Shown: positions 1-64,000 of the stretch, piece by piece
Layout of the letters: every line of letters starts with the position of its first letter
Position numbering within the stretch: position 1 is the stretch's first letter
Assembly (NCBI GenBank): GCA_947441615.1
Contig: CANEUH010000005.1
Coordinates: 62,001-126,000 of the forward strand
Source of the DNA: Bacteriovoracaceae bacterium
GTDB taxonomy: Bacteria; Bdellovibrionota; Bacteriovoracia; Bacteriovoracales; Bacteriovoracaceae
Direction: 5' to 3'
Length of the DNA: 64,000 nt
Notes under the pieces: generated by a model
The model's input: only the letters and a program-made list of their open reading frames with translations
The model's database searches: none
What the model was told of the DNA's origin: nothing
Translations under genes and position numbers: made by a program

Positions 1-1299
1 ATTTTTATGCCATTCTTCTGCGTTCTGAGAACTAAAGACCATTTGCCCAGAAGCCGCTCCTGGAGAAGCTGGAAGACCTGTAGCTATAATAATTTTTTTT
101 GCTTTTGGATCTAATCTTGGGTGGAGAAGTTGATTAAGGTCTTCTGGGTGAATGCGAAGGATCGCTTCTTTTTCATCAATAAGCCCTTCACTCACCAAAT
201 CAACCGCCACTTTAAGAGCTGCATTGACAGTTCTTTTGGCATTTCTAGTTTGAAGGATGTAGAGTTTTTCATTTTCGATTGTAAACTCAATATCCTGCAT
301 ATCCTTGTAGTGCTTTTCAAGCATCTTATAATCAGAGACAAGATCCTTGTAAGCATTAGGAAGAACTTCTTCTAAGGTTTTGTGGTGTTTATTTGATTCA
401 TTCTTTGAAGCATCATTGATGGGAGCTGGAGTTCTAATTCCGGCCACGACATCTTCACCTTGAGCGTTAACAAGATACTCACCAAAGAATTTCTTTTCAC
501 CCGTAGATGGATCACGAGTAAAGCAAACACCGGTGGCACAACTATCGCCCATGTTTCCAAAAACCATTGATTGAATATTAACGGCTGTTCCCCAGTCACT
601 TGGGATGTTGTGCATTTCACGATACTTAATCGCACGGTTATTATTCCAAGAACCAAACACAGAACCAATCGCTCTCCACAATTGCTCTGTGGGGTCTTGC
701 GGGAATACGATTCCGTGATCTTCAAGGATCACACTTTTATAAACACTCACAAGCTCTTTAAGATCTTCAGCCGTTAGTTTTGTATCTTCATGAACACCAC
801 GAGCTTCTTTTAGATCTTCTAAGTTTGATTCAAGATGCGAAGTATTGATTCCTAATACAACGTTCGAGAACATCTGAATGAATCGGCGATAAGAATCCCA
901 AGCAAAACGTGGATTATTCGTTTTTTTAGCTAATCCCAAAACCGTTTTATCGTTAAGACCAAGATTTAAAACGGTGTCCATCATTCCTGGCATCGAAGCT
1001 CTTGCGCCTGAACGAACAGAGAATAATAACGGATTTTCTACATCTCCAAATTTTTTCCCCGTAAGAGTTTCAACCCAATGAAGAGCTTCAGAAACCTGTG
1101 TACGAATTTCTGGAGAAATTTCTTTGTTAGTTTTATAAAAATCTAAACAAGCTTCAGTGGTGACAGTGAATCCAGGAGGAACTGAAAGCTTCATTGAACA
1201 CATCTCAGCGAGGTTCGCTCCTTTCCCACCTAAAAGACCCTTCATGTCTTTGTTACCGTCAGTTAATTCAGAAGAAAATTTATAAACCCATTTTTTCAT
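1..1299 (-). CDS. ppdK: Pyruvate, phosphate dikinase, N-terminal 433 residues (runs off the window)
   Basis: Interconverts pyruvate, ATP and phosphate with PEP, AMP and pyrophosphate in the cytoplasm. The frame is open from the ATG at 1299 to the window edge. It begins MKKWVYKF and carries the ATP-grasp signature LGGKGANLAEM near residue 27, then NAQGEDVVAGIRTP near 285. The linker into the phospho-histidine domain, LLHPRLDPKA, lies near 393, followed by ATGLPASPGAASG. The window ends just before the catalytic histidine, so that residue and the PEP-binding barrel are not seen. The start is 12 bp downstream of glyQS on the same strand, so the two are probably cotranscribed. Family identity is certain; the intact length cannot be judged here. 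Confidence 0.95.
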   Translation of the reverse strand, partial: MKKWVYKFSSELTDGNKDMKGLLGGKGANLAEMCSMKLSVPPGFTVTTEACLDFYKTNKEISPEIRTQVSEALHWVETLTGKKFGDVENPLLFSVRSGARASMPGMMDTVLNLGLNDKTVLGLAKKTNNPRFAWDSYRRFIQMFSNVVLGINTSHLESNLEDLKEARGVHEDTKLTAEDLKELVSVYKSVILEDHGIVFPQDPTEQLWRAIGSVFGSWNNNRAIKYREMHNIPSDWGTAVNIQSMVFGNMGDSCATGVCFTRDPSTGEKKFFGEYLVNAQGEDVVAGIRTPAPINDASKNESNKHHKTLEEVLPNAYKDLVSDYKMLEKHYKDMQDIEFTIENEKLYILQTRNAKRTVNAALKVAVDLVSEGLIDEKEAILRIHPEDLNQLLHPRLDPKAKKIIIATGLPASPGAASGQMVFSSQNAEEWHKN

Positions 1300-1311
1300 C
1301 AGTATAACCCT

Positions 1312-2631
1312 TTATAGAGAAAATTTTTCTTTTAAGTAGGACTTAACTTTATCGAGAGCAATTCGTTCCTGAACCATCGTGTCCCTGTCTCTTATTGTGA
1401 CAGCAAGATCATTAATGGTATCGAAATCCACAGTAACACAAGCAGGTGTTCCGATCTCGTCCTGGCGACGATAGCGTTTACCAATTGAACCAGCCGTATC
1501 GTATTCACATTTAAAATCCTTCTGAAGTTCAGAGAGAAGTTTTGTGGCAATCGTCTCAAGTTCAGGTTTTTTTATGAGCGGCATTACAGCAGCTTTAATT
1601 GGTGAAAGAGATGGTTTAAATCTCATCACAACTCTTTCCTTGTCCGCATCACCAGGGAACTCAGTTCTGTAGGCATCAGTCATAAGAGCTAGCATACAGC
1701 GGTCACACCCAACAGATGTCTCAAGAACAAATGGGAGGTACTTTTTATTTCCATCAATTTGATCAACATATTGCAGATTCTTTTTAGAAAATTCTTGATG
1801 CTGACGAAGATCGAAATCAGTCCGAGAATGGATTCCTTCCATTTCTCCCCAACCGTGAGCAAATTCATACTCAATATCAAATGCGGCATCTGCGTAGTGA
1901 GCGAGTTCTTCATGCTTTTTCCAACGGAGCCTTTCTGGGCGTAGGCCATTTTCAAGGTGCCATTTCCAGCGAAGATCTTTCCACATCTCCATGGCATTGG
2001 CTTGAGTGCCTGGCTTAATGAAGTATTGCATTTCCATCTGTTCAAATTCACGGGTTCTAAAAATAAAATTCCCCGGAGTGATTTCATTCCTAAAGGCTTT
2101 ACCAATTTGAGCAATACCAAAAGGAAGTTTTCGTCTCATGGTTTGTTGAACATTCGGGAAATTAACAAAAATTCCCTGAGCTGTTTCTGGTCTGAGATAA
2201 ACCAATGCCGAAGAATCCTCCACTGGACCCATTTGAGTTTTAAACATCAAATTAAAATTTCTTGGTTCCGTGTATGAATCTTTTGCCTTACATACTGGAC
2301 ATGGTGCTGTTAGATCAATGTTGTCCGCACGGAATCGGCTCTTACATGATTTGCAGTCCACCATCGGGTCAGTAAAGTTATCCACGTGACCAGAAGCTTT
2401 CCATACTGTTGGGTGCATGAGAATAGATGCATCTACACCATCGATATCTTCTCTGTAAGTCATGGCCTTCCACCACGTGCTCTTTAAATTATTTTTTAAT
2501 TCAACACCAAGTGGGCCCATGTCCCAGCATGATCCAAGCCCGCCATAAATCTCTGAACTTTGAAAAATGAAACCACGATGTTTAGCGTGGGAAACGAGAT
2601 CGGCCATTGACTTTAAATTCTCTTCTGACAC
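1312..2631 (-). CDS. glyQS: Glycyl-tRNA synthetase, homodimeric class II type
   Basis: Charges tRNA-Gly with glycine. At 439 residues it is the alpha2-type enzyme, not the bacterial alpha2beta2 GlyQ/GlyS pair. It starts at GTG with the strong Shine-Dalgarno CAGGAG six bases upstream. Visible motifs are a zinc-knuckle-like CKSC...CPVC pair near residues 93-113, [11 protein letters not shown] near 145, motif 2 as [10 protein letters not shown], and motif 3 as [14 protein letters not shown]. The GCDR there has two cysteines around the usual G-x-D-R core. The C-terminal anticodon-binding domain is present (residues about 340-439). It is followed after 12 bp by ppdK. A plausible promoter lies at 2667-2695. 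Confidence 0.96.
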
Positions 2632-2666
2632 GGTGCACTCCTGATGATTAATTTCGCTCTCAATTT

Positions 2667-2695
2667 ATCATAAAGGTCACTCTTTGGGAGTACAA
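2667..2695 (-). promoter_or_regulatory. Predicted sigma-70-type promoter of glyQS
   Basis: On the minus strand there is TTGTAC (2695-2690), a 17-base spacer, then TATGAT (2672-2667). The -10 box matches five of six consensus bases; the -35 box is weaker. It would give a leader of about 30 bases before the GTG at 2631. Pattern match only. Confidence 0.4.
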
Positions 2696-2730
2696 AGTAT
2701 GAATATTTTGTGACTATGGTCGATTGCGTA

Positions 2731-2757
2731 AAAACTCTAGAGACAAAGAGTTTTTTT
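2731..2757 (+). terminator. AT-rich hairpin with T-run in the leader of the 2776 gene
   Basis: The arms AAAACTCT (2731-2738) and AGAGTTTT (2747-2754) can pair around an 8-base loop, with seven T from 2751. It looks like a weak intrinsic terminator on the plus strand, but it lies 19 bp before a plus-strand start codon rather than after a gene. It could attenuate the downstream gene or be chance in AT-rich DNA. Confidence 0.3.
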
Positions 2758-2775
2758 GGGTGATATCTGTAGCCA

Positions 2776-3591
2776 ATGTTTCGTCTGCTCTACCTCATCA
2801 TTTTTACTTTTTCTTGGCATCTCTTTGCCGATGATAAAATCGTTTCTTCACTTGAAGCAAATGATTTCAAATGTAATAACCTGAAATCTGATCATTGTAG
2901 CTATACTGAGTGCCGCGGCAGAATCCCTTCTTACCCGCTAGAGATATTGATTTCAGTTCCTCAGGAGGTCAATGGAGTAAAAATCCATTTTCATGGCCAT
3001 ATCTTGAATAAATTCCCTCAGTACGAGCGGGATCTATCGGAAATGGTAAAGAGTTTTAATCTGAATAGAAGCCTGTGCGTCAGTAAAAATATCGTCGTTT
3101 TTCCCAGGAGCGAGGGGAATTGCAAAACTTATGATCTTTACCTCAAAGATAACCAAGCTATTTTAAAATTCTTTTTTGATATAGAAAATGCCCTCGGTCT
3201 TCATTTTCAAAACCTCTCTTTGTCTGCGCATTCGGGCGGAGGAAGAACGGTTGCACGTTTTCTGAAATCAAATCTCAGTATTTCTGAAGTCTCCATTTAT
3301 GATGGGATCTATTCTGAGAACGATAAGGACATTATTCAAGATTGGTTTTTTAAAACTAAGGGATCTCTAAAACTCTCTAGTGTAAAAGGCATGACCCCAG
3401 AAAAGATGAGTTTGGCGATAGCTAAGAAAATTTCACCAGAAGGTTCGATTAGGAAAACAAAAATAGGAGAAGTGACTTTTGAAAAGCAAGAAGCAGAGAA
3501 ATTTCAGTTTCTAAATCGCACCAGTCATAATGAGGATATCTTAAAATCTCATTACAAAATCCTGGAAGAAACCTGGCCCCTATTTCAATAG
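2776..3591 (+). CDS. Exported alpha/beta-hydrolase-like protein
   Basis: A 271-residue protein with an N-terminal hydrophobic signal (MFRLLYLIIFTFSWHLFA) followed by a mature start at ADDK, so probably periplasmic. LSAHSGGGRT, near residues 152-161, resembles a hydrolase nucleophile elbow with S-x-G in place of full G-x-S-x-G. HNEDILKSHY near the C-terminus could supply the catalytic histidine, as in secreted lipase- or esterase-like proteins. Four early cysteines (CNN, CSY, CRG and a later SLC/NCK) may form disulfides. I do not recognise a named family. There is no Shine-Dalgarno before the ATG at 2776, so the start is less certain than the frame. It is convergent with the ABC exporter gene. 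Confidence 0.75.
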   Translation: MFRLLYLIIFTFSWHLFADDKIVSSLEANDFKCNNLKSDHCSYTECRGRIPSYPLEILISVPQEVNGVKIHFHGHILNKFPQYERDLSEMVKSFNLNRSLCVSKNIVVFPRSEGNCKTYDLYLKDNQAILKFFFDIENALGLHFQNLSLSAHSGGGRTVARFLKSNLSISEVSIYDGIYSENDKDIIQDWFFKTKGSLKLSSVKGMTPEKMSLAIAKKISPEGSIRKTKIGEVTFEKQEAEKFQFLNRTSHNEDILKSHYKILEETWPLFQ

Positions 3592-3594
3592 CTT

Positions 3595-5307
3595 CTAATC
3601 TCGAACAGAAAGCTCATAAAGCTTTTTGTACTCTCCGCCCTTAGTAATGAGTTCAACGTGACTTCCCTCTTCAATCTTTAGACCATCTTTCATAACGATA
3701 ATTCGGTCGAAATCTTTTAAGGTTGATAAGCGATGTGCGACAGCAACGACTGTCTTGTGGCCAGCAACTCTTTCCAGTGCTGCTTGAACAATTTTTTCTG
3801 ATTCATTATCAAGGGCCGAAGTGGCTTCATCAAAAAGAAGGACATCTCTATTTTTTAAAAAGGCCCTCGCAATGGTAAGCCTCTGACTTTGGCCACCAGA
3901 TAATCTCATTCCCCGGTCACCAATGGTTGTCTTTAGACCTTCGGGTAAGTCCTTCACGAACTCAGAAGCATAAGAAATTTCAATCGCGTTTTGGATTTCC
4001 TCATCCGTGTGTAAATCTCCCGTGGTGAGATTTTCTTTAACCGTATCATTAAATAGAAAGATATCCTGACTAACGAGTCCAAAGAGATGACGAACAGACT
4101 GAATCGAATATTCATTGATGTTCACGCCATCGATTAATATTTCACCGGATGTGACGTCATAAATTCTAAGAAGAAGATTAATGAGAGTCGACTTACCAGA
4201 TCCGGAAAGCCCTACAAGACCAATTTTTTCCCCTTTTTTGATGGTGAGGTTAAACCCATTAAGAACTGTCCCTTCGCCATAGGAGAAAGAAACATTTTTA
4301 AATTCAATTGAGTGATTAAAATCTTTAAGCTCTCGTTGGTAAGTTTGTGGTTCTTCCTCAACGTCTAAGAGTTGAAAAATTCTCGTCGCCGCTGCTTGGG
4401 CTTGATTAAGTTTAGCATTGGCCTTACTAAAGCGTCTTACTGGATCCATAAACATAGCAAGGGCCGCCACAAAGGAGATAAATCCACCCGTCGTTAATTC
4501 CCCTGAGGTGATTCTTTTATGAGCAAAAATGATGACAGCTGCAAAAGCAAACGAGCCAATAAGCTCAATCAGTGGATGAGATAATTCTTCGGCCGAGTTA
4601 CTTTTTTTCCTGTTGGATAAAAGTCTTTCCTGGAACTTTTCAAATCTATCGATCACATATTCTTGAAGACCAAAAGCCTTAACAATTTTCTGTCCCCCCA
4701 AAGCTTCACCCACAATATGAGTCATATCCGCATTATCTTGTTGAGCACGACCAACATACTTTCTTATTCTTTTACCAGAATAATGAAGGGTTAAAACAAA
4801 AAGTGGAGCAGTTGCAAAAATAATAAAGGTCAACTGCCAGTCATGATAAAAAGCAACACACAATAAAGAGATCGCTGTGACGGGCTCCCTGATTACCTCA
4901 AGGGAGTTCTTGAAAGCTTCCGAAAAAACCGCTGTATCGCTCATGATCGTCGAAACGAGGGTCCCTTGCTTTGAGCGAGAAAAAAAGACAGACGGTAACA
5001 TTTGAAACTTTTTATAAATCTTGGAACGGATGAGTCGGGTGGACTTATCCACCACTTGTCTCAAACCATAGTAATGATAATAGCGAAGTGGAAAGTTTAG
5101 AATTCCGAGTCCCACTAGGAGGAAGGCCAACTTAAGGGCCTCCTCAGAAGTAGACTGAGGGGAAAATCCTTTATCAAAAATATCTTTAACAAGATACGCC
5201 TCATAGGCCTTTATAGCAGAGAGGGGCAGCGCCAGAATGGCTGCCAACAACGCCTCCTTCCAAAATGGACGAAGATATGGGAACATTAACTTAAGAACTT
5301 TGAGCAT
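3595..5307 (-). CDS. MsbA-type ABC exporter, fused membrane and ATPase domains
   Basis: A 570-residue half-transporter of the lipid-A/multidrug exporter type, acting as a homodimer in the inner membrane. Six membrane helices occupy roughly residues 15-300. The nucleotide-binding domain follows, with Walker A GLVGLSGSGKST, Q-loop LVSQDIFLF, signature LSGGQSQR, Walker B VLLFDEATSALD and the H-loop in VVAVAHRLST. Length and order fit MsbA, which flips lipid A-core; a neighbouring heptose-phosphate phosphatase gene is compatible with an LPS role. Substrate cannot be read from sequence. The ATG at 5307 lacks a clear Shine-Dalgarno. It is divergent from gmhB with only 33 bp between the starts. Confidence 0.88.
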   Translation of the reverse strand: MLKVLKLMFPYLRPFWKEALLAAILALPLSAIKAYEAYLVKDIFDKGFSPQSTSEEALKLAFLLVGLGILNFPLRYYHYYGLRQVVDKSTRLIRSKIYKKFQMLPSVFFSRSKQGTLVSTIMSDTAVFSEAFKNSLEVIREPVTAISLLCVAFYHDWQLTFIIFATAPLFVLTLHYSGKRIRKYVGRAQQDNADMTHIVGEALGGQKIVKAFGLQEYVIDRFEKFQERLLSNRKKSNSAEELSHPLIELIGSFAFAAVIIFAHKRITSGELTTGGFISFVAALAMFMDPVRRFSKANAKLNQAQAAATRIFQLLDVEEEPQTYQRELKDFNHSIEFKNVSFSYGEGTVLNGFNLTIKKGEKIGLVGLSGSGKSTLINLLLRIYDVTSGEILIDGVNINEYSIQSVRHLFGLVSQDIFLFNDTVKENLTTGDLHTDEEIQNAIEISYASEFVKDLPEGLKTTIGDRGMRLSGGQSQRLTIARAFLKNRDVLLFDEATSALDNESEKIVQAALERVAGHKTVVAVAHRLSTLKDFDRIIVMKDGLKIEEGSHVELITKGGEYKKLYELSVRD

Positions 5308-5327
5308 GAGTTATCTTAAGCTTTAAC

Positions 5328-5343
5328 GGAGGCTAAGTAAATT
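5328..5343 (+). promoter_or_regulatory. Shine-Dalgarno plus ATT initiation codon of gmhB
   Basis: GGAGG at 5328-5332, eight bases of spacer, then ATT at 5341. A stop codon, TAA at 5338-5340, sits directly upstream in the same frame. The first ATG (5422) lies beyond the catalytic motif, and there is no GTG or TTG between. The ribosome site therefore decides the start. Confidence 0.75.
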
Positions 5344-5853
5344 AAAACGCGGAAAGCCATTTTCCTTGACCGAGACGGGACCCTCATCGTCGATAAGAAT
5401 TACCTTTCACGAGTCGAGGACATGGAGTACTTTTCTGATACTTTAAAGGCCCTCCAGATTTTTCAAAAGCTTGATTACGAACTCTTTATTGTGACCAACC
5501 AATCGGGTGTGGGTCGAGGCTATTTCTCACTTGAAAACGTCTATGTGATTCATCGACAACTCCAAAATGATTTAAGAGAAAATAAACTTCATCCGTTCAA
5601 AGATTTTGCCATTTGCCCCCACTCTCCTGATGATAAATGTGAATGCAGAAAGCCCTCGGGTAAAATGATTCAAGAGTTGATTCAAAAATATCATCTAAAA
5701 CCAGAATTATGCTTCATGGTTGGCGATAAACTCATCGATGCTGAAGCTGGGAAGAACGCTGGAGTCCAAGGAATTTTAGTTAGACATCAGCATGGTCATG
5801 ATTATCCATTTTTTAAAACGCTTTTAGATTTTGCCCAATCACTTAAAAAGTAA
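5341..5853 (+). CDS. gmhB: D-glycero-D-manno-heptose-1,7-bisphosphate 7-phosphatase-like HAD enzyme, ATT start
   Basis: A HAD-superfamily phosphatase of about 170 residues, the usual GmhB length, expected to dephosphorylate heptose bisphosphate for LPS inner core. Read from ATT 5341 it begins (M)KTRKAIFLDRDGTLIVDKNY, which contains the nucleophile and acid/base aspartates of DRDGT. TNQSGVGRGYF (motif II), the zinc-type CPHSPDDKCECRKP loop and MVGDKLIDAEAGKNAG (motif IV) follow. Starting at the first ATG would delete the catalytic aspartates, so the noncanonical start is strongly favoured. The 3' end overlaps recO by 15 bp, tail to tail. Related histidinol-phosphate phosphatases share the fold; GmhB is preferred because of the Cys-rich loop and stand-alone size. 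Confidence 0.85.
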   Translation: MKTRKAIFLDRDGTLIVDKNYLSRVEDMEYFSDTLKALQIFQKLDYELFIVTNQSGVGRGYFSLENVYVIHRQLQNDLRENKLHPFKDFAICPHSPDDKCECRKPSGKMIQELIQKYHLKPELCFMVGDKLIDAEAGKNAGVQGILVRHQHGHDYPFFKTLLDFAQSLKK

Positions 5854-6618
5854 TGAATAAGTTTTAAGTTCTACTGGTCTTAAGTGGTACTGATGGCAAA
5901 AATATTGAAGTAGCTTGTCGCATTCCGGAAAATTCGTACCTAAAAAATCAAAATAATCCTGAAATTTTGTCTGATAGCCCATTTTAATTCTTAAAAGAAA
6001 TCCCTTCTCATTACTACCTGGCGAACACTGATCACAGGCAAACTGACCATTGGAAAGTAAAAAGACCACTCCCCTATTTTCTAACAATTCTGTCTGGCAA
6101 TAGGAGCAATGATCCGTATCAGGCATAATTCCGAGATGGAATAAAAGCTTAACCATGAATAAAGTGAATTGCTGATGGGGAACAAATTGTTTTTTTGAAA
6201 GGGAATCCTCTAAATAGTAAATAGCATTACTCAAAACTGAAAACACTCCTTCATGATCCTGATTTTGTGGGTCACTCACCCCTGGTTGAAAATGAAGAGA
6301 CAGCTTTTGAATTAACTCAAAATAGAGACACATGAGATAGTAAGCCTTGATTTCATGACGAATTGATTCTGGAGACCAAAGCCTCTGATGCTCAGATGAA
6401 ATCATGATATCCGAAGCATCTAATCTCATTTTTTGCTCTTTAATGAGAATCTTAATCATCGAGCCAAGTTCAAAAATTGAAGGCTTATGATGCTTTCCTC
6501 CACCCTGGCCCCCGTAGATATAAAAACTACCGACGAGACCATTTCGCAGGAGGAGTTTTACAATGAGATCCCTTTCTTTATAGGGGATGCGATGAATGAC
6601 AATTCCCTCAAAAACCAT
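5839..6618 (-). CDS. recO: DNA repair protein RecO
   Basis: A 259-residue recombination mediator that works with RecR/RecF to load RecA onto SSB-coated DNA. The N-terminal OB fold begins FEGIVIHRIPYKERDLIVKL, typical of RecO, followed by SFYIYGGQGGGKH. The zinc site shows as DHCSYCQTEL near residue 165 and FACDQCSPGS near 193. It starts 3 bp after the helicase gene ends, so they form one operon. The plus-strand gmhB runs into its last 15 bp. Confidence 0.92.
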   Translation of the reverse strand: MVFEGIVIHRIPYKERDLIVKLLLRNGLVGSFYIYGGQGGGKHHKPSIFELGSMIKILIKEQKMRLDASDIMISSEHQRLWSPESIRHEIKAYYLMCLYFELIQKLSLHFQPGVSDPQNQDHEGVFSVLSNAIYYLEDSLSKKQFVPHQQFTLFMVKLLFHLGIMPDTDHCSYCQTELLENRGVVFLLSNGQFACDQCSPGSNEKGFLLRIKMGYQTKFQDYFDFLGTNFPECDKLLQYFCHQYHLRPVELKTYSLLFK

Positions 6619-6621
6619 GAT

Positions 6622-7575
6622 TCATTTTGATATAAAGAAATGCCGTAGTAAAGGATCGAGTCTTAGATTTTGCTTGAGACTAAGGAGCAGGACGACGAAA
6701 TAGTTTCCAAGCGGACTCCATTTTAGACCTACAGGCGATTCTAATGAGAATACTTCAAATCTTTCTCCACTCCTCCCTCCTCGAGCGACCATTTGAATCC
6801 AAAAATCCAATTGATGAATCTTATATAAGAAATAGATCCTCTTTATTTTGGGGAGATTAACTCCGTGACTTAAAACAGTAGTGCAAATAATAAAATCAGG
6901 ATCAGGAATTTTTAAAAGTTTATTTGCCATTTCTTTTGATTCGCCACCTACACAGCTAATACAGCGATGGCCCATGTGATTAAGTTCCTTTTCTAATGTA
7001 AACACCTCTTCTCTGTATTTACAAAAAATCAACTTCAATCCATCGTTTTTTTTCTCTGATTCGATCTGTTTTAATAACCACACAAGACTTGGTGCTTTTA
7101 TGTATCCCGAGGGTTTGTACCTTAAGATCTGGTTACCGTGATCGACCCAAGTGATTGAATCAAAGTGACATGTAAAAAGCTGAACTTCCCTTTTCATCGC
7201 ACTAGAAACTGTCGCAGTTAATAAGATTATTAATTTTGCATTCTGAGATATTTCAAAAAAAGCTTCCCACATCTGTGGCCGAAACGAATCCCCCCAATAA
7301 AAGAAGAGATGAAACTCATCAAAAACGATGACGTCAAAGGGAGTCTTTTTTATTAACCACTCCTCAGGAGTCATAACCGTGATTTTTTCACCCCACTTTA
7401 TTTTACATTCTTCGGCCAGGGCCCTTAATGGAGAGATGACGAGAAGCTTTTGATCACCCAGACTTTCACTAAACGAATTTATCCAATATGTTTTTCCCGA
7501 TGCGGGAGGAGAGGTGAGTAGGATTAATTCCTGCAGAAATTGATTCATCCCTTCATTTAATTTTTTATTTAGCAA
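6622..7575 (-). CDS. Compact superfamily 2 DNA/RNA helicase
   Basis: 317 residues carrying a minimal helicase core. Motif I is TSPPASGKT (about 22-30), motif Ia VISPLRALAEE, motif II DEFH (a DExH box), motif III LLTATVSS, motif IV/V regions LIFCKYREE and TTVLSHGVNLP, and motif VI QMVARGGRSGE. No accessory domains are visible, so it is shorter than RecG, RecQ or UvrB. Translational context with recO suggests a repair or recombination role, by inference. The frame starts at TTG 7575 without a clear Shine-Dalgarno. An ATG at 7548 directly preceded by GAAGGG is the alternative; both keep motif I. Confidence 0.8.
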   Translation of the reverse strand: MLNKKLNEGMNQFLQELILLTSPPASGKTYWINSFSESLGDQKLLVISPLRALAEECKIKWGEKITVMTPEEWLIKKTPFDVIVFDEFHLFFYWGDSFRPQMWEAFFEISQNAKLIILLTATVSSAMKREVQLFTCHFDSITWVDHGNQILRYKPSGYIKAPSLVWLLKQIESEKKNDGLKLIFCKYREEVFTLEKELNHMGHRCISCVGGESKEMANKLLKIPDPDFIICTTVLSHGVNLPKIKRIYFLYKIHQLDFWIQMVARGGRSGERFEVFSLESPVGLKWSPLGNYFVVLLLSLKQNLRLDPLLRHFFISK

Positions 7576-7800
7576 ATGAAGACAAAAGATTTAATTTCCT
7601 CGCTTCGAAGTTCATGTAAGAAAAAATTAAAAACCAATTAGACAAAAAGCGTCAAAGATCGAGGTTAACCCATTAAGAAATCACGTTACCGACAGCGTTA
7701 ATTAAAATAGTATTTATTTTGAAGAAAATTATTCGTGTAGCCAATGTGCGCCAAAAGGGATTTAATTATCAAATTCATTTCTATTGGAAAAGGATAGCTC

Positions 7801-8304
7801 ATGAAATATGGGTTTTATTTGCTCCTAACCCTCACATTAACTTTAAGCGCCTATTTAGTCGCTCAAAACAAAATTCAGCGCCCCTTGGAGCTAGACTCAA
7901 TTCGTTTAGGCATGACAGTAGATGAAATCCAAAATACTTTTGGAACTCCCTTTGCTGAAACAAGAAATCATTTCACTTATGTTCTCCAGGATGGCTCAGA
8001 ACTTTTCATCACGCTAAGAGATGAAAGAGTTTCCAGTGCCACGGTAAAATTTCACAGAACAATCCAAATTCAAGATCCAGAGATGAAGAGGCTTACACTT
8101 GTTCAAATGGATCAAGCTCAACAAGAATCAAACAATCCAAGTTGGTTTTTTGCTGGAAAACCTGAAGAAGGCCTTATTTATAAAATAACTTCTCAAGGTT
8201 TAATCGAGTCCTTAACTTGGGTTCCTCCGTTCTCTTACGGATCAAATAGACCAAAACAACTTCAGGCCCTATTAAGAGATTTCAATAGCCAAAGAAGCAT
8301 GTAA
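7801..8304 (+). CDS. Exported SmpA/OmlA (BamE-like) domain protein
   Basis: A 167-residue protein with a signal peptide (MKYGFYLLLTLTLTLSAYLVA) and no lipobox cysteine. After it comes IRLGMTVDEIQNTFGTPFAE, the helix-turn pattern of SmpA/OmlA domains, then beta strands around FTYVLQDGSELFITL. In BamE this fold binds the outer-membrane assembly machine; here, without lipidation, the partner is unknown. Shine-Dalgarno AAAAGGAT sits just before ATG 7801. It is followed 12 bp later by the Nfu-type gene, probably cotranscribed. The 225 bp upstream contain only a weak promoter-like stretch and a chance 17-codon frame. Confidence 0.75.
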   Translation: MKYGFYLLLTLTLTLSAYLVAQNKIQRPLELDSIRLGMTVDEIQNTFGTPFAETRNHFTYVLQDGSELFITLRDERVSSATVKFHRTIQIQDPEMKRLTLVQMDQAQQESNNPSWFFAGKPEEGLIYKITSQGLIESLTWVPPFSYGSNRPKQLQALLRDFNSQRSM

Positions 8305-8316
8305 GATAACGTTCAA

Positions 8317-8571
8317 ATGATTACACAAATTGAAAAACTTTTTGATCAACAAATCCGCCCAGCACTTGCCCAGCATGGCGGTAATGTTGAGATCGTGGAT
8401 GTCGATAACAACATTCTATTTGTTAAATTCTTCGGTGGTTGCCAAGGTTGTTCAAGCTCTAAGGCAACTCTTAAAGGTGGGATCGAGCAGCTTATTAAAC
8501 AAACTTTTCCTGAAATTCAAGAAGTCGTCGACGTTACCGATCACCAAAATGGGACAAATCCCTACATGTAG
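8317..8571 (+). CDS. NifU C-terminal domain (Nfu-type) Fe-S scaffold or carrier
   Basis: 84 residues consisting only of the NifU-C fold. The N-terminal part IRPALAQHGGNVEIVDV and the cluster-binding loop GGCQGCSSSKATLKGGIE (CxxC near residues 41-44) are typical. It is expected to hold a [4Fe-4S] cluster as a dimer and pass it to target proteins. It lacks the degenerate A-type domain of E. coli NfuA, so it is the short Nfu form. Same strand as, and 12 bp from, the BamE-like gene; convergent with the amidase gene 2 bp away. Confidence 0.93.
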   Translation: MITQIEKLFDQQIRPALAQHGGNVEIVDVDNNILFVKFFGGCQGCSSSKATLKGGIEQLIKQTFPEIQEVVDVTDHQNGTNPYM

Positions 8572-8573
8572 AT

Positions 8574-9374
8574 TTAGACTTTGGGATTTCTTATAACGTT
8601 TAGCCTAGCTCTGACTGATTCTAATTTCTCTAAACTCAAATCTGCAAAAACAATTTTTTCTCCCTCTCCAGCATCAACTAGAATTTCTCCCCAGGGATCT
8701 ATAATAAGCGAATGACCGAAGGTACTGAGTTTTTCGTTATGTTGACCCCATTGGGCCGAGGCAATGACATAACTTTGGTTCTCAATTGCCCGCGCTCGAA
8801 GAAGGGTATGCCAATGGGCCTTACCTGTGGGAATGGTAAATGCTGAGGAAACGGAGAGGACATTCGCCCCTCGATAAGAGTAGGAACGAAAGAGTTCCGG
8901 AAATCGAAGATCAAAACAAATAGATAGTCCGATATTAAATCCCTCGAGTGAGATCATTTTCGGCGTATTTCCTGGAGAATAAACTCGGGCCTCATCAACA
9001 ATCGTCTGGCTTGGGTGCTTTGACAGATCCACCGCAAACAAATTCATTTTGTCGTAGGTCGCGATCTCATTTCCTTGAGGATCAAAATTATAAGATCGAT
9101 TCATAATTTTTCCGTCCACATTTGTTGCAGCTGAGCCACCCAAAATATACAGACCAGAATGAATGGCGAGATTTCTTATGGCTTCATAATGCTCGTTTTT
9201 ATCCTCTATCAAATAGGGAGTAGGCCTTGTTCCATCTGACATCGAATAAAAAACTTCGGGTAAAAAGACAGCTTTCGCACCTTCTGTTTTTGCCTCAGCA
9301 AGAAAGTTTTTTATTGTGATCAGATTGATCTCTGGTGATAGTACCGATCGTAGCTGAATGACACCAATTTTCAT
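8574..9374 (-). CDS. Nitrilase-superfamily amidase (Nit2/omega-amidase-like)
   Basis: 266 residues from the ATG at 9374, which has GAGG five bases upstream and gives the family N-terminus MKIGVIQLRS. The frame is open further upstream but lacks a ribosome site. The catalytic triad is visible as Glu in FLPEVF, Lys in YDKMNLF and Cys in SICFDLRFPELFR. These enzymes hydrolyse small amides such as 2-oxoglutaramate or deaminated glutathione in the cytoplasm. RARAIENQSYVIASAQWG is the usual carbon-nitrogen hydrolase segment. Substrate is not determined by the sequence. Confidence 0.9.
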   Translation of the reverse strand: MKIGVIQLRSVLSPEINLITIKNFLAEAKTEGAKAVFLPEVFYSMSDGTRPTPYLIEDKNEHYEAIRNLAIHSGLYILGGSAATNVDGKIMNRSYNFDPQGNEIATYDKMNLFAVDLSKHPSQTIVDEARVYSPGNTPKMISLEGFNIGLSICFDLRFPELFRSYSYRGANVLSVSSAFTIPTGKAHWHTLLRARAIENQSYVIASAQWGQHNEKLSTFGHSLIIDPWGEILVDAGEGEKIVFADLSLEKLESVRARLNVIRNPKV

Positions 9375-9430
9375 AAGAACCTCAGTTTCAAATTTACCTA
9401 TTCTATGACCAGTTATAAGATCAATGAGAC

Positions 9431-10384
9431 ATGCTGAAAACAATAATTATAAATTCTCTTAAAATCCTTGTTGCTGCTGGCCTCATCTATTGGTTGGTTT
9501 CTTCTGGTAAACTCGATTTTCAATTATTAACAAAATTGAAAGACCACCCTCTTGCCGTACTTTTGGCCACACTTTTAAGTCTTTTAAATTTCGTTATCAT
9601 TTCGTTTCGCTGGAAGACTATCTTAAAATCACGGTCGCAGGTCACACTCCCCATCCTGGGACTATTAAAAATTACCTGGATCGGACAATTTTTTAGTTCA
9701 GTACTTCCTGGAAGTGTCAGTGGTGATTTAGTTAAAATGCTTTATGTTCAAAAGTTTGATCCCTCTTTTTCAAAAAAGTTCGTCCTTGCTTCCATTCTTA
9801 TTGATAGAGTCATGGGACTTTGTGGATTAATCTTACTCGTCGGAATGAGCTCCCTTATTTTCGGAAGTCAGATTAGTGGTCATTCCCCAGCGATGATACC
9901 TCTCCTAAATTTCAATTACCTGTTGATGATATTAGTGGTGCTATCTTTTCTCGTTTTTTACTTTTTTCACCACTGGATCAGAGGATTCTTGGAAAGAATC
10001 CAGTCAATCGGTCTGAAAGAGATTTTTAGTAAGATCATCAATCTCTGGGATGATTTAGTTTTAATTAAACACCAAATGCTCCAAGCAATTGCGCTTTCAA
10101 TTGGTGTGCAATTTGTTGGAGTTGTCATTTTTTGGTCTCTCATCCAACCCTTTGTCGAAAATCATATGAATTTTATTCAGGCCCTGGCGTTTATTCCCAT
10201 CGGGCTGATTACTCTTGCTCTCCCAGTGGCCCCGTCGGGACTTGGAGTTGGACATGCCATTTTTCAAAAGTTATTTGAGTTAACATCCATCACAAATGGT
10301 GCCTCACTCTTCAACTTGTATTTTGTCGTTTGTTTAGTGGTGAATATTTTCGGAGTCATTCCCTACATAACGTCGAAAAGGTAG
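9431..10384 (+). CDS. Lysylphosphatidylglycerol synthase TM-like (UPF0104) membrane protein
   Basis: 317 residues with about eight hydrophobic helices. It matches the flippase-like transmembrane family found in MprF and archaeal AglD-type proteins. Recognisable segments are FVIISFRWKTIL, FFSSVLPGSVSGDLVKM (the conserved P-G-x-x-G-D stretch) and LPVAPSGLGVGHAIFQKLF near the C-terminus. There is no aminoacyl-transferase domain. A role in moving a lipid or lipid-linked sugar across the inner membrane is inferred from the family. Its start is divergent from the amidase gene; its stop codon lies inside the inverted repeat at 10372-10400. Confidence 0.85.
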   Translation: MLKTIIINSLKILVAAGLIYWLVSSGKLDFQLLTKLKDHPLAVLLATLLSLLNFVIISFRWKTILKSRSQVTLPILGLLKITWIGQFFSSVLPGSVSGDLVKMLYVQKFDPSFSKKFVLASILIDRVMGLCGLILLVGMSSLIFGSQISGHSPAMIPLLNFNYLLMILVVLSFLVFYFFHHWIRGFLERIQSIGLKEIFSKIINLWDDLVLIKHQMLQAIALSIGVQFVGVVIFWSLIQPFVENHMNFIQALAFIPIGLITLALPVAPSGLGVGHAIFQKLFELTSITNGASLFNLYFVVCLVVNIFGVIPYITSKR

Positions 10385-10400
10385 CGTATACCTTTTCGAC
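10372..10400. terminator. Perfect 12-bp inverted repeat between convergent genes
   Basis: GTCGAAAAGGTA (10372-10383) pairs perfectly with TACCTTTTCGAC (10389-10400) around a 5-base loop. It spans the stop codon of the 9431 gene and ends 2 bp before the stop of the 10403 gene. It has no long T-run on either side, so it may terminate weakly, protect 3' ends, or need Rho. It is too perfect to be chance. Confidence 0.5.
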
Positions 10401-10402
10401 AA

Positions 10403-11026
10403 TTAACTAAAAATGAAAATTTTAGTTGGGTCAATGTGCGAGTAGTGCATGGCCTTGGTTTTAAGCGCCTCAAGATGCAGAAGAAAGTTTAACTCATCTT
10501 CAAAACTATTAAGCTTACGAACTTTTTTAGATTGTTTTTTCAGAATCGATTTCACACCTTGTGGAAGGATGCAAACACCCTTCAAAAGATAGTATTCCGA
10601 TTTATATTTGATCACTCTTCCAGTAAAAACATCACCTTCCATTAAGCTAATAGTCGGGTGATCTTTTTTAAGCACAATTTTTTCATCATGAAGAATATCT
10701 TTAAGAACAATTTGCTTTCTAAAACTTGAGCGGTTGAATTCAAAAAGAGAATGATTTACGTTCAAAAATGCCTGTGAGAGTTCTTCATCAAGAACGTTAT
10801 TACGAATATATTCTTCAATCACTTTAGAACCGTCTTTCTGACGGTGTTGGAAGACATACCAATCGTTGAATGAATTCATTCGAGGTTCGAACTCATCTTT
10901 GTCTTCATCTAATTTCCCAGTAAGAGAAAAATACTTATCTTTTGCTTCTTTTAATTCAGCAAAAAACTGCCCTTGAGTGTAAAGGCTTAACACTTTGTCT
11001 AAATGGTCATGAACAATATCTAGCAT
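10403..11026 (-). CDS. Hypothetical protein, cytoplasmic
   Basis: 207 residues, not recognised. No signal peptide or membrane segment is seen. It is rich in charged residues, with acidic stretch KLDEDKDEFEPRM near 40, an SPRY-like or OB-like beta segment EGDVFTGRVIKYKSEYYLLKG around 130-150, and a basic stretch ILKKQSKKVRKL. It starts 10 bp after the lepA stop on the same strand, so it is probably cotranscribed with lepA. Codon use and composition resemble its neighbours. It ends at the inverted repeat 10372-10400. Confidence 0.7.
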   Translation of the reverse strand: MLDIVHDHLDKVLSLYTQGQFFAELKEAKDKYFSLTGKLDEDKDEFEPRMNSFNDWYVFQHRQKDGSKVIEEYIRNNVLDEELSQAFLNVNHSLFEFNRSSFRKQIVLKDILHDEKIVLKKDHPTISLMEGDVFTGRVIKYKSEYYLLKGVCILPQGVKSILKKQSKKVRKLNSFEDELNFLLHLEALKTKAMHYSHIDPTKIFIFS

Positions 11027-11036
11027 AGTAGATATT

Positions 11037-12839
11037 CTACTCTTCAGTCTTTAAAACTGCCAAGAAGGCTTCTTGAGGAATTTCAACATTCCCGACCATT
11101 TTCATCCGTTTTTTACCCTCTTTTTGTTTTTCTAGGAGCTTACGTTTACGAGAAACGTCTCCTCCGTAACATTTAGCGAGTACATTCTTCCGGAGGGCCT
11201 TAACGGTTTCACGGGCAACAACCTTGGCACCAATGGCCGCTTGGATTGCGATATCAAATTGTTGGCGGTCGATCACTTTAAGAAGACGGTGGGTAAGATC
11301 CTTCCCTTTTTGCTGAGAAGTGCCTCTATGAGTAATCACGGATAGGGCATCAACCTTATCTCCGTTAAGAAGGACATCAAGTTTTACCATGTCAGATTCC
11401 ATATACTCATTTAATTCATAGTCCATCGAAGCGTATCCCTTGGACAATGATTTAAGCTGGTCATAAAAATCAAACATCATTTCAGAAAGAGGAAGAATAT
11501 AAATAAGCTGAACTCTATCTTCAGTAATGTAATTAATCGCTTGCTGCTGGCCTCTGCGATCCTCACAGAGCTTGATGATTTTTCCAACGAATTCATTAGG
11601 AAGATGAATCGATAATTTCACAGTCGGCTCAAGAATCGTTTCAATCATACTTGGATCAGGGAGTTTAGCGGGATTATCCACAATAATTTTTTCACCACTC
11701 GCGGTAATCACATGATAACTACATGATGGAGCAGTTGAAATAAGAGCAAGATTGAACTCTCTTTCTAACCTCGTTTGGATAATATCCATATGAAGTAGAC
11801 CCAAGAATCCACAACGAAAACCAAACCCTAAGGCTTGAGAGACTTCAGGTTCGTAGGTAAAGGAAGAATCATTGAGAGCTAATTTTTCTAAGGCCTCTTT
11901 TAAGATTTCATACTCTTCAGAATCAACTGGGAAAATTCCACAGAAAACCATCGGTTTGATTTCTTTATAACCAGCTAACGATGGAGTTGAGTCTTTTTTA
12001 TCTGTGTGAACAATGGTGTCTCCCACTTTAACGTCACGAACTGTTTTAATGCCACAGACAATCATGCCCACTTCGCCGGCACCAAGCTCATTAACCTCAT
12101 GATAAAAAGGTTGATGAACAGCTAATTTAATCACTTCGTAATCCTGGCCAGAGAATTTAAAGTGGATTTTATCTTTTACTTTTAAATTACCCTCCATGAT
12201 TCTCGCTAGAACCACCACACCTCTATATGGATCAAACCAAGAGTCAAAAATAAGTGCCTGGAGAGGATTTTCTAACTTACCTGTTGGCGGTGGAATTTTT
12301 TTTACAATTTCCTCTAACAGTCCATCCACCCCTAGGCCGGATTTTCCCGAAACTAGCGGGGCTTCAGATGCATCAAGACCAATAACATCTTCAACTTCTT
12401 TTTTAACTTTTTCTGGATCTGCGTGAGGGAGATCAATCTTATTAATGACAGGAATAATTTCAAGATTATTTTCTAGCGCCATGTAAACGTTGGCGAGGGT
12501 TTGGGCCTCAATCCCTTGGGAAGCATCCACGATGAGAAGGGCACCTTCGCAAGAAGCAAGGGAGCGCGACACTTCGTAGGTAAAATCCACATGTCCCGGA
12601 GTATCGATCAAATTAAAAAAATAGGTTTTACCATCTTGAGCTTTGTACTGAAGGCGAACGGTCTGGGCCTTAATCGTAATTCCACGTTCTTTTTCAAGAT
12701 CCATGTTATCCAATAATCTGTCCGTTTTTTCGCGGTCAGAGATGGCCTTGGTCATCTCGATAATTCGATCAGCAAGCGTCGATTTACCATGGTCAATGTG
12801 AGCAATAATAGAAAAATTTCGAATGAGACTCGTATCCAT
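11037..12839 (-). CDS. lepA: Elongation factor 4 (LepA) GTPase
   Basis: 600 residues, the standard LepA length. G1 is [14 protein letters not shown]2 contains the [10 protein letters not shown] switch, G3 DTPGHVDF and G4 [10 protein letters not shown]. The LepA-specific C-terminal domain ends [20 protein letters not shown], with the CKYGGD-like stretch seen as [21 protein letters not shown]. It acts on stalled or mis-translocated ribosomes and in 30S biogenesis. The signature [17 protein letters not shown] is intact. Confidence 0.98.
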
Positions 12840-12898
12840 AGGCGTATGCTTGATCCTCGAATTTAATGTGCGTGGTCAAGCATACACTATTGGAAAGG

Positions 12899-14068
12899 CT
12901 AAACAAAGACCTCTTTACTGATAATCATCATGTAGTTGTCCAGATTAGATTCCTTCCCGCGAATAGGAATAACGTTGGCATAGCCTTGAAATACCTCAGA
13001 GGTTTCATGAAAGGTATACTCACCAGTTGCTGGATCGATCACTTTTTTACGTTTTGGAATCGTAATTTCAGCATTTTCAATTTTTGAGCGGCGCTTAATG
13101 GCAAGCTCGAAGGTTTCAACAATAGAGTCAGGCATAAGGGTATCAGTTAGATTTTTATTTAGAACGTCATCTGACTGGATCTCAAGGGTCGCATACATAG
13201 GATTGTTGAGATAAATGAGCTCACCCTTAGCATTGGCGATCATAATGTTCTTTTTGATCATGTTAGCGAGTGTATCAAATTTTCTGTGTTCAATAGAAAT
13301 TCTGTCAGTTCTTAATTGCTCAAAACGCTTCATATTTTGAATCATTTTATTAAGTTCGCGCGCTAATTCCCCTATTTCGTCATCCTGATCATAAAAAATA
13401 CTCACGTCAAAATTCACGTCCTGGAGTTCACGAACAGCATCATTAATTTTTTTAAAAGGCATCGCAATTTTTCCAGGAACGACAAGGGAGAGAAGAATCG
13501 TACCCAAGAAAGTAATAATCAGAGTTATCAACATATTTCGACGAGTTTCACCAATAATGACTTTAACCTGTTTATCCCGCTGTTCGTTTTGAAAATACTG
13601 AATGTCTTGAAATTCAGAGAAAGCTTCCAGGATTTTATCCGTTAATTCATTAATTGTCGTAACCCCTTCACCATCTCGATAAAACAGAGAGGACTTAGTG
13701 ACAATTGTTTTAAGAGAATCTACATATCCCTGCATTTTAGAGATAATTTTTTTAGCTTCAATTTCAGTGTAGAAACTATCGAGCCTTTGAAGTTGTGACT
13801 GAAAGCCTTCACAGAGATTCTCAAGTCGCTTGAGATCCTCTGGAGTAGGTTTCGAGGTGATAATTTTTTTCTGCATTTTTAAAATGGAGACGGCCGAGAT
13901 TCTCACTTCATCAGTCAGCTGTGAAATTTTATTCGAACTAATAGTAATAGATGAAATTTGACCATTCAGTGAATCCAAAAAGAAAAATACCGTAAACCCC
14001 ATTACAAGGACCACAATATTCGCGATTATAAAACTAGCAGCTACACGACGCTTTAAGGACAATTGCAT
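12899..14068 (-). CDS. Membrane signalling protein with HAMP and PAS domains, no output domain
   Basis: 389 residues. TM1 lies at about 12-32 (SFIIANIVVLVMGFTVFFFL). A periplasmic four-helix-like region spans 33-170, and TM2 is at about 176-195 (LITLIITFLGTILLSLVV). HAMP follows at about 196-250 (KINDAVRELQDVNFDVSIFYDQDDEIG), then PAS at about 258-345 (MIKKNIMIANAKGELIYLNNPMYATLE). There is no histidine kinase, GGDEF, EAL or methyl-accepting domain. It starts 12 bp after trkA with Shine-Dalgarno GGAGAA, so it probably belongs to the potassium uptake operon. It may sense envelope or ionic state and act by protein contact; this is inference. Confidence 0.85.
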   Translation of the reverse strand: MQLSLKRRVAASFIIANIVVLVMGFTVFFFLDSLNGQISSITISSNKISQLTDEVRISAVSILKMQKKIITSKPTPEDLKRLENLCEGFQSQLQRLDSFYTEIEAKKIISKMQGYVDSLKTIVTKSSLFYRDGEGVTTINELTDKILEAFSEFQDIQYFQNEQRDKQVKVIIGETRRNMLITLIITFLGTILLSLVVPGKIAMPFKKINDAVRELQDVNFDVSIFYDQDDEIGELARELNKMIQNMKRFEQLRTDRISIEHRKFDTLANMIKKNIMIANAKGELIYLNNPMYATLEIQSDDVLNKNLTDTLMPDSIVETFELAIKRRSKIENAEITIPKRKKVIDPATGEYTFHETSEVFQGYANVIPIRGKESNLDNYMMIISKEVFV

Positions 14069-14080
14069 ATATTCTCCGAC

Positions 14081-14776
14081 TTAAACTTCTTCTAATTCAT
14101 GAAATAATCGGTCCAGGTTTTTTTCACTTCCAACGAGAACAACGACATCATCGGCTTCAATGACATCCATAGGAAGTGGTGAATCATTAATGACGACTCG
14201 ATAAGCTGCCTTCCCTTCTTCAGTGATATAAGGGACTCTTTTTTGAAGGGCCACAATATTTAAGGAATAGTTCTGACGAATCTGAGACTCAACGAGAGTT
14301 TTTCCTTCAAAAGATTTTCCTAGTCTTAATTCGACAATCGAATAACCGGCTGCAAAATTATAGCGCTGAAGAACATGGGGGGCAGCTATTTTACTGGCCA
14401 CGATTTCACCCATTTCTTCCTCAACCTTTACAATTTCAGAGGCCCCAATTTCTCTTAGAACGTGCTCGTGAAGCTGATTCGTAGCTCGTGCGACAACTCG
14501 ACCCACTCCAAGTTTTCTAAGCATCGCTACCGCCATAATACTCATTTGAATATTGTCTCCGATAGCGACAATGGCCGAATCGACATCTGAAATATTCACG
14601 GCGCGAAGAGATTTCTCTTGAGTCACATCGATACAAATCGCATGGGAAACCTTGTCCTTAATTCGATCAACGAGTTCAGGATTTGAATCGATCGCCAATA
14701 CCTCAGCACCTTTTTCAAATAGCCTCACAGCTGTTTTTGCACCAAATGTTCCAAGACCAATGACTGCTACAATCAT
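14081..14776 (-). CDS. Potassium uptake regulatory subunit, TrkA/KtrA family (RCK domain)
   Basis: 231 residues with one RCK unit. The Rossmann N-terminal part has GLGTFGAKTAVRL (GxGxxG near residue 7) and VLAIDSNPELVDRI with the nucleotide-binding Asp. VARATNQLHEHVLREIGASEIV is the typical RCK core, and the TrkA-C part spans about 140-231. It gates the partner channel TrkH/KtrB in response to ATP/ADP or NAD(H). The single RCK unit makes it KtrA-like rather than the duplicated E. coli TrkA. It begins 3 bp after the channel gene, on the same strand. Confidence 0.93.
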   Translation of the reverse strand: MIVAVIGLGTFGAKTAVRLFEKGAEVLAIDSNPELVDRIKDKVSHAICIDVTQEKSLRAVNISDVDSAIVAIGDNIQMSIMAVAMLRKLGVGRVVARATNQLHEHVLREIGASEIVKVEEEMGEIVASKIAAPHVLQRYNFAAGYSIVELRLGKSFEGKTLVESQIRQNYSLNIVALQKRVPYITEEGKAAYRVVINDSPLPMDVIEADDVVVLVGSEKNLDRLFHELEEV

Positions 14777-14779
14777 AAA

Positions 14780-16504
14780 TTATCCTATTAATACTTTCCC
14801 TTCCGGGTATTCTACATTACTTGGCATGACCGCTCTAGAACCAACTGCGAGAACGAGTGTCAGAGGACCAACACGTCCGATAAACATCATAATAATAATG
14901 GTTAGTTTTCCTAATAAAGTCAGAAAGGGAGTGATTCCTACTGAGAGTCCCACGGTTCCAAAAGCACTAACAACTTCAAAGAAAACCGAAAGAAAACTCT
15001 TATCGGGCTCAAGCCTCATCAAGACGAGCACTCCGGCACTCACAACGATGAGTGATATAATAAAGATCGCAATAGATTTAACGACCGTAGCTGAACTTAC
15101 TTTTCTTTCGAAAAACTCCACATCTGACTTTCCTTTTAAGGTTGCTGTGACAGATTGAAGGAGAATCGCAAAAGTTGTTGTTTTAACCCCGCCACCAGTT
15201 GAACCTGGAGAAGCTCCGATAAACATTAAGAGAATTAACATATAGAGACTGTGCGGGTGAAGAGCGTTTAAATTAATCGTATTAAAGCCAGCTGTCCGAG
15301 GAGTCACGGCCTGAAAGAAGGCAACCTGAAACCTCTGCCACATGGACATATCTTCAAACGCATGAAGAAATTCTCCAAAGAAAAGATAAATGGTTCCAAA
15401 GATTATCAAGATTGCATTCACAGTAAGAACGAGCTTGGTATGAACTGAGAGGTGCTTAAATGTTCTTTTTGATTTAAAGGTCTGAAAGACATCCTTCATC
15501 ACAGAAAACCCGATCCCACCAAAGATAAGGAGAAAAGCAACTGTCATATGAATGAGTGGGACAAATTTAAAGTCCTCTAAATTATTATTAAATAGAGCAT
15601 AACCTGCATTACAAAAGGCCATGATGGAATGGTAAAATCCAAAATATAAGGACTGACCGATCTCAAAACCTAATTGATAAAAACCAATCGTTAAAAGGAT
15701 CGCACCCACAAACTCAATGACAAAAGTATAGCGAATAATATCCACAATTAGTTTTAGTAATTCTTCAGTGCCGGATGTATCTAGCACGTCTTGCATAATG
15801 ACCTGCTCTCTCATCTGAAGATTTTTACCCATAATGACGGCCATTGAACTTGATAGGGTCATAATTCCAAGCCCACCAACCTGAGCGAGAAGAAGCATGA
15901 TCATTTGGCCAAAAATACTAAACTCATCAGGAAGAGAGATTGATGAAAGTCCTGTCACACAAGTGGCCGAAGTGGACATAAAAAGCGCATCTATGAAATG
16001 AATCGTTTTCCCTGGAGCGGCAGACACAGGCAAAATAAGAATGAGAGCGCCAAGTAAAATCCAACCACCAAAAGAGAGAAGAACCACCTGAGCTGGAGCG
16101 AGCTTTAGGCGAAAAAGAAAACTACTTGTTCCGACATAATTTTTAGGAGCTACTTCTGGTTTTTCATACAAAGAAATAATGCTCGAGAACAAATGAACAG
16201 CAGATAACCAATAAACAAACTCGATATCTCCCCAAGTGATGATCATGGGAACAAAGATAATTAATGAAAAAACATAACGCCTAAAGAAGTCTTCAAATCC
16301 CCCACTCTTAAGAAAATTTGAAAGAAGAGACACGAACAATACCAGTGGTGCCACCCAAATAATATGAGATGTGATCTCTCCCATCGGAAGCCTCGCCAGG
16401 ACTTCTGGGAATTGATGGGATTTCTGAAATGTGTAGATGAGGACGAATACGCCATTGATGAAAATTTCAAGCATCAATGGGATTCTTCCCATAATATAAT
16501 TCAT
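14780..16504 (-). CDS. Potassium uptake channel subunit, TrkH/KtrB family
   Basis: 574 residues, longer than typical KtrB (about 450) because of about 110 residues of extra N-terminal membrane helices. The four P-loop selectivity motifs are visible: STSATCVTGL (about 185), FCNAGYALF, TPRTAGFNTI and SAFGTVGLSVG. The glycine-rich intracellular gate region GASPGSTGGGVKTTT lies near 430. It conducts K+ or Na+-coupled K+ uptake across the inner membrane with the RCK subunit encoded next. Divergent from the RNA methyltransferase gene, 46 bp apart. Confidence 0.93.
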   Translation of the reverse strand: MNYIMGRIPLMLEIFINGVFVLIYTFQKSHQFPEVLARLPMGEITSHIIWVAPLVLFVSLLSNFLKSGGFEDFFRRYVFSLIIFVPMIITWGDIEFVYWLSAVHLFSSIISLYEKPEVAPKNYVGTSSFLFRLKLAPAQVVLLSFGGWILLGALILILPVSAAPGKTIHFIDALFMSTSATCVTGLSSISLPDEFSIFGQMIMLLLAQVGGLGIMTLSSSMAVIMGKNLQMREQVIMQDVLDTSGTEELLKLIVDIIRYTFVIEFVGAILLTIGFYQLGFEIGQSLYFGFYHSIMAFCNAGYALFNNNLEDFKFVPLIHMTVAFLLIFGGIGFSVMKDVFQTFKSKRTFKHLSVHTKLVLTVNAILIIFGTIYLFFGEFLHAFEDMSMWQRFQVAFFQAVTPRTAGFNTINLNALHPHSLYMLILLMFIGASPGSTGGGVKTTTFAILLQSVTATLKGKSDVEFFERKVSSATVVKSIAIFIISLIVVSAGVLVLMRLEPDKSFLSVFFEVVSAFGTVGLSVGITPFLTLLGKLTIIIMMFIGRVGPLTLVLAVGSRAVMPSNVEYPEGKVLIG

Positions 16505-16550
16505 GAAACTAATTTTACGCTTTTTTTTAAATTACTCATAGGAATTGTTC

Positions 16551-17651
16551 ATGAATTCAAAACGTACTACCCCCTTTCACATTACCGGAGTCGATAGTCT
16601 TGGGCAGGGAGTTAGTAAAATGACAGAAAAGGTCACTTTCATAGCTAAAACGACGCTGGGAGATGAAGGTGAGGCCGAAATCATGTCAGAAAAGAAAGGT
16701 GTCGCCTTTGCCAGATTAAAAAAGTTAAACAAATCTTCAGACCTACGTGTTGAACCAGATTGTAAGCACTACTCTTCTTGCCCATCATGCCACTACCTTC
16801 ATGTGAACTATTCAGATGAATTGAAATTTAAACGAGAAAATTTTGCAAAACTCTTTAGGAAGTTGCCCCTAAAAAACTTTGAGGTCATTGGGGCTCCGCG
16901 TCGCTCCGGCTACAGAAATCGCATTCAGTTACATTATAGCCTCAAATCTAAGCTAATCGGTATGCGCGATCCTCAAAATTTTACGATCCATCCAATCCCC
17001 AATTGTCTTTTAGGTCTTCCTGAAGTCCTAAAAGAAATCCAAAGATTGTATGAAAATAATCAATGGATGATTGAGGCGCCTCCTGCCCCGATAGAGGGTC
17101 ATGTCGAAATTTACTGGAACAATAATAAGCTTCAAACAAGCTGGAACAAACCCTACTCCGAAGGAGGATTTTCTCAAGTTTATGAGGAAATGAATAAAAA
17201 ACTTAAAGACATCCTGATGGAGGAATTCAAAAAAAATTCTATTTCAGGAATACTTGACCTTTTTGGTGGTGCCGGTAATTTATCTTCAGGACTTAATTAT
17301 AAAAACAGACTTTGCGTCGATATCTACCAGAATTTAAAGGGAGAAGACTTCCTCAGTCTGAATTTATACGAAGAGAATTCTCTAGGCAAAGTCATGAAAG
17401 AAATCAAAAATCGCCCATTCACTCTCACTCACTTAATCCTAGATCCACCAAGGTCTGGTCTTAAAGACCTCGCACTCTGGCTTCAACAATTAAGGCCAAA
17501 ATACGTCGCCTATGTCAGTTGCGATCCACACACGATGGCACGGGATTTAGAAAAACTAGAAGGGTATTCTATACAAAGATCTCTTCTTTTTGACTTTTTC
17601 CCCTCAACTTTTCACTTTGAAAGCCTGATTTTTCTCGAGAGGAAAGAGTGA
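16551..17651 (+). CDS. Uracil-5 RNA methyltransferase, TrmA/RlmD family
   Basis: 366 residues from ATG 16551 (AGGA seven bases upstream). The N-terminal TRAM-like domain is followed by an Fe-S cluster motif, CKHYSSCPSCHYLHVNY (near 62-78). The SAM-binding core has LDLFGGAGNLSSGL, then LILDPPRSGL, the nucleophile cysteine in VSCDPHTMARDL, and the C-terminal FDFFPSTFHFESL. TRAM plus the cysteine cluster favour an RlmD/RlmCD-like rRNA enzyme over TrmA. It is shorter than E. coli RlmD (433). A second, more RlmC-like family member lies at 24875. Confidence 0.88.
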   Translation: MNSKRTTPFHITGVDSLGQGVSKMTEKVTFIAKTTLGDEGEAEIMSEKKGVAFARLKKLNKSSDLRVEPDCKHYSSCPSCHYLHVNYSDELKFKRENFAKLFRKLPLKNFEVIGAPRRSGYRNRIQLHYSLKSKLIGMRDPQNFTIHPIPNCLLGLPEVLKEIQRLYENNQWMIEAPPAPIEGHVEIYWNNNKLQTSWNKPYSEGGFSQVYEEMNKKLKDILMEEFKKNSISGILDLFGGAGNLSSGLNYKNRLCVDIYQNLKGEDFLSLNLYEENSLGKVMKEIKNRPFTLTHLILDPPRSGLKDLALWLQQLRPKYVAYVSCDPHTMARDLEKLEGYSIQRSLLFDFFPSTFHFESLIFLERKE

Positions 17652-17658
17652 ATTAAGT

Positions 17659-17687
17659 TTTACAAAAATCATCCTCTTCCTTAGAAT
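17659..17687 (+). promoter_or_regulatory. Predicted sigma-70-type promoter for the TPR/RodZ-like genes
   Basis: TTTACA (17659-17664), a 17-base spacer and TAGAAT (17682-17687). Each box matches five of six consensus bases. It lies just after the methyltransferase stop and gives a leader of about 25 bases before ATG 17719. Confidence 0.6.
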
Positions 17688-17718
17688 AAAACAAAGCCTT
17701 TATTTATGAGGAGAAGCC

Positions 17719-18555
17719 ATGCTTTCTTGGAACATCATGAGATCCACATTTTTCATTATTTTGAGTCTATTGGTGATGACATCGTGTGCTTCAAAGGATC
17801 AAGAGCTTAAGGAAAAAAAAGTTGGTCTCTACTTTGGTGCCGGTATGCAAAACCTTATGGATAAGCAATATACGGAAGCACTTAAAAACTTTTTAAAGGC
17901 AAACGAACTTGATCCAAATAATTCTGAGATTTTAAATAATCTAGGTATGTCGTATTACTTTAAGGGTGAAAAAGATCTTGCGATTAACACTCTAAAACAA
18001 GCGTTAAAAATCAATGAAGAAAACTCTGATGCTAAAGTTAATTTAGCTTCGATTTATTTCCGAGAGAAAAGATTTAGTGAAGCAGAAAAAACTTATAAAA
18101 ACGTTTTAAAGGACCTCACATACGATAAACAAACTCGAACTTATTACAACTTAGGTATCCTAGAACTGAATTATAAGAAAGATACGGTTGCCGCTGAAAC
18201 CTATTTTAAAAAATCAATTAAGGAAGACGATAACTATTGTCCCTCCTATTTTCAACTTGGCGTTATTCAGTACAACCGAAAGCAATTCAAAAGTGCTTTG
18301 AAAAATTTCAAAGAGGCTTCTATGGGAGACTGCTATGAATCTCCGGCGCCTCACTACTACCAGGCACTTGCAATGATTGATCTTGGCCGCTTTGATGAAG
18401 CAAGAGTGAAATTGGACGAAGTTGATACACACTTTAAGAAAAGTGGTTTTGCTGTGAAAGCGAGAGCAAAAGCTATTGAATTATCAAAACTAGAAAACAG
18501 AAAATCATCAGAATCTCATGCATCAAGGAATGTGCTTGAGTCTCCAGATTTCTAA
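17719..18555 (+). CDS. TPR lipoprotein, PilF/PilW-like
   Basis: 278 residues with a lipoprotein signal ending LLVMTSCAS (lipobox cysteine near residue 23). About six tetratricopeptide repeats follow, for example EALKNFLKANELDPNN, LAINTLKQALKINEEN and AEKTYKNVL. In type IV pilus systems PilF is an outer-membrane pilotin for secretin PilQ, and its gene often lies before rodZ, as here. The Shine-Dalgarno GAGGAG precedes ATG 17719. The C-terminus (KLENRKSSESHASRN) is low complexity. The pilotin role is inferred from order and architecture; a general TPR lipoprotein is the alternative. Confidence 0.8.
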   Translation: MLSWNIMRSTFFIILSLLVMTSCASKDQELKEKKVGLYFGAGMQNLMDKQYTEALKNFLKANELDPNNSEILNNLGMSYYFKGEKDLAINTLKQALKINEENSDAKVNLASIYFREKRFSEAEKTYKNVLKDLTYDKQTRTYYNLGILELNYKKDTVAAETYFKKSIKEDDNYCPSYFQLGVIQYNRKQFKSALKNFKEASMGDCYESPAPHYYQALAMIDLGRFDEARVKLDEVDTHFKKSGFAVKARAKAIELSKLENRKSSESHASRNVLESPDF

Positions 18556-18575
18556 ATAGACCAAGGATGGGTTGA

Positions 18576-19760
18576 ATGGATAAACAGGAAACGAACGAAA
18601 TCAGTACGACGACTGCGACAGTGGGCCTCCTAGGAGAATTTCTAAAGCAGAAGAGAATTGATAAGAATTATACTCTTGAGAAACTTTCTCAAAAGACAAA
18701 AATTTCAGTCAATATTTTAAAATCACTTGAAACAGATGATTATGATCATTTACCAAGTGCTGCCTACATTAAAGGTTTTGTGACAAGTTATGTGAAGGTG
18801 CTTGGAATTCCTTTAGATGAAGCAATAAATAAAATGGAATACACTTACCTAAATGTACTAGGTAAACCTTTTCCAGCTCTCAACCACACTAAAAACATGA
18901 TTGCCTCTTCTCCTGTGACCTCTAGAGCTCAATCAGGAGAAGAAGATCCCACTCCGAATGAAGTGATTGAAAGTGGTGATTCCATCATCGAAAATACAAA
19001 ATCTTTTCTCCCTATTATTATTTTTGGGGCCGTCATTTTAGTTTTTGTAGGTGGTTATAAGCTCATCTCTTCCGTTGTGGAAAGTGAAGTCACTGATCAG
19101 AAATCCAAAGATCTTGGCCCAAAAATTGAATCGAGTTCAGCTTTAGTGAAAGGACCTTTAAGAGAGAAAGAATCAAAAGATGATCTAAGAAATGCGAAAA
19201 CTGAAAAGACATCAGGTGATCAAGTCAATCCAAATGAGAACAAGGCTCCGGAAGAAAAACCAGTGGTAGAGTTTCAAAGGAATTTTCCACCAGTTGAATT
19301 TAAAAAAGTTAAGGGAAAACTCTATAACGTAAAGATGGATGCTCCTGAAAATAGTGATGAAACTCTCCTCCCAAAACAAATTAAAGATTCTATGAACTCT
19401 GATTTGCAAAATCTTTATATTAGAGCTGTCGAAGGAAACACGTGGTTAAGTTATAAAATTGATAACAACCCCATTGAAAGTGTGATCATCAACAAAGGAA
19501 ACGATCTCCTTCTTCAAGGAACTGAGATCAGAATTTTCTTAGGTAACGTCAATGTTACTAGAATCTTCTACAACAACTACTTGATTGAGACTCCTACAAA
19601 ATCAGGAGTCAAAAGCTTAGTCTTTCCTGAAGAGAGTAACTCCAAATACCAGCTTCCTCTCTTTCCTAAAGCAAAAGATGATATTCTCTACACTGCAGAG
19701 GAATACATCAAACGCATGCAAATGGAAGAAGATGAGCTAGAAAAAAGAAAGCAGCAGTAA
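18576..19760 (+). CDS. rodZ: RodZ-like cell-shape protein (cytoplasmic HTH, one TM, periplasmic domain)
   Basis: 394 residues. The HTH_25 domain spans about 17-90 (LGEFLKQKRIDKNYTLEKLS, then AYIKGFVTSYVKVLGI). A single membrane segment lies near 142-162 (SFLPIIIFGAVILVFVGGYK). A charged linker rich in Lys/Glu covers about 175-240, and a C-terminal DUF4115-like beta domain ends the protein (LYIRAVEGNTWLSYKIDN near 280, LLLQGTEIRIFLGN near 315). RodZ links MreB filaments to the elongation machinery. It begins 20 bp after the TPR lipoprotein, probably in the same operon, and converges on lptF. Confidence 0.85.
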   Translation: MDKQETNEISTTTATVGLLGEFLKQKRIDKNYTLEKLSQKTKISVNILKSLETDDYDHLPSAAYIKGFVTSYVKVLGIPLDEAINKMEYTYLNVLGKPFPALNHTKNMIASSPVTSRAQSGEEDPTPNEVIESGDSIIENTKSFLPIIIFGAVILVFVGGYKLISSVVESEVTDQKSKDLGPKIESSSALVKGPLREKESKDDLRNAKTEKTSGDQVNPNENKAPEEKPVVEFQRNFPPVEFKKVKGKLYNVKMDAPENSDETLLPKQIKDSMNSDLQNLYIRAVEGNTWLSYKIDNNPIESVIINKGNDLLLQGTEIRIFLGNVNVTRIFYNNYLIETPTKSGVKSLVFPEESNSKYQLPLFPKAKDDILYTAEEYIKRMQMEEDELEKRKQQ

Positions 19761-19762
19761 GA

Positions 19763-20890
19763 TTATTGCCAGTCTAGCTTCCTAAAGAAGTTAATTCCTA
19801 AAAAAGAAATCACTGTAACAGGAAGGAAAACAGCTACTGGTATCGGTAGCTGCCCTTTCTTCGCCACACTAACTAAAGAAAAGTACAAAGCATAATAAAG
19901 AATTAAACACATAAGACCCATGAGCCCCGAATTTTTGGACTTACCTCGATTACCTGAAATACCTAAAGAAAATCCTAAAAAACAAAACACAAAACAAATG
20001 AGTGCTCCATTTTTTCTATTCCAGAATTCATACTTAGCATTAAAAAATTCTTTCTTATTAAAATTATAAACTTTCTTGGCTTCCTCTTCTGTCATCTTTA
20101 AAACGCCCTTTAACTCGTCTGAAGTGAGCATCGTTTCTTTAATGCTAAATTGATCTTCAAATTGCTTTTGTGAGACAGGGAAAACATATTTATCAAAAAG
20201 AATTTTTTCAATATCTTTCCCTTTTGCCTGGCCAATAATATTGCCTTGAAAAAGAGTCAATGTGAGTTTTTCAGTTAGCGTTTCAGGAGATCTCTCAAAT
20301 ACGAGCTCTCCCCTCTGAGCAAAAATGACTTTGTGAGAATCCTCGTTCTCTTTAAGGTGAAGAAATACTTCTTTGAGATTTCTTCCGTATTTTGTGGATT
20401 CATTCGCGAAGAGAGTGAGGTTTGGAATAAGAGTAAAAAACTGACCCTCTTTGATACCCGCTAACAACCCACTCGACGTAAGAAAATTAATTTTTTGTTT
20501 AAAGGATTTATTGGATTTGGGGATTACTGATTGATTTAAGTGATAAACACTAAATGTCAAAAGTCCTGCCACTAATAGAAATGGCATCAAAATTCTGGTC
20601 TTTGTTAAACCACCTGCACGCATTGCAATATATTCTGAATCAGCAGAAAGTCGGTTCATGCAAAAAATAGTTGAGAAAAATACTGCAATTGGAAGTGAAA
20701 GGGGGACAAAAGTCAGAGCGATATTTCCAATCAGCTTAGACATAAACCAGGGAGAGACGTCTCTTGTGACCAAAAGTTCAGTCATTTTGAAAAGTTCAAA
20801 GGTTAAAAGGAAGCTAATAAAGAAAAATGTGCTGACCACAAGTGGCAGAATGAATTGTGCGGCCAGATAACGTTGCAGCAATAATCTCAT
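19763..20890 (-). CDS. lptF: LptF/LptG-family LPS export permease (YjgP/YjgQ)
   Basis: 375 residues from ATG 20890; a TTG nine bases upstream is an alternative start. Three N-terminal membrane helices come first, including LTFVPLSLPIAVFFSTIFCMNRLSADSE cut by conserved charged residues. A periplasmic beta-jellyroll follows (GIKEGQFFTLIPNLTLFANE to about residue 290), then three C-terminal helices. These permeases with LptB drive LPS from the inner membrane to LptC/LptA. The second permease is not next to it. LptF is favoured over LptG by the N-terminal region, with modest certainty. Confidence 0.85.
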   Translation of the reverse strand: MRLLLQRYLAAQFILPLVVSTFFFISFLLTFELFKMTELLVTRDVSPWFMSKLIGNIALTFVPLSLPIAVFFSTIFCMNRLSADSEYIAMRAGGLTKTRILMPFLLVAGLLTFSVYHLNQSVIPKSNKSFKQKINFLTSSGLLAGIKEGQFFTLIPNLTLFANESTKYGRNLKEVFLHLKENEDSHKVIFAQRGELVFERSPETLTEKLTLTLFQGNIIGQAKGKDIEKILFDKYVFPVSQKQFEDQFSIKETMLTSDELKGVLKMTEEEAKKVYNFNKKEFFNAKYEFWNRKNGALICFVFCFLGFSLGISGNRGKSKNSGLMGLMCLILYYALYFSLVSVAKKGQLPIPVAVFLPVTVISFLGINFFRKLDWQ

Positions 20891-20964
20891 AAATAACAAG
20901 TTACTCTAGATTCACCTTTCCATCAAGAAATGGCAGAATAAGCACACTATAAAAGGAGCATTTC

Positions 20965-22506
20965 ATGCAAATTCATCTCGACCTTGTCGGGGACCAATTC
21001 CTCGGTTCTGATCTAAAAATTTTATCGGCTTTCCAAAAACCAAATATCTCTAAGCCAACAGTAAAAACGAAGGCCCCACAAGCACCAAGCATTTCAATTG
21101 AACACTGGAGTGATAAAGGTCTCAAAGAAGAATTCCATAATTTAAAATCTGCGAAACACTTTAAAGCAGCCAAAGATGAAACTTTATCTTTCACTGGAGC
21201 TACAGGTGAAACAGTTTGGGTTGTGGGACTTGGAGATAAAACAAAGGTCACAGCTGAGGATTTAAGAAAGTCCATTGCAAAGATTTATAAGAGTGCCAAA
21301 TCAGGCAAATTCACAACCATAGCTTTCGATGTTCCAGGATTTAATGTTGTTCATGGAGAAGTCGAAACTATTCAGCTTATCTCTGAAGCTATTTATCTTT
21401 CTGATTATTCATTTGAAATATATAAATCTAAAAAATCAGAGCCAAGAGATCTCACAGTCATCCTTGGTCATGCCGAGAAAAAGAACGCTTCAAAAATTCA
21501 AAAGGTCCTTGAATCAACGAAGAACATTTGTAGCTCGATCAATATAGCGAAGGACTTTGTTAACGAAGCTCCTAATGTCCTTCACTCTGAGGAATATGCT
21601 CACCGAATTGAAGCAGATGTGAAAAAGAATCTTAAAGGTGTAAAAATCAAAATCCTTAATAAAGCTCAAATTCAAAAAGAGAAAATGGGCATGTTTCTTT
21701 CCGTGAACGCTGGTTCGGCCTATGAGCCACGTCTTGTTCACCTGACATACGAACCACCACGTGCGACTTCAAAAACAAAGCATATCGCCCTCGTTGGTAA
21801 AGGCATCACTTTTGATACTGGTGGATACTGCGTAAAACCAGGTGCAAGTATGGCCGGAATGAAAAATGATATGGGAGGCTCGGCCACTGTTTATGGAGCT
21901 TTCCGTGCAGCTGTTTTAGAAAAAGCTCCGGTAAAGATCACTTGTATCTTGGCCATCACGGATAACGCCATCAATGAGCACGCAACTTTTCCAGATGCGA
22001 TCGTGACAGCAAGAAACGGAAAGACCGTTGAAATCCTTAACACCGACGCCGAAGGACGCCTCATTCTTGGAGATGCCCTTGATTACGCTTGTGATCAAAA
22101 TCCTCACTACATCATCGACGCCGCAACATTAACGGGAGCTTGTCTTGTTGCTCTTGGAAATCAAGTCTGTGCCATTCTTGGTAACGATCAGAAATGGATT
22201 GAAGAAATTTTAAAATCAGCGAAAGAAAAAGATGAATATATGTGGCAACTTCCAATCATTAATGAATGGAGACAGGACATTAAATCAAAAATTGCTGATA
22301 TCAAAAATATTGGAACTCCCATGAGAGCAGGTACAGCTATTGGAGCTGCTTTCCTTGAAGAGTTTATTAAAAATGATGTGAAGTGGGCGCATTTAGATGT
22401 TGCTGGTGTGGTTGATTCTCAGTCACATCTTCCTTATTGCTCGGCCCATGGTGCTTCTGGACTTATGATTAGGTCTCTGACCCATCTTCTTGTTAATGCA
22501 AAATAA
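20965..22506 (+). CDS. pepA: Leucyl aminopeptidase, M17 family
   Basis: 513 residues, the usual M17 length. The metal and active-site motifs are intact: GKGITFDTGGYCVKPGASM (near 275-293), KNDMGGSATVYG and NTDAEGRLILGDAL (near 360). The N-terminal macro-like domain (1-165) is more diverged, as is usual. It is a hexameric two-metal cytosolic peptidase that releases N-terminal residues. A good Shine-Dalgarno AAAAGGAG precedes ATG 20965. Its last 11 bp overlap trmL. Confidence 0.96.
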   Translation: MQIHLDLVGDQFLGSDLKILSAFQKPNISKPTVKTKAPQAPSISIEHWSDKGLKEEFHNLKSAKHFKAAKDETLSFTGATGETVWVVGLGDKTKVTAEDLRKSIAKIYKSAKSGKFTTIAFDVPGFNVVHGEVETIQLISEAIYLSDYSFEIYKSKKSEPRDLTVILGHAEKKNASKIQKVLESTKNICSSINIAKDFVNEAPNVLHSEEYAHRIEADVKKNLKGVKIKILNKAQIQKEKMGMFLSVNAGSAYEPRLVHLTYEPPRATSKTKHIALVGKGITFDTGGYCVKPGASMAGMKNDMGGSATVYGAFRAAVLEKAPVKITCILAITDNAINEHATFPDAIVTARNGKTVEILNTDAEGRLILGDALDYACDQNPHYIIDAATLTGACLVALGNQVCAILGNDQKWIEEILKSAKEKDEYMWQLPIINEWRQDIKSKIADIKNIGTPMRAGTAIGAAFLEEFIKNDVKWAHLDVAGVVDSQSHLPYCSAHGASGLMIRSLTHLLVNAK

Positions 22507-22963
22507 TCACTTTAAGATCGTTCTTTTTGCGCCTGAAATTCCCGGTAATACCGGGAGTATCGGGCGCACTTGTGTCGCGCTTAATTTAGAGCTCATTCTC
22601 ATAAAGCCCTATGGTTTTGAAATTGATGAAAAGGCGGTACGGCGAGCAGGACTTGATTACTGGAAGCATGTTCAATTAAAAGAATTTGAATCATGGGAAG
22701 ATTTTCTTATAAATGAAAAACCAGAACGATCGAAGCTTCTTTTCTTTGAAAATAATGGAGCGAAACTTCATTACGATGCCCCCTACTCAAAAGACTGTTA
22801 TCTTATTTTTGGAGGGGAAACGAGAGGAATACCTTACGAAGTTGAAAATGAATACCTATCTCAGCTTTATCGTCTCCCGATGTTTTCGGATGAAATCAGA
22901 TCTCTTAATCTTTCGAATGTTGCCACGGCCGTGGCCTATGAATGTATGAGGCATTTCATTTGA
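22496..22963 (+). CDS. trmL: tRNA (cytidine/uridine-34-2'-O)-methyltransferase TrmL
   Basis: 155 residues from ATG 22496. This is the minimal SPOUT-fold enzyme that 2'-O-methylates the wobble base of tRNA-Leu. Motifs are APEIPGNTGSIGRTCVAL (motif 1, near 11-28), LIFGGETRGIPYEV (motif 2) and MFSDEIRSLNLSNVATAVAYE (motif 3, split by the knot). It overlaps pepA by 11 bp upstream and the DUF3095-like gene by about four bases downstream, which suggests coupled translation. Confidence 0.94.
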   Translation: MQNNHFKIVLFAPEIPGNTGSIGRTCVALNLELILIKPYGFEIDEKAVRRAGLDYWKHVQLKEFESWEDFLINEKPERSKLLFFENNGAKLHYDAPYSKDCYLIFGGETRGIPYEVENEYLSQLYRLPMFSDEIRSLNLSNVATAVAYECMRHFI

Positions 22964-24108
22964 ATAATCATTTTTATACGAAACTCGAAGCTTTTACACT
23001 TTTTGAAGACTTTACGGTTGTTCGTCACTACAAAGATCTTCCTGACTCTTGGTTCGTTGTCATGACTGATATTAAAGGCTCCACAAAAGCCATTCAAGAA
23101 GGGCGCTATAGGGACGTCAATCTTATTGGAGCAGCTTCCATTATTGTTGCAACTAAGGTCAATGGGACAAGAGATTTTCCATTCGTCTTTGGAGGTGATG
23201 GAGCAACGTTACTCATCAGTCCGGATGTTATTGATGAATTAATGAATAGACTTGCGGCCTTACGAGATTTAGCAAAAAATAATTTCAATCTAGACCTCAG
23301 GGTAGCAAAAGTTTCTGTCAAAGAGTTAGTTAAACTGAATAAAAAGATAGAGGTAGCAAAATATCAGTTAAGCCAAGGTTGTTCTATGGCGCTTATGCGC
23401 GGAGAAGGGATACAAGCGGCAGAATATTTAATTAAAAATCATCCCTCTCAATATGAATATGAAACTCAATTGAAAGCGGAAGCCGATTTAACTGGATTAA
23501 CTTGCCGCTGGAAACCAATACCAAGTCGAAAGGGGAAAATATTCACCCTCATCATTCAAAGCCGCAAAAATGAATTGAGGATTTTTGAAAAGGTCATAAA
23601 AGATCTAAAGCTCATATTTCCTGATGGGCTAGATTCATACAACCCTGCCGATTATCAAAACGGAAAATATAAATCCATTTTAGAAAATATTAAAAGCGAG
23701 ATTCGATTTTACAAAAATCCGTTTAATCTATCATTCATCAAAAGAATTCTAGAAATAATACCAGCGTTTTTAATTTTTAATTTTAAACTTAATATCGCTG
23801 GGGCCCAAGAATACGTCAGAGCAACCAAATCTCATTCTGATTTTATCAAATTTGATAACACATTACGTATGGTGATTGATTGCGACGAGATGAAAATCTC
23901 ACAAGTTAAGTCTCTTTTGTCAGAGATGTATCAAAGAAGAGAAATCTTTTTCGGTACTCACGAAGCCGATGAATCGATTATGACTTGTTTTGTTGAAGGA
24001 CTTAACCAGGGTGAGCATATTCATTTTATTGATTCAGGAAGCGGCGGTTACGCACTGGCCGCTATTCAATTAAAAGATCAAATAAAAAAAGCTATTTCTC
24101 CCAACTAA
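22960..24108 (+). CDS. DUF3095-like protein with nucleotidyl-cyclase-type motifs
   Basis: 382 residues from TTG 22960. That start has GAGG at 22948-22951 with eight bases of spacing; an upstream in-frame ATG at 22942 has no ribosome site. The N-terminal half holds VVMTDIKGSTKAI (metal-binding Asp in D-I-K-G-S-T) and FVFGGDGATLLI, which look like the catalytic strands of class III adenylate cyclases. A small C-terminal domain shows GTHEADESIMTCFVEG and IHFIDSGSGGYALAA. The combination matches my memory of DUF3095, a family without a known reaction. It overlaps the stop of trmL (TTGA) and is convergent with mtgA by 17 bp. It may make a cyclic nucleotide; this is unproven. Confidence 0.75.
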   Translation: MNNHFYTKLEAFTLFEDFTVVRHYKDLPDSWFVVMTDIKGSTKAIQEGRYRDVNLIGAASIIVATKVNGTRDFPFVFGGDGATLLISPDVIDELMNRLAALRDLAKNNFNLDLRVAKVSVKELVKLNKKIEVAKYQLSQGCSMALMRGEGIQAAEYLIKNHPSQYEYETQLKAEADLTGLTCRWKPIPSRKGKIFTLIIQSRKNELRIFEKVIKDLKLIFPDGLDSYNPADYQNGKYKSILENIKSEIRFYKNPFNLSFIKRILEIIPAFLIFNFKLNIAGAQEYVRATKSHSDFIKFDNTLRMVIDCDEMKISQVKSLLSEMYQRREIFFGTHEADESIMTCFVEGLNQGEHIHFIDSGSGGYALAAIQLKDQIKKAISPN

Positions 24109-24844
24109 ATTGAGATTGTATCTCCAAGATATATTGTTCAGGTGTAATCACTTTTCCCATTCGCATCTTCTCTAGAATCGCCCTGACTCTTGCCCGAGCA
24201 AATCGTGTGAGCTCTTTTTTTCTAAAAGAGACATAGTAGCGCTTGGGGCTTGGAAGAAGCATCGCAAGGAACGCTCCTTCTCGAGGAGTTATCTCAGAGG
24301 GATGCTTTTTAAAGTAATGTCGTGCGGCCTCTTTTATTCCATAAATCCCAGGCCCAAATTCAATTACATTTAAATAAATTTCTAAAATCTTATTCTTGGA
24401 GAGATCCTTTTCTACTTTGTAGGTAAGAATCCCTTCATGAACTTTTCTCCAAAGTGTCCTCTCATCCGATAGAAAAACATTCTTCACCATTTGTTGAGTT
24501 ATGGTACTAGCACCTCGAAACTTTTTATCCTCTACCATCTCATTTAAAGCGACCTTGATTTGATCTAAATCAATCCCCTCATGATCATAAAAGCTCCAAT
24601 CCTCAGACAAAATAATCGACCATCTTGCAAATTTGGACATCTTTTTTAATTCAGTCCAATTCTTGGGTTTATTCTGATTTAACTCAACTCGAACATCCAT
24701 TTTATTTCTATGAAGATGAGGATAAAGAGAATTGAGTTTTGCCACATCATGAGAAAAATACATGAATGCAGGAACAAGAATGAATAAAAGAAGGCTTAGG
24801 TATAGAATTGCTTTAAGGTAAGAAATTGATCTTCGTGATGTCAT
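24092..24844 (-). CDS. mtgA: Monofunctional peptidoglycan glycosyltransferase
   Basis: 250 residues. One N-terminal membrane anchor (LKAILYLSLLLFILVPAFMYF) is followed by a GT51 domain. The catalytic glutamate lies in LSEDWSFYDHEGID (near 78-91), followed by GASTITQQMVKNVFLSDERTLWRKV, EIYLNVIEFGPGIYG and REGAFLAMLLPSPKRY. It polymerises lipid II into glycan strands in the periplasm and has no transpeptidase domain. Convergent with the DUF3095-like gene and divergent from rlmC, 30 bp apart. Confidence 0.95.
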   Translation of the reverse strand: MTSRRSISYLKAILYLSLLLFILVPAFMYFSHDVAKLNSLYPHLHRNKMDVRVELNQNKPKNWTELKKMSKFARWSIILSEDWSFYDHEGIDLDQIKVALNEMVEDKKFRGASTITQQMVKNVFLSDERTLWRKVHEGILTYKVEKDLSKNKILEIYLNVIEFGPGIYGIKEAARHYFKKHPSEITPREGAFLAMLLPSPKRYYVSFRKKELTRFARARVRAILEKMRMGKVITPEQYILEIQSQFSWEK

Positions 24845-24874
24845 ATTGGTCCATTCTTAGTATCATTATAACGT

Positions 24875-26017
24875 ATGAATACTTTTTGTAGTTATTTTAA
24901 TGAAGGAATGTGTAGGTCTTGCGATCTTATCGCTATGGACTATTCTGATCAAATTACTCTTAAAGAAAATAAGTTAAGAGAAGTTCTTCATGAGTTCAAA
25001 TTGCCCAATTTTCTTCCAACCGTTCATTCAAAAAAAACCGATTTTAGAAATAAAGCGAAATTCATCGTCACAGGAACAACGGATCGGCCCCTCATCGGAT
25101 TAGCGGACGCCATTGACCTTGATAAGGGTGTAGACCTTTCAGGATGCTCTCTTCACCTACAAAACATAACTGACATCATTCCAACAATTAAATGGTTCAT
25201 AAAAAGGGCGAATCTCACACCTTATCAAATAAAATCTCAGAAAGGTGAATTAAAAGGGATTATCCTTTTTCATTCTGAGGAAACGAGACAAACATACCTG
25301 CGCTTCGTCCTACGCTCTAAGGAATCAATTGATCGGATAAGAAAATTTCACCAAGAACTTCTTACCGTACATAACCATCTTGCATGCATCTCTGTTAATA
25401 TTCAGCCTATTTCTCATGCGATTCTAGAAGGTGAGGAAGAAATCTTTATCACTGAAAAAACATCCATTTCTCACCGATTGGGTAATATTGAATTTGATCT
25501 CAACCCCAGGGCCTTCATTCAAACGAATCAAATCGTCGCCGCCAAACTTTATGAAAGTGCTGCTTTATGGATTAAAGAAGCGACTGTAACAAGGATGCTC
25601 GAATTGTACTGTGGCCAGGGTGCTTTTAGTTTCTTTGCCGCCCCCTTTGTGAATGAGAGTCTTGGGGTTGAAATAAATCCACAAGCGGTTGCCGTCGCAA
25701 ACCAGACAGCAAAAAAATATAAGTTTTCAAATTTGGCGTTTAAAACCTCAGATGCCTCAAAAATCGAGAAAGAACTTCTCGCCTTTGATCCCGATTTAAT
25801 ATTAGTGAATCCGCCCAGAAGAGGACTAGGAGAGACTGTCCACCTACTCATGCAAGAGAGAAGCCAGAGATTGATCTACTCAAGTTGCCATGCTGATACA
25901 CTTTGTGAGGATCTCAAAACATTAAGTGAGATCTATGAAATGAAAAGAGTTCAAATTTTTGATATGTTTCCGAACACACATCACTATGAAACCCTAGTTG
26001 AATTACATCTCAGATAA
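24875..26017 (+). CDS. rlmC: 23S rRNA (uracil-747-C5)-methyltransferase RlmC-like
   Basis: 380 residues, the length of E. coli RlmC. The N-terminal Fe-S cysteines are CSYFNEGMCRSCDLI (residues about 4-18), at the very start as in RlmC, with no TRAM domain. The SAM core shows LELYCGQGAFSFFAAP, VNPPRRGLGE and the nucleophile Cys in YSSCHADTLCEDL. The end FDMFPNTHHYETLVEL carries the general-base glutamate. It methylates U747-type uridines in 23S rRNA; the exact target is inferred from family resemblance. Confidence 0.9.
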   Translation: MNTFCSYFNEGMCRSCDLIAMDYSDQITLKENKLREVLHEFKLPNFLPTVHSKKTDFRNKAKFIVTGTTDRPLIGLADAIDLDKGVDLSGCSLHLQNITDIIPTIKWFIKRANLTPYQIKSQKGELKGIILFHSEETRQTYLRFVLRSKESIDRIRKFHQELLTVHNHLACISVNIQPISHAILEGEEEIFITEKTSISHRLGNIEFDLNPRAFIQTNQIVAAKLYESAALWIKEATVTRMLELYCGQGAFSFFAAPFVNESLGVEINPQAVAVANQTAKKYKFSNLAFKTSDASKIEKELLAFDPDLILVNPPRRGLGETVHLLMQERSQRLIYSSCHADTLCEDLKTLSEIYEMKRVQIFDMFPNTHHYETLVELHLR

Positions 26018-26018
26018 A

Positions 26019-27524
26019 CTAAGGCCTATAAAATTTTGTCATGAGTTTCATCGCAGAAAAAATAAATTCATGCCTTGGATGTCCACCGTTATCTTGAATC
26101 ACACCATTTTTGACTGAAGTTTTAACATCTCTTTTTACATCAAAAACCATAAAATCTTTTTTTCCGGAAATCAGAAACCACTCTCTCTTTGGATTAAACA
26201 AAGAATGTCCAGTGCTGGCCTCACGATGAGATCTTTTACATCCCCACATTTTTTCCATCACAGACGGTAGTAGATCAAAATGCGAAGTAGGATGATTATA
26301 TTCAAGACCTTTAGGTTCAGGAGTCATCCAAACAACGGGTGTGTAATTTGAATTCACTCCCCCATAGGCGCCAGTGATCACAATGTTCGTATTTTTTAAT
26401 AGACCATGCTTTAGGAGCTGAAAAATGACTCTTTGAATTTCCCTATCGGCACTGGTCGCCTTTTGCGCAATTTTTAAAGAAATGAAAAAGGGCATAGTAC
26501 TATCTACAGTACGGTTTTCTGACCACTGATTGATTTTTAAATGAAGAGACTCATCATGAGTAATGGAATCTTTCTCAGAGTTATCAAAATGAACAACTTC
26601 ATATTTTCTTTTATTTAAAACCTCAAGAAGGGCAGGTTTTATCTTATTACTCGAATCCATATAAGATGAGGGTACGGAGTACATTAATGAGTAAAGGCCA
26701 GTTTCAGAATCAAGTCCATTGGATACATGAGAGTTAAACGTAAGAGCATGTTTTCTCATGTGAAAAACTTTAGGCATTTTCGTTGAGTTAAAATCCCCTC
26801 TGTCCCATTCAGTTAATACAATCAGAACGAGATTCGGATTTTGTTTTCCACGACACTCTAGGTCCCCTGATGGATAGAAGAATTGACGATTATCAGGAAA
26901 GGTTTTACTTATTTTTTTTAGATTAAGATTTATGGGAAATACAGCGCTGAGTTTCGGATGGATGTTGCCATAATGAAACATCGCCTTACTGAGACCAAAT
27001 GACATAAGAATCAAAACTAAGTACCAGTTACTAACAGGATTACTAAACCGTGCCTGCATGGATCGCCAAAGATTCTCTCCTCGAAGCCAGATAATCACTG
27101 CACTTACAAAAAGACTCGCACTCAATAAGATAAGCCCAACTGACCCACCAATAAAATGGTGGAAGCCATTAGGTAATATGATTTTATAAATATAGCTGTA
27201 AACATGCTCATGGAACGTCGAAAAGGAAAAAGCATCTAAAAAGATGAGTAAGTTTAGAAGTAAAATAAGAATCAATGACCAAAATCTTGAAATATAATAG
27301 GTTGGAAAGATGAGAACAATAGGAGCATAAATTAAAAAATAAAAAATGGAATTTAAAACACCGAATTCACCGAAATAAGTAAAAAGGACGTAAAAGAATT
27401 CAGTTCCATTTCCAGGCAAAATAAAGCTTCGAAAATAGAGTAGACCTAGGATCATTGATAGAGGCCATGAAATTCCAAAGAAAAGCTTACGACCCCAGCT
27501 AAGAGAAAAATTTCTACGACTCAT
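26019..27524 (-). CDS. YejM/LapC (PbgA)-like inner-membrane alkaline-phosphatase-fold protein
   Basis: 501 residues. Five hydrophobic helices (about 15-190) are followed by a periplasmic sulfatase-like domain. Family features seen are LVLIVLTEWDRGDF (position of the metal/nucleophile loop), FNSHVSNGLDSETGLYSLMYS, VPSSYMDSSNKIKPALLEVL, and the C-terminal PTSHFDLLPSVMEKMWGC. In enterobacteria YejM/LapC senses periplasmic-leaflet LPS and controls LpxC proteolysis through LapB. The catalytic-type residues look degenerate (TEWD in place of V-D-G), consistent with a sensor rather than a hydrolase. Shine-Dalgarno GAGGA lies upstream of ATG 27524. Orthology is likely but not tested. Confidence 0.82.
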   Translation of the reverse strand: MSRRNFSLSWGRKLFFGISWPLSMILGLLYFRSFILPGNGTEFFYVLFTYFGEFGVLNSIFYFLIYAPIVLIFPTYYISRFWSLILILLLNLLIFLDAFSFSTFHEHVYSYIYKIILPNGFHHFIGGSVGLILLSASLFVSAVIIWLRGENLWRSMQARFSNPVSNWYLVLILMSFGLSKAMFHYGNIHPKLSAVFPINLNLKKISKTFPDNRQFFYPSGDLECRGKQNPNLVLIVLTEWDRGDFNSTKMPKVFHMRKHALTFNSHVSNGLDSETGLYSLMYSVPSSYMDSSNKIKPALLEVLNKRKYEVVHFDNSEKDSITHDESLHLKINQWSENRTVDSTMPFFISLKIAQKATSADREIQRVIFQLLKHGLLKNTNIVITGAYGGVNSNYTPVVWMTPEPKGLEYNHPTSHFDLLPSVMEKMWGCKRSHREASTGHSLFNPKREWFLISGKKDFMVFDVKRDVKTSVKNGVIQDNGGHPRHEFIFSAMKLMTKFYRP

Positions 27525-27541
27525 TCATTCCTCATTCTTAT

Positions 27542-27593
27542 TATTTAATTCTAAGCACAGCGAAAGCTTTATTCAAGAGACACTGTGCTCCAA
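27542..27593. repeat. Short inverted repeat in the leader of the YejM-like gene
   Basis: AGCACAG (about 27553-27559) and CTGTGCT (about 27586-27592) form a seven-base stem around a loop of about 26 bases, with no T-run. It lies between the preceding small genes and the YejM-like start. Function unknown; it might be an operator or a partial transcription barrier. Confidence 0.3.
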
Positions 27594-27629
27594 AAGATAA
27601 ATAACTGAGGAGATCGCCGTAGGGGCAAA

Positions 27630-27689
27630 TTATTTTTTTAAAATCTTCTTTTTGATCCAAATAACGATGACTTCAATTAGTTCAAGCAT
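27630..27689 (-). CDS. Possible 19-residue hydrophobic/basic peptide
   Basis: ATG at 27689 with GAGG five bases upstream. It encodes MLELIEVIVIWIKKKILKK, then TAA. It lies 8 bp after the stop of the Cys-rich exported protein on the same strand. The peptide has a hydrophobic stretch and a lysine-rich tail, like membrane-active or leaderless small peptides. A good ribosome site and tight spacing support translation; the tiny size and AT-rich context argue for caution. Confidence 0.35.
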   Translation of the reverse strand: MLELIEVIVIWIKKKILKK

Positions 27690-27697
27690 AAGAACCT

Positions 27698-28012
27698 CTA
27701 ATTAAAATTCGTGCACTTTGTAAGTTTAAAACCAATAGAGTTCCCGCCATAGCGGGACCCCTTACAACAATCTTCTTTCTTAAGATTGAAGAAAGCGACA
27801 TTACAATCCGTAAAGTTCACTCCGATAACGTGACAAGTATGTCCAAGACTATCCCTCGACTGGCACTGATGCTCGCCTTCGGCCCGATAAATTCTGGGAT
27901 TTGAACTTAAATAAGTTTCATCATCCATTTCGGTGAGGTAATCAATAAAAACCACATCGTTAGCTTGAACGATACTTGAGAAGAGAATCACCACTAAAAA
28001 TATTAATTTCAT
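27698..28012 (-). CDS. Small exported Cys-rich protein
   Basis: 104 residues from ATG 28012 (a GTG four codons upstream is possible). The signal peptide MKLIFLVVILFSSIVQA is followed by NDVVFIDYLTEMDDETYL. The mature part has six cysteines (HQC, HTC, TDC, EDCC, TKC), suggesting three disulfides in the periplasm or outside. No family is recognised. Its start overlaps the stop of the 929-residue lipoprotein gene, so the two are translationally coupled. Confidence 0.7.
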   Translation of the reverse strand: MKLIFLVVILFSSIVQANDVVFIDYLTEMDDETYLSSNPRIYRAEGEHQCQSRDSLGHTCHVIGVNFTDCNVAFFNLKKEDCCKGSRYGGNSIGFKLTKCTNFN

Positions 28013-28013
28013 T

Positions 28014-30803
28014 TTACCGCTCACTTCTCATTAAGATTAATTTTAAGAGTCCAGCATTTTTATTTTCACGAGTCACTGGAGTAACCTTCGTCAAAGCTTC
28101 AATCACAGCATCTTGCATGGTGAAAAGCCTCATCATGTTCTCTGTATAGATGATTTCTCCCATCTTCAATTCTTTGGGAGTCGGAAGTCTAATCATGACC
28201 TCTTTGTTACCCTCAAGATTCACCATTAGAGTGAAAAACCCTTCGCTTTCGTCTTTCATGAATTTAATTTTTGAAGGATTCATTTTAGGATTTAAGATAA
28301 GGGCAAGCTGAGAGGTATTTCCTTCCTTATAAGCAATCTCATAAGTCTCTAGGATTTGAGGATCACGCTGGATTTTATAAGAAACGGCATAGTGTAATAA
28401 GTTTTTCATGAGAAGCTTATTTCCTCTCATTGAGCAGACTAAAGGATAATCAGTTTGGGGAACATTTATCAGATTGACCTTATCACAACTCTCACTGGAT
28501 AAAATCTCGCTGTAATACAGATCATGGATCTTATGAATAAGCGGCTCACCAGCGAGGATGGCTTCCTGAGCAATGGAAGACTGGACTAAGCGAAGAGCAT
28601 TATTTAAGAAGAAATGCCCTCTCATATTTTGGTTTGATTGAGAGTTCGAATTCTTGAGATACGTTTCTAAAATTTCTTGGAATGAGTTCATCCAAACTGG
28701 CTTATCAACTTCCATAAATGGATGCAGAATCAGAAGATAACTTAAATATCTCTCTAGATTTTTAACCGAAATGAGGTGATCTAATTCATAATGATCCTCT
28801 CCTGTATTTGAGTGTTCACTAGGAAAATCAATATAGGGAGTTTTAAATTTGAGTCCAGAAAGATTAGCCACAGGCAGATGTAAAGGAATTGAATTCACGT
28901 CTCTCTCACCAATCAAGAAGTGAAAAAGAGACACCAATGGTAAATATCTTTCCTTTTGAAATTTTGAAAGATCATTCTTTTCATCACTTTCAAAAATAAT
29001 TCTTAGTGGGTTTTCAGTTGTTGAATTTCCACCAAAGGCTTCCGAAAGACCAGTTTGACATTGGGAGAACCCAGACTCCTCCACAGATGTGATGATTCTT
29101 TGAACGTCCGATAGACTTTGAATACTTCCTAAAAATTTTGAATTGATGAGAGGTATTTGACCGATACTATGAAAAGAATCTTTCTGAAAATCATAGCGAG
29201 ACCAAACAGACCTTAATTGGAAATTAACCATTCGTTCACAGTTTCTAAGATCTTTATTTTGTAGCGCCTTAGTAACCTCTTGAGTCACGAGTACAATGTC
29301 TCTTAGTTCTGAAAGGGCCCTCATCTCTTCTTGATGATATTGATCAATAAGAAGAGCGAGATTCTTAATCATGTTCATGGTCTCTAACTGCATTTCCATG
29401 ATTTTTTTCTGATTCGTAATCACAATATCAAGTTTTCGGCTTATTTCATCGAGTTTTGCGGATTCAGCACTCTTTGGATTGAGCCCTGGAAAAGGAGAGA
29501 CTGAAAGAGCAGTGACCGCACCAAGGGCGCCACCCGACATCCAGCCAGTCATAACATTTTTTGCCGTCGTAACGAGCTGACTTACTTTCTGCGCCTTATC
29601 CATCACCTTTTGTAAATCAGGCGAAGGCCTAATCCCAAAAAGCATCGAGAGTTTATTCGCCGAACCGATAATATTTGTTAAGTTATCAGCTAAATGTCCG
29701 GCAGCATCCACACTCTTTTGAAGATTCGCATTAATCTTGCCTTGTTTAGAAAGAATGCTTTCATTCGTTTCAGATGAATCAGCATCTTCCCCCTTAATGA
29801 CTTTTTTGTACAAGAAATCAAATATCCTTTTTGAATGAATATTTGTTGGGCCAGCTCTTGTGGTTCTGGCCTCACGGTACATATCATCTAGGTCTTTTCC
29901 CACACCAGAAAGACCATCAGTCAGATCAGAAACATTTTTTTCAGTCTCTTTAAAATGCTTTTTTAATGAAGATACGAGAACGGTAAACTCTTTTGCCTTT
30001 CGTTGGATTTCTTGAACGTCTCGGACAACTCTTCCCACTTCATCAACGATCCTTTTAAAACCGTTGTTCTCTTTAATCACCTCATAAACACCAAAGGCAA
30101 TCATTCCACTTAGGATGACAGTATACTGCTCATTTTCATTAAGGTTTGAATTCTTAAAGTACTGATCTGCCTTCTCTATAAATTCTTTTGTACTTTGAAT
30201 CGCCTTAACAGAATCCTCGGAACTACTCGATTTCATTTTTGCTTCAATCTCTTTCGCCGCTTCAGGATTAGACTGAGCAATGGCAATCGCGACATCTAAG
30301 GCGAGATCTTTAGAAATTTCACTTGCTCTCTTATCAAAGGCAACGAGAATTTCATCGAGATGCTTACTTTTAAGATAATTAAATGTCCCCACTTTTAACT
30401 GATCTTCAATTTTAAAGTCCGATGATGCTCTTTTGTTAAGAAGAGAGGTTTCTATAAGAGATTTATTTTGCTGATAAGACTCGGAGTGATAAAGATAGTT
30501 ATTTTTTATCTGTTCATTTTTCTTTTGAATATCTTGAATAATAAGTCTTGCTTCAGTTGGTGTTAATTCTCCAACAAGTGACTGGACGAGCTCTTTTCTA
30601 TTCTCTCCAAAGGATCTTGAGAGGATATCGGCAAGAGCAAGATTGGGGGCCTCTGAATTCAATAAATCATTCAGTAAATGTATTTTTTGCTGCTCACTAA
30701 CTCTTAATTCTTCACTCTCCGAAACGGTCCTAATTTCCGTGATGGTTTTTGAACAACTTGTGGTGACGATTGCAAATGCAATGATATTTAATAAAGATTT
30801 CAT
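28014..30803 (-). CDS. Large lipoprotein with extended coiled-coil region
   Basis: 929 residues from ATG 30803 (AAGGA six bases upstream). The lipoprotein signal ends AIVTTSCSK, with the cysteine near residue 17. Heptad-rich helices fill about 180-360 (VGRVVRDVQEIQRKAKEF). A long helical stretch is followed by a Gly/Ala-rich hydrophobic segment near 420-445 (GWMSGGALGAVTALSVSP), then another coiled coil (KLDEISRKLDIVITNQKKIM). The last 350 residues look globular. Coiled coils flanking a hydrophobic hairpin recall alpha-helical pore-forming proteins, but I cannot assign a family. The gene lies between the collagen-like lipoprotein and the Cys-rich protein. Confidence 0.75.
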   Translation of the reverse strand: MKSLLNIIAFAIVTTSCSKTITEIRTVSESEELRVSEQQKIHLLNDLLNSEAPNLALADILSRSFGENRKELVQSLVGELTPTEARLIIQDIQKKNEQIKNNYLYHSESYQQNKSLIETSLLNKRASSDFKIEDQLKVGTFNYLKSKHLDEILVAFDKRASEISKDLALDVAIAIAQSNPEAAKEIEAKMKSSSSEDSVKAIQSTKEFIEKADQYFKNSNLNENEQYTVILSGMIAFGVYEVIKENNGFKRIVDEVGRVVRDVQEIQRKAKEFTVLVSSLKKHFKETEKNVSDLTDGLSGVGKDLDDMYREARTTRAGPTNIHSKRIFDFLYKKVIKGEDADSSETNESILSKQGKINANLQKSVDAAGHLADNLTNIIGSANKLSMLFGIRPSPDLQKVMDKAQKVSQLVTTAKNVMTGWMSGGALGAVTALSVSPFPGLNPKSAESAKLDEISRKLDIVITNQKKIMEMQLETMNMIKNLALLIDQYHQEEMRALSELRDIVLVTQEVTKALQNKDLRNCERMVNFQLRSVWSRYDFQKDSFHSIGQIPLINSKFLGSIQSLSDVQRIITSVEESGFSQCQTGLSEAFGGNSTTENPLRIIFESDEKNDLSKFQKERYLPLVSLFHFLIGERDVNSIPLHLPVANLSGLKFKTPYIDFPSEHSNTGEDHYELDHLISVKNLERYLSYLLILHPFMEVDKPVWMNSFQEILETYLKNSNSQSNQNMRGHFFLNNALRLVQSSIAQEAILAGEPLIHKIHDLYYSEILSSESCDKVNLINVPQTDYPLVCSMRGNKLLMKNLLHYAVSYKIQRDPQILETYEIAYKEGNTSQLALILNPKMNPSKIKFMKDESEGFFTLMVNLEGNKEVMIRLPTPKELKMGEIIYTENMMRLFTMQDAVIEALTKVTPVTRENKNAGLLKLILMRSER

Positions 30804-30811
30804 GTTGTTCC

Positions 30812-32092
30812 TTAAAAATTTTGCCAAGGGTAATTAAAATTAAACTTCATATCACCCACCAGATAGTGAACAATTGAGTTATCAGCGGCGCCGTCTTCGC
30901 CAGCGTCTCCAGAATCACCTAGATCCCCCTTGGCCCCTTGTGCTCCATCTGGATATTTATACTTTCGATTTCTTAAACTCGATTTAAGCTCACACGCAGG
31001 ACAGCCCCCAGTTCTTCTATCGATATCCACATAAAGAGTCGATCCAACTCCCCCTGGGCCTCCTTGACCGCCCTCTCCTCCAATTCCGCCAGCGCTTCCT
31101 TGACCTGGAAAGAAATCCACTTTAATCTTGAGATCATCTAATTTTTTTGCCTTATAAAAGAAGGCACCAGATGATCCTCCATTTAACCCATTAAACCCTT
31201 TATTCCCTTTAAATCCCTGATGGCCTCTTTTCCCAAAACAGCGTTGATCTTTATCTGAGTGGTCTTGCTTATCGCCTTTACAGGTTCCATCGAGTGCTAA
31301 ATCCTTTCCAGGAATCTCTTTCATCACTTCCGGAACTCGTGTCTGCTTCCCAGCATTTTTACCTCTTAATTGAACACTCAATTTTCCCAGAGCGGTTTCC
31401 GTCACAATATTAATAATCCCACCGGAAGCTCCATGCTGATCATCTAATGCCTTTAAGGTACTTTCTTCAGTGAAGGTTACAATTTCTCCACCACGAGAAA
31501 TAATCTCCTTCGCCTCAATATTAAGGTAAACACCTTCGGTTAAGAGCATTGCTCCTTCCTCAAACACAAGTGTTTCAATGGGGCCAAACCCAACTCCCAA
31601 TGAATAAGGATTTTTGATTCCACTAACGACAAAACTTTTTCTTAAGTGAATTTTTGCATCATCTAGCTCAAGATCTTGATCCATCACTTTACATTCAAAT
31701 TCGACGTCCAAGGGATCCTTATCGCTGATAGACAATTCCACCGATGCCTTAAAACCAGACTCATCAAAACTTGCGAAGAATAATTCTTTTTCTCGATCAA
31801 AGTGACCTTTAGCACACTCAACGATCGCATTCGTATAATGACCACTGATGGCCTCAAAGTTTACTTTGTAAGAATTAATGTCTTCTTTAAAAATTGAAAA
31901 ATTTGAGAAATCTTTTTTAAGCTCCGTTTTTCTTTTCTTCGTGATTTTTAATCTTGGATGAGTTGTCTCTTCTTCACTTGATGGAGTCGACACTTCTTCA
32001 GACTTTTTACTCACATTTGATTTTTTACTCTCAGACTGACAAGCAACGAAAGACAATAATAGAAACGGAATCATGGCAGATGACATTTTCAT
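30812..32092 (-). CDS. Lipoprotein with collagen-like Gly-X-Y segments
   Basis: 426 residues. The signal MKMSSAMIPFLLLSFVACQS has the lipobox cysteine near residue 18. A Ser/Glu/Lys-rich linker comes next, then a beta-rich domain (about 60-260). Three glycine-repeat stretches follow: GKRGHQGFKGNKGFNGLNGG (near 287-306), GQGSAGGIGGEGGQGGPGG (near 330-348) and GAQGAKGDLGDSGDAGEDG (near 387-405). A pair of cysteines (GGCPAC) sits between the last two. Such repeats form triple helices or surface stalks in bacterial collagen-like proteins. ATG 32092 has AGGA six bases upstream. It ends 8 bp before the coiled-coil lipoprotein, with which it is probably cotranscribed. Confidence 0.8.
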   Translation of the reverse strand: MKMSSAMIPFLLLSFVACQSESKKSNVSKKSEEVSTPSSEEETTHPRLKITKKRKTELKKDFSNFSIFKEDINSYKVNFEAISGHYTNAIVECAKGHFDREKELFFASFDESGFKASVELSISDKDPLDVEFECKVMDQDLELDDAKIHLRKSFVVSGIKNPYSLGVGFGPIETLVFEEGAMLLTEGVYLNIEAKEIISRGGEIVTFTEESTLKALDDQHGASGGIINIVTETALGKLSVQLRGKNAGKQTRVPEVMKEIPGKDLALDGTCKGDKQDHSDKDQRCFGKRGHQGFKGNKGFNGLNGGSSGAFFYKAKKLDDLKIKVDFFPGQGSAGGIGGEGGQGGPGGVGSTLYVDIDRRTGGCPACELKSSLRNRKYKYPDGAQGAKGDLGDSGDAGEDGAADNSIVHYLVGDMKFNFNYPWQNF

Positions 32093-32236
32093 AATTAATC
32101 CTATGGGAATAAAATTGGTCTCATGCTAACAAAAGACCATTTTTCCGATAGGTTCACTATAAAGATTACACAGCAGAGTGTTGAAATTTCAGATACGAAA
32201 CAATGTTATTTCAGTAACTTAGAGGATGGTTTTGAA

Positions 32237-32265
32237 GTTCCGGTAACTTCAAACGCTACCGGAAC
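32237..32265. terminator. Nine-base-pair inverted repeat downstream of the 32277 barrel gene
   Basis: GTTCCGGTA (32237-32245) pairs perfectly with TACCGGAAC (32257-32265) around an 11-base loop. It sits 12 bp beyond the stop of the minus-strand barrel gene. No long T-run follows on the minus strand, so intrinsic termination would be weak. The rest of 32093-32276 shows nothing convincing. Confidence 0.4.
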
Positions 32266-32276
32266 CGAAGTGAAAT

Positions 32277-33218
32277 TTAGAATAAGTAATCGATACCAAA
32301 ACCATAGTAATTTTCACGACGTTGTTTCACATCGAAATTGGCCCCAGCAATATCTTGGCCATAGTTCTCATTGCGAGACATTCCGTAGTGGAAATTCGCC
32401 GTAAGGTTATCAAGAATCAAATATTTCGCTCGATATAGAAAATCCATATCCATGTGGGCATTTTGAGTTAAGCCTGATGCCCCATACTCTCCTGTGACCT
32501 CACCAATAGATGTCGCTTGTGCAGAGAGCGCCATCATGAACTCATCCACTGGACGATACTGATAAGTTGCGCGAACAAAGATATCCATGGATGTATCAAG
32601 AGTCACATCCGTGTCAGCGGCTGCACTTGAACTCAAGGCAGTAAATTCTCCAGAGTTATTATAAATAACTCCTCCAGCGAGTTGCCATTCATTCGCCTCA
32701 TCCCATTTTTTTCCTATGCGAGCATTGAGTTCAACTGAACTTCGTGGGTTGGCAAAGTTACCATCCTCAGTCTTATTTCCCGTTGCAGATCCAAGTCTCG
32801 AATCTTGAGTTTTGACTTTGGCAACAGCTCCGAAGTCCAAATTAAAGAGCGAAGAGTTTTGATTTAATAAACGATAGTTGGCCGCCAAAATAGGATTTGA
32901 AAAGCCCGATTGATAATAAGCTGAATTCGCAGTAACCTTTCTATCCGTTACTCTTGCATCGAAAGCGGCATCCATACCAACATAAAAATTTAACTGATCA
33001 GTATGGGCATAACCCACACGAGTTTCTAATACATAAGCATTGGTTTCTTTAGTCGTTAAGCTTGTTGTGGATTCACGGTAATATGTGACATTGGCATCAA
33101 CTGTAAGGTTGTACTGACCTTGTTTTAAAAAGTAGTTCACATCACCAAATCTAAGTTCTTCCGCCGCACAAATTGACGAAACACTCAACACGGCCAGAGC
33201 AGCAATCATTTTTCTCAT
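32277..33218 (-). CDS. Outer-membrane beta-barrel protein
   Basis: 313 residues. A signal peptide (MRKMIAALAVLSVSSICA) is followed by alternating strands with aromatic girdles and a terminal phenylalanine (GFGIDYLF), the usual BAM recognition end. Strand-like repeats such as LNFYVGMDAAFDAR, SLFNLDFGAVAKVK and WQLAGGVIYNNSG suggest roughly 12-14 strands. The family is not recognised; a porin or channel is likely. Monocistronic by context, with the hairpin at 32237-32265 downstream. Confidence 0.78.
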   Translation of the reverse strand: MRKMIAALAVLSVSSICAAEELRFGDVNYFLKQGQYNLTVDANVTYYRESTTSLTTKETNAYVLETRVGYAHTDQLNFYVGMDAAFDARVTDRKVTANSAYYQSGFSNPILAANYRLLNQNSSLFNLDFGAVAKVKTQDSRLGSATGNKTEDGNFANPRSSVELNARIGKKWDEANEWQLAGGVIYNNSGEFTALSSSAAADTDVTLDTSMDIFVRATYQYRPVDEFMMALSAQATSIGEVTGEYGASGLTQNAHMDMDFLYRAKYLILDNLTANFHYGMSRNENYGQDIAGANFDVKQRRENYYGFGIDYLF

Positions 33219-33359
33219 CGTCGAGACTCCTTGTAATGAGAAGATTGTACTCTTCTAGTTTAAAAATAACTAAGGGATTTTCCTGACAATAGGGGCAAGA
33301 GGAGTCAAAAACTGGGGCCAAAAGGAAACTTTTTTAAACTTGAAACAGATGGTCATTCA

Positions 33360-33857
33360 TCATAAATACTTACTTAAATTTGATATCGAAATTCTCCGTA
33401 GTTTTATAGCATGACCATTTTTTCTGATTTTTTGTATCTCTTCCTCGAAAAGCGGGGTCTTAATTTCATTGTAGAAACTAGGCCAGTGATCTTTAATAGC
33501 ACAGAGAAAAGAACTAAAAGCGAGCTTTTCTCGTTCGGTAAAATTTGTATATTCAAACGATAGCGCCCACTTTCGCGCCTCACGCCTTAGTAAATCTTTG
33601 GAGACCGTCATCTTTAAATTAGACTTCCTCGACAAAGGAACTCCTAGAGTTGCGGCTATTTCAATATTAATTTCTGGAAATTCAATTTTTAACTTGAGAC
33701 CAAGAGCTTCCATCAGCTTATCGATAATATCTAAACTCGGATTAGCTTTTCCTGCCTCAATATTCTGGATTGTGGGTAGACTCACCCCACTCTGAACGGC
33801 CAATTCAAACTGAGTTAAGCCAAGTTTTAATCGGATATCTTTTAAGTCACCTAACAT
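33360..33857 (-). CDS. XRE-family transcriptional regulator
   Basis: 165 residues from ATG 33857 (MLGDLKDIRLKLGLTQFE). The HTH_3 domain spans about residues 3-58, with VSLPTIQNIEAGKANPS as the recognition helix region and LDIIDKLMEALG after it. The C-terminal 100 residues are helical and unrecognised. A TATAAT lies nine bases upstream within the palindrome at 33863-33878, so the mRNA would be nearly leaderless and the protein may repress itself. There is no Shine-Dalgarno. HipB-like antitoxins share the HTH, but no toxin gene is adjacent. Confidence 0.8.
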   Translation of the reverse strand: MLGDLKDIRLKLGLTQFELAVQSGVSLPTIQNIEAGKANPSLDIIDKLMEALGLKLKIEFPEINIEIAATLGVPLSRKSNLKMTVSKDLLRREARKWALSFEYTNFTEREKLAFSSFLCAIKDHWPSFYNEIKTPLFEEEIQKIRKNGHAIKLRRISISNLSKYL

Positions 33858-33862
33858 AATAC

Positions 33863-33878
33863 ACATATTATAATATGT
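33863..33878. promoter_or_regulatory. Perfect 16-bp palindrome overlapping the XRE gene -10 box
   Basis: ACATATTATAATATGT is its own reverse complement and extends with one mismatch to 20 bp. It contains TATAAT on the minus strand, nine bases before the ATG at 33857. Its size and position fit an operator bound by a dimeric XRE protein, so autoregulation is likely. Confidence 0.55.
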
Positions 33879-33929
33879 ATAAAGGCGGAGCAAATATGCT
33901 TGTAACTACATGATTTAATGAGTGCCAAA

Positions 33930-33958
33930 AATAAAAAGGCCCGACATAAAGCCGGGCC
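33930..33958 (-). terminator. Intrinsic terminator of the 33985 porin-like gene
   Basis: On the minus strand a GGCCCGGC/GTCGGGCC stem (one G-T pair) with a five-base loop is followed by TTTTTATTTTT. It lies 27 bp after the stop of the porin-like gene. Confidence 0.85.
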
Positions 33959-33984
33959 CATCATCAATTTCAGTTAAGAAAAGA

Positions 33985-35127
33985 TTAGAACTTGTAAGTC
34001 ATAGATACGCGAGACATAAGAGAGTCTGTGCGTAATGTACCTGTGTCAGTTCCGTTAGCAGCAGGAGCAGCACCTTGAGCTGTTCCGTTACCGATTACAC
34101 CATCAACAGAAAGTTCACCGAACTTAAGAGTTGCACCAGCGTTTACGATTGTTGCGTTTTGGATTGAACGCTCATTAGTTTTATCTTCTTCAGATCCCCA
34201 AACGACAGCTCCAACAGAAGAACGAAGAGTTAACCAAGAAGTAGCTTCAGTTTCTAGACCAACAACAACTGGAACTCTAGATGTCTTATACTCTTGACAG
34301 AAAACAGCTAAGTTTCCAGTACCACAAGGAGTTAAACCACCAGCTCCAAAAACGTTAGTACTGTTTTCGTTATCAACTTCAGCTGTTAAATAAGAAGCTT
34401 TTGCAAACATGTTTGTCTTGTCGTTAAGCTTAGTCACGCGACCAATACCAATTTCAAGTTGCTTTAACCCGATGTCTTTTTTATCAGTTGTATTTTCAGC
34501 ATCGAATTTACGGTAGTCAACAAATAGTGTGCTGCCATTCCAATCATGGATTGCACCTAATTGATAACCCATTTGACCTTCAAATTTCTTACCAGCAGTA
34601 CCTTTGGCATTGTTAATAAGATTAATGTTTGCATATCCTTGAGTATCTCCAGAGATAACACCAAGGCGAGTTCTCATTGATTCACCAGTTAATGGTGAAG
34701 ACTCATCAGAAGTCTTTGCATAACCAAGGTTAGCACCCCATTTCATACCAGCATCGCCACCAACGAATACGTCGATGTTGTTTTGCTCACCTGCACCAGC
34801 AAGACCAGAAGCCAATCTCATAGCATTAGAAGTTGAAGAAGCTCCACCGAAGTGAACACCGTAAGCAAGGTTACCAGATGTTCTATAGAAACCACCTTCT
34901 CCACGTGGAGTAGCAGCATCGTCACCAGTTTGTTCAGTTCCGAACTCATAAGTCACAAGGTCTTTGTGATTGTTGATTTGAGCAGCGTTCAACCAGATGT
35001 TACGGTTATCGCTGATGTAAGCAGAACCGTAATTGTCTTCACCAAGAGCTTGTAGACGAGCCTTCGAAGCGAAAGCCGGTGTTGCAAGAACTGCAAGTCC
35101 AAGAGCAACTGTTAGCTGTTTTTTCAT
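33985..35127 (-). CDS. Outer-membrane porin-like protein, probably abundant
   Basis: 380 residues from ATG 35127, chosen for its strong Shine-Dalgarno AAAAGGAG and signal peptide MKKQLTVALGLAVLATPAFA; the frame is open upstream. The mature N-terminus is SKARLQALGEDNYGSAYISD, followed by many amphipathic strands and a terminal phenylalanine (SMTYKF). Strands such as KWGANLGYAKT and TLFVDYRKFDA are typical of 16-strand-like barrels. The strong ribosome site, dedicated terminator and evenly used codons suggest high expression. The family was not identified further. Confidence 0.82.
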   Translation of the reverse strand: MKKQLTVALGLAVLATPAFASKARLQALGEDNYGSAYISDNRNIWLNAAQINNHKDLVTYEFGTEQTGDDAATPRGEGGFYRTSGNLAYGVHFGGASSTSNAMRLASGLAGAGEQNNIDVFVGGDAGMKWGANLGYAKTSDESSPLTGESMRTRLGVISGDTQGYANINLINNAKGTAGKKFEGQMGYQLGAIHDWNGSTLFVDYRKFDAENTTDKKDIGLKQLEIGIGRVTKLNDKTNMFAKASYLTAEVDNENSTNVFGAGGLTPCGTGNLAVFCQEYKTSRVPVVVGLETEATSWLTLRSSVGAVVWGSEEDKTNERSIQNATIVNAGATLKFGELSVDGVIGNGTAQGAAPAANGTDTGTLRTDSLMSRVSMTYKF

Positions 35128-35338
35128 GAAATCTCCTTTTTTAAAATGACACTTGGTCATTGTTTTTTCATGGATCGCTAAAACAAAATAAATGTAAGTA
35201 CTTATAAGTCTCACCACCAAACATTCTTTTGGCAATATTATTTCGCCTTCAAAAAGTCTTACATCAAATAAATTTTATGGTCCTACATGTATCAATTTTT
35301 TGACGATCCACGCCCCTATCATTGGAAGACGCAGATAC

Positions 35339-35362
35339 AAAAAGACCACCGTGAAGGTGGTC
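35339..35362 (-). terminator. Intrinsic terminator of the 35392 barrel gene
   Basis: The minus strand reads GACCACC, loop TTCAC, GGTGGTC, then TTTTTG. The stem is perfect over seven pairs (35344-35350 with 35356-35362). It lies 30 bp after the stop codon. Confidence 0.85.
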
Positions 35363-35391
35363 CTGTGAGATAAATCTGTCTTAGAAAAAAC

Positions 35392-35988
35392 TTAGAAAAG
35401 GATGTCGAATTTCAAGAAATTGATCTTAATTTCATTACCTGACTTGTAATAATGGTTACGAATGTCGCCACCGTAGCGCTTAAAATTAAGAGCAAATGTT
35501 GGTGCATAAGAGATACTTGCAGCTGAATATTGGCCCATATCGAATCTTTTTCCTGCTTCAAGATCAGCAAAGATATTAAAGCCTGATTGATCGTCACCTG
35601 ATCCAACTTTATAGGTTGCTCTCTCTAGACCCGCCATTACACCAACAAAGATTGAATCTTTAATTTTTTCAGCGTTGAAGTTGTAGAGGACTCCACCTGC
35701 AGCTCCCCAGCGAGTTTCAAGTGAGTCGTTGACTCCAAAGTTTACGTTCTGGCGATTAATGTAGGCCTTCGCTTTCCACATAAGACCCACATACTGTTCA
35801 ATGTTCTGAGCGAAGTTAAGATTAAGTTTAAACGTTGTCTCTTCACGGTCTGTCGTTTTTCCTTCGTCAGACTTCATGAGTAGCCCACCAGAGTAAGCGT
35901 AGTCAAAAGCGTCGATAGAAACAATACGTGATTGAGCGTGAGCGAAACTTCCAAGAGCGAGAACGATCATAGCAATGATGAGTTTCAT
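35392..35988 (-). CDS. Small outer-membrane beta-barrel protein
   Basis: 198 residues. The signal peptide MKLIIAMIVLALGSFAHA is followed by about eight amphipathic strands (TFKLNLNFAQN, SIFVGVMAGLERATYKV, AASISYAPTFALNF) and a C-terminal phenylalanine (FLKFDILF). The size suits an eight-strand barrel of the OmpA/OmpX/OmpW class, without a periplasmic domain. AAGGAG precedes the ATG. It begins 22 bp after the 370-residue gene and ends at its own terminator, so the two may be cotranscribed. Confidence 0.8.
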   Translation of the reverse strand: MKLIIAMIVLALGSFAHAQSRIVSIDAFDYAYSGGLLMKSDEGKTTDREETTFKLNLNFAQNIEQYVGLMWKAKAYINRQNVNFGVNDSLETRWGAAGGVLYNFNAEKIKDSIFVGVMAGLERATYKVGSGDDQSGFNIFADLEAGKRFDMGQYSAASISYAPTFALNFKRYGGDIRNHYYKSGNEIKINFLKFDILF

Positions 35989-36010
35989 AATATCTCCTTA
36001 TATTTGATTC

Positions 36011-37123
36011 TTAGTTTAATAATACGCGGGATAAGAATTTTTCTTGGGCAAAATCAGAACTCATGGGACTGACTTGGCCCAAGAATTTAAGTGTTGGATA
36101 ATCAAAAGAGAGTTGCTCCATTGAGGAATCTTTCACATGAGAGATAAACATCTCTTCATCAAAGCGAATGTATTCTTTTTTGATGTGGTTCTCAATATTT
36201 GGAAAAACTCTATCAATCACTCGCTTCATGAGTTTAATTTTTTGAGCAAGATCTTCTGATTGAGGCTCTTCATCGTGGATGAGAAAGAGAGCGTGGCAAA
36301 GTTGCTCTTTGTTTTGATGCTGAAACATTTCAAATTCAACCACGAAGTGTCCCCATTCGTGAGTCATGCTCTGAGGGATAAAGAGTGTTCTTTCTTCAGT
36401 GTACATCTCTTTATTAAGAACCCAAGTGACAGAGATCGCTGACTGAACATTCACAGATGTACATACATCAATGAGTTCAGGAGTGAGCTTATCTTTATTG
36501 TGAATTAAATTTAAAAATTTCTTTGGTGACATTGAGACATAAAGATTCTCAGACGTTAGTGTGGCGAAATCCTTAAAGGCCATGGTCCATTCTTTCTTTT
36601 CAACGAGATCATCTGGAGTGGTCTTTTCAATAGATTCAAAAAGCCGAATTTCAGAGTGATCCTTTAAAATGGAATCAAGATGACTCCAATCTTCTTCTGA
36701 AAAGAGTGAGGACAACTCAACCTTATAGCCTTTCTTGGTAAAGAAATCTTCACCAGATCTAAGCTCCATAGATTTAGCTCTTCCGCCAAAATCATGAAAC
36801 TTTCCGTCTTTATAAAAGGTCGCCTCTTTTGATTGTGGGAGAATTTTAGCTTGATAATATTTCTTATAGATATTTTCGACAGCTAGCGCGGATCGAAGGC
36901 TTAGGACACCAAAATTATAATTCTCTTCCAGCATCTGACGAGTCAAAGGCCGTGATGTAATAAGCCTCACCGACTCATCAGGAGCATTTTTTCGAAGATC
37001 GAGGAGCTTTAAAACAGCTCCTAAATCTTGTCCCAAAATAACATGGCGATAATGCTTAGAAGGAATTGATTGAGTGTTTCCACCCTTGGTGTCTTTAAAA
37101 TGCTTTAATAATCCGAAACTCAT
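36011..37123 (-). CDS. Hypothetical protein with Rossmann-like N-terminus
   Basis: 370 residues, without signal peptide or membrane segment. Near residues 24-36, YRHVILGQDLGAVLKLLDLRK resembles a dinucleotide-binding beta-alpha turn (G-x-x-x-G-A), and VRLITSRPLTRQMLEENYNFG resembles FAD-dependent oxidoreductases such as amine-oxidase-type enzymes. FIPQSMTHEWGHFVVEFE in the middle contains H-E-W-G-H, close to a zinc-peptidase HExxH, but is probably coincidental. No full family match is recalled. The mltD terminator lies only 18 bp before its ATG, so it may depend on read-through or an unseen promoter. Confidence 0.65.
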   Translation of the reverse strand: MSFGLLKHFKDTKGGNTQSIPSKHYRHVILGQDLGAVLKLLDLRKNAPDESVRLITSRPLTRQMLEENYNFGVLSLRSALAVENIYKKYYQAKILPQSKEATFYKDGKFHDFGGRAKSMELRSGEDFFTKKGYKVELSSLFSEEDWSHLDSILKDHSEIRLFESIEKTTPDDLVEKKEWTMAFKDFATLTSENLYVSMSPKKFLNLIHNKDKLTPELIDVCTSVNVQSAISVTWVLNKEMYTEERTLFIPQSMTHEWGHFVVEFEMFQHQNKEQLCHALFLIHDEEPQSEDLAQKIKLMKRVIDRVFPNIENHIKKEYIRFDEEMFISHVKDSSMEQLSFDYPTLKFLGQVSPMSSDFAQEKFLSRVLLN

Positions 37124-37137
37124 GGAGCCATCTTAAA

Positions 37138-37168
37138 ATAAAAAACCCACTCTTGCGAGTGGGTTTTT
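37138..37168. terminator. Bidirectional intrinsic terminator after mltD
   Basis: AAAAACCCACTC (37141-37152) and GAGTGGGTTTTT (37157-37168) form a 12-bp perfect stem with loop TTGC. T-runs follow on both strands. On the minus strand it lies 23 bp after the mltD stop and 18 bp before the next start. Confidence 0.9.
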
Positions 37169-37190
37169 GTCATTCTTAATTGATTCTTTT

Positions 37191-38687
37191 TTATCTGATC
37201 GCGAGTCTATCACCAGGAAGGATTTGACGCCTCTTAATCAAGTGACTATTGGTTCGGATGATCGTGCTCATTGGCACACCTGTTCTTTGCGCCACTCTCC
37301 AAAGAGTATCACCCTTTTTTACAGTGTAATAAACTGAAGGATTCTTAATGAGCTTACCCTTTCTACCGTAAGTTGCGATCATGCGATCATTACGGCGAGC
37401 TCTACGATTTTTTCTTGATGATTTCTCATAAATATCTGCATACAGCCCGTCACGAAGAGAATGATCATCTCTAAATGGCAACTGAACAACAGTATTTGAA
37501 GCGAGATACGAGTGCTCTGGAAGATCTGGGTTTAAGTCCTCAATGACATCATGAGGAACTTTAAACTTTTTTGATATATGGCTTAGGGACTGGCCACCAG
37601 TTGTGACATACGTTTTGAAATTATCTGCCACGACAGAATCTTTCTCATCAAACTTCTCCCACGCTTCTTTCGCTCCCACTGGAACGCGAAGTGGGTAGCT
37701 TTCTACATAAGGAGGAATTTGCCAGCGCACGATTTCAGGGTTGTAGCGCTTCACTTCTTCAAAATCTAACTGCAGCACTTCTGCAAGTTCATAAAGATCA
37801 GCATTTCCCTTCACCATGATTTCTTCATAATCAAGAGCTCTTTCAAACTCAATTTCATGAAAACCGAAAACATCTAAGTTCTTTCCAATGATAGCAAGGG
37901 CCATGATTTTTGGAACATAATTTTTAGTTTCTGGGCGCAGGTAGCGGCCTTTAGACATTTGCCAAAAGTCATGGGTGCGATACATGCGAATGGCACGAGC
38001 GATTTTACCTTCACCAGCATTATAACCAGCAGCAGCTAGTTCCCACGAACCAAAGAGGCCATTCAGAGTTTTTAAATAATTGGCCGCTGCAATTGTTGCT
38101 TTAAGAGGATCTCGTCTTTCATCAACATACCAATCAATATTGAGACCAAATTTTTTCCCAGTTGCTGGCATAAATTGCCATGGGCCCACGGCTTTTGCCC
38201 AAGAACGAGCGTGATTCTGAAATCCAGATTCGGCCATCGCTAAATAAATAAGGTCTCTAGGTAATCCATTATCTGCCATGATTTTTGAAAGAACTGGTGC
38301 ATACCGGCCAGCTCTTTGGGTGTAATTCATAAAATGAACTCTACCTCTACCAGTAAAGAACTTAACCCACATGGCAGTTTGCTTATTCCATGTGACAGGA
38401 ATATCAAATTTCGTGTTTCTTAAACCCAACTCTCGGGCAGCTTCTTCAGAAATTTGGTACGTTTTGTAAGGAGAGGCAAACGTCTTTTCGTGAGCACTTC
38501 CATGGATACATCCACGGCAATTGGGAAGATCCTTTTCGATGAGTTGTTCTTGAACACGGTAGTATTCAGCTTGCTCAGCTACAGATGGGTTATATTTATT
38601 TTTAAGCGTCCGTCTTTTATTAACGCTTGAACACGCCGAAATGAACAACAAAGCAGCGAGCGGCAACAGTACAATCTTGTTAGTCAT
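37191..38687 (-). CDS. mltD: Membrane-bound lytic murein transglycosylase D-like lipoprotein with two LysM domains
   Basis: 498 residues. The lipoprotein signal ends LFISACSS (Cys near 19). The GH23/SLT domain shows LIYLAMAESGFQNHARSW with the catalytic Glu near residue 153, then AVGPWQFMPATGKKFGL and AAAGYNAGEGKIARAI. Two LysM repeats follow, at about 362-408 (TTGGQSLSHISKKFKVP) and 450-498 (YYTVKKGDTLWRVAQRTGVP). MltD cleaves glycan strands to 1,6-anhydro ends at the envelope. It is also a candidate for wall remodelling in a predator, by inference only. Strong terminator at 37138-37168. Confidence 0.95.
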   Translation of the reverse strand: MTNKIVLLPLAALLFISACSSVNKRRTLKNKYNPSVAEQAEYYRVQEQLIEKDLPNCRGCIHGSAHEKTFASPYKTYQISEEAARELGLRNTKFDIPVTWNKQTAMWVKFFTGRGRVHFMNYTQRAGRYAPVLSKIMADNGLPRDLIYLAMAESGFQNHARSWAKAVGPWQFMPATGKKFGLNIDWYVDERRDPLKATIAAANYLKTLNGLFGSWELAAAGYNAGEGKIARAIRMYRTHDFWQMSKGRYLRPETKNYVPKIMALAIIGKNLDVFGFHEIEFERALDYEEIMVKGNADLYELAEVLQLDFEEVKRYNPEIVRWQIPPYVESYPLRVPVGAKEAWEKFDEKDSVVADNFKTYVTTGGQSLSHISKKFKVPHDVIEDLNPDLPEHSYLASNTVVQLPFRDDHSLRDGLYADIYEKSSRKNRRARRNDRMIATYGRKGKLIKNPSVYYTVKKGDTLWRVAQRTGVPMSTIIRTNSHLIKRRQILPGDRLAIR

Positions 38688-38943
38688 TACAATCCCTCAA
38701 TCTTCCTGAAGTAAGTAGGATACTCCATCTTTAACAGGATAATCCAAAGATACTTATCAACAAAGAAGGCAAATTTTTTTGTCCCGATGAGTAACGAATA
38801 GAGAAAAATCAGTAATTTGTCTTTCACTCACCGTAGGACCAAAACATACTTTACTTAAATTAAAAATTGAGGTTGCACCATCTGACCAAAACACTCAACT
38901 ACAATCAAATGCAAAACGCCCAACCCAATCAGTGTTAAGATAA

Positions 38944-39471
38944 ATGAGTATGTTTAAACTTATTCTTAATATTCTGCCATGCCTCATCATCATGTTTCAA
39001 CCTTTAAACGCAAAAGTTGAATCTCCGAATTATAAATTTGATCTTGAAGGCCTCTCCGATTTTTTTCCCAATAAACCCATTAGCAATCTTGATTCCAAAT
39101 TTGGTAAAGGTGAACTCATGGGAAACGATGGGGGAATTCAAACACTAAAATATGTTGTGAAAGATCTGCGCTATCAATTTCCTGTGATGGTCCAAGTTAA
39201 AGATGGACTCATAGAGGATTTCTTTGCAAGGTTACCCTCTTACTTTTTACATGACGTGTTTTTTCAATCACTCATTACTCGCAATGGTAAACAAACCAAT
39301 ACTAAAAAAACGGGAGAAGAGGCCTATTATGTTTGGGATCTCGCCCCATTAAAGCACATCTACAGTGCGGCCTGCACCATCACTTGCTTCCCTATATTCT
39401 ACGCAGTTGAAAAAAAAGAGGCTCAGACGAAGAGCATTTTAGAAAAAATGAAGCTTGCCAATAAAATCTAA
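38944..39471 (+). CDS. Hypothetical exported protein
   Basis: 175 residues with signal-like N-terminus MSMFKLILNILPCLIIMFQPLNA and mature KVESPNYKFDLEG. The mature part alternates strands and helices (LKYVVKDLRYQFPVMVQVKDG), with a Cys pair in AACTITCFPIFYA. No family is recognised. The Shine-Dalgarno is weak (AAGATAA directly before the ATG). The 256 bp upstream, shared with divergent mltD, show no clear promoter. It converges on lgt with a 4-bp overlap. Confidence 0.65.
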   Translation: MSMFKLILNILPCLIIMFQPLNAKVESPNYKFDLEGLSDFFPNKPISNLDSKFGKGELMGNDGGIQTLKYVVKDLRYQFPVMVQVKDGLIEDFFARLPSYFLHDVFFQSLITRNGKQTNTKKTGEEAYYVWDLAPLKHIYSAACTITCFPIFYAVEKKEAQTKSILEKMKLANKI

Positions 39472-40271
39472 GGTGAGGATTTTTGCAAATAAGGATTCTT
39501 GATGTGAACCTTCTTTGCAAAATGAAGCATGATGAATCCTGCGATCATCATCCCGATGCATAGGAATTGTCCCATCGTAAAAAAGTTCAGGTAATAACCA
39601 AGTTGTGAATCAGGCTCCCGGAAAAACTCAATAAAAAATCTAAAGACTCCGTAGCCCACGAGAAACATCGAACAAGTGACACCATAAAATCGTTGGCGCT
39701 TATGAATGTAGAACAAAATAATAAAGAGAACAATTCCCTCAAGAACACCCTCGTATAGCTGGGAAGCGTGTCTAGGAAAAGGTCCTCCTCCTGGAAAAAC
39801 GATTCCAACCCAAGAATCAGTCACTCTTCCATAAAGCTCACCATTGATAAAATTCCCCATTCTACCAAAGAAGAGTCCAGGTGATCCCGCCACGGCCATA
39901 CAATCAGTCAGTTGAAAAAAGTGAACGCCATTTTTTCTAGCAAAAAAATAGGTCGCTATGCACATACCAACAACGGCACCATGAAAGGAAAGTCCTCCCT
40001 TCCAGACGGCAAAACTATCAAGAATATTAACTGAGTAGTACTCCCAATTATAAACAACGACATAAAAGAAGCGAGCACCAAGAAACATGCCAATGATGAG
40101 CCAAGTGATATATTTATCAATTGCCTCTTTGGAGAGAGGCCAGAACTTTTTATCAGCAAGGTATTTTAAAATGACCCCACCAACAAGGAAGCCAATAACG
40201 TACATGGCCCCGTACCAACGGACTTGAAGTGGACCTACTGAAAATATTACGGGATCAAACCAATCATTCAT
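39468..40271 (-). CDS. lgt: Prolipoprotein diacylglyceryl transferase
   Basis: 267 residues with seven membrane helices. The signature GRMGNFINGELYGRVTD lies near 136-152, with the catalytic-region SFHGAVVGMCIATYFF near 95-110 and YGAMYVIGFLVGG near the N-terminus. Lgt transfers diacylglyceryl from phosphatidylglycerol to the lipobox cysteine and is needed for all the lipoproteins predicted in this window. C-terminal RFFIEFFREPDSQLGYY is also characteristic. Confidence 0.96.
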   Translation of the reverse strand: MNDWFDPVIFSVGPLQVRWYGAMYVIGFLVGGVILKYLADKKFWPLSKEAIDKYITWLIIGMFLGARFFYVVVYNWEYYSVNILDSFAVWKGGLSFHGAVVGMCIATYFFARKNGVHFFQLTDCMAVAGSPGLFFGRMGNFINGELYGRVTDSWVGIVFPGGGPFPRHASQLYEGVLEGIVLFIILFYIHKRQRFYGVTCSMFLVGYGVFRFFIEFFREPDSQLGYYLNFFTMGQFLCIGMMIAGFIMLHFAKKVHIKNPYLQKSSP

Positions 40272-40306
40272 GAATTTAGTCTAATAAACTAAATACTCTA
40301 AGACAA

Positions 40307-41092
40307 CTAGAGATTCACTTCGCTCGCCTCAGTCACAGCAAAAGATCCACTCGAATGGAGACTTAAATCAAATATAGATTTTTTCATGGAGTGTGTGATT
40401 CCATTAAAACTTAATAAGCAAGTGCTCACACTTAAAAAGCCAATCATATCTTCGCGAGTCATGTTACTAGAAGTTTTAATCTCTTTGTCTTTTCGAATAA
40501 TTTTTAAATGAGAGGCAAGCTTAATTTCCCCACCATTTGAAAAAATAACTTTTTTATTCATATCAATAAAAACAGCTTCTCCAAATGACTGCGCCTGCTT
40601 CATTACGATTACTGCATCATCTTTTACTGTCCCCCAATAGGAAAGAACTCCTTCATAAGAGAGCGCTTGGGAAAGAAAACGCACCAACATGATTCGAAGA
40701 CCCACCATTTTATCAGTATGGGAAATGTCTGAATGTAAGGCCAGATCCCAGATGGTTTTTCCATGAGGAAGCCCCATGAGACCCACTTTTCTTAGAGTGT
40801 AAATCAGTGTTCCAAGTTGAATGGAGATAGACTCCATGCCGTACTTGTCTAATAAATCTGATCCCGTAATTTGCTGCTGAATTCTGGCACTAGCAGACTG
40901 AACAGTAAGGATACGTGTATTTATTTTTTCTAGCGAGATCTTCTTAGTTTCAGCATCTGGTACAAGAGTAAACCCAAGCTCATTCAATAAGTGGGTGTAC
41001 TTCGTATTGATCTGTTCTTCTTTAAACCTAATATAGATGGGATAATTGTGAGATTTTCTATATTGAAAGTAATTCCACTTTACTGGTTCCAT
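40307..41092 (-). CDS. Hypothetical cytoplasmic protein divergent from the sigma-54 promoter region
   Basis: 261 residues, with no signal peptide or membrane helix. The N-terminal half (YPIYIRFKEEQINTKYTHLLNEL) looks like a small alpha/beta domain. The centre is helical (MVGLRIMLVRFLSQALSYEGVLSYWG), and the last third beta-rich (VFIDMNKKVIFSNGGEIKLA). The pattern of a receiver-like or regulatory domain is possible but not recognised. The strong Shine-Dalgarno AAGGAG is eight bases before the ATG. Its start faces the sigma-54 region, so it may share control with the aminotransferase-reductase gene. Confidence 0.65.
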   Translation of the reverse strand: MEPVKWNYFQYRKSHNYPIYIRFKEEQINTKYTHLLNELGFTLVPDAETKKISLEKINTRILTVQSASARIQQQITGSDLLDKYGMESISIQLGTLIYTLRKVGLMGLPHGKTIWDLALHSDISHTDKMVGLRIMLVRFLSQALSYEGVLSYWGTVKDDAVIVMKQAQSFGEAVFIDMNKKVIFSNGGEIKLASHLKIIRKDKEIKTSSNMTREDMIGFLSVSTCLLSFNGITHSMKKSIFDLSLHSSGSFAVTEASEVNL

Positions 41093-41157
41093 AACGACAA
41101 CTCCTTGTCCCAGTCCTTTTCGGATAATGACAGAGATTCGTGAGGAAGAATTCCAAC

Positions 41158-41178
41158 AGTGTCTAAAGTTTAGACACT
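41158..41178. promoter_or_regulatory. Perfect 21-bp palindrome, candidate enhancer-binding-protein site
   Basis: AGTGTCTAAA and TTTAGACACT flank a single central G. The centre, at 41168, is about 93 bp upstream of the start predicted from the sigma-54 promoter. That is within the usual range for NtrC-type activator sites. A second, imperfect dyad (ACTC-TAGGG ... CCCTA-aa-GAGT) covers 41197-41225. No activator gene is seen in the window. Confidence 0.6.
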
Positions 41179-41234
41179 ACCGATAAATATCTAATCACTC
41201 TAGGGTCTTAGATGCCCTAAAGAGTACCTGACAT

Positions 41235-41250
41235 TGGCACTTAGTTTGCT
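41235..41250 (+). promoter_or_regulatory. Sigma-54 promoter of the aminotransferase-acyl reductase gene
   Basis: TTGGCAC at 41234-41240, five bases, then TTGCT at 41246-41250. The GG (41236-41237) and GC (41248-41249) are exactly ten bases apart. Only the base after GGCAC departs from the YTGGCACG-N4-TTGCW consensus. Transcription would start near 41261, two bases before the ATG at 41263. Confidence 0.75.
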
Positions 41251-41262
41251 TATTAGTCTTTG

Positions 41263-44175
41263 ATGGAAAATATCATCGGTCTTAATCAATCACCAAAACT
41301 ATCAAATGAATCAGGCGAAGATTCATTCAAGTTTTATGCTCGTCCTTTGACTTCTAAGCTATTAGAGACCATGGAGTTATCAAAACATTTTATTCAAGGC
41401 GAAGGCGACTATCTTTTCTATGAAAAAAATCAAAGAAAGCAAAAAGTCCTGGATCTCACGGGTGGATATGGCGCCAATATCCTTGGACATCGTCATCCCA
41501 AAATACTCGCAAAACTTCAAGAATGGAAGGATGAGGGTGCACCATCTCTGACTCAAGGAAGTCAAAGGAAGATGGCCGGGATACTTGCTAAAAGGATATC
41601 AGACACCTTAAAGATAGAGACCGGAGAAGGTCCTTGGATCACCACTTTATCTAACAGCGGGACAGAGGCCGTAGAAGCTGCTTATAAACATTGCCTCATC
41701 TACTTTAAGCAAAAACTCATTGAACTTGGTCAAGAAATTGAAAAAGAAATGAATCTCGCTCTTATGACTATTGAGCGCACGGAAGAGACCTTTAAACCAC
41801 TCCTATTAAAGAGACTTCGGACTGAACTTTCCGAAAAAATTTCCTCACTCTCAATGGGCGAGGAAAGAAAATCATATTTTCTTCACCAGCTTTTAAATGT
41901 CCATGAATTTTACGATCTTATCTCTCTTGTCAGAGAAATTAACCAAAAACAACTAAGCCTTAGACCACACTTTATCGCCCTGGAAAAAGCTTATCATGGG
42001 AAAACCATGGGTGCCTTAAGCCTCACTTTTAATGAGGGATTTAGAAATTCATTTTTTTTAGATAACGATAACAATCAACACACAACATTCCTTTCACAAT
42101 ATATTGAATTAGAGAAGTTAGACCAAATCATCCAGTCTAAAAAAGAAGATCTTATTTTCTTAAGTGACTCAAAAAATGGAGTTACCTGGGAAACACAATC
42201 GTTTACAACCATTGCGGGCTCATTTGTAGAACCCATTCAAGGCGAAGCGGGAATTATTCCAGTCAATGATCAGTTTCTCGCTGTCCTAAAAAAATATTCT
42301 CTTCAAGAAGATTTTTTATTAGTTTTTGATGAAATTCAAGCGGGTATGTACCGCACAGGTACCATGACATCAAGTTACCACTCGCATATTACCCCCGATA
42401 TCTACACTTTCTCAAAGTCCCTCGGTGGTGGAGTTGCAAAGATAGCTGCCACAACCATAAATTCTAGAAAATATGTTGAAGAATTTGGATTTTTACATAC
42501 CTCGACATTTAGTGATGACGATTTATCATCTGCGATTGCACTTGAAGTCTTAAATATCCTCCAAGGTGAAGAGAGTCCTGTTTTCGAAGGGATGAAAGTC
42601 GCAGATTATCTTTGGGTCAGACTACAAACAATCAAATCTCAATTTCCAGAAATTATAAAAGAAATTCGCGGAAAAGGTTTGATGCTTGCCATTGAATTTC
42701 ATGATGAACTATCAAAAATGGGATTTGAGTTTAAGACAATCTGTGATTCAAAAATGCAGGGTTATATGATGGCCTCAGTCTTACTTAATCACGAGAACAT
42801 CAGGATGAGCCCATCTCTCTCGAATAATTTAACTTTAAGGATACAACCTAGTTTATATTTTACCATCATTCAAACAGAAGAACTGATTGCAGGGTTAATA
42901 AATCTCTCAAGGGCGTTAAGGAATAAGGATATCGCTTATTTTTTATCATCCATTTATCCAAATCAACCCGTTAAAAATATCATGACCCCTGAACTTAAGA
43001 CTGAACTTGAGCTTGGTAAAAGACCTCTCAGTGTCTTTTTATGCCATTTAATCGATGAAGCTCACGTGAGAAAAGTTTCAAAATCATTGAGGGACGTAGA
43101 GAGTTCCCCACTCATGAAAAAGCTAGCTCTAAGTAAGGACTTAGCTGAATTTGAAATCTATCATGCTCAAACAATTGTTGATAATAACGGCAAAGAAATG
43201 GATATTGTCATGTTGGCAATACCTGTGACGAGTGAAGAACTCAAAAAAACGTTCACTTCAAGACAAAAATTTAAAGTCGTTCAAAAAGTGCAAAATGCCG
43301 TTGATTTCGCCAAGGAACTTGGAGCTTCGACTGTTGGCCTAGGACAGTTTACTTCAATTGTATCTGGAAACGGATTGTATTTAAATTCACATGGCATGAA
43401 TCTCACAACGGGCAATGCTTTTACGATCTCCTTAACTGTACAGTCAGCACTTAGATCAGCAGAAGATAGGAATATTGATCTCAAAAAATCCACCGTGTCC
43501 CTCATTGGAGCAGCTGGAAACATCATGTCCGTTGCCTCAAGCCTTATGGCGGACTATGTTGGAAAGATTATCCTGATTCATCACTCCCCTATTGAATCAA
43601 GTGCAAAGTTTCAGATAGCAACGAGAAAGATTCTTAATGATATAAAGAACTCAAAATCTGACTCTAGAGTTTGCAGCACCATTCAAAAATTTTGGAAAGA
43701 CCAAGACTTATTAAGTTTTCTATCGATCCCAGAAGTTCTTGAAGTCCTTGAAGCTACTTCTGACGTAAATAAGATTAAACAATCAGATATTATCCTATGT
43801 GGTGCCAGTGCATCGAATGGTTTTCTATCAACAGATCTTTTTAAAGAGGATGCCATTGTTGTTGACGTTGCGGTTCCTCCTTCAATTAAACCAGAAATGT
43901 TAAATAAACTAAAATCGGAACGCCCAGATATCACTTACCACCTTGGTGGAGTGGCGCTAATTCCAAAAAATCAAACAATCGATTTTTTCATATTCCCTCT
44001 TGGAGAAAACGAATGTTTTGCTTGTATGGCAGAAACTTTCACTCTAGGTTTCAGTGGGAAGAATCACTTTTTAAATATAGGTGACCTTACGAAAGAAATC
44101 GTCATGGATGTCCAACATCTTGCAGAGAAGGCGGGCTTTACTCTTGGTAGTTACAAAAATAAGAGCTCACTCTAA
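41263..44175 (+). CDS. Class III aminotransferase fused to an acyl-ACP reductase (AAR-like)
   Basis: 970 residues. Residues about 1-555 form a PLP-dependent class III aminotransferase: SNSGTEAVEAAYKH (130-143), YHGKTMGALS (near 243), VFDEIQAGMYRTG (near 353) and the PLP lysine in FSKSLGGG (near 384). An extra helical insert of about 90 residues lies at 145-235. From about 585 the sequence matches cyanobacterial acyl-ACP reductase: FLCHLIDEAHVRKV, LGQFTSIVSGNG (near 693), NADPH loop SLIGAAGNIMS (near 747), LGGVALIP, and FACMAETFTLGF with the thioester cysteine at about 921. The reductase should turn a fatty acyl thioester into an aldehyde, and the aminotransferase could convert this to an amine. 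ATG 41263 has no Shine-Dalgarno, consistent with a nearly leaderless sigma-54 transcript. It ends 9 bp into the convergent GNAT gene. Confidence 0.9.
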   Translation: MENIIGLNQSPKLSNESGEDSFKFYARPLTSKLLETMELSKHFIQGEGDYLFYEKNQRKQKVLDLTGGYGANILGHRHPKILAKLQEWKDEGAPSLTQGSQRKMAGILAKRISDTLKIETGEGPWITTLSNSGTEAVEAAYKHCLIYFKQKLIELGQEIEKEMNLALMTIERTEETFKPLLLKRLRTELSEKISSLSMGEERKSYFLHQLLNVHEFYDLISLVREINQKQLSLRPHFIALEKAYHGKTMGALSLTFNEGFRNSFFLDNDNNQHTTFLSQYIELEKLDQIIQSKKEDLIFLSDSKNGVTWETQSFTTIAGSFVEPIQGEAGIIPVNDQFLAVLKKYSLQEDFLLVFDEIQAGMYRTGTMTSSYHSHITPDIYTFSKSLGGGVAKIAATTINSRKYVEEFGFLHTSTFSDDDLSSAIALEVLNILQGEESPVFEGMKVADYLWVRLQTIKSQFPEIIKEIRGKGLMLAIEFHDELSKMGFEFKTICDSKMQGYMMASVLLNHENIRMSPSLSNNLTLRIQPSLYFTIIQTEELIAGLINLSRALRNKDIAYFLSSIYPNQPVKNIMTPELKTELELGKRPLSVFLCHLIDEAHVRKVSKSLRDVESSPLMKKLALSKDLAEFEIYHAQTIVDNNGKEMDIVMLAIPVTSEELKKTFTSRQKFKVVQKVQNAVDFAKELGASTVGLGQFTSIVSGNGLYLNSHGMNLTTGNAFTISLTVQSALRSAEDRNIDLKKSTVSLIGAAGNIMSVASSLMADYVGKIILIHHSPIESSAKFQIATRKILNDIKNSKSDSRVCSTIQKFWKDQDLLSFLSIPEVLEVLEATSDVNKIKQSDIILCGASASNGFLSTDLFKEDAIVVDVAVPPSIKPEMLNKLKSERPDITYHLGGVALIPKNQTIDFFIFPLGENECFACMAETFTLGFSGKNHFLNIGDLTKEIVMDVQHLAEKAGFTLGSYKNKSSL

Positions 44176-45300
44176 ATCTATTCCATAAAGAACATATTGA
44201 GAAAATGCTTTTTGTGATCTTTCCTCAAAGGATCTTCTTGAAGGCGAGTTTTTCACTTGAAACGTAACGAGAGTTTTCTTCATAAGAGAAACAATAAACT
44301 GAATCCTTTTTGAAACCTGTATCTGAACACCCTTAACTTCTTCTCCGCCTGGCCCAGGAATTTTACCAACATGTGCAATTAAAAGCGTGGATAAATTGAA
44401 ACGTAATTTAACGAGAAGTAGTGCCTTATCCATCTTGGTTAAGTTTTTATTCCTTACCTTATCTAAGATTAAAAGTGGATCAGCGAAATTAATACTAAAC
44501 CCAACCGGTTTTCCACGGAGCTCAACAATATACGAATAAAGGGGATTGATGATATATTTAAAATCATCATAGATGATTTTAAATTGTGAAAAACTTATTG
44601 GTTCCCATTCCGGCATGGACTGATAGGCCTCATTAAATAATTGATGAATGATTTTAAGCTCTTCATCCCATCGATTCATCTCTACACAGCGGATAGATGT
44701 TCGAAAATTTTTATCTAGCGATTTAGTATGAACACTTTGGGTTTTCTTACCTAATTTCTTTCTTTTGAAAAGATAGTCCCTTATGCCGTCCCATTTTTTT
44801 ATTTCGTAAGTATCCCAACGAGCGATTTCAGAAAAGCCACATCTAATAAATAGATCATGATAATAATCAGGATAAATAGGCTCGCCCCAAAAGGGAGCAC
44901 CTCCTCCAGGCAGTTTTATTCGATATTTCACATAGAGATTGAGATCAATCGGGGTTTTAATTTTCTTAAGCCCCCTTTTTTTTCCTTCAGCACAAACTGA
45001 ATGAGTGAGAAGTTTTGCTGCTTCTTCATTATTAACCCAATCCAGGTAGCCTAAATTTCCAACAGATTCATTTTTCCTCCAGCAAAGGATTGCCTTAGAT
45101 AGAACGATTGAATCCTCGCTTACAATGAAGGCTTGCCAATCGTAATCGTCTTTAAAAGGTGATTTATCTGAAAAGAATTTCTCATAATCAATAAGTGATT
45201 CCGGAAAAGTGGTAATGATATCTTTATGAGTGATCATTTTAAAATCAATCATTCTTTGAAAAAAAGACTCATCCCAAGAGCTACATGTCTCAACTAACAA
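44167..45300 (-). CDS. GNAT-like N-acyltransferase, long form
   Basis: 377 residues, without signal or membrane segments. Two acyltransferase-like halves are suggested. The first (about 40-165) has WQAFIVSEDSIVLSKAILCW and YYHDLFIRCGFSEIARWDTYE. The second (about 200-330) has LFNEAYQSMPEWEPISFSQF, YIVELRGKPVGFSINFADP and HVGKIPGPGGEEVKGVQ. The layout resembles large GNAT-fold proteins that acylate amines. Acyl-CoA loop residues are not clear enough to call activity. It is the last gene of the 50407-44167 operon, overlapping the P450 stop by 7 bp. Confidence 0.7.
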   Translation of the reverse strand: MLVETCSSWDESFFQRMIDFKMITHKDIITTFPESLIDYEKFFSDKSPFKDDYDWQAFIVSEDSIVLSKAILCWRKNESVGNLGYLDWVNNEEAAKLLTHSVCAEGKKRGLKKIKTPIDLNLYVKYRIKLPGGGAPFWGEPIYPDYYHDLFIRCGFSEIARWDTYEIKKWDGIRDYLFKRKKLGKKTQSVHTKSLDKNFRTSIRCVEMNRWDEELKIIHQLFNEAYQSMPEWEPISFSQFKIIYDDFKYIINPLYSYIVELRGKPVGFSINFADPLLILDKVRNKNLTKMDKALLLVKLRFNLSTLLIAHVGKIPGPGGEEVKGVQIQVSKRIQFIVSLMKKTLVTFQVKNSPSRRSFEERSQKAFSQYVLYGIDLE

Positions 45301-46598
45301 GTTCTTCTCCTAAAAATCATACTAATATTATTCGAGGGTCTAAGGCTAATACCAGCTTCATATTGTTGTTGTTCGCTTTTTGTTATTTCCCAATCAAAAT
45401 GATGAACAAGGTGACTTAAAATAAGTCTCGCTTCCATACTAGCAAAGTACGCTCCAATGCAGGCCCTGGGCCCCAAACCAAAGGGGTAATAGGCCCCTTG
45501 AGGTATTTTCTTTTTTTCATCCGGTAAAAATCTCTCCGGATAAAATGAGAGCGGATTCACCCAAAGATCTTTTGAGCGGTGGCTTAAAAATGGAGCGAGA
45601 ACGACATTAGCACCTCTGGGAATAGCAAGCTCCCCGAGCTTGTCTTCTTTTTCTGCCTGTCTCATAAAGACCCACACAGGTGGCCAAAGGCGCATGACTT
45701 CATCAATCACAGCACCAATCAGTGGAAGTGAATTAAGCTCATCAAAGTTTGAATTTCCTTGAAAATTTGAACATTCTGTTCGAATCCTTTCAATGTAACT
45801 GGGATTTTTTCCTAACTCAATCAGCGCCCATGACATGGAGTTTGTAATCGTTTCATGTCCCGCCATCATGAAAGTCATGATTTCATCCCTGATTTCTTGA
45901 TCACTCATTTGAGCTTTTCCCTCTTCTTGAGCATCAATTAAAAGCTGCAAGAGATCCTGTTTTTTAGATCCGGATCTTCTTTCATGAATGAGAGCGTATA
46001 CATGAGTGTCAAATTTTCTTATTATTTCTTTTAGCCTAAGATTGTCTTTTGTAGGAACCCAAAACGGTATCGGAATTGAAGATCGAGTCTTTCTCGTGAT
46101 AATTCTCATCAAATCCAAAATATCATGAAGCCAGTCATCAAGTTCACTCGTTACTGTTTGGGAAAAGAGAGAATTCAATATAATTCTCCAAGTTAACCGA
46201 TTCACTTCATGGAATGAATCAATCTCCTGACCAGTCTTCATTTCATTCATAAAAAGTCTAACTGTAGAATCAATCTTTGGAGCAAGATCAAAAACACTCT
46301 TTATATTCATCACAGGACGGATCATTTTATGTTGTTTTCGCCAAGATTCACCTTCATTCGTTATGAGCCCATTGCCCAAAAATTTTCGGAGCATCTTGGT
46401 CGTTCGCCCTTTAGAATAGGCATGTGAATTATTTTTTAAGACATGAATGACATCATCTGGATGACTTATAATAAATATCTTTTTCCCGAAAATATTTAAT
46501 ATAATTCTATGACCCTGAAGATCATGCATTTTGGTAATAAAACCAATTGGATTGGCCCGATACTCTTTTAATGTTCTGTAAGAATGGATCAGTCTCAT
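45294..46598 (-). CDS. Cytochrome P450
   Basis: 434 residues, soluble (no N-terminal anchor). The I-helix oxygen-binding motif is AGHETITNS (near 246), the ExxR pair is E300-R303 in DEVMRLWPP, then PERF near 350, and the heme loop FGLGPRACIGAYFA has the axial cysteine at about 380. The sequence style (RLWPPVWVFMRQAEKED, YYPFGLGPRACIGAYFA) is like CYP102/CYP4-type fatty-acid hydroxylases. No reductase or ferredoxin gene is adjacent. It overlaps the PEP-synthase-like gene by 4 bp (ATGA). Likely acts on an acyl or alkyl chain made in this locus, by inference. Confidence 0.93.
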   Translation of the reverse strand: MRLIHSYRTLKEYRANPIGFITKMHDLQGHRIILNIFGKKIFIISHPDDVIHVLKNNSHAYSKGRTTKMLRKFLGNGLITNEGESWRKQHKMIRPVMNIKSVFDLAPKIDSTVRLFMNEMKTGQEIDSFHEVNRLTWRIILNSLFSQTVTSELDDWLHDILDLMRIITRKTRSSIPIPFWVPTKDNLRLKEIIRKFDTHVYALIHERRSGSKKQDLLQLLIDAQEEGKAQMSDQEIRDEIMTFMMAGHETITNSMSWALIELGKNPSYIERIRTECSNFQGNSNFDELNSLPLIGAVIDEVMRLWPPVWVFMRQAEKEDKLGELAIPRGANVVLAPFLSHRSKDLWVNPLSFYPERFLPDEKKKIPQGAYYPFGLGPRACIGAYFASMEARLILSHLVHHFDWEITKSEQQQYEAGISLRPSNNISMIFRRRTC

Positions 46599-48988
46599 AA
46601 TATTTCTATTGTCCCTTTTCCAGCATCAATTCGAATTTTTTGACCCGTTTTAATTTTCTGGGTGGCAGATTTCACTCCCACAATAGTAGGAATATTAAGC
46701 TCTCTACCTATAATGGCCGTATGACTTAACAGAGAGCCCTTCTCAGAAATGAGTCCCTGACTTCTAGACATGATATAAACCCACGCTGGGTCAGTATTTT
46801 TTGTCACCAGGATAAAATCCTTAATCTTTATGTCAAAGGCTTCATGAGGGCCTTCTAAAACGAGAGCAAATCCCTCGACGATGCCTTGAGATACACCAAG
46901 CCCAGATAATTCCTTCTCATGAAATGAAAGGTTCATCTTTGGCAGTGGTTCATCTTCAACCCAAGGGATGACTTCAGGAAATGTTTGAACTTGAGTCTGC
47001 CACACTCTACGTGATTTCATGAGGCTCATCACTTCTGACTTTTGTATTTTCTTGTCTGCGTAAAGCTTCCATTCCTGGGGTGAAAGTGAGAAGAAATCTA
47101 AAGTAGAAAACTCCCTCCAAGAAGAATCATGCTCCTTAAGTGTTTCTGAAAGCTTTAATATCAATTCACGTAATAAATGATAAAATTTTCCACGCCACAA
47201 TCTTGTTGATTCTCTTATTGCAATTGCTTCCCTCGTAAAGTGGAGAATTTTATTATTTAAAAACCCCAACTTAACAACAGATTCTTGATGAAACTCTTTC
47301 CGTGGTTGGATCACATTCTCTTTTGCCCATTGAATGAGTTGATGAAGAAGAACTGGATTATTTTTCAAGGGAAGACTTTCTAGCTTTAATTCTTCAAAAG
47401 AGCGATCACCATAGAGCTCTAAAAATTTTTTTAGTTCCTGGATTTCTTTATCATAATCTTTTGACTCTAATTCATTGAAAGCCTCTTTAAAGGGAGAACC
47501 TGACATTTTGAGATCAAAGCTAAAAAGATCTTGAATAAAATTTTCACCAAGGCAGTGAACTAAACGTTCAAAATGCTCAAGTGGTTTAATGGAATCAACT
47601 TCTTTTGACGTTTTTAATAAATCAATCACCACGTCTTCTTTGAGTCCCATCTTTTTAATTGATGAACTCAAAAAGCCAAGTCCCATCATGATAAAGATAT
47701 CATTTATCACTGTTAGTCCAAAACCCAACGGGCGATCAATAAGCTTATTGAGGTAAAAAATAATCTCATCAGGTGTATGAAGTTCCTGACTCTCTTTCTG
47801 AATTTTATCCCTAACCTGATTTAAATCCTGTGAAAACTGATCAAAGACGGCCTTCTTCCCGATCGCCATTTTAAAAAGGTTGTAAAATGATTTTAGAGAC
47901 TCAAGGAGCTTAGGAGCAGTATGGTGATAAGGAATTTCAACTCCCGCCATTTTTCCACCAATCATTCGATGCCAATTCTCAATATTTTTTTCTCCACCCG
48001 GAAGTGCTCGTAAAACAGCATAATAATGCTCGAGATTATAATAAAGGTGATTATCGACCGAACTTATGAGTCTCTCATAGTGATACGAGAGACTCTTAAA
48101 TTTCTCGTCACTTGCTCCCAAAAGAAGTGCTGATTCTTTAAACACATTTTCATAGGCCTTCTTCACAAAAGAAGCCGTAAATGGGCTCACGACTCCCGGA
48201 TAGGATTCAGATAAATTTGTATCAACAAAATAAGTTAAAGGAGAAAAACTCCTTGTGATTGGTCGGATTTGAAAGACATAAATATGATTATTTTTAATGC
48301 CCCATTCAATATCACTTGGAAATCCAGCACTCTTTTCTAAACTTAGACCTAAATGGATCATTTTCTTAAGTTCAAGATCGTTTAAGACTTCTTTCTCGTT
48401 TGTAATTTTTTTTGTGACTAATTCATGGGTTCTAGTGAATAGGTAGTGATCCACATCAGTTAATCCAGAAACGACGCCTTCACCAAGTCCGTATCCAGCA
48501 TCAATAGCAACTAGTGCCGTCGGAACGATGGGTGATCTGGTAAATAAAACCCCACTTTTATCAACATCGACTAACTCTTGAACGACCACGGCCATTTTTA
48601 GTTCGATTTTCAAATTTTTTCGAGAAAGATATTCCATGACTCTTGGTGCATTCACCGAATGATAAATTTTTAATAAGGACTCTTTCCAATTATCTTTGGT
48701 TACATTTAAGATTGTTTCAAAAAGTCCCGCAAAACTTGAATCGACCTGGTCCTCAAAAATCATCGAACTTCTCAAAGCAATTTTTTCAAACTTCAAAAAA
48801 AAGTCTTCAAATCGAGGAAGGATTTCATTCGGTATTTCCCCATTGTGTTGAAAATAATCAAAACACTGTGTCGTTAAAATAAAAAATGGAGGAACAGGAG
48901 CATTCCAAGAAATAAGTTTTTGAAGGTGGAGCCCTTTTCCTCCGACAAGATCAACTTCAGCGCTTTCATGAGATTCAGAAATCATCAT
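46595..48988 (-). CDS. PEP synthase/rifampicin-phosphotransferase-like enzyme (first copy)
   Basis: 797 residues with an N-terminal ATP-grasp (PPDK_N) domain: VDLVGGKGLHLQKLISW, IALRSSMIFEDQVDSSFAG and VVVQELVDVDKSGVLFTRSP, then ADIEWGIKNNHIYVFQIRP-like QIRPITR near 235. About 350 residues of helical substrate-region sequence follow. The C-terminal PEP-utilising mobile domain has the phospho-histidine in GSLLSHTAIIGRELNIPTIVG (His near 756). There is no C-terminal PEP/pyruvate barrel, so the layout is that of rifampicin phosphotransferase. Such enzymes transfer the beta-phosphate of ATP to a hydroxyl. The acceptor here is unknown but probably belongs to the pathway. Overlaps the UbiA-like gene by 4 bp. 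Confidence 0.88.
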   Translation of the reverse strand: MMISESHESAEVDLVGGKGLHLQKLISWNAPVPPFFILTTQCFDYFQHNGEIPNEILPRFEDFFLKFEKIALRSSMIFEDQVDSSFAGLFETILNVTKDNWKESLLKIYHSVNAPRVMEYLSRKNLKIELKMAVVVQELVDVDKSGVLFTRSPIVPTALVAIDAGYGLGEGVVSGLTDVDHYLFTRTHELVTKKITNEKEVLNDLELKKMIHLGLSLEKSAGFPSDIEWGIKNNHIYVFQIRPITRSFSPLTYFVDTNLSESYPGVVSPFTASFVKKAYENVFKESALLLGASDEKFKSLSYHYERLISSVDNHLYYNLEHYYAVLRALPGGEKNIENWHRMIGGKMAGVEIPYHHTAPKLLESLKSFYNLFKMAIGKKAVFDQFSQDLNQVRDKIQKESQELHTPDEIIFYLNKLIDRPLGFGLTVINDIFIMMGLGFLSSSIKKMGLKEDVVIDLLKTSKEVDSIKPLEHFERLVHCLGENFIQDLFSFDLKMSGSPFKEAFNELESKDYDKEIQELKKFLELYGDRSFEELKLESLPLKNNPVLLHQLIQWAKENVIQPRKEFHQESVVKLGFLNNKILHFTREAIAIRESTRLWRGKFYHLLRELILKLSETLKEHDSSWREFSTLDFFSLSPQEWKLYADKKIQKSEVMSLMKSRRVWQTQVQTFPEVIPWVEDEPLPKMNLSFHEKELSGLGVSQGIVEGFALVLEGPHEAFDIKIKDFILVTKNTDPAWVYIMSRSQGLISEKGSLLSHTAIIGRELNIPTIVGVKSATQKIKTGQKIRIDAGKGTIEIL

Positions 48989-49860
48989 AAAAGTGCCGCA
49001 GTTAATAATGTCATCACAACCACAAGGATCTGAGCTTCGGAGGAATTTTTAAGTGGTCTAGGCATTTTTAATGTTACTAAAAATTTCAAACTTGGAAAGA
49101 TGAGGATAAGCTGTGTTATGGCGAAAAGGCACTGAATCCAAAAAGAGGTTTCGAGTTTATTCATAATGAGGAACACAGTGCTTGTAAAAATTAATTGAAT
49201 CACGATTGCCATACTGATGGCGAACCTTGGGCCCCAAATTTTTGAATAAGTTGTATAGGCCGTTTCTTGCTCAGGTGATCGAATTTTTCTCGTGATTTCC
49301 CAATTTGTAAACATAAAACAAATGGGAAGAATATAGAACACCTTTGATAAATCAACTCTTGGATCGACCTCAGAACAGGCAATTAAAAGATAAGCAAAAT
49401 TAAATAAGACGATGGGGTGATGTGAAAGAAATGCTATAGGTAAACTTTTTCTCATTAAATTCTCAATGAAGAACCATTTCAGCATCAAGAACGTAAATCC
49501 CAAAGTTATGAATGACCACAGAACAAGCTTTAAAGAAGTTAGACTCAAAAAAAGGACGATGAAAACACAAACACCTGCCAGGAAGTGAAGATCTTTTTTA
49601 AAGACTCTTCCTGATGGCAGAGGTCGGTTGGGAAAGTTAGTCAAGTCGTCTTGATAGTCCTTAAACTCGTCCATGATTCTTATAAGAAGAGAAATAGAAG
49701 TTAGAACAAGACCAGGTAAAACAAGAGGAACAATTGCAGGATGCTTAATATCGAATAGACGTAAATAAATTAATTGAACAGCAATTGCCGTAAGGATAGA
49801 ACCTATAAACGATGAAAGAGGAAACATTTCTTTCAAATAAATTAAAATTCTTTTTAACAT
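48985..49860 (-). CDS. UbiA-family prenyltransferase
   Basis: 291 residues from ATG 49860 (AGG six bases upstream). The longer frame from 49911 would overlap the preceding gene by 44 bp and lacks a ribosome site. About eight membrane helices are present. The first Asp-rich motif is RIMDEFKDYQDDLTNFPNRP (near 61-80), and the second motif region reads NWEITRKIRSPEQETAYTTY (near 187-206), where classical UbiA proteins have D-x-x-x-D. The changed second motif places it in a less-studied subgroup. Expected to attach an isoprenyl chain to an acceptor, as in archaeal ether-lipid or quinone synthesis. Overlaps neighbours in the operon. Confidence 0.85.
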   Translation of the reverse strand: MLKRILIYLKEMFPLSSFIGSILTAIAVQLIYLRLFDIKHPAIVPLVLPGLVLTSISLLIRIMDEFKDYQDDLTNFPNRPLPSGRVFKKDLHFLAGVCVFIVLFLSLTSLKLVLWSFITLGFTFLMLKWFFIENLMRKSLPIAFLSHHPIVLFNFAYLLIACSEVDPRVDLSKVFYILPICFMFTNWEITRKIRSPEQETAYTTYSKIWGPRFAISMAIVIQLIFTSTVFLIMNKLETSFWIQCLFAITQLILIFPSLKFLVTLKMPRPLKNSSEAQILVVVMTLLTAALL

Positions 49861-49867
49861 TGAAAAC

Positions 49868-50407
49868 CTAAAATGGATTTTTTCTAATACGTAATAAGTA
49901 TAAACTGACATTAATCAAGAGATGAATAATTGTTCCTGAAATAATGGTGAGGATCATCGTTTCAAAAGGAATAGGGATAAATAGGCGATAGGCCACCATG
50001 CATCCAATGGCAGAGTCGGCTTGATCTATAAAGACAAAAAACCATTTCAAGCGATCTGAGGTTTGACCCTCTTTAATACCTAATCTTCTTTTTATGAATG
50101 AATTCGGTAATTCAGCTAAACAATAACCAAGTCCCAAAGCACATGAAAGTAAAACCGTCGATTCATTTGAGATTAGTGGTGCATTTAAATCAAATAACAA
50201 TTCCCACTTTTGGGCCAGTAAAACACCTGGAAACGTGGCGAGGGGCATTACAATGAAACCTCTCCAAGTTTTGTTCACCCCAAACAATCTTTGATGTATG
50301 GGTCTCTTAAAGTAAGATAAGATATCCGCCTTAACAGCGATCATGTGAAGAATTCCCCCGATTATCAAGGGAAGAGAAAGAAGTAGAATGTGAAACATTT
50401 GAATCAT
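49868..50407 (-). CDS. CDP-archaeol synthase-like (CarS/DUF46) CTP transferase
   Basis: 179 residues with about five membrane helices. CarS-type features are FGVNKTWRGFIVMP (near 43-56), ELPNSFIKRRLGIKEGQ (near 98-114) and FVFIDQADSAIGCMVAYR (near 127-144), the last two carrying the metal-binding aspartates of the cytidylyltransferase fold. In archaea CarS makes CDP-archaeol from unsaturated archaetidic acid. Here it is first in an operon with a UbiA prenyltransferase. The ATG at 50407 has no Shine-Dalgarno, but a TATAAT six bases before it suggests a leaderless mRNA. Function as a lipid-phosphate activator is inferred from family. Confidence 0.82.
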   Translation of the reverse strand: MIQMFHILLLSLPLIIGGILHMIAVKADILSYFKRPIHQRLFGVNKTWRGFIVMPLATFPGVLLAQKWELLFDLNAPLISNESTVLLSCALGLGYCLAELPNSFIKRRLGIKEGQTSDRLKWFFVFIDQADSAIGCMVAYRLFIPIPFETMILTIISGTIIHLLINVSLYLLRIRKNPF

Positions 50408-50413
50408 AAGTTT

Positions 50414-50419
50414 ATTATA
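50414..50419 (-). promoter_or_regulatory. -10 box of a predicted leaderless promoter for the CarS-like operon
   Basis: TATAAT on the minus strand, then AAACTT, then the ATG at 50407. This puts the expected transcription start on the A of the start codon. The -35 region is poor. The box overlaps the first base of the divergent ABC gene start. Confidence 0.45.
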
Positions 50420-51657
50420 TGCTGAACGATGAAAATCGCTACCTTTTCAAATTTGCCTGGAAGAGCATTCGTCGACATGCAGGAAGAAGTTTCTTTATCG
50501 GTTTCTCTGTTTCTTTAGCAGTCATCATTGCCGTTTGGGTTGTTGCATTTTTTGACGGATTTAATGCACAAATCGAAAAAGCGGTCGTGAACACAAATAT
50601 CGGTTTTTTTCAAATCCAAGATCCCCTTTACGCAAGGACAACTGATTCAAGCACCCCTCTAGATTATTCAACAGAGTTAAAAAATCTTATTGAAATGCCT
50701 CCAACCCTATCAGCTTCTCCAGAGCTTGTTCTGGATGGAAACATATCAACACCTGAAGGAGCTGCGGGCCTTGTGGTTATTGGGATTGATCCAGAGCTAC
50801 ACAAACGATTTCTTCCTCTAAGTAATAATATGAGTGAAGGCGATTTTCTTTCAAACCGAGATGAATTTAGTATTCTTATTGGTAAAGAACTGGCGGAACT
50901 TTTTAAATTTCATGTCGGCGATCAACTTGTCCTCAATTATCAAGATCAAAAAGGAAATCTTCGCTCTGAGATTCTCACCATAAAAGGAATTTTTAATTTT
51001 AATGGCAAAAGTTTTGAAAAGAGATTTGTTTATCTAAATCAGAAGACTTGGCAAAAACTGTTTCTCGATTCATATTCTGACAAAATATTATTTAACAGAG
51101 TCTCTGTCATGACTGATGGACTTAAAGATGCTCAAAAATTGGCCAACAGAATTGATAAAACGAACTTAAGTCTTAAAAGCTGGAAGGATTTAAATCCTGA
51201 AATGGCAGTGGTTCTAGAATTTCATGATGGAATGATTAAATTTTTCTTTATCATTATTTCGCTAACAATCACGATGACGATATTAACTCCAGTCAGGATG
51301 CTTTGGCAGGAGAGATTTAAAGAGCTTAAAATGATGAGTATCATAGGAGTCTCTGTAAAAAAATTCTGGAAAATCGGATTTTTTGAAGCTGTACTTATGA
51401 TTGTGATATCAGGCTTTTTTTCGACTATCTTCCTTTCAACACTCATAAGCTATCAGTCAAAAGTGGGCCTGGATTTTAGATTCCTAAACGATGGTGTTGC
51501 TATTGAGAGAGCAGGAATCAAACTTCCTGGAATTATCTTTCCTTTGCTTACGATCAATCAATTGCTCGTGACTTTTATTTTTGTCGTTTTCGTTCTTGGT
51601 ATTAGCTATGTGTGGTCCATTCATAGAACCCTTTTAAGGTTAAAGGAAGAGACGTGA
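50419..51657 (+). CDS. LolC/E-like (FtsX-type) ABC permease, first
   Basis: 412 residues. One N-terminal helix (FFIGFSVSLAVIIAVWVVAFF, near 28-48) precedes a large periplasmic MacB/LolC-type domain (50-265). Three C-terminal helices with the FtsX core end the protein (FFFIIISLTITMTILTPVRML near 275, then LMIVISGFFSTIFLSTLIS and LLVTFIFVVFVLGISYVW). The N-terminus YLFKFAWKSIRRHAGRSFF is typical of these permeases. Such pairs extract lipoproteins or lipids from the inner membrane. It starts 11 bp from the CarS-like start on the other strand and overlaps the next permease by 4 bp. Confidence 0.88.
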   Translation: MLNDENRYLFKFAWKSIRRHAGRSFFIGFSVSLAVIIAVWVVAFFDGFNAQIEKAVVNTNIGFFQIQDPLYARTTDSSTPLDYSTELKNLIEMPPTLSASPELVLDGNISTPEGAAGLVVIGIDPELHKRFLPLSNNMSEGDFLSNRDEFSILIGKELAELFKFHVGDQLVLNYQDQKGNLRSEILTIKGIFNFNGKSFEKRFVYLNQKTWQKLFLDSYSDKILFNRVSVMTDGLKDAQKLANRIDKTNLSLKSWKDLNPEMAVVLEFHDGMIKFFFIIISLTITMTILTPVRMLWQERFKELKMMSIIGVSVKKFWKIGFFEAVLMIVISGFFSTIFLSTLISYQSKVGLDFRFLNDGVAIERAGIKLPGIIFPLLTINQLLVTFIFVVFVLGISYVWSIHRTLLRLKEET

Positions 51658-52862
51658 ACGGATTTAAATTTCTTTTAAAGTTTAGTTACAGAAATCTCTT
51701 AAGATCTCCAAAAAGAACGATCATTTTGATCTTGAGCTTAAGTCTTGGGACAGGATTTATTATCTGGGACCTCAACTTTGCTAACTCTGGCTCTAAAGAA
51801 GTCATGAAGGAGTTTCTTGCCCAGTATGCTGGCGAGTATCACATTACTCATAAAGAGTATTATAAATTAGATAATAAAAAAGAATTCAACAATTTCAAAA
51901 TTATTACAGATGATGAAATTCAGGACAAAAATCTCATCACCTTTTCAACAAGAAGAGTAACGGCGCCTATTTTTGTGTCTGGTGAAAAGAAGACTCTTGG
52001 TGTACTTCTCACTGGTCTAGAGACAGAAAAGGAAACAAAACTTACAACACTTGCTCGGGCAGTTACGGTAGGCAACTTTCTCAATCCATTAAATGAAAAA
52101 GAAATTGTCTTAGGTAAAAGGCTCGCCAACAGAATAGAAGTTAACGTTGGAGATGAGGTCGCAGTCATTGGTCAGGCACTTGATGGCTCTGTCGCAAATG
52201 AACTCATGAGGGTTGTGGGTCTCATTGATTTTGGTGGGGGTGACCTCGAGGAGTCCCTTGCCTTTACCCAAATTAAGTCCGCACAAGAACTTCTAGTCAT
52301 GACTCCCGATCAATACCACCAGAGAGTGGACTTTAATATGAAGGACGAAACAGTTCCAAAGATTGAAGGACTTGCGGTCACTATTTGGACAGACATTCTT
52401 CCTGAAATCGGAGTTTCTGTTAAATTTGTCGATAACTTTACTTGGCTCGTTTCCATTATCATCGTGATGGTGATTAGTCTTGGTCTGTCTAATTCACTGA
52501 TGATTACTTTTCTAGAAAGAGAACAAGAATTTCAATGCTTAAATATTATTGGGGCGAAGACAACTTGGGTTACGGTCTCACTCATGATTGAAGTTTTTCT
52601 TCTTGGAACTATCGCTATTATGCTAGGGACTCTTTTAGGGCATATTTCAACGACATATTTTCACCATTATCCATTTAATATACAATTTTTCACTGGTGGA
52701 AAACCAATCATCATGGGTGGAATGATCATTCAACCATTAGTAAGAATTTATCCGGTCCTCGAATATTATTGGAAAGTGCCTGTAATGATTTATCTCTTCT
52801 TATTAACCACAATGATTTATCCACTCATACGAGTCATTCGTCGGAGCAAAAATGCAATTTGA
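51654..52862 (+). CDS. LolC/E-like (FtsX-type) ABC permease, second
   Basis: 402 residues from GTG 51654. Same layout as the first permease: an N-terminal helix after FLLKFSYRNLLRSPKRTIILI, a periplasmic domain (about 45-265) and three C-terminal helices (WLVSIIIVMVISLGLSNSLMI, VFLLGTIAIMLGTLLGH and a last one near 378). Between the two C-terminal helices is LEREQEFQCLNIIGAKTTWV, the coupling helix region. The two permeases would form a heterodimer. It overlaps the ATPase gene by 11 bp. Confidence 0.88.
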   Translation: MNGFKFLLKFSYRNLLRSPKRTIILILSLSLGTGFIIWDLNFANSGSKEVMKEFLAQYAGEYHITHKEYYKLDNKKEFNNFKIITDDEIQDKNLITFSTRRVTAPIFVSGEKKTLGVLLTGLETEKETKLTTLARAVTVGNFLNPLNEKEIVLGKRLANRIEVNVGDEVAVIGQALDGSVANELMRVVGLIDFGGGDLEESLAFTQIKSAQELLVMTPDQYHQRVDFNMKDETVPKIEGLAVTIWTDILPEIGVSVKFVDNFTWLVSIIIVMVISLGLSNSLMITFLEREQEFQCLNIIGAKTTWVTVSLMIEVFLLGTIAIMLGTLLGHISTTYFHHYPFNIQFFTGGKPIIMGGMIIQPLVRIYPVLEYYWKVPVMIYLFLLTTMIYPLIRVIRRSKNAI

Positions 52863-53541
52863 ACTTATCAATGTAGACAAAATTTACCAAGCTTCTGAAG
52901 AAAATAAAATTTTCGGTGCAAAAAATATTAACCTCAAAATCAGTGAAGGTGATTTTATGGCCCTCGTTGGCCCTTCTGGTTCAGGAAAAACGACGATTCT
53001 CAATCTTATCGCTGGTCTTATTTTACCTTCACAAGGTTCTCTTAAGCATGGGGGAAGTGATATCACCTCATTTTCACTTGAAGAAAGAACCAAACATCGC
53101 TTGGATTATATGGGATTTATTTTTCAAGATTATCAGTTGCTTCCTATTCTCACGGCGTTTGAAAATATTGAATTCCCACTTCAGCTTAAAGGTTTCACTA
53201 AAAAAGAGATTGATGAAAGAGTCCATTGGGCGCTAAAGCAAGTCGGTCTAGAAAATATGGGACATCGTTTCCCTAAGCAGCTCTCTGGTGGACAACAGCA
53301 GCGGGTATCCATTGCGCGTGCCATTGCAGGTCGGCCACAGTTAATTTTGGCAGACGAACCAACGGCCAACTTAGATTCAAAGACAGCTCAAGAGATTATT
53401 GAGTTATTTAAAAAGCTAAACCAAGAATTTAAATTAACATTTATTTTCTCCACGCATGATCAACGCCTGATTGATCAAGTAAAAACAGTCATGTATGTAA
53501 AGGATGGACAAATTTCAGAAACAAGGACTCACCATGCTTAA
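52852..53541 (+). CDS. LolD/MacB-type ABC ATPase
   Basis: 229 residues. Walker A is GPSGSGKTT (near 40-48), Q-loop [10 protein letters not shown], signature [14 protein letters not shown], Walker [14 protein letters not shown] and the switch histidine in FSTHDQRL. This matches the LolD/FtsE/MacB class that powers periplasm-facing lipid or lipoprotein extraction without substrate translocation. It overlaps the second permease and the LolA-like gene, so the operon is translationally coupled. Confidence 0.93.
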
Positions 53542-54265
53542 AAACTGGATTCGAAAAGATATTGTACTTTGTGTAGCGATTGGGGTGAATGCGAAGAGTG
53601 CCGACCAATGGTTGAAATATGCGGAATCACAGATGCGCGGAGATCGCTCACACTCTGAGATGACGATGACGATTCAAACACCGAATTGGAATCGTACACT
53701 CGAAATTGAATCTGATATTGAAGGGAAGAAAGAAGCGCTTTCAACAATCCTTTCTCCAGCAAAAGAAAAAGGTATTAGAACATTAAGAATTGAAAACAAC
53801 ATGTGGAACTATTTTCCTAAATTAAAAAGAAAAGTTGCCGTCTCTTCTTCTATGCTTCTTGCTAGTTGGATGGGTTCAGATTTCACAAATGATGATGTCC
53901 TTAAAGCCTCGTCCATGGCAGAGGACTATTCTCATAAATTCGCTAAAGATGAGAAGAAATTTAAAGTGATCGAAAATCTAGCCAAATCAAACTCTAAAGT
54001 CATGTGGCCGCGAATCGTTACCTACGCCTCAAAGGAAGACTGTCTACCTCGCATGTACAAATATTTCGATAAAGAAGGAAAGCTAAAGAGGACTCTTCAT
54101 TTTAGTGCCATCAAAAAATTCAATGGCCATAAGGTCCCTACTCACTGGGAAATGATTCCAGAAAATGATAAAACGAAAAAAACAATTATTGATTATAAAT
54201 CAATTGATTTTAATATTAAATTTAAACCAAATCACTTTTCTCAAATGAATCTTACGGGGAATTAA
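53534..54265 (+). CDS. LolA-like outer-membrane-sorting protein
   Basis: 243 residues from ATG 53534, six bases after AAGGA and inside the end of the ATPase gene. An N-terminal signal (KDIVLCVAIGVNAKSA) precedes a beta-rich domain with family features NMWNYFPKLKRKVAVSSSMLLASWMGSDFTNDD (split here; positions about 91-123) and a final strand set. This resembles the LolA-like (PF17131-type) proteins that sit beside RND or ABC lipid exporters. Expected to ferry a hydrophobic cargo through the periplasm to the outer membrane. Confidence 0.78.
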   Translation: MLKNWIRKDIVLCVAIGVNAKSADQWLKYAESQMRGDRSHSEMTMTIQTPNWNRTLEIESDIEGKKEALSTILSPAKEKGIRTLRIENNMWNYFPKLKRKVAVSSSMLLASWMGSDFTNDDVLKASSMAEDYSHKFAKDEKKFKVIENLAKSNSKVMWPRIVTYASKEDCLPRMYKYFDKEGKLKRTLHFSAIKKFNGHKVPTHWEMIPENDKTKKTIIDYKSIDFNIKFKPNHFSQMNLTGN

Positions 54266-55473
54266 TGAAGTTTTTCCTTTTAATCTTTTTGGTTTTCGTG
54301 ACTTATTCTGCTCTCGCTATGGAATCAGAATTTTCGGGAAATATTGAGGGGCAGATCAGAAACTCGACGAATAACTCTGAGGCGAAAGACGCTCCTTTAT
54401 TTCAAGACTGGAATAGGGAGAACTTTTATCTCCTGTATGGAAATCTTCATGGAAAAGTTGAATTTGGCGAGTCACGTATTGAGGCAAATTGGTTTGCCCG
54501 GTATAGCGAATCAAATCTTTATGAACCAGCTCCAATCGGTCCATTTAATCGTCCCCCATATATTGCGACTGGGATTTTTACTTTCCCCAACAGGCTCGTA
54601 GCAAGAGATATTTTTCAGATGCAACATATAGATCAAAGTGGGAACCATCAAACCGAATCCATTTTAAACAAATTCTATTATGAGTGGGATGGGAGCGACA
54701 AACGCTTCATGATCGGTCGTCTTTATGTGAATTATGGTCTGGGTGAAATCTTTAACCCTATTAATCCCTTCAATCAACCTACAGCGCTAACTTCTACTTC
54801 GCAAGTCGCTCAAGGTAACGATGGCGCTTCCTTTACATTTTTCATGAAAGACAATCACTTGATTCAATTTTTATTTTTAGGAGATAAAAGGATTGAGAAT
54901 TATGATGGATCCATAAATAAAACGTTCTGGATTCATGGAGAATATCAATTTTCAGATAAGCTCCAAATTGACTATGTTTTGGGAGAGGATCAGAGTCGGA
55001 ATAAGATAGGTGGTCAGGCGAGTTATCAATTTGATGAAGCTCTTATGTTTTTTCAATTTTTATATCAAACTGAACTTATTACTCCAGAACCCTCGAACAA
55101 CCTCTGGGATCTATTAGTTGGCCTTGATCAACAGTTAACAACGAAGTGGCATATTCGTTTTGAAGGTGGGTATCAAAAACAAGATCAATATGCCAGTCTT
55201 ACTACTTTCACGAGATTTTTACCGACTGAATACTTTGCGGCCCTGGCGAATGTTTATGAACCACATCCACTCGTAAAAGTTAGTGGAACAATTATTAACG
55301 ATATCAAATCTGGATTTAGTTATTTCATTGCGAAGGGAACTTTTAGCGTGACCAAAAGCACTGAAATCGAAGCCTTTGGTTTTTCTCCCGTTTCGGCAGG
55401 GGATGAAACAGACAACCTTGCCCAAAAACTTGTAACAACTGATCTAGGAATTGCCCTAAGAACTTTTTTCTAA
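54265..55473 (+). CDS. Outer-membrane beta-barrel protein of the export operon
   Basis: 402 residues with signal peptide FFLLIFLVFVTYSALA and terminal phenylalanine (IALRTFF). The barrel strands are clear (KRFMIGRLYVNYGLGEIFNP, LQIDYVLGEDQSRNKI, KWHIRFEGGYQKQD). Its 5' end overlaps the LolA-like stop (TAATG), so it is cotranslated with the exporter. It could be the outer-membrane receiver of the cargo. It overlaps the convergent PEP-synthase-like gene by 18 bp. Confidence 0.8.
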   Translation: MKFFLLIFLVFVTYSALAMESEFSGNIEGQIRNSTNNSEAKDAPLFQDWNRENFYLLYGNLHGKVEFGESRIEANWFARYSESNLYEPAPIGPFNRPPYIATGIFTFPNRLVARDIFQMQHIDQSGNHQTESILNKFYYEWDGSDKRFMIGRLYVNYGLGEIFNPINPFNQPTALTSTSQVAQGNDGASFTFFMKDNHLIQFLFLGDKRIENYDGSINKTFWIHGEYQFSDKLQIDYVLGEDQSRNKIGGQASYQFDEALMFFQFLYQTELITPEPSNNLWDLLVGLDQQLTTKWHIRFEGGYQKQDQYASLTTFTRFLPTEYFAALANVYEPHPLVKVSGTIINDIKSGFSYFIAKGTFSVTKSTEIEAFGFSPVSAGDETDNLAQKLVTTDLGIALRTFF

Positions 55474-57765
55474 GATTACTACTTCACCCGTTTTTCCGTT
55501 TATTTTTATCAAGTCTCCCTCATGAATAAGTTTTGTCGCTTGATTTAAATTAAGGATAGCTGGTATCCCGTATTCACGTCCTATGACAGCGGCATGAGAG
55601 AGAAGGCCTCCAACTTCAGTCACAACTCCTCCGACTCTCGCGAGAACAGGAGTCCAACCTGGATCAGTAAAAGCGGTCACAAGAATATCATCTTTGGTTA
55701 AATTAAGTGTTGCATGAATATCTAATATAACTCGCGCTCTACCGGTGAACACTCCGGGGCTACAACCTACTCCTTTAAGGCTACCTGTCGAGGATACTGT
55801 TTTTGCCTGTATTGTCCCGCCGAAATCGTTTGGTGGCACAAAATGGCGGTAGCCATCGTAATAGAGCGTTCGCTTTTTTGTATTTGGCAATTCATCGATC
55901 ATTTTTAACAATTTCTTTTTTATCTCTAGTATATCAAGCATAAAAGCTTCTTTTTCAGTTAGACCCTCCCGTTTCGAAAATTCAATGACCCCGAGCCGCA
56001 AGAGATAATAAGCTCTCGTTGAGTAAGTCCTCATCTCTTCTCTAAGACGCAAGAACTCACGAGACTCATCAGTTAGTTTTAAAAATTTTCTACGACTAAA
56101 AATATTTAATTCGCTAGAAAGTCTATTATAGGTTTTTGAAAATTTATCTTTAACGGAATTTGAAATCGGATTATACCCTCTCACAAGATCATCGACCCAC
56201 TCTTTTTTTTCCCCCCACCTAGGCACAGAGAGATCAAGTTCAGCGGGGCCATGATGATAATGAAGAGTTAAAAACTTTTCTCTTTCAGATTGGTAAGTCT
56301 GTGAATCAAATCCGTAAAAATCAGCGGCGATCCTTAATTTACCTAAACCAATTTGCACATCTAGGTGAGCAATACCTTCTAGTTCACTCATAAGATCAAT
56401 TTCATCTCCGAATAAATATCCTTTTTTCTTTTTTAAATATGATTTATATTCTGTTTGAAAATTTGAATTGTTGTAAATAGTACGAAAATAATTCTTCTCT
56501 GTTGTATTTTGAAAAAATATGACCCTTAAAAACCAATCACAAAACGTAGAGTCATTCATCTTGCGAATATTCTTTAATTGAGACTTCAATGACTCATCTT
56601 CAATTTCAAATTTAGTTCGAAATAGTTGAATCATATTTTTACAATTTAGATATTCAGACTGAAGGCCGATTAAAACGGGAATTGCATCCATAAGGGAACC
56701 TAGAGTCAATTTCGTGCGATGTGGCCCTTTTTCACCATAATCTTTTTGAACACCAAGATCACGGTCAAAGTCATCCTCCTTAAAATCCGGTATTTTTTTT
56801 AGACCTTCTTTAACGGCTTCTGCATTCCAGTACACTCTTCCATAATGATAGTGAATCCACTGAATCTTTTCATCGTTTGGAATGAGGTTGATATTTTTAA
56901 AATAATCCCCCATTGAATATTCAAGGGCCTCTCGATAAACAGAAAACATAAAGGGAGTGCAAACACGTGCAGAGACTCCACCGTCTTTAAAATCCGCATC
57001 CGTCAATTCTGGAGTGTCCCCCCTCGGAGTGAAGGTCGTAACTGGTCGCGATTGAAGGATCTGGAGTTTGTCATCAGATCCGATCGCCCACTCTATATCC
57101 TGAGGATGTCCATAGTGCGCCTGAATTTTCGCAGCCGTTTCAATCAATTGCCGTAAATGACCATCTTCCATCTTGGTTTGTTCAGAATTTATGATTTCGC
57201 TTATTTTTTTATCATCAAACCAATTATAAACTGCCTGAGATGGTGTCACATGCCCAGACACTAATCTTTCTCCAAGTCCCTCACAATATTCCACCAACAT
57301 TTCTTCTTCAATGCCGCTCAGAGGATTAATCGTAAAGAGGACTCCTGATATCTTTGAATCAACCATTCTTTGAACAAGTACACTCATCTTAAGTGTTTCA
57401 AGTGACCATTCTATTTTTTTAGTCTTTAGATAATCTTTCACTCTGTCTGAGTGGCGAGAGTCAAAACAGTCCTTAACTCTTTTCTTTAATTCATCCATGG
57501 AACTTACATTTAAGTATGTTTCATACTGCCCAGCAAAGCTTGCTTGCCCCAAATCCTCTAAAGCACCACTAGACCTCACCGCTACGGGAAATCCACCTAT
57601 CCGCTCAATGTCTTCTTCTAAAATCTCCTCAATATCAGTTAGAACAATACCTTTAGGAACTATGAAATCTGCCATTAAGAGTTCATGTAATTTCTGAGCT
57701 TTTCCACCGAATTTTTTTGTCATTTCAGGGGAAAGAGCTCTATCACCAATAAAAAATTTATTCAT
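55456..57765 (-). CDS. PEP synthase/rifampicin-phosphotransferase-like enzyme (second copy)
   Basis: 769 residues. The N-terminal ATP-grasp domain contains FGGKAQKLHELLMADFIVPK, PVAVRSSGALEDLGQASFAG and VLVQRMVDSKISGVLFTINP. DIEWAIGSDDKLQILQSRPV near 225 ends the domain. A diverged, helix-rich middle follows. The swivelling domain carries GCSPGVFTGRARVI and the phospho-histidine in GGLLSHAAVIGREYGIPA (His near 724). The same domain layout as the 46595 enzyme and no PEP barrel. The ATG has TAGGAAC seven bases upstream. It faces the radical SAM gene across a 196-bp promoter region. Confidence 0.87.
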   Translation of the reverse strand: MNKFFIGDRALSPEMTKKFGGKAQKLHELLMADFIVPKGIVLTDIEEILEEDIERIGGFPVAVRSSGALEDLGQASFAGQYETYLNVSSMDELKKRVKDCFDSRHSDRVKDYLKTKKIEWSLETLKMSVLVQRMVDSKISGVLFTINPLSGIEEEMLVEYCEGLGERLVSGHVTPSQAVYNWFDDKKISEIINSEQTKMEDGHLRQLIETAAKIQAHYGHPQDIEWAIGSDDKLQILQSRPVTTFTPRGDTPELTDADFKDGGVSARVCTPFMFSVYREALEYSMGDYFKNINLIPNDEKIQWIHYHYGRVYWNAEAVKEGLKKIPDFKEDDFDRDLGVQKDYGEKGPHRTKLTLGSLMDAIPVLIGLQSEYLNCKNMIQLFRTKFEIEDESLKSQLKNIRKMNDSTFCDWFLRVIFFQNTTEKNYFRTIYNNSNFQTEYKSYLKKKKGYLFGDEIDLMSELEGIAHLDVQIGLGKLRIAADFYGFDSQTYQSEREKFLTLHYHHGPAELDLSVPRWGEKKEWVDDLVRGYNPISNSVKDKFSKTYNRLSSELNIFSRRKFLKLTDESREFLRLREEMRTYSTRAYYLLRLGVIEFSKREGLTEKEAFMLDILEIKKKLLKMIDELPNTKKRTLYYDGYRHFVPPNDFGGTIQAKTVSSTGSLKGVGCSPGVFTGRARVILDIHATLNLTKDDILVTAFTDPGWTPVLARVGGVVTEVGGLLSHAAVIGREYGIPAILNLNQATKLIHEGDLIKINGKTGEVVILEKSS

Positions 57766-57914
57766 TTAGTTCCTAACGGAAGAATCAGGAAGGCACTGTA
57801 GATTTATATAGCTGACGAGATCAATCGAGATTTTAGAGATAAATGATTAAAAACGTTTTATGATTTGCCTTTATATTTCTAGTCCTAAAGCACTAGGACA
57901 CCCCACCTACTCTT

Positions 57915-57943
57915 TTGACCTGAGGCCCTAAACTGACTATGAT
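57915..57943 (+). promoter_or_regulatory. Predicted sigma-70-type promoter of the radical SAM gene
   Basis: TTGACC (57915-57920), a 17-base spacer and TATGAT (57938-57943). Each box matches five of six consensus bases. Transcription would start near 57950, leaving a leader of about 12 bases with AGGAAGG before ATG 57962. Upstream, a GTCCTA/TAGGAC inverted repeat lies near 57881-57898. Confidence 0.65.
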
Positions 57944-57961
57944 CATACCAGGAAGGAAATT

Positions 57962-59347
57962 ATGACAAAAAGTGCAATAGAGGTTAGAGACGAGCTAAAC
58001 GCCGTCTCAAGTAGTTTCTGCTTAGCAAAATGGCTTCAAGTTACGATTCATTTGCAGAATGGACAAACTCACTCTTGTCACCATCCCGGTACACACAAAG
58101 TTCCCTTAGAAGAATTAAAAGACGATCCGTCGGCGCTTCATAATACAAAAACTAAAAAATCTTTCCGTAAAATGATGCTTGAAGGAGAAAGACCAAAAGA
58201 ATGTGAGTATTGCTGGAGAATTGAGGATGCTCATAAAGATAATCTTTCTGACCGAACATTCAAATCAGCAGATCATTGGGCCTACCCAAAGCTTCAGGAA
58301 GTTTCAAAATTATCTTGGGATCAATCGGTTAACCCACAATACCTAGAAGTGAGTTTTGGTAATGAATGTAATTTCAAATGTGGCTACTGCGCTCCCCATA
58401 TTTCTTCGGGGTTAATGAGTGAATACCTAAAACATGGTCATTATGATTCAATGCCCGCCTTTAATTTAGAAACATTACGAAATGATGGGATGTTTCCCCA
58501 TAGTAAGGACGAATACAATCCCTATGTGGATGCTTTTTGGAAATGGTGGCCTGGCCTATCTAAGGACCTAAAAGTCTTTCGGATTACGGGGGGAGAGCCT
58601 CTTCTTAATCCAAATACTTTTAAATTTTTAGAATATCTAAAATCTCATCCAATGCCAGAATTAAGTCTCGCGATTAATAGTAATCTTGGAATTTCTAAGA
58701 ACACTTTTAATAAATTTGTTGAAGAGATCAAATTTATAACTGAAAATAAATTAATAAAAGACTTTCAACTCTATACGAGTGTCGACACCTACGGAAAGAA
58801 TGCAGAATTCGTCCGGTTTGGACTGAATTACAATGAATACATGCAGAACGTAAGAACCTTTCTTAAAGAAGTTAAAGAAGTTCAACTAGTTTTTATGTGC
58901 ACCTATAATGCATTCTCTGTCATTAATTTTAGAAAATTCCTCGAGGAAGTGACCTCGTTAAAGGATGAATTTAGAAATCAATTTAATCACACCAGAGTTC
59001 TTCTCGATACGCCCTACTTGAAAGATCCATCTTTTCTTTCCTGCTATGTTCTGACTGAAGAATTTTGGCCTTATATTAAAAGTGACCTCGCCTACATAAA
59101 AGAAAAAGCAAAACCAGATGAAAAAACAGGAATCTATATTTATTATGACCACGAAATTAGTAAGTTCGAAAGAATTCTCAATTGGCTAGAAAGCCTAGAA
59201 GAAAATGAACACCGAAAAAATACGAGAAGGGCTTTGTACCAATTCTTACAAGAGTATCAAATAAGAAAAGAGATCAAATTTTCTGATTATTGCCCTGAGT
59301 ATTCTGAATTTTTTAAACTATGTGAGAAAATCTCCCTCGAAAAGTAA
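57962..59347 (+). CDS. Radical SAM protein (twitch-type architecture)
   Basis: 461 residues. The radical SAM cluster motif is CNFKCGYC (CxxxCxxC, near 137-144), followed by APHISSGLMSEY and the SAM-binding FRITGGEPLLNP (near 204-215). Extra N-terminal cysteines (HSCHHPGTHKVPL near 38 and ECEYCWRIED near 80) are typical of radical SAM proteins with an auxiliary cluster or twitch-like N-region. The reaction is unknown; relatives modify peptides or cofactors. It converges on the nucleotidyltransferase-fold gene with a 30-bp overlap. Link to the lipid locus is by position only. Confidence 0.88.
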   Translation: MTKSAIEVRDELNAVSSSFCLAKWLQVTIHLQNGQTHSCHHPGTHKVPLEELKDDPSALHNTKTKKSFRKMMLEGERPKECEYCWRIEDAHKDNLSDRTFKSADHWAYPKLQEVSKLSWDQSVNPQYLEVSFGNECNFKCGYCAPHISSGLMSEYLKHGHYDSMPAFNLETLRNDGMFPHSKDEYNPYVDAFWKWWPGLSKDLKVFRITGGEPLLNPNTFKFLEYLKSHPMPELSLAINSNLGISKNTFNKFVEEIKFITENKLIKDFQLYTSVDTYGKNAEFVRFGLNYNEYMQNVRTFLKEVKEVQLVFMCTYNAFSVINFRKFLEEVTSLKDEFRNQFNHTRVLLDTPYLKDPSFLSCYVLTEEFWPYIKSDLAYIKEKAKPDEKTGIYIYYDHEISKFERILNWLESLEENEHRKNTRRALYQFLQEYQIRKEIKFSDYCPEYSEFFKLCEKISLEK

Positions 59348-60253
59348 CGTTAATTCAGAGATCAATTTTTGTTCACTCTCTAAATTTAAGGCCAGCGCCT
59401 GAACCTGAATAAGCATCCTAAGATGCTCCAGAGATTGTTTTTCGGGAAGATGAAATTTCTGTGCATAGATCCCACATATTTCCCAATCAATTTGTGCCAA
59501 TAATATTTCAAGCTCTAAAGGCTTTAGGTTTTTTAGATAAGATACATCTTCCAAATTGTGGAACCACAGTTTGCAATGAGGTGCAAGGATTCCGAACCCC
59601 TCACCTAAATCGGTTCGATAAATATCAAGACCATCTTTAAAAATGTTCTCGCTCCATTGATCGATTGATTGACACAAACGTGGGTTGTCTTGGCATAACT
59701 CTTTTAAAACGTTGACCACGGAAATAAAATCAATTAACTCGCCCTTAAAATCATAGTTAATAAATTTAAAATGGTTTCTCCATTTCAACTGCCGATAAAG
59801 TGGATTATTTTTTAATGAATGAGCGTCAGAGAACAGCATCCTTTGAATAAAGACAAATCTCTCGCCTAAACTAAAGTTTTTTTTCTGCCTAAATTTTGAA
59901 CTCAGTTCAGGGTCTCGCATGAGCTCAAAAGAATTCATCCTAGATAGCACTATGGGGAGATGATTCACTTGATAGAGATTTGCTTCTCCCAAAAAGGGCA
60001 TGATTTTTTTTAACGTTTTTAGAAGTGAATGAATAAACTCAACAGAGAGCCTCCCATCGTGAACGAGAGTGATATCGAGATCACTAACACCCAAGATGAA
60101 GCTACCATTTCGAGTACTATTGCGATTCCAGACCTCGACACCAAGACCGAATTCAAAGATCAGTTTTAATAATAGAAGGCCACCTTGGTAAGGAATCAAG
60201 GCCACGGCTCGCGGAAGCAGCGAGTCAACCATGCTAAAGAATTGTTTTCTCAT
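59318..60253 (-). CDS. Nucleotidyltransferase-fold (Pol beta-like) protein
   Basis: 311 residues. Near residues 50-63, GSFILGVSDLDITLVHDG matches the G-S...D-x-D core of the nucleotidyltransferase fold. The rest is helical, without a recognised domain (FVFIQRMLFSDAHSLKNNPLYRQL near 130). Such proteins transfer nucleotides to antibiotics, proteins or RNA, but many are inactive. The frame is strongly coding and overlaps the radical SAM gene tail to tail by 30 bp. Function is not assigned. Confidence 0.7.
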   Translation of the reverse strand: MRKQFFSMVDSLLPRAVALIPYQGGLLLLKLIFEFGLGVEVWNRNSTRNGSFILGVSDLDITLVHDGRLSVEFIHSLLKTLKKIMPFLGEANLYQVNHLPIVLSRMNSFELMRDPELSSKFRQKKNFSLGERFVFIQRMLFSDAHSLKNNPLYRQLKWRNHFKFINYDFKGELIDFISVVNVLKELCQDNPRLCQSIDQWSENIFKDGLDIYRTDLGEGFGILAPHCKLWFHNLEDVSYLKNLKPLELEILLAQIDWEICGIYAQKFHLPEKQSLEHLRMLIQVQALALNLESEQKLISELTLLFEGDFLT

Positions 60254-60333
60254 AGAACTCTATCTTATCAAATTCATAAAATTATGGGAGGAAACTCTGA
60301 CTCTCTTTTGGAACTTCCGGACCCTGCTAAAAT

Positions 60334-60362
60334 TTGACTTTTACTGCCTTTCCCCTTAAAAC
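60334..60362 (+). promoter_or_regulatory. Predicted promoter and leader of the rplU operon
   Basis: TTGACT (60334-60339), a 17-base spacer and TAAAAC (60357-60362). The leader of about 70 bases to ATG 60442 contains CAGGACTAAAATCCT, a small stem-loop, and CCGGCAGG. It could form an L21-type autoregulatory leader, but no family was matched. Confidence 0.5.
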
Positions 60363-60441
60363 TGATTTCTTATTTAACTCACCTAGGGCAAAAGCAGGAC
60401 TAAAATCCTCCCCGGCAGGTGGTATCTCTTAAGGAGTTCTC

Positions 60442-60789
60442 ATGTATACGGTTGTTGAAATCAAAGGACACCAGTACAAGCTATCAGCTGGTGATCTTAT
60501 CGACGTTGAAAGAATTGAAGCTGAAGTAGGCACTACAGTGACTTTCGATCAAGTTCTCCTCGTTGGTGGAACTAAGACTCTTGTTGGTGCTCCAGTTGTT
60601 GGCGGTGCTAAAGTAACAGCGAAAGTTGTTAAGCAAGGTCGTACTCGTAAAATTCTAGTTCTCAAGCGTAAGCCAGGTGCTTACCGTAAGAAAAACGGTC
60701 ACCGTCAGTGCTTCACTGGTCTTTTGATCACTGAGATCAATGATGGCCAAGGTGGAGTAACTAAAGCTGAAGCAAAAGCTAAAAAGTAA
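60442..60789 (+). CDS. rplU: 50S ribosomal protein L21
   Basis: 115 residues. MYTVVEIKGHQYKLSAGD is the standard L21 start, with the C-terminal signature KRKPGAYRKKNGHRQCFT near 73-90 and a short Lys/Ala-rich tail (KAEAKAKK). AAGGAG precedes the ATG. L21 binds 23S rRNA early in large-subunit assembly. It begins the rplU-rpmA-obgE order common in bacteria. Codon use is strongly biased, as expected for a highly expressed gene. Confidence 0.98.
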   Translation: MYTVVEIKGHQYKLSAGDLIDVERIEAEVGTTVTFDQVLLVGGTKTLVGAPVVGGAKVTAKVVKQGRTRKILVLKRKPGAYRKKNGHRQCFTGLLITEINDGQGGVTKAEAKAKK

Positions 60790-60822
60790 TTTAAATTAAT
60801 CAAAGTTTAGGAGAGCTATAAT

Positions 60823-61077
60823 ATGGCACATAAGAAATCGGGTGGTAGTACCAGTAACGGTCGTGACTCTAACCCAAAAATGCGTGGTGTAAAAAAATTC
60901 GGTGGTGAGCTTGTTGAAACAGGTATGATCATCGTTCGTCAGAAAGGTACAAAGTTTCACCCAGGGACAAACGTAAAAATGGGTCGTGATTTCACGATCT
61001 ATGCTATCTGTCCTGGTAAAGTTAAGTTCGGTTTCTACAATAAAACGACAAAAATCGTTTCTATCGTTCCAGCTTAA
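60823..61077 (+). CDS. rpmA: 50S ribosomal protein L27
   Basis: 84 residues. It starts [19 protein letters not shown] without a removable N-terminal leader, so the flexible tail that reaches the peptidyl-transferase centre is native. [20 protein letters not shown] is the core signature. It lies 33 bp after rplU with Shine-Dalgarno AGGAGAGC. A strong terminator follows before obgE. Confidence 0.98.
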
Positions 61078-61105
61078 TTGATCTTTAAAGATAATTACGA
61101 TAATG

Positions 61106-61137
61106 AAGGGGAGCAGCAATGCTCCCCTTTCTTTTTT
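61106..61137 (+). terminator. Strong intrinsic terminator between rpmA and obgE
   Basis: AAGGGGAGCA (61106-61115) pairs perfectly with TGCTCCCCTT (61120-61129) around the loop GCAA. A T-rich tract (CTTTTTT) follows. It lies 28 bp after the rpmA stop and 29 bp before the obgE start, so it may reduce obgE relative to the ribosomal proteins. Confidence 0.85.
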
Positions 61138-61165
61138 AGATACGGCCGTGAGGCGCGAAGGTTTT

Positions 61166-62200
61166 ATGAAGTTTATAGATGAAGTTGATATTGAAGTAAT
61201 CTCAGGTGATGGCGGTAAAGGTTTCGTCGGTTATCGCCGTGAAAAATATGTCCCTTTAGGTGGACCAGATGGCGGCGACGGCGGGCATGGCGGAAATATC
61301 TTTTTCCAAGGTGACGAAGGCCTAAACACACTCCTCCACTTCCGTGGTTTAAAAACATTCAAAGCTGATCCTGGTGAAAATGGTGCTGGCTCCAACATGA
61401 CCGGTGCTAACGGAAATGATCTCATTTTAAAAGTTCCAGTTGGAACTCTCATTTACCATAAAGAGACGGGTAGTCTTCTGTGTGACATCACAGAAAATGG
61501 TCAACTCTACGAAGCATCTAAAGGTGGGCGTGGTGGATTTGGGAATGCTCACTTTAAAACTTCCACTCACCAGACTCCAAGATTTGCTCAGAATGGAGAA
61601 GCTGGGACAGCTATTCCTATTCATCTTGAATTAAAACTTCTCGCTGATATCGCTCTTATTGGACTCCCTAATGCAGGAAAATCGACTCTCATTAGTGCCA
61701 TAAGTGCTGCACGTCCTAAGATTGCTGACTATCCCTTCACGACTCTTGAGCCCAACCTTGGAGTTGTCGAACTCGGGGATAAAACCATCGTCGTGACTGA
61801 TATCCCTGGACTCATTGAAGGGGCAGCTGAAGGTAAAGGCTTAGGAATTAAATTCTTAAAACATATTGAAAGAACTTCGGCCCTTGTTCATCTCATTGAT
61901 TGCTCTATGTTCCTTGAAGAATTTGAAGCGATTGAGGCCTATATGACAGTTAGGGAAGAGCTTGAAAAATTTAATCCTGATCTTTTAAATAAAAAAGAAA
62001 TCGTCTGCTTAACTAAAATTGATGCCATGACTGAAGAAGAAATTGAAAAGTTTCGCTCAAGCATGGAGGAACAATTAGACCGTAAAGTCCTTCCCATTTC
62101 AGGGGTATCAGGACGCAATATTGATCTCCTTAAGCAAATTATGTTAAAAACCAAAGAAGTGATTCAAGAAGAACAGAAAGAGGTAAAGCGTGGCAAATGA
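61166..62200 (+). CDS. obgE: Obg-family GTPase
   Basis: 344 residues from ATG 61166, chosen because MKFIDEVDIEVISGDGGKGF is the Obg-domain start and AAGG lies upstream. The frame is open 63 bp further back but that would run through the terminator. The Obg domain is glycine-rich (GGPDGGDGGHGGN), followed by the G domain with GLPNAGKSTL (near 185), DYPFTTLEPNLG, DIPGLIEGAAEGKGLG and TKID. It acts in ribosome assembly and stress control. Overlaps rsfS by 11 bp. Confidence 0.97.
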   Translation: MKFIDEVDIEVISGDGGKGFVGYRREKYVPLGGPDGGDGGHGGNIFFQGDEGLNTLLHFRGLKTFKADPGENGAGSNMTGANGNDLILKVPVGTLIYHKETGSLLCDITENGQLYEASKGGRGGFGNAHFKTSTHQTPRFAQNGEAGTAIPIHLELKLLADIALIGLPNAGKSTLISAISAARPKIADYPFTTLEPNLGVVELGDKTIVVTDIPGLIEGAAEGKGLGIKFLKHIERTSALVHLIDCSMFLEEFEAIEAYMTVREELEKFNPDLLNKKEIVCLTKIDAMTEEEIEKFRSSMEEQLDRKVLPISGVSGRNIDLLKQIMLKTKEVIQEEQKEVKRGK

Positions 62201-62654
62201 ATATATCCAGAATGAAGTTAATAAAGTCATCTCAAATACACAATTTGAATTCCCACTGAATCATGCCATGGCGACAGCTTGGATTCTCGCTAATTTTAAA
62301 GGCGATAATCTTAAAATTTTCGATCTGAGAAAATCATCAGCTTTAGTTGATTTTGCTGTCGTTGCGACTGCCCAAAACGCTACGCAAACACGAGCGATGA
62401 TTGATGAAATTGCCTCTAGCCTTAGAAGCGTAGGTGCCAAAATCGTCTCTTATGAAGGTTATGAATCAGCTGATTGGGTTCTTCTGGATACAGGAGATAT
62501 TATGGTTCACGTCTTTAATGGACCGGCCCGTGACGTGTATGACCTAGATATGGTTTACGCTAAAAATCCTCAAGTCAAAATTCCTGAAGATTTCTATTTT
62601 GGAAAACCGACCTCGACTTCTTCAGATAAAGCAGATCTCAAGGGCTATTTCTAA
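62190..62654 (+). CDS. rsfS: Ribosomal silencing factor RsfS (Iojap family)
   Basis: 154 residues from GTG 62190 (GAGG six bases upstream). The core KIFDLRKSSALVDFAVVATAQNATQTRAM and YEGYESADWVLLDTGDIMVHVF are family-typical (with S in place of D in the usual 'DWVLID'). RsfS binds L14 and blocks subunit joining in poor conditions. Overlaps obgE by 11 bp and is 4 bp from rlmH, so the three are coupled. Confidence 0.95.
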   Translation: MANEYIQNEVNKVISNTQFEFPLNHAMATAWILANFKGDNLKIFDLRKSSALVDFAVVATAQNATQTRAMIDEIASSLRSVGAKIVSYEGYESADWVLLDTGDIMVHVFNGPARDVYDLDMVYAKNPQVKIPEDFYFGKPTSTSSDKADLKGYF

Positions 62655-62657
62655 ACT

Positions 62658-63119
62658 ATGGCCCGCCAATTTTATCTCATCGTGGTGGGCAAACTTAAAG
62701 ATAGTCATCTTGAATCCATTGAAAGCGATTATCTAAAACGGATCAACAATCCCGAACTCATAATCCATGAGGTGAAGGCTTCAGCTGAAAATAAAGAAGC
62801 TGAAGGAGACGCCATCCTAAAAAAAATTCGTGATCTTTCTCAAGGTGGGAGTGCCCACTCAATCGCTATGACGGAATGGGGAAAAAAGAGTACTTCAGTC
62901 GCCTTTGCGGAATGGACTAAGAACCTCATTGAGCGCCCTGCAAAAATCTTTTTTCTTATCGCTGGCGCCGAAGGGTTCTCTGACGAGGTCTTAAGGGCTT
63001 GCCAAGAAAGGATCTCCCTTTCGGAGCTGACTTTCCCTCATAAGTTGGCCAGAATACTTCTAGTGGAACAACTTTATCGTGCCCAGACCATTAGATCAGG
63101 ACACCCTTACCACAACTAG
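62658..63119 (+). CDS. rlmH: 23S rRNA (pseudouridine-1915-N3)-methyltransferase
   Basis: 153 residues. A SPOUT-fold enzyme with the C-terminal signature SLSELTFPHKLARILLVEQLYRAQTIRSGHPYHN (final histidine-asparagine) and the SAM-knot glycine in FLIAGAEGFSDEV. The N-terminal FYLIVVGKLKDSHLESIE is typical. It methylates pseudouridine 1915 in helix 69. It starts 4 bp after rsfS. Confidence 0.96.
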   Translation: MARQFYLIVVGKLKDSHLESIESDYLKRINNPELIIHEVKASAENKEAEGDAILKKIRDLSQGGSAHSIAMTEWGKKSTSVAFAEWTKNLIERPAKIFFLIAGAEGFSDEVLRACQERISLSELTFPHKLARILLVEQLYRAQTIRSGHPYHN

Positions 63120-63128
63120 GGGAATCGT

Positions 63129-64000
63129 ATGCAAACTATTCAAAATTTGAGCCCTCGAGTCCTTCTCGTTGTGATGGATGGATTTGGATTAACTCAAAAT
63201 GATTTTAAAAATGCCATCAAAGCGGCCAACAAGCCAAATCTTGATGATGCTTTTAACCATTATCCCTTAACAATGATTCAGCCAGGTGGAGAGGCCGTTG
63301 GTTTACCAAAAGGTGTTTCTGGAAACTCTGAGGTAGGTCACTTGAATCTGGGAGCAGGAAGACCCGTTCGTCAGGATCTAGTCCGTATTAATGAGTGTAT
63401 TCAAAATAACACCCTGAAAAACATGCCAAGACTTCAAGAATTAATCCAAAAAGCGAAATCAGGAACGAAGAGAATTCATCTGATGGGTCTTCTCTCTGAC
63501 GGTGGTGTTCATGCCCACATCAATCACCTTAAAGAAATATTAAAAATACTAAGAGAGCATTCAGATCTTCAACTCTATCTTCACGCTTTCATGGACGGCC
63601 GTGATACTTCTAAAGATAAGGGTGTTAATTACGTTAAGGAAATTCTTGAATGCCCAGGATTTAAATTCGCCAGTATGGGTGGAAGATCTATCGGAATGGA
63701 TAGAGATCGCCGGTGGAATAAAATTGAACACCATTACAAGACGATCACTGGCCAAGGGGAGAGATCAACTCTTAAGCCTCAGGATTATATTTTAGATCAA
63801 TACAAAAATGGTCTTTTTGATGAATTCATCACGCCGGTTCTTTTTACCGAAGATGGGGCAATTAAAAATGGCGACTGTGTTTTCTTTTTTAATTATCGGC
63901 CGGACCGAGCGAAACAAATTACTTTAGCGATGAATGATCCCAAGTTTACAGAATTTCCAGTTCCAGTGAAACCAGGTTATTTTCTTTGTATGACTCCTTA
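63129..64000 (+). CDS. gpmI: 2,3-bisphosphoglycerate-independent phosphoglycerate mutase, N-terminal part
   Basis: The frame runs from ATG 63129 (AGGGGAA upstream) to the window edge, about 290 codons. RVLLVVMDGFGLT holds the first metal-binding Asp, SGNSEVGHLNLGAGR contains the catalytic serine, and MDGRDTSKDKG, SMGGRSIGMDRDRRW and FFFNYRPDRAKQ complete the phosphotransferase half. Two manganese ions would support 3-PGA/2-PGA exchange in glycolysis. The C-terminal metal histidines are outside the window. Confidence 0.96.
   Translation, partial: MQTIQNLSPRVLLVVMDGFGLTQNDFKNAIKAANKPNLDDAFNHYPLTMIQPGGEAVGLPKGVSGNSEVGHLNLGAGRPVRQDLVRINECIQNNTLKNMPRLQELIQKAKSGTKRIHLMGLLSDGGVHAHINHLKEILKILREHSDLQLYLHAFMDGRDTSKDKGVNYVKEILECPGFKFASMGGRSIGMDRDRRWNKIEHHYKTITGQGERSTLKPQDYILDQYKNGLFDEFITPVLFTEDGAIKNGDCVFFFNYRPDRAKQITLAMNDPKFTEFPVPVKPGYFLCMTP

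Follow-up and report, generated by a model that had tools for sequence, protein, structure and literature searches.

We propose that one open reading frame in the 64,000-nucleotide stretch of Bacteriovoracaceae DNA analysed here (hereafter the window, to whose first letter all positions refer) encodes a TamH-type alkylamine synthase, whose amine would be joined to a partner by PigC2, a PigC-like protein of the same cluster, so as to yield an amphipathic amine-containing lipid destined for the outer membrane; to this reading as a whole we assign a probability of about 0.68. The type of enzyme is already known; what is new is its genomic setting.

The fusion and its two catalytic halves

The reading frame runs uninterrupted from an ATG at 41263, preceded one codon upstream by an in-frame TTG, to the stop codon ending at 44175. 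Its features are as follows:

41263..44175, + strand: TamH-type fusion of a class III aminotransferase with an acyl-ACP reductase, 970 aa, by domain matches and with the domain order of PtTamH (PMC9594044)
41434..42819, + strand: aminotransferase domain (Aminotran_3), residues 58-519; Pfam E 4.8e-57
42415..42417, + strand: codon of K385, the lysine predicted to form the PLP Schiff base (FSKSLGGG); of 32 aligned homologues, 31 have K here and one has N
43015..44157, + strand: AAR-type thioester reductase domain, spanning roughly residues 585-965; TIGR04058, PigE and AAR matches
43507..43527, + strand: dinucleotide-binding motif GAAGNIM, residues 749-755; GxxGxxG with Met as the third Gly
44023..44025, + strand: codon of C921, predicted acyl-thioester cysteine, aligned with the cysteine of AAR and of PigE (4ppm)

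All the motifs quoted in the original prediction were found, in both halves: FDEIQAGMYRTG at residues 355-366, FTSIVSGNG at 696-704, GAAGNIMS at 749-756, and FACMAETFTLGF at 919-930. The homologues are collinear with the fusion, at identities of 82 to 63% and down to 26% (L101), and retain the two halves in unchanged order, while the identities of the aminotransferase halves correlate with those of the reductase halves at r = 0.96 (496 pairs, 32 sequences); for these two reasons the frame is neither a chance ORF nor a frameshift chimera. The in-frame union of an aminotransferase with an AAR, as originally predicted, is accordingly borne out by the ORF, the domain matches, and the homologues. 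A structure prediction from a five-sequence input (mean pLDDT 37.6, pTM 0.28) was left out of the evidence.

The aminotransferase domain, like the whole fusion, has CrmG as its best solved relative (8.7e-58). The C-terminal half by itself matched the TIGR04058 acyl-ACP reductase at 3.4e-10 and PigE at 8.3e-23, and a 13-sequence profile of that half reached the solved structures of the cyanobacterial AAR (6jzq, 4.8e-31) and of PigE (4ppm, 2.1e-41), which matches place it in the AAR type, as the original prediction had it; the TIGR04058 score of 39.8 bits against a cut-off of 449.7 marks it as homologous and not as an equivalog. Position 921 is Cys in 31 of 32 homologues, the remaining row being a gap; the L038 sequence is truncated by a contig end. 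In the Rossmann motif the first two Gly are invariant (32/32), and the third position is M in 14 sequences, C in 6, G in 5, V in 3, I in 3 and L in 1; the GxxGxxM form of the fusion is also that of its closest relatives, and PigE has Cys there.

These data bear on the possibility that the AAR half serves the synthesis of ether lipids or hydrocarbons by providing an aldehyde or an alcohol, the transaminase half being vestigial or acting on another substrate. Such a role is suggested by two genomes, G088 and G070, in which an AAR-like protein lacking an aminotransferase match occupies the place of the fusion (a scan performed on the 674-aa protein of G088); but D356, H245 and T415, like K385, are conserved in 31 or 32 of 32 fusion homologues (T134 in 26), and divergence has run in parallel in the two halves, so that we consider a vestigial transaminase highly improbable.

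Relatives and precedent

PtTamH, from the tambjamine YP1 pathway of Pseudoalteromonas tunicata, combines an N-terminal class III transaminase with a C-terminal AAR-type thioester reductase, and the purified protein, together with PtTamA, L-Glu and NADH, converts C12 acid to C12 amine in vitro (PMC9594044). Compared by published description, the fusion has the same two domains in the same order, with the PLP lysine in the N-terminal class III aminotransferase and the catalytic Cys in the C-terminal AAR-homologous domain; it is of similar length (970 versus 941 aa), and a PigC-like protein is likewise encoded in its cluster. The differences are that the third Gly of its Rossmann motif is Met, that its cluster is without recognised bipyrrole genes or a TamA-like ANL-ACP protein and instead has UbiA, CarS-like, GNAT-like, P450 and Lol-type genes, and that the organism belongs to another phylum. 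PigE, from the MAP branch of the prodigiosin pathway of Serratia, has the same two catalytic domains in reversed order, AAR N-terminal and transaminase C-terminal (PMC8341465). The statement in the original prediction that no enzyme of such an architecture had been described is therefore contradicted by PtTamH and, with the domains reversed, by PigE. Among the papers listed by full-text searches of open PMC, such a fusion appears, judging by titles and opening abstract lines, to be treated solely in those on tambjamine and prodigiosin. The cyanobacterial AAR (Synechococcus, 6JZQ/6JZY), for its part, is homologous to the reductase half, with the catalytic Cys aligned, but is a stand-alone enzyme that hands its aldehyde to ADO for alkane formation.

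PigE is the top-scoring named family for the fusion (NF053554, the best NCBIfam model, 9.3e-79 and 265.7 bits, below the equivalog cut-off of 850) and provides a PDB match to both halves; moreover, the reactions reported for that enzyme are reduction of a 3-acetyloctanoyl thioester and transamination of the resulting aldehyde (PMC8341465). If the fusion likewise acted on a branched keto-acyl thioester, the amine would cyclise to a pyrroline or pyrrole, and therefore no linear alkylamine would be released. The domain order, however, is that of TamH and not of PigE, and the neighbours scanned include no recognisable PigD-like ThDP enzyme or PigB-like oxidase, which findings render a PigE-like use unlikely.

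The likely chemistry, supported by homology and by the PtTamH precedent, is thus that of the original prediction: from acyl-ACP through the aldehyde to a primary amine. From PtTamH and PigE we infer that the C-terminal domain would take a fatty acyl group from acyl-ACP onto C921 and reduce it with NAD(P)H to the aldehyde, which intermediate the N-terminal PLP enzyme, through K385, would convert to a long-chain primary amine at the expense of an amino acid donor, probably glutamate. Since the scores lie far under the PigE, TIGR04058 and PigC equivalog cut-offs, the substrates may differ from those of the named enzymes. The Met at the third Gly of the Rossmann motif also speaks against this reading, as does the cluster itself, in which we saw no TamA-like protein that could act as a dedicated acyl donor.

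The gene cluster and its distribution

Downstream of the fusion the window contains:

44167..45300, - strand: 377-aa protein, probably a tandem GNAT acyltransferase, from a weak homologue match and a low-confidence model
45294..46598, - strand: cytochrome P450 (PF00067, 1.3e-77)
46595..48988, - strand: PigC1, a PPDK_N plus PEP-utilizers phosphotransfer protein; best model PEP synthase (360 bits), PigC 194 bits; histidine motif LLSHTAII
48985..49911, - strand: UbiA-type prenyltransferase (PF01040 1.6e-7, 31.3 bits, cut-off 34.2; NF010118 3.8e-35, under its cut-off)
49868..50407, - strand: CarS-like protein, CDP-archaeol synthase family (PF01864 7.1e-15, over cut-off; NF003114 2.4e-18, under its cut-off)
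50419..51657, + strand: LolC/E-like permease 1, by family matches
51654..52862, + strand: LolC/E-like permease 2, by family matches
52852..53541, + strand: LolD/FtsE-like ABC ATPase, by family matches
53504..54265, + strand: LolA-like periplasmic protein (PF17131, 7.7e-44)
54265..55473, + strand: 402-aa protein, outer-membrane barrel-like by eye (signal-peptide-like start, C-terminal Phe); no family match in a Pfam/NCBIfam scan
55456..57765, - strand: PigC2, a PigC-like phosphotransfer protein (PigC model 3.8e-78; motif LLSHAAVI) and, from co-occurrence and co-loss, the module partner of the fusion

The GNAT-like protein had no family match in the Pfam/NCBIfam scan, nor did profile searching against sequences of solved structures give a meaningful one; its L061 homologue matched PF00583 weakly (E 0.041), and a model of mean pLDDT 46.7 found tandem GNATs as its top Foldseek matches, none at E <= 0.001. 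PigC1 and PigC2 resemble the TamQ/PigC ligases and rifamycin phosphotransferase in having PPDK_N and PEP-utilizers (phosphohistidine) domains with no PEP_C match; they differ in lying far under the cut-offs and in that an MBC or rifamycin substrate is not evident.

The fusion, PigC-like proteins, two permeases and an ABC ATPase together recall the published tam genes tamH, tamQ, tamL, tamM and tamN (PMC6667630), and might suggest that the fusion makes the amine tail in a genuine pathway to a tambjamine or prodiginine, with a bipyrrole aldehyde core. General family scans of the cluster, however, recognised no MBC-type gene, and a PF00550 search of the organism's own genome (92% complete) returned four carrier domains, none in a PigG/PigH-like setting: by genes named by eye, one has FabH/FabD/FabG/FabF-like genes next to it, one belongs to an Ole-type cluster, and two are part of a single 2333-aa NRPS-like protein. 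A bipyrrole pathway is thus very improbable, and the condensation partner is probably another compound.

The same fusion, sought in other genomes, is present in 36 of the 368 of the phylum Bdellovibrionota, and its locus is chromosomal and syntenic across Bacteriovoracaceae and relatives. A scan of genome contigs for fusion relatives yielded 33 loci, 4 of them full-length and 29 matching the aminotransferase part alone; one viral-contig scan found no relative. PigC2 is present in 34 genomes and accompanies the fusion in 29 (Fisher p 2e-31, a value that ignores shared ancestry). The first PigC2 count scored two candidates per genome, and absences were rechecked in 14 genomes with all candidates at 1e-10. 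Five of the seven fusion-only genomes have a weaker PigC2-like gene: G188, G189, G190 and G192 at 1e-64, and G101 in two pieces (best 3e-47) on another contig than the fusion. The other two are G024, with a broken fusion and a best PigC2 match of 1.9e-16, and G108, with a K385N fusion and a best match of 6.8e-29. In G123 the fusion is a 99-aa remnant (best PigC2 match 1.2e-23) and in G088 and G070 it is replaced (9e-17 and 1.5e-16), further locus genes remaining in all three; in G088 the place behind the barrel-like gene, where PigC2 would be expected, is taken by other genes. Two PigC2-positive genomes, G063 and G237 (both assemblies 84% complete; PigC2 contig of G237, 3.6 kb), have no fusion even at 1e-10, G063 having an aminotransferase only.

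The neighbourhoods were tabulated at 35 loci, from 33 of the 36 fusion genomes (without G120, G189 and G357) plus G081 and G194, with flanks of 0 to about 15 kb. A PigC-like gene flanks the fusion in 28; the other seven are G047 and G081, whose contigs stop at the fusion; G024 and G108, with degenerate fusions; G025 and G019, whose PigC2 and fusion are on separate contigs; and G101, with about 5 kb on each side. In a 1512-aa protein of G019, an ANL domain is suggested for the N-terminal 600 aa by eye and by weak matches (best E 0.62).

In the window the GNAT-like gene lies next to the fusion, and 15 of the 35 loci have it; G088, which lacks the fusion, has retained the UbiA, CarS, PigC1 and GNAT genes. 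The amine might then undergo nothing more than N-acylation by that neighbour, giving a simple N-alkyl amide, and UbiA, CarS and PigC1 would serve another lipid. We hold this to be improbable: where the fusion is lost (G088, G123) the GNAT-like gene persists and PigC2 disappears, and, since PigC2 goes with the fusion whereas the GNAT-like gene stays, PigC2 is the better partner.

A putative amine-containing lipid

The domain architecture, the conserved residues, the homology, the joint occurrence of the module genes and the synteny are observed; that a condensation follows, and that its product is a lipid, we infer from the gene context. In tambjamine biosynthesis the amine made by TamH is coupled to the bipyrrole aldehyde by TamQ; by analogy, PigC2 would, at the expense of ATP, join the amine to a carbonyl or similar partner. 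A condensing-ligase role is our guess from context, and PigC2 may be a kinase, because the models of PigC (263.3 bits, cut-off 1300), PEP synthase (273.7 bits) and rifamycin phosphotransferase (262.3 bits) match it about equally well. Taken with the exporter, the UbiA, CarS-like, PigC1, GNAT-like and P450 genes suggest that the product is an amphipathic lipid that contains an amine and is destined for the outer membrane. The neighbourhood, which the original prediction had not used, thus favours the unusual aminolipid or alkylamine suggested there, the product itself being read from the gene context. By the cut-offs applied, fifteen genomes have UbiA and CarS together but no fusion (G081, G089 and G123, with a contig end or remnant, are among them), so that these lipid-type genes are not bound to the amine.

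Sphingolipids and phosphonolipids are known from Bdellovibrio stolpii; that idea was rejected for the present organism, in whose genome (92% complete) we found no SPT-type alpha-oxoamine synthase (TIGR01822, E <= 1e-10) and no PEP-mutase match.

More tentatively, and as a reading that we would not yet favour, this chromosomal pathway of the Bdellovibrionota might make a new class of membrane lipid whose fatty chain is attached via nitrogen. The TamH-type enzyme would make the fatty amine and PigC2 condense it; UbiA, CarS and PigC1 would build or activate the remainder; interchangeable head-group genes, such as those for PS decarboxylase (7/35 loci) and DUF3419 of the BtaA family (2/35), would complete the lipid; and an exporter of the Lol type, or of the MMPL type found at some other fusion loci, would deliver the lipid to the outer membrane. 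Two relatives have, in place of the amine module, an AAR/reductase/lipid-kinase set, which would give an oxygen-linked version.

Among the papers listed by full-text searches of open PMC we saw no account of a cluster with such a gene make-up, and in those consulted this type of enzyme is reported from pyrrole pigment pathways only; here it stands among lipid-type and export genes. The cluster offers enzymes to assay and natural loss mutants for comparison; its product, if an amine-linked lipid, would represent a new class of membrane lipid.

The fusion enzyme and its described relatives

Four features of the window are referred to throughout:
41263-44175 (+), fusion of a class III aminotransferase with an AAR-type acyl-ACP reductase
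46595-48988 (-), PigC1, PigC-like phosphotransfer protein
55456-57765 (-), PigC2, PigC-like phosphotransfer protein
57962-59347, adjoining PigC2, Twitch-domain radical SAM protein (NF033640, 4.9e-92, above cut-off)

The fusion gene encodes 970 aa without interruption, in which a domain search places an Aminotran_3 match at residues 58-519 (4.8e-57), the best solved relative of the protein being CrmG (8.7e-58). The C-terminal half matches TIGR04058 at 3.4e-10 and PigE at 8.3e-23; and a profile built from 13 diverse homologues of that half recovered, among solved proteins, PigE (4ppm, 2.1e-41), a cyanobacterial AAR (6jzq, 4.8e-31) and, weakly, glutamyl-tRNA reductase (5.1e-5). The uninterrupted frame and the matches to both halves confirm the fusion as originally predicted.

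That prediction had also named no described enzyme of this architecture, a novelty that is refuted by PtTamH, whose published description gives a class III transaminase followed by an AAR-type thioester reductase—the same domains in the same order—with K340 as the PLP lysine and C887 as a putative cysteine (PMC9594044). The same paper states that PtTamH accepts C7-C14 aldehydes, uses L-Glu, forms no amine from C12-CoA, and converts C12 acid to C12 amine together with PtTamA and NADH. PigE carries the two domains in the reverse order, AAR first and transaminase last, and a PigE-containing lysate, not purified PigE, converted the thioester (PMC8341465). The window enzyme therefore belongs to a described kind: it is another member of the TamH type, the enzyme type itself not being new.

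Among 32 aligned homologues K385 is present in 31, with N in the remaining one, and C921—which aligns with the cysteine of PigE and of AAR—is likewise present in 31, the remaining row being a gap. G749 and G752 are invariant (32/32). At the third Rossmann glycine position 14/32 have Met, the others having C, G, V, I or L; since PigE has Cys there, the Met is by itself no argument for a dead domain. Both domains, K385, C921 and the PtTamH precedent make the chemistry originally proposed, from acyl thioester through aldehyde to primary amine, likely.

Distribution and gene neighbourhood

A fusion profile (E <= 1e-60) found the fusion in 36 of the 368 Bdellovibrionota genomes searched, the source genome (G000) holding one copy. 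All 32 aligned homologues have the transaminase before the reductase, and pairwise identity in one half correlates with that in the other at 0.96 (496 pairs); the fusion is therefore ancient and has been passed on as one unit. In the K385N row (G108, L082) the transaminase half has diverged further from its counterpart in the window protein than has the reductase half (0.57 vs 0.69). Decaying copies, around which much of the cluster is absent, are a fragment in G024 (L062 8325-9323) and the K385N gene of G108 (L110 65-2896). In G019 (L063 7278-11816) a 1512-aa protein carries, ahead of the transaminase-reductase pair, some 600 aa resembling an adenylating enzyme by eye and by weak matches, which part might possibly be a fused acyl activator.

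Downstream of the window's fusion, and convergent with it, lie a probable tandem GNAT, a P450, PigC1, UbiA and a CarS-like gene. These are followed on the opposite strand by genes for two LolC/E-like permeases, a LolD-like ATPase, a LolA-like protein and a barrel-like protein, with PigC2 next. As far as flanks reach, this order is kept in loci L004-L006 and in G004, G091, G111, G115, G116 and G128, the P450 being absent from G091 and G116. (By matching coordinates, L003, L004, L005 and L006 are the loci of G118, G114, G109 and G062.) PigC2 lies about 10 to 13 kb from the fusion on the same contig in G062, G109, G114, G115, G128, G111, G116, G091 and G004. In G004 a relative of the radical SAM protein likewise adjoins PigC2; in G088 one lies at the PigC2 slot.

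Other loci vary. The distant G082 fusion (35% identity) is followed by UbiA, PigC1 and a GNAT-like gene and, some 6-7 kb further, by CarS, PigC2, phosphatidylserine (PS) decarboxylase and an MMPL transporter; G107 has the fusion, UbiA, CarS, PigC2, PS decarboxylase, MMPL and a fatty acid desaturase. In G190 and G188 the fusion and PigC2 are accompanied by genes for PS decarboxylase, a methyltransferase and a protein of DUF3419, the BtaA betaine-lipid family (families scanned on G190 proteins). A further type (G029, G076, G095, G101, G347) lacks UbiA in the flank and has varying sets of thymidylate-kinase-like, HAD and AIRS-like genes.

Genes in the flanking sequence available at the 35 loci examined
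PigC-like: 28/35
UbiA: 17/35
CarS: 16/35
GNAT-like: 15/35
P450: 11/35
PS decarboxylase: 7/35
MMPL: 5/35
DUF3419: 2/35

PigC2 and the fusion as a module

PigC2 occurs in 34/368 genomes (E <= 1e-70), 29 of which also hold the fusion (Fisher p 2e-31, a statistic that ignores shared ancestry). Seven genomes have the fusion only: G188, G189, G190 and G192, of one genus, hold a PigC2-like gene at 1e-64, which in each of three loci inspected adjoins the fusion; in G101 such a gene is split in two on a separate contig (best 3.3e-47); G024, with its broken fusion, and G108, with K385N, give best PigC2 matches of 1.9e-16 and 6.8e-29. In two of the five PigC2-only genomes, G194 and G081, part of a fusion lies at a contig end. 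Among the other three, the G089 contig stops where its relative G107 has the fusion, G237 carries PigC2 on a contig of 3.6 kb, and G063 has no such explanation.

G123, G088 and G070 (assemblies 77 to 91% complete) have lost or replaced the fusion and retained other locus genes, and their PigC-like matches are weak (best 1.2e-23, partly PigC1 itself). The gene at the PigC2 slot of G088, after the barrel-like gene as in G004, is not PigC-like, and the G123 contig stops short of that place. G088 (L112 12253-14277) and G070 (L122 3574-5598) encode a 674-aa AAR-like protein with an unassigned N-terminal part, adjoining DAGK-like and Male-sterility-type reductase genes in what is the fusion locus of G004. 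Several genomes of the family also have ORFs, about 680-690 aa long, that match the reductase part of the fusion.

In the tambjamine pathway TamQ acts on the amine (PMC6667630), and the co-occurrence and co-loss of PigC2 and fusion are the pattern to be expected if PigC2, by analogy, did likewise. The PigC model, however, gives PigC2 no higher a score than the PEP-synthase and rifamycin-phosphotransferase models do.

The probable product

PEP mutase and the SPT-type model tested found no match in the source genome, and no bipyrrole genes were noticed in its 92% complete assembly when the cluster and carrier-domain settings were looked over. Four carrier domains are encoded in this genome, distributed over a fatty-acid-synthase-like operon, an Ole-type cluster and an NRPS-like protein of two modules (genes named by eye). 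The Ole-type hydrocarbon cluster (L128, G000:C11:64000-71000) has, by eye, its own carrier protein and ketosynthase; the NRPS-like protein, of 2333 aa, lies outside the window (L130 6842-13843, G000:C5), and the 184-aa gene right after it resembles, by eye, an Sfp-type phosphopantetheinyl transferase.

None of the papers turned up by the literature search describes this cluster variant; as far as the searches show, the setting of the fusion is new. Because genes for UbiA, CarS, PS decarboxylase, DUF3419, a desaturase and a lipid-type exporter lie near the fusion, we infer that the product of the cluster would be a lipid.
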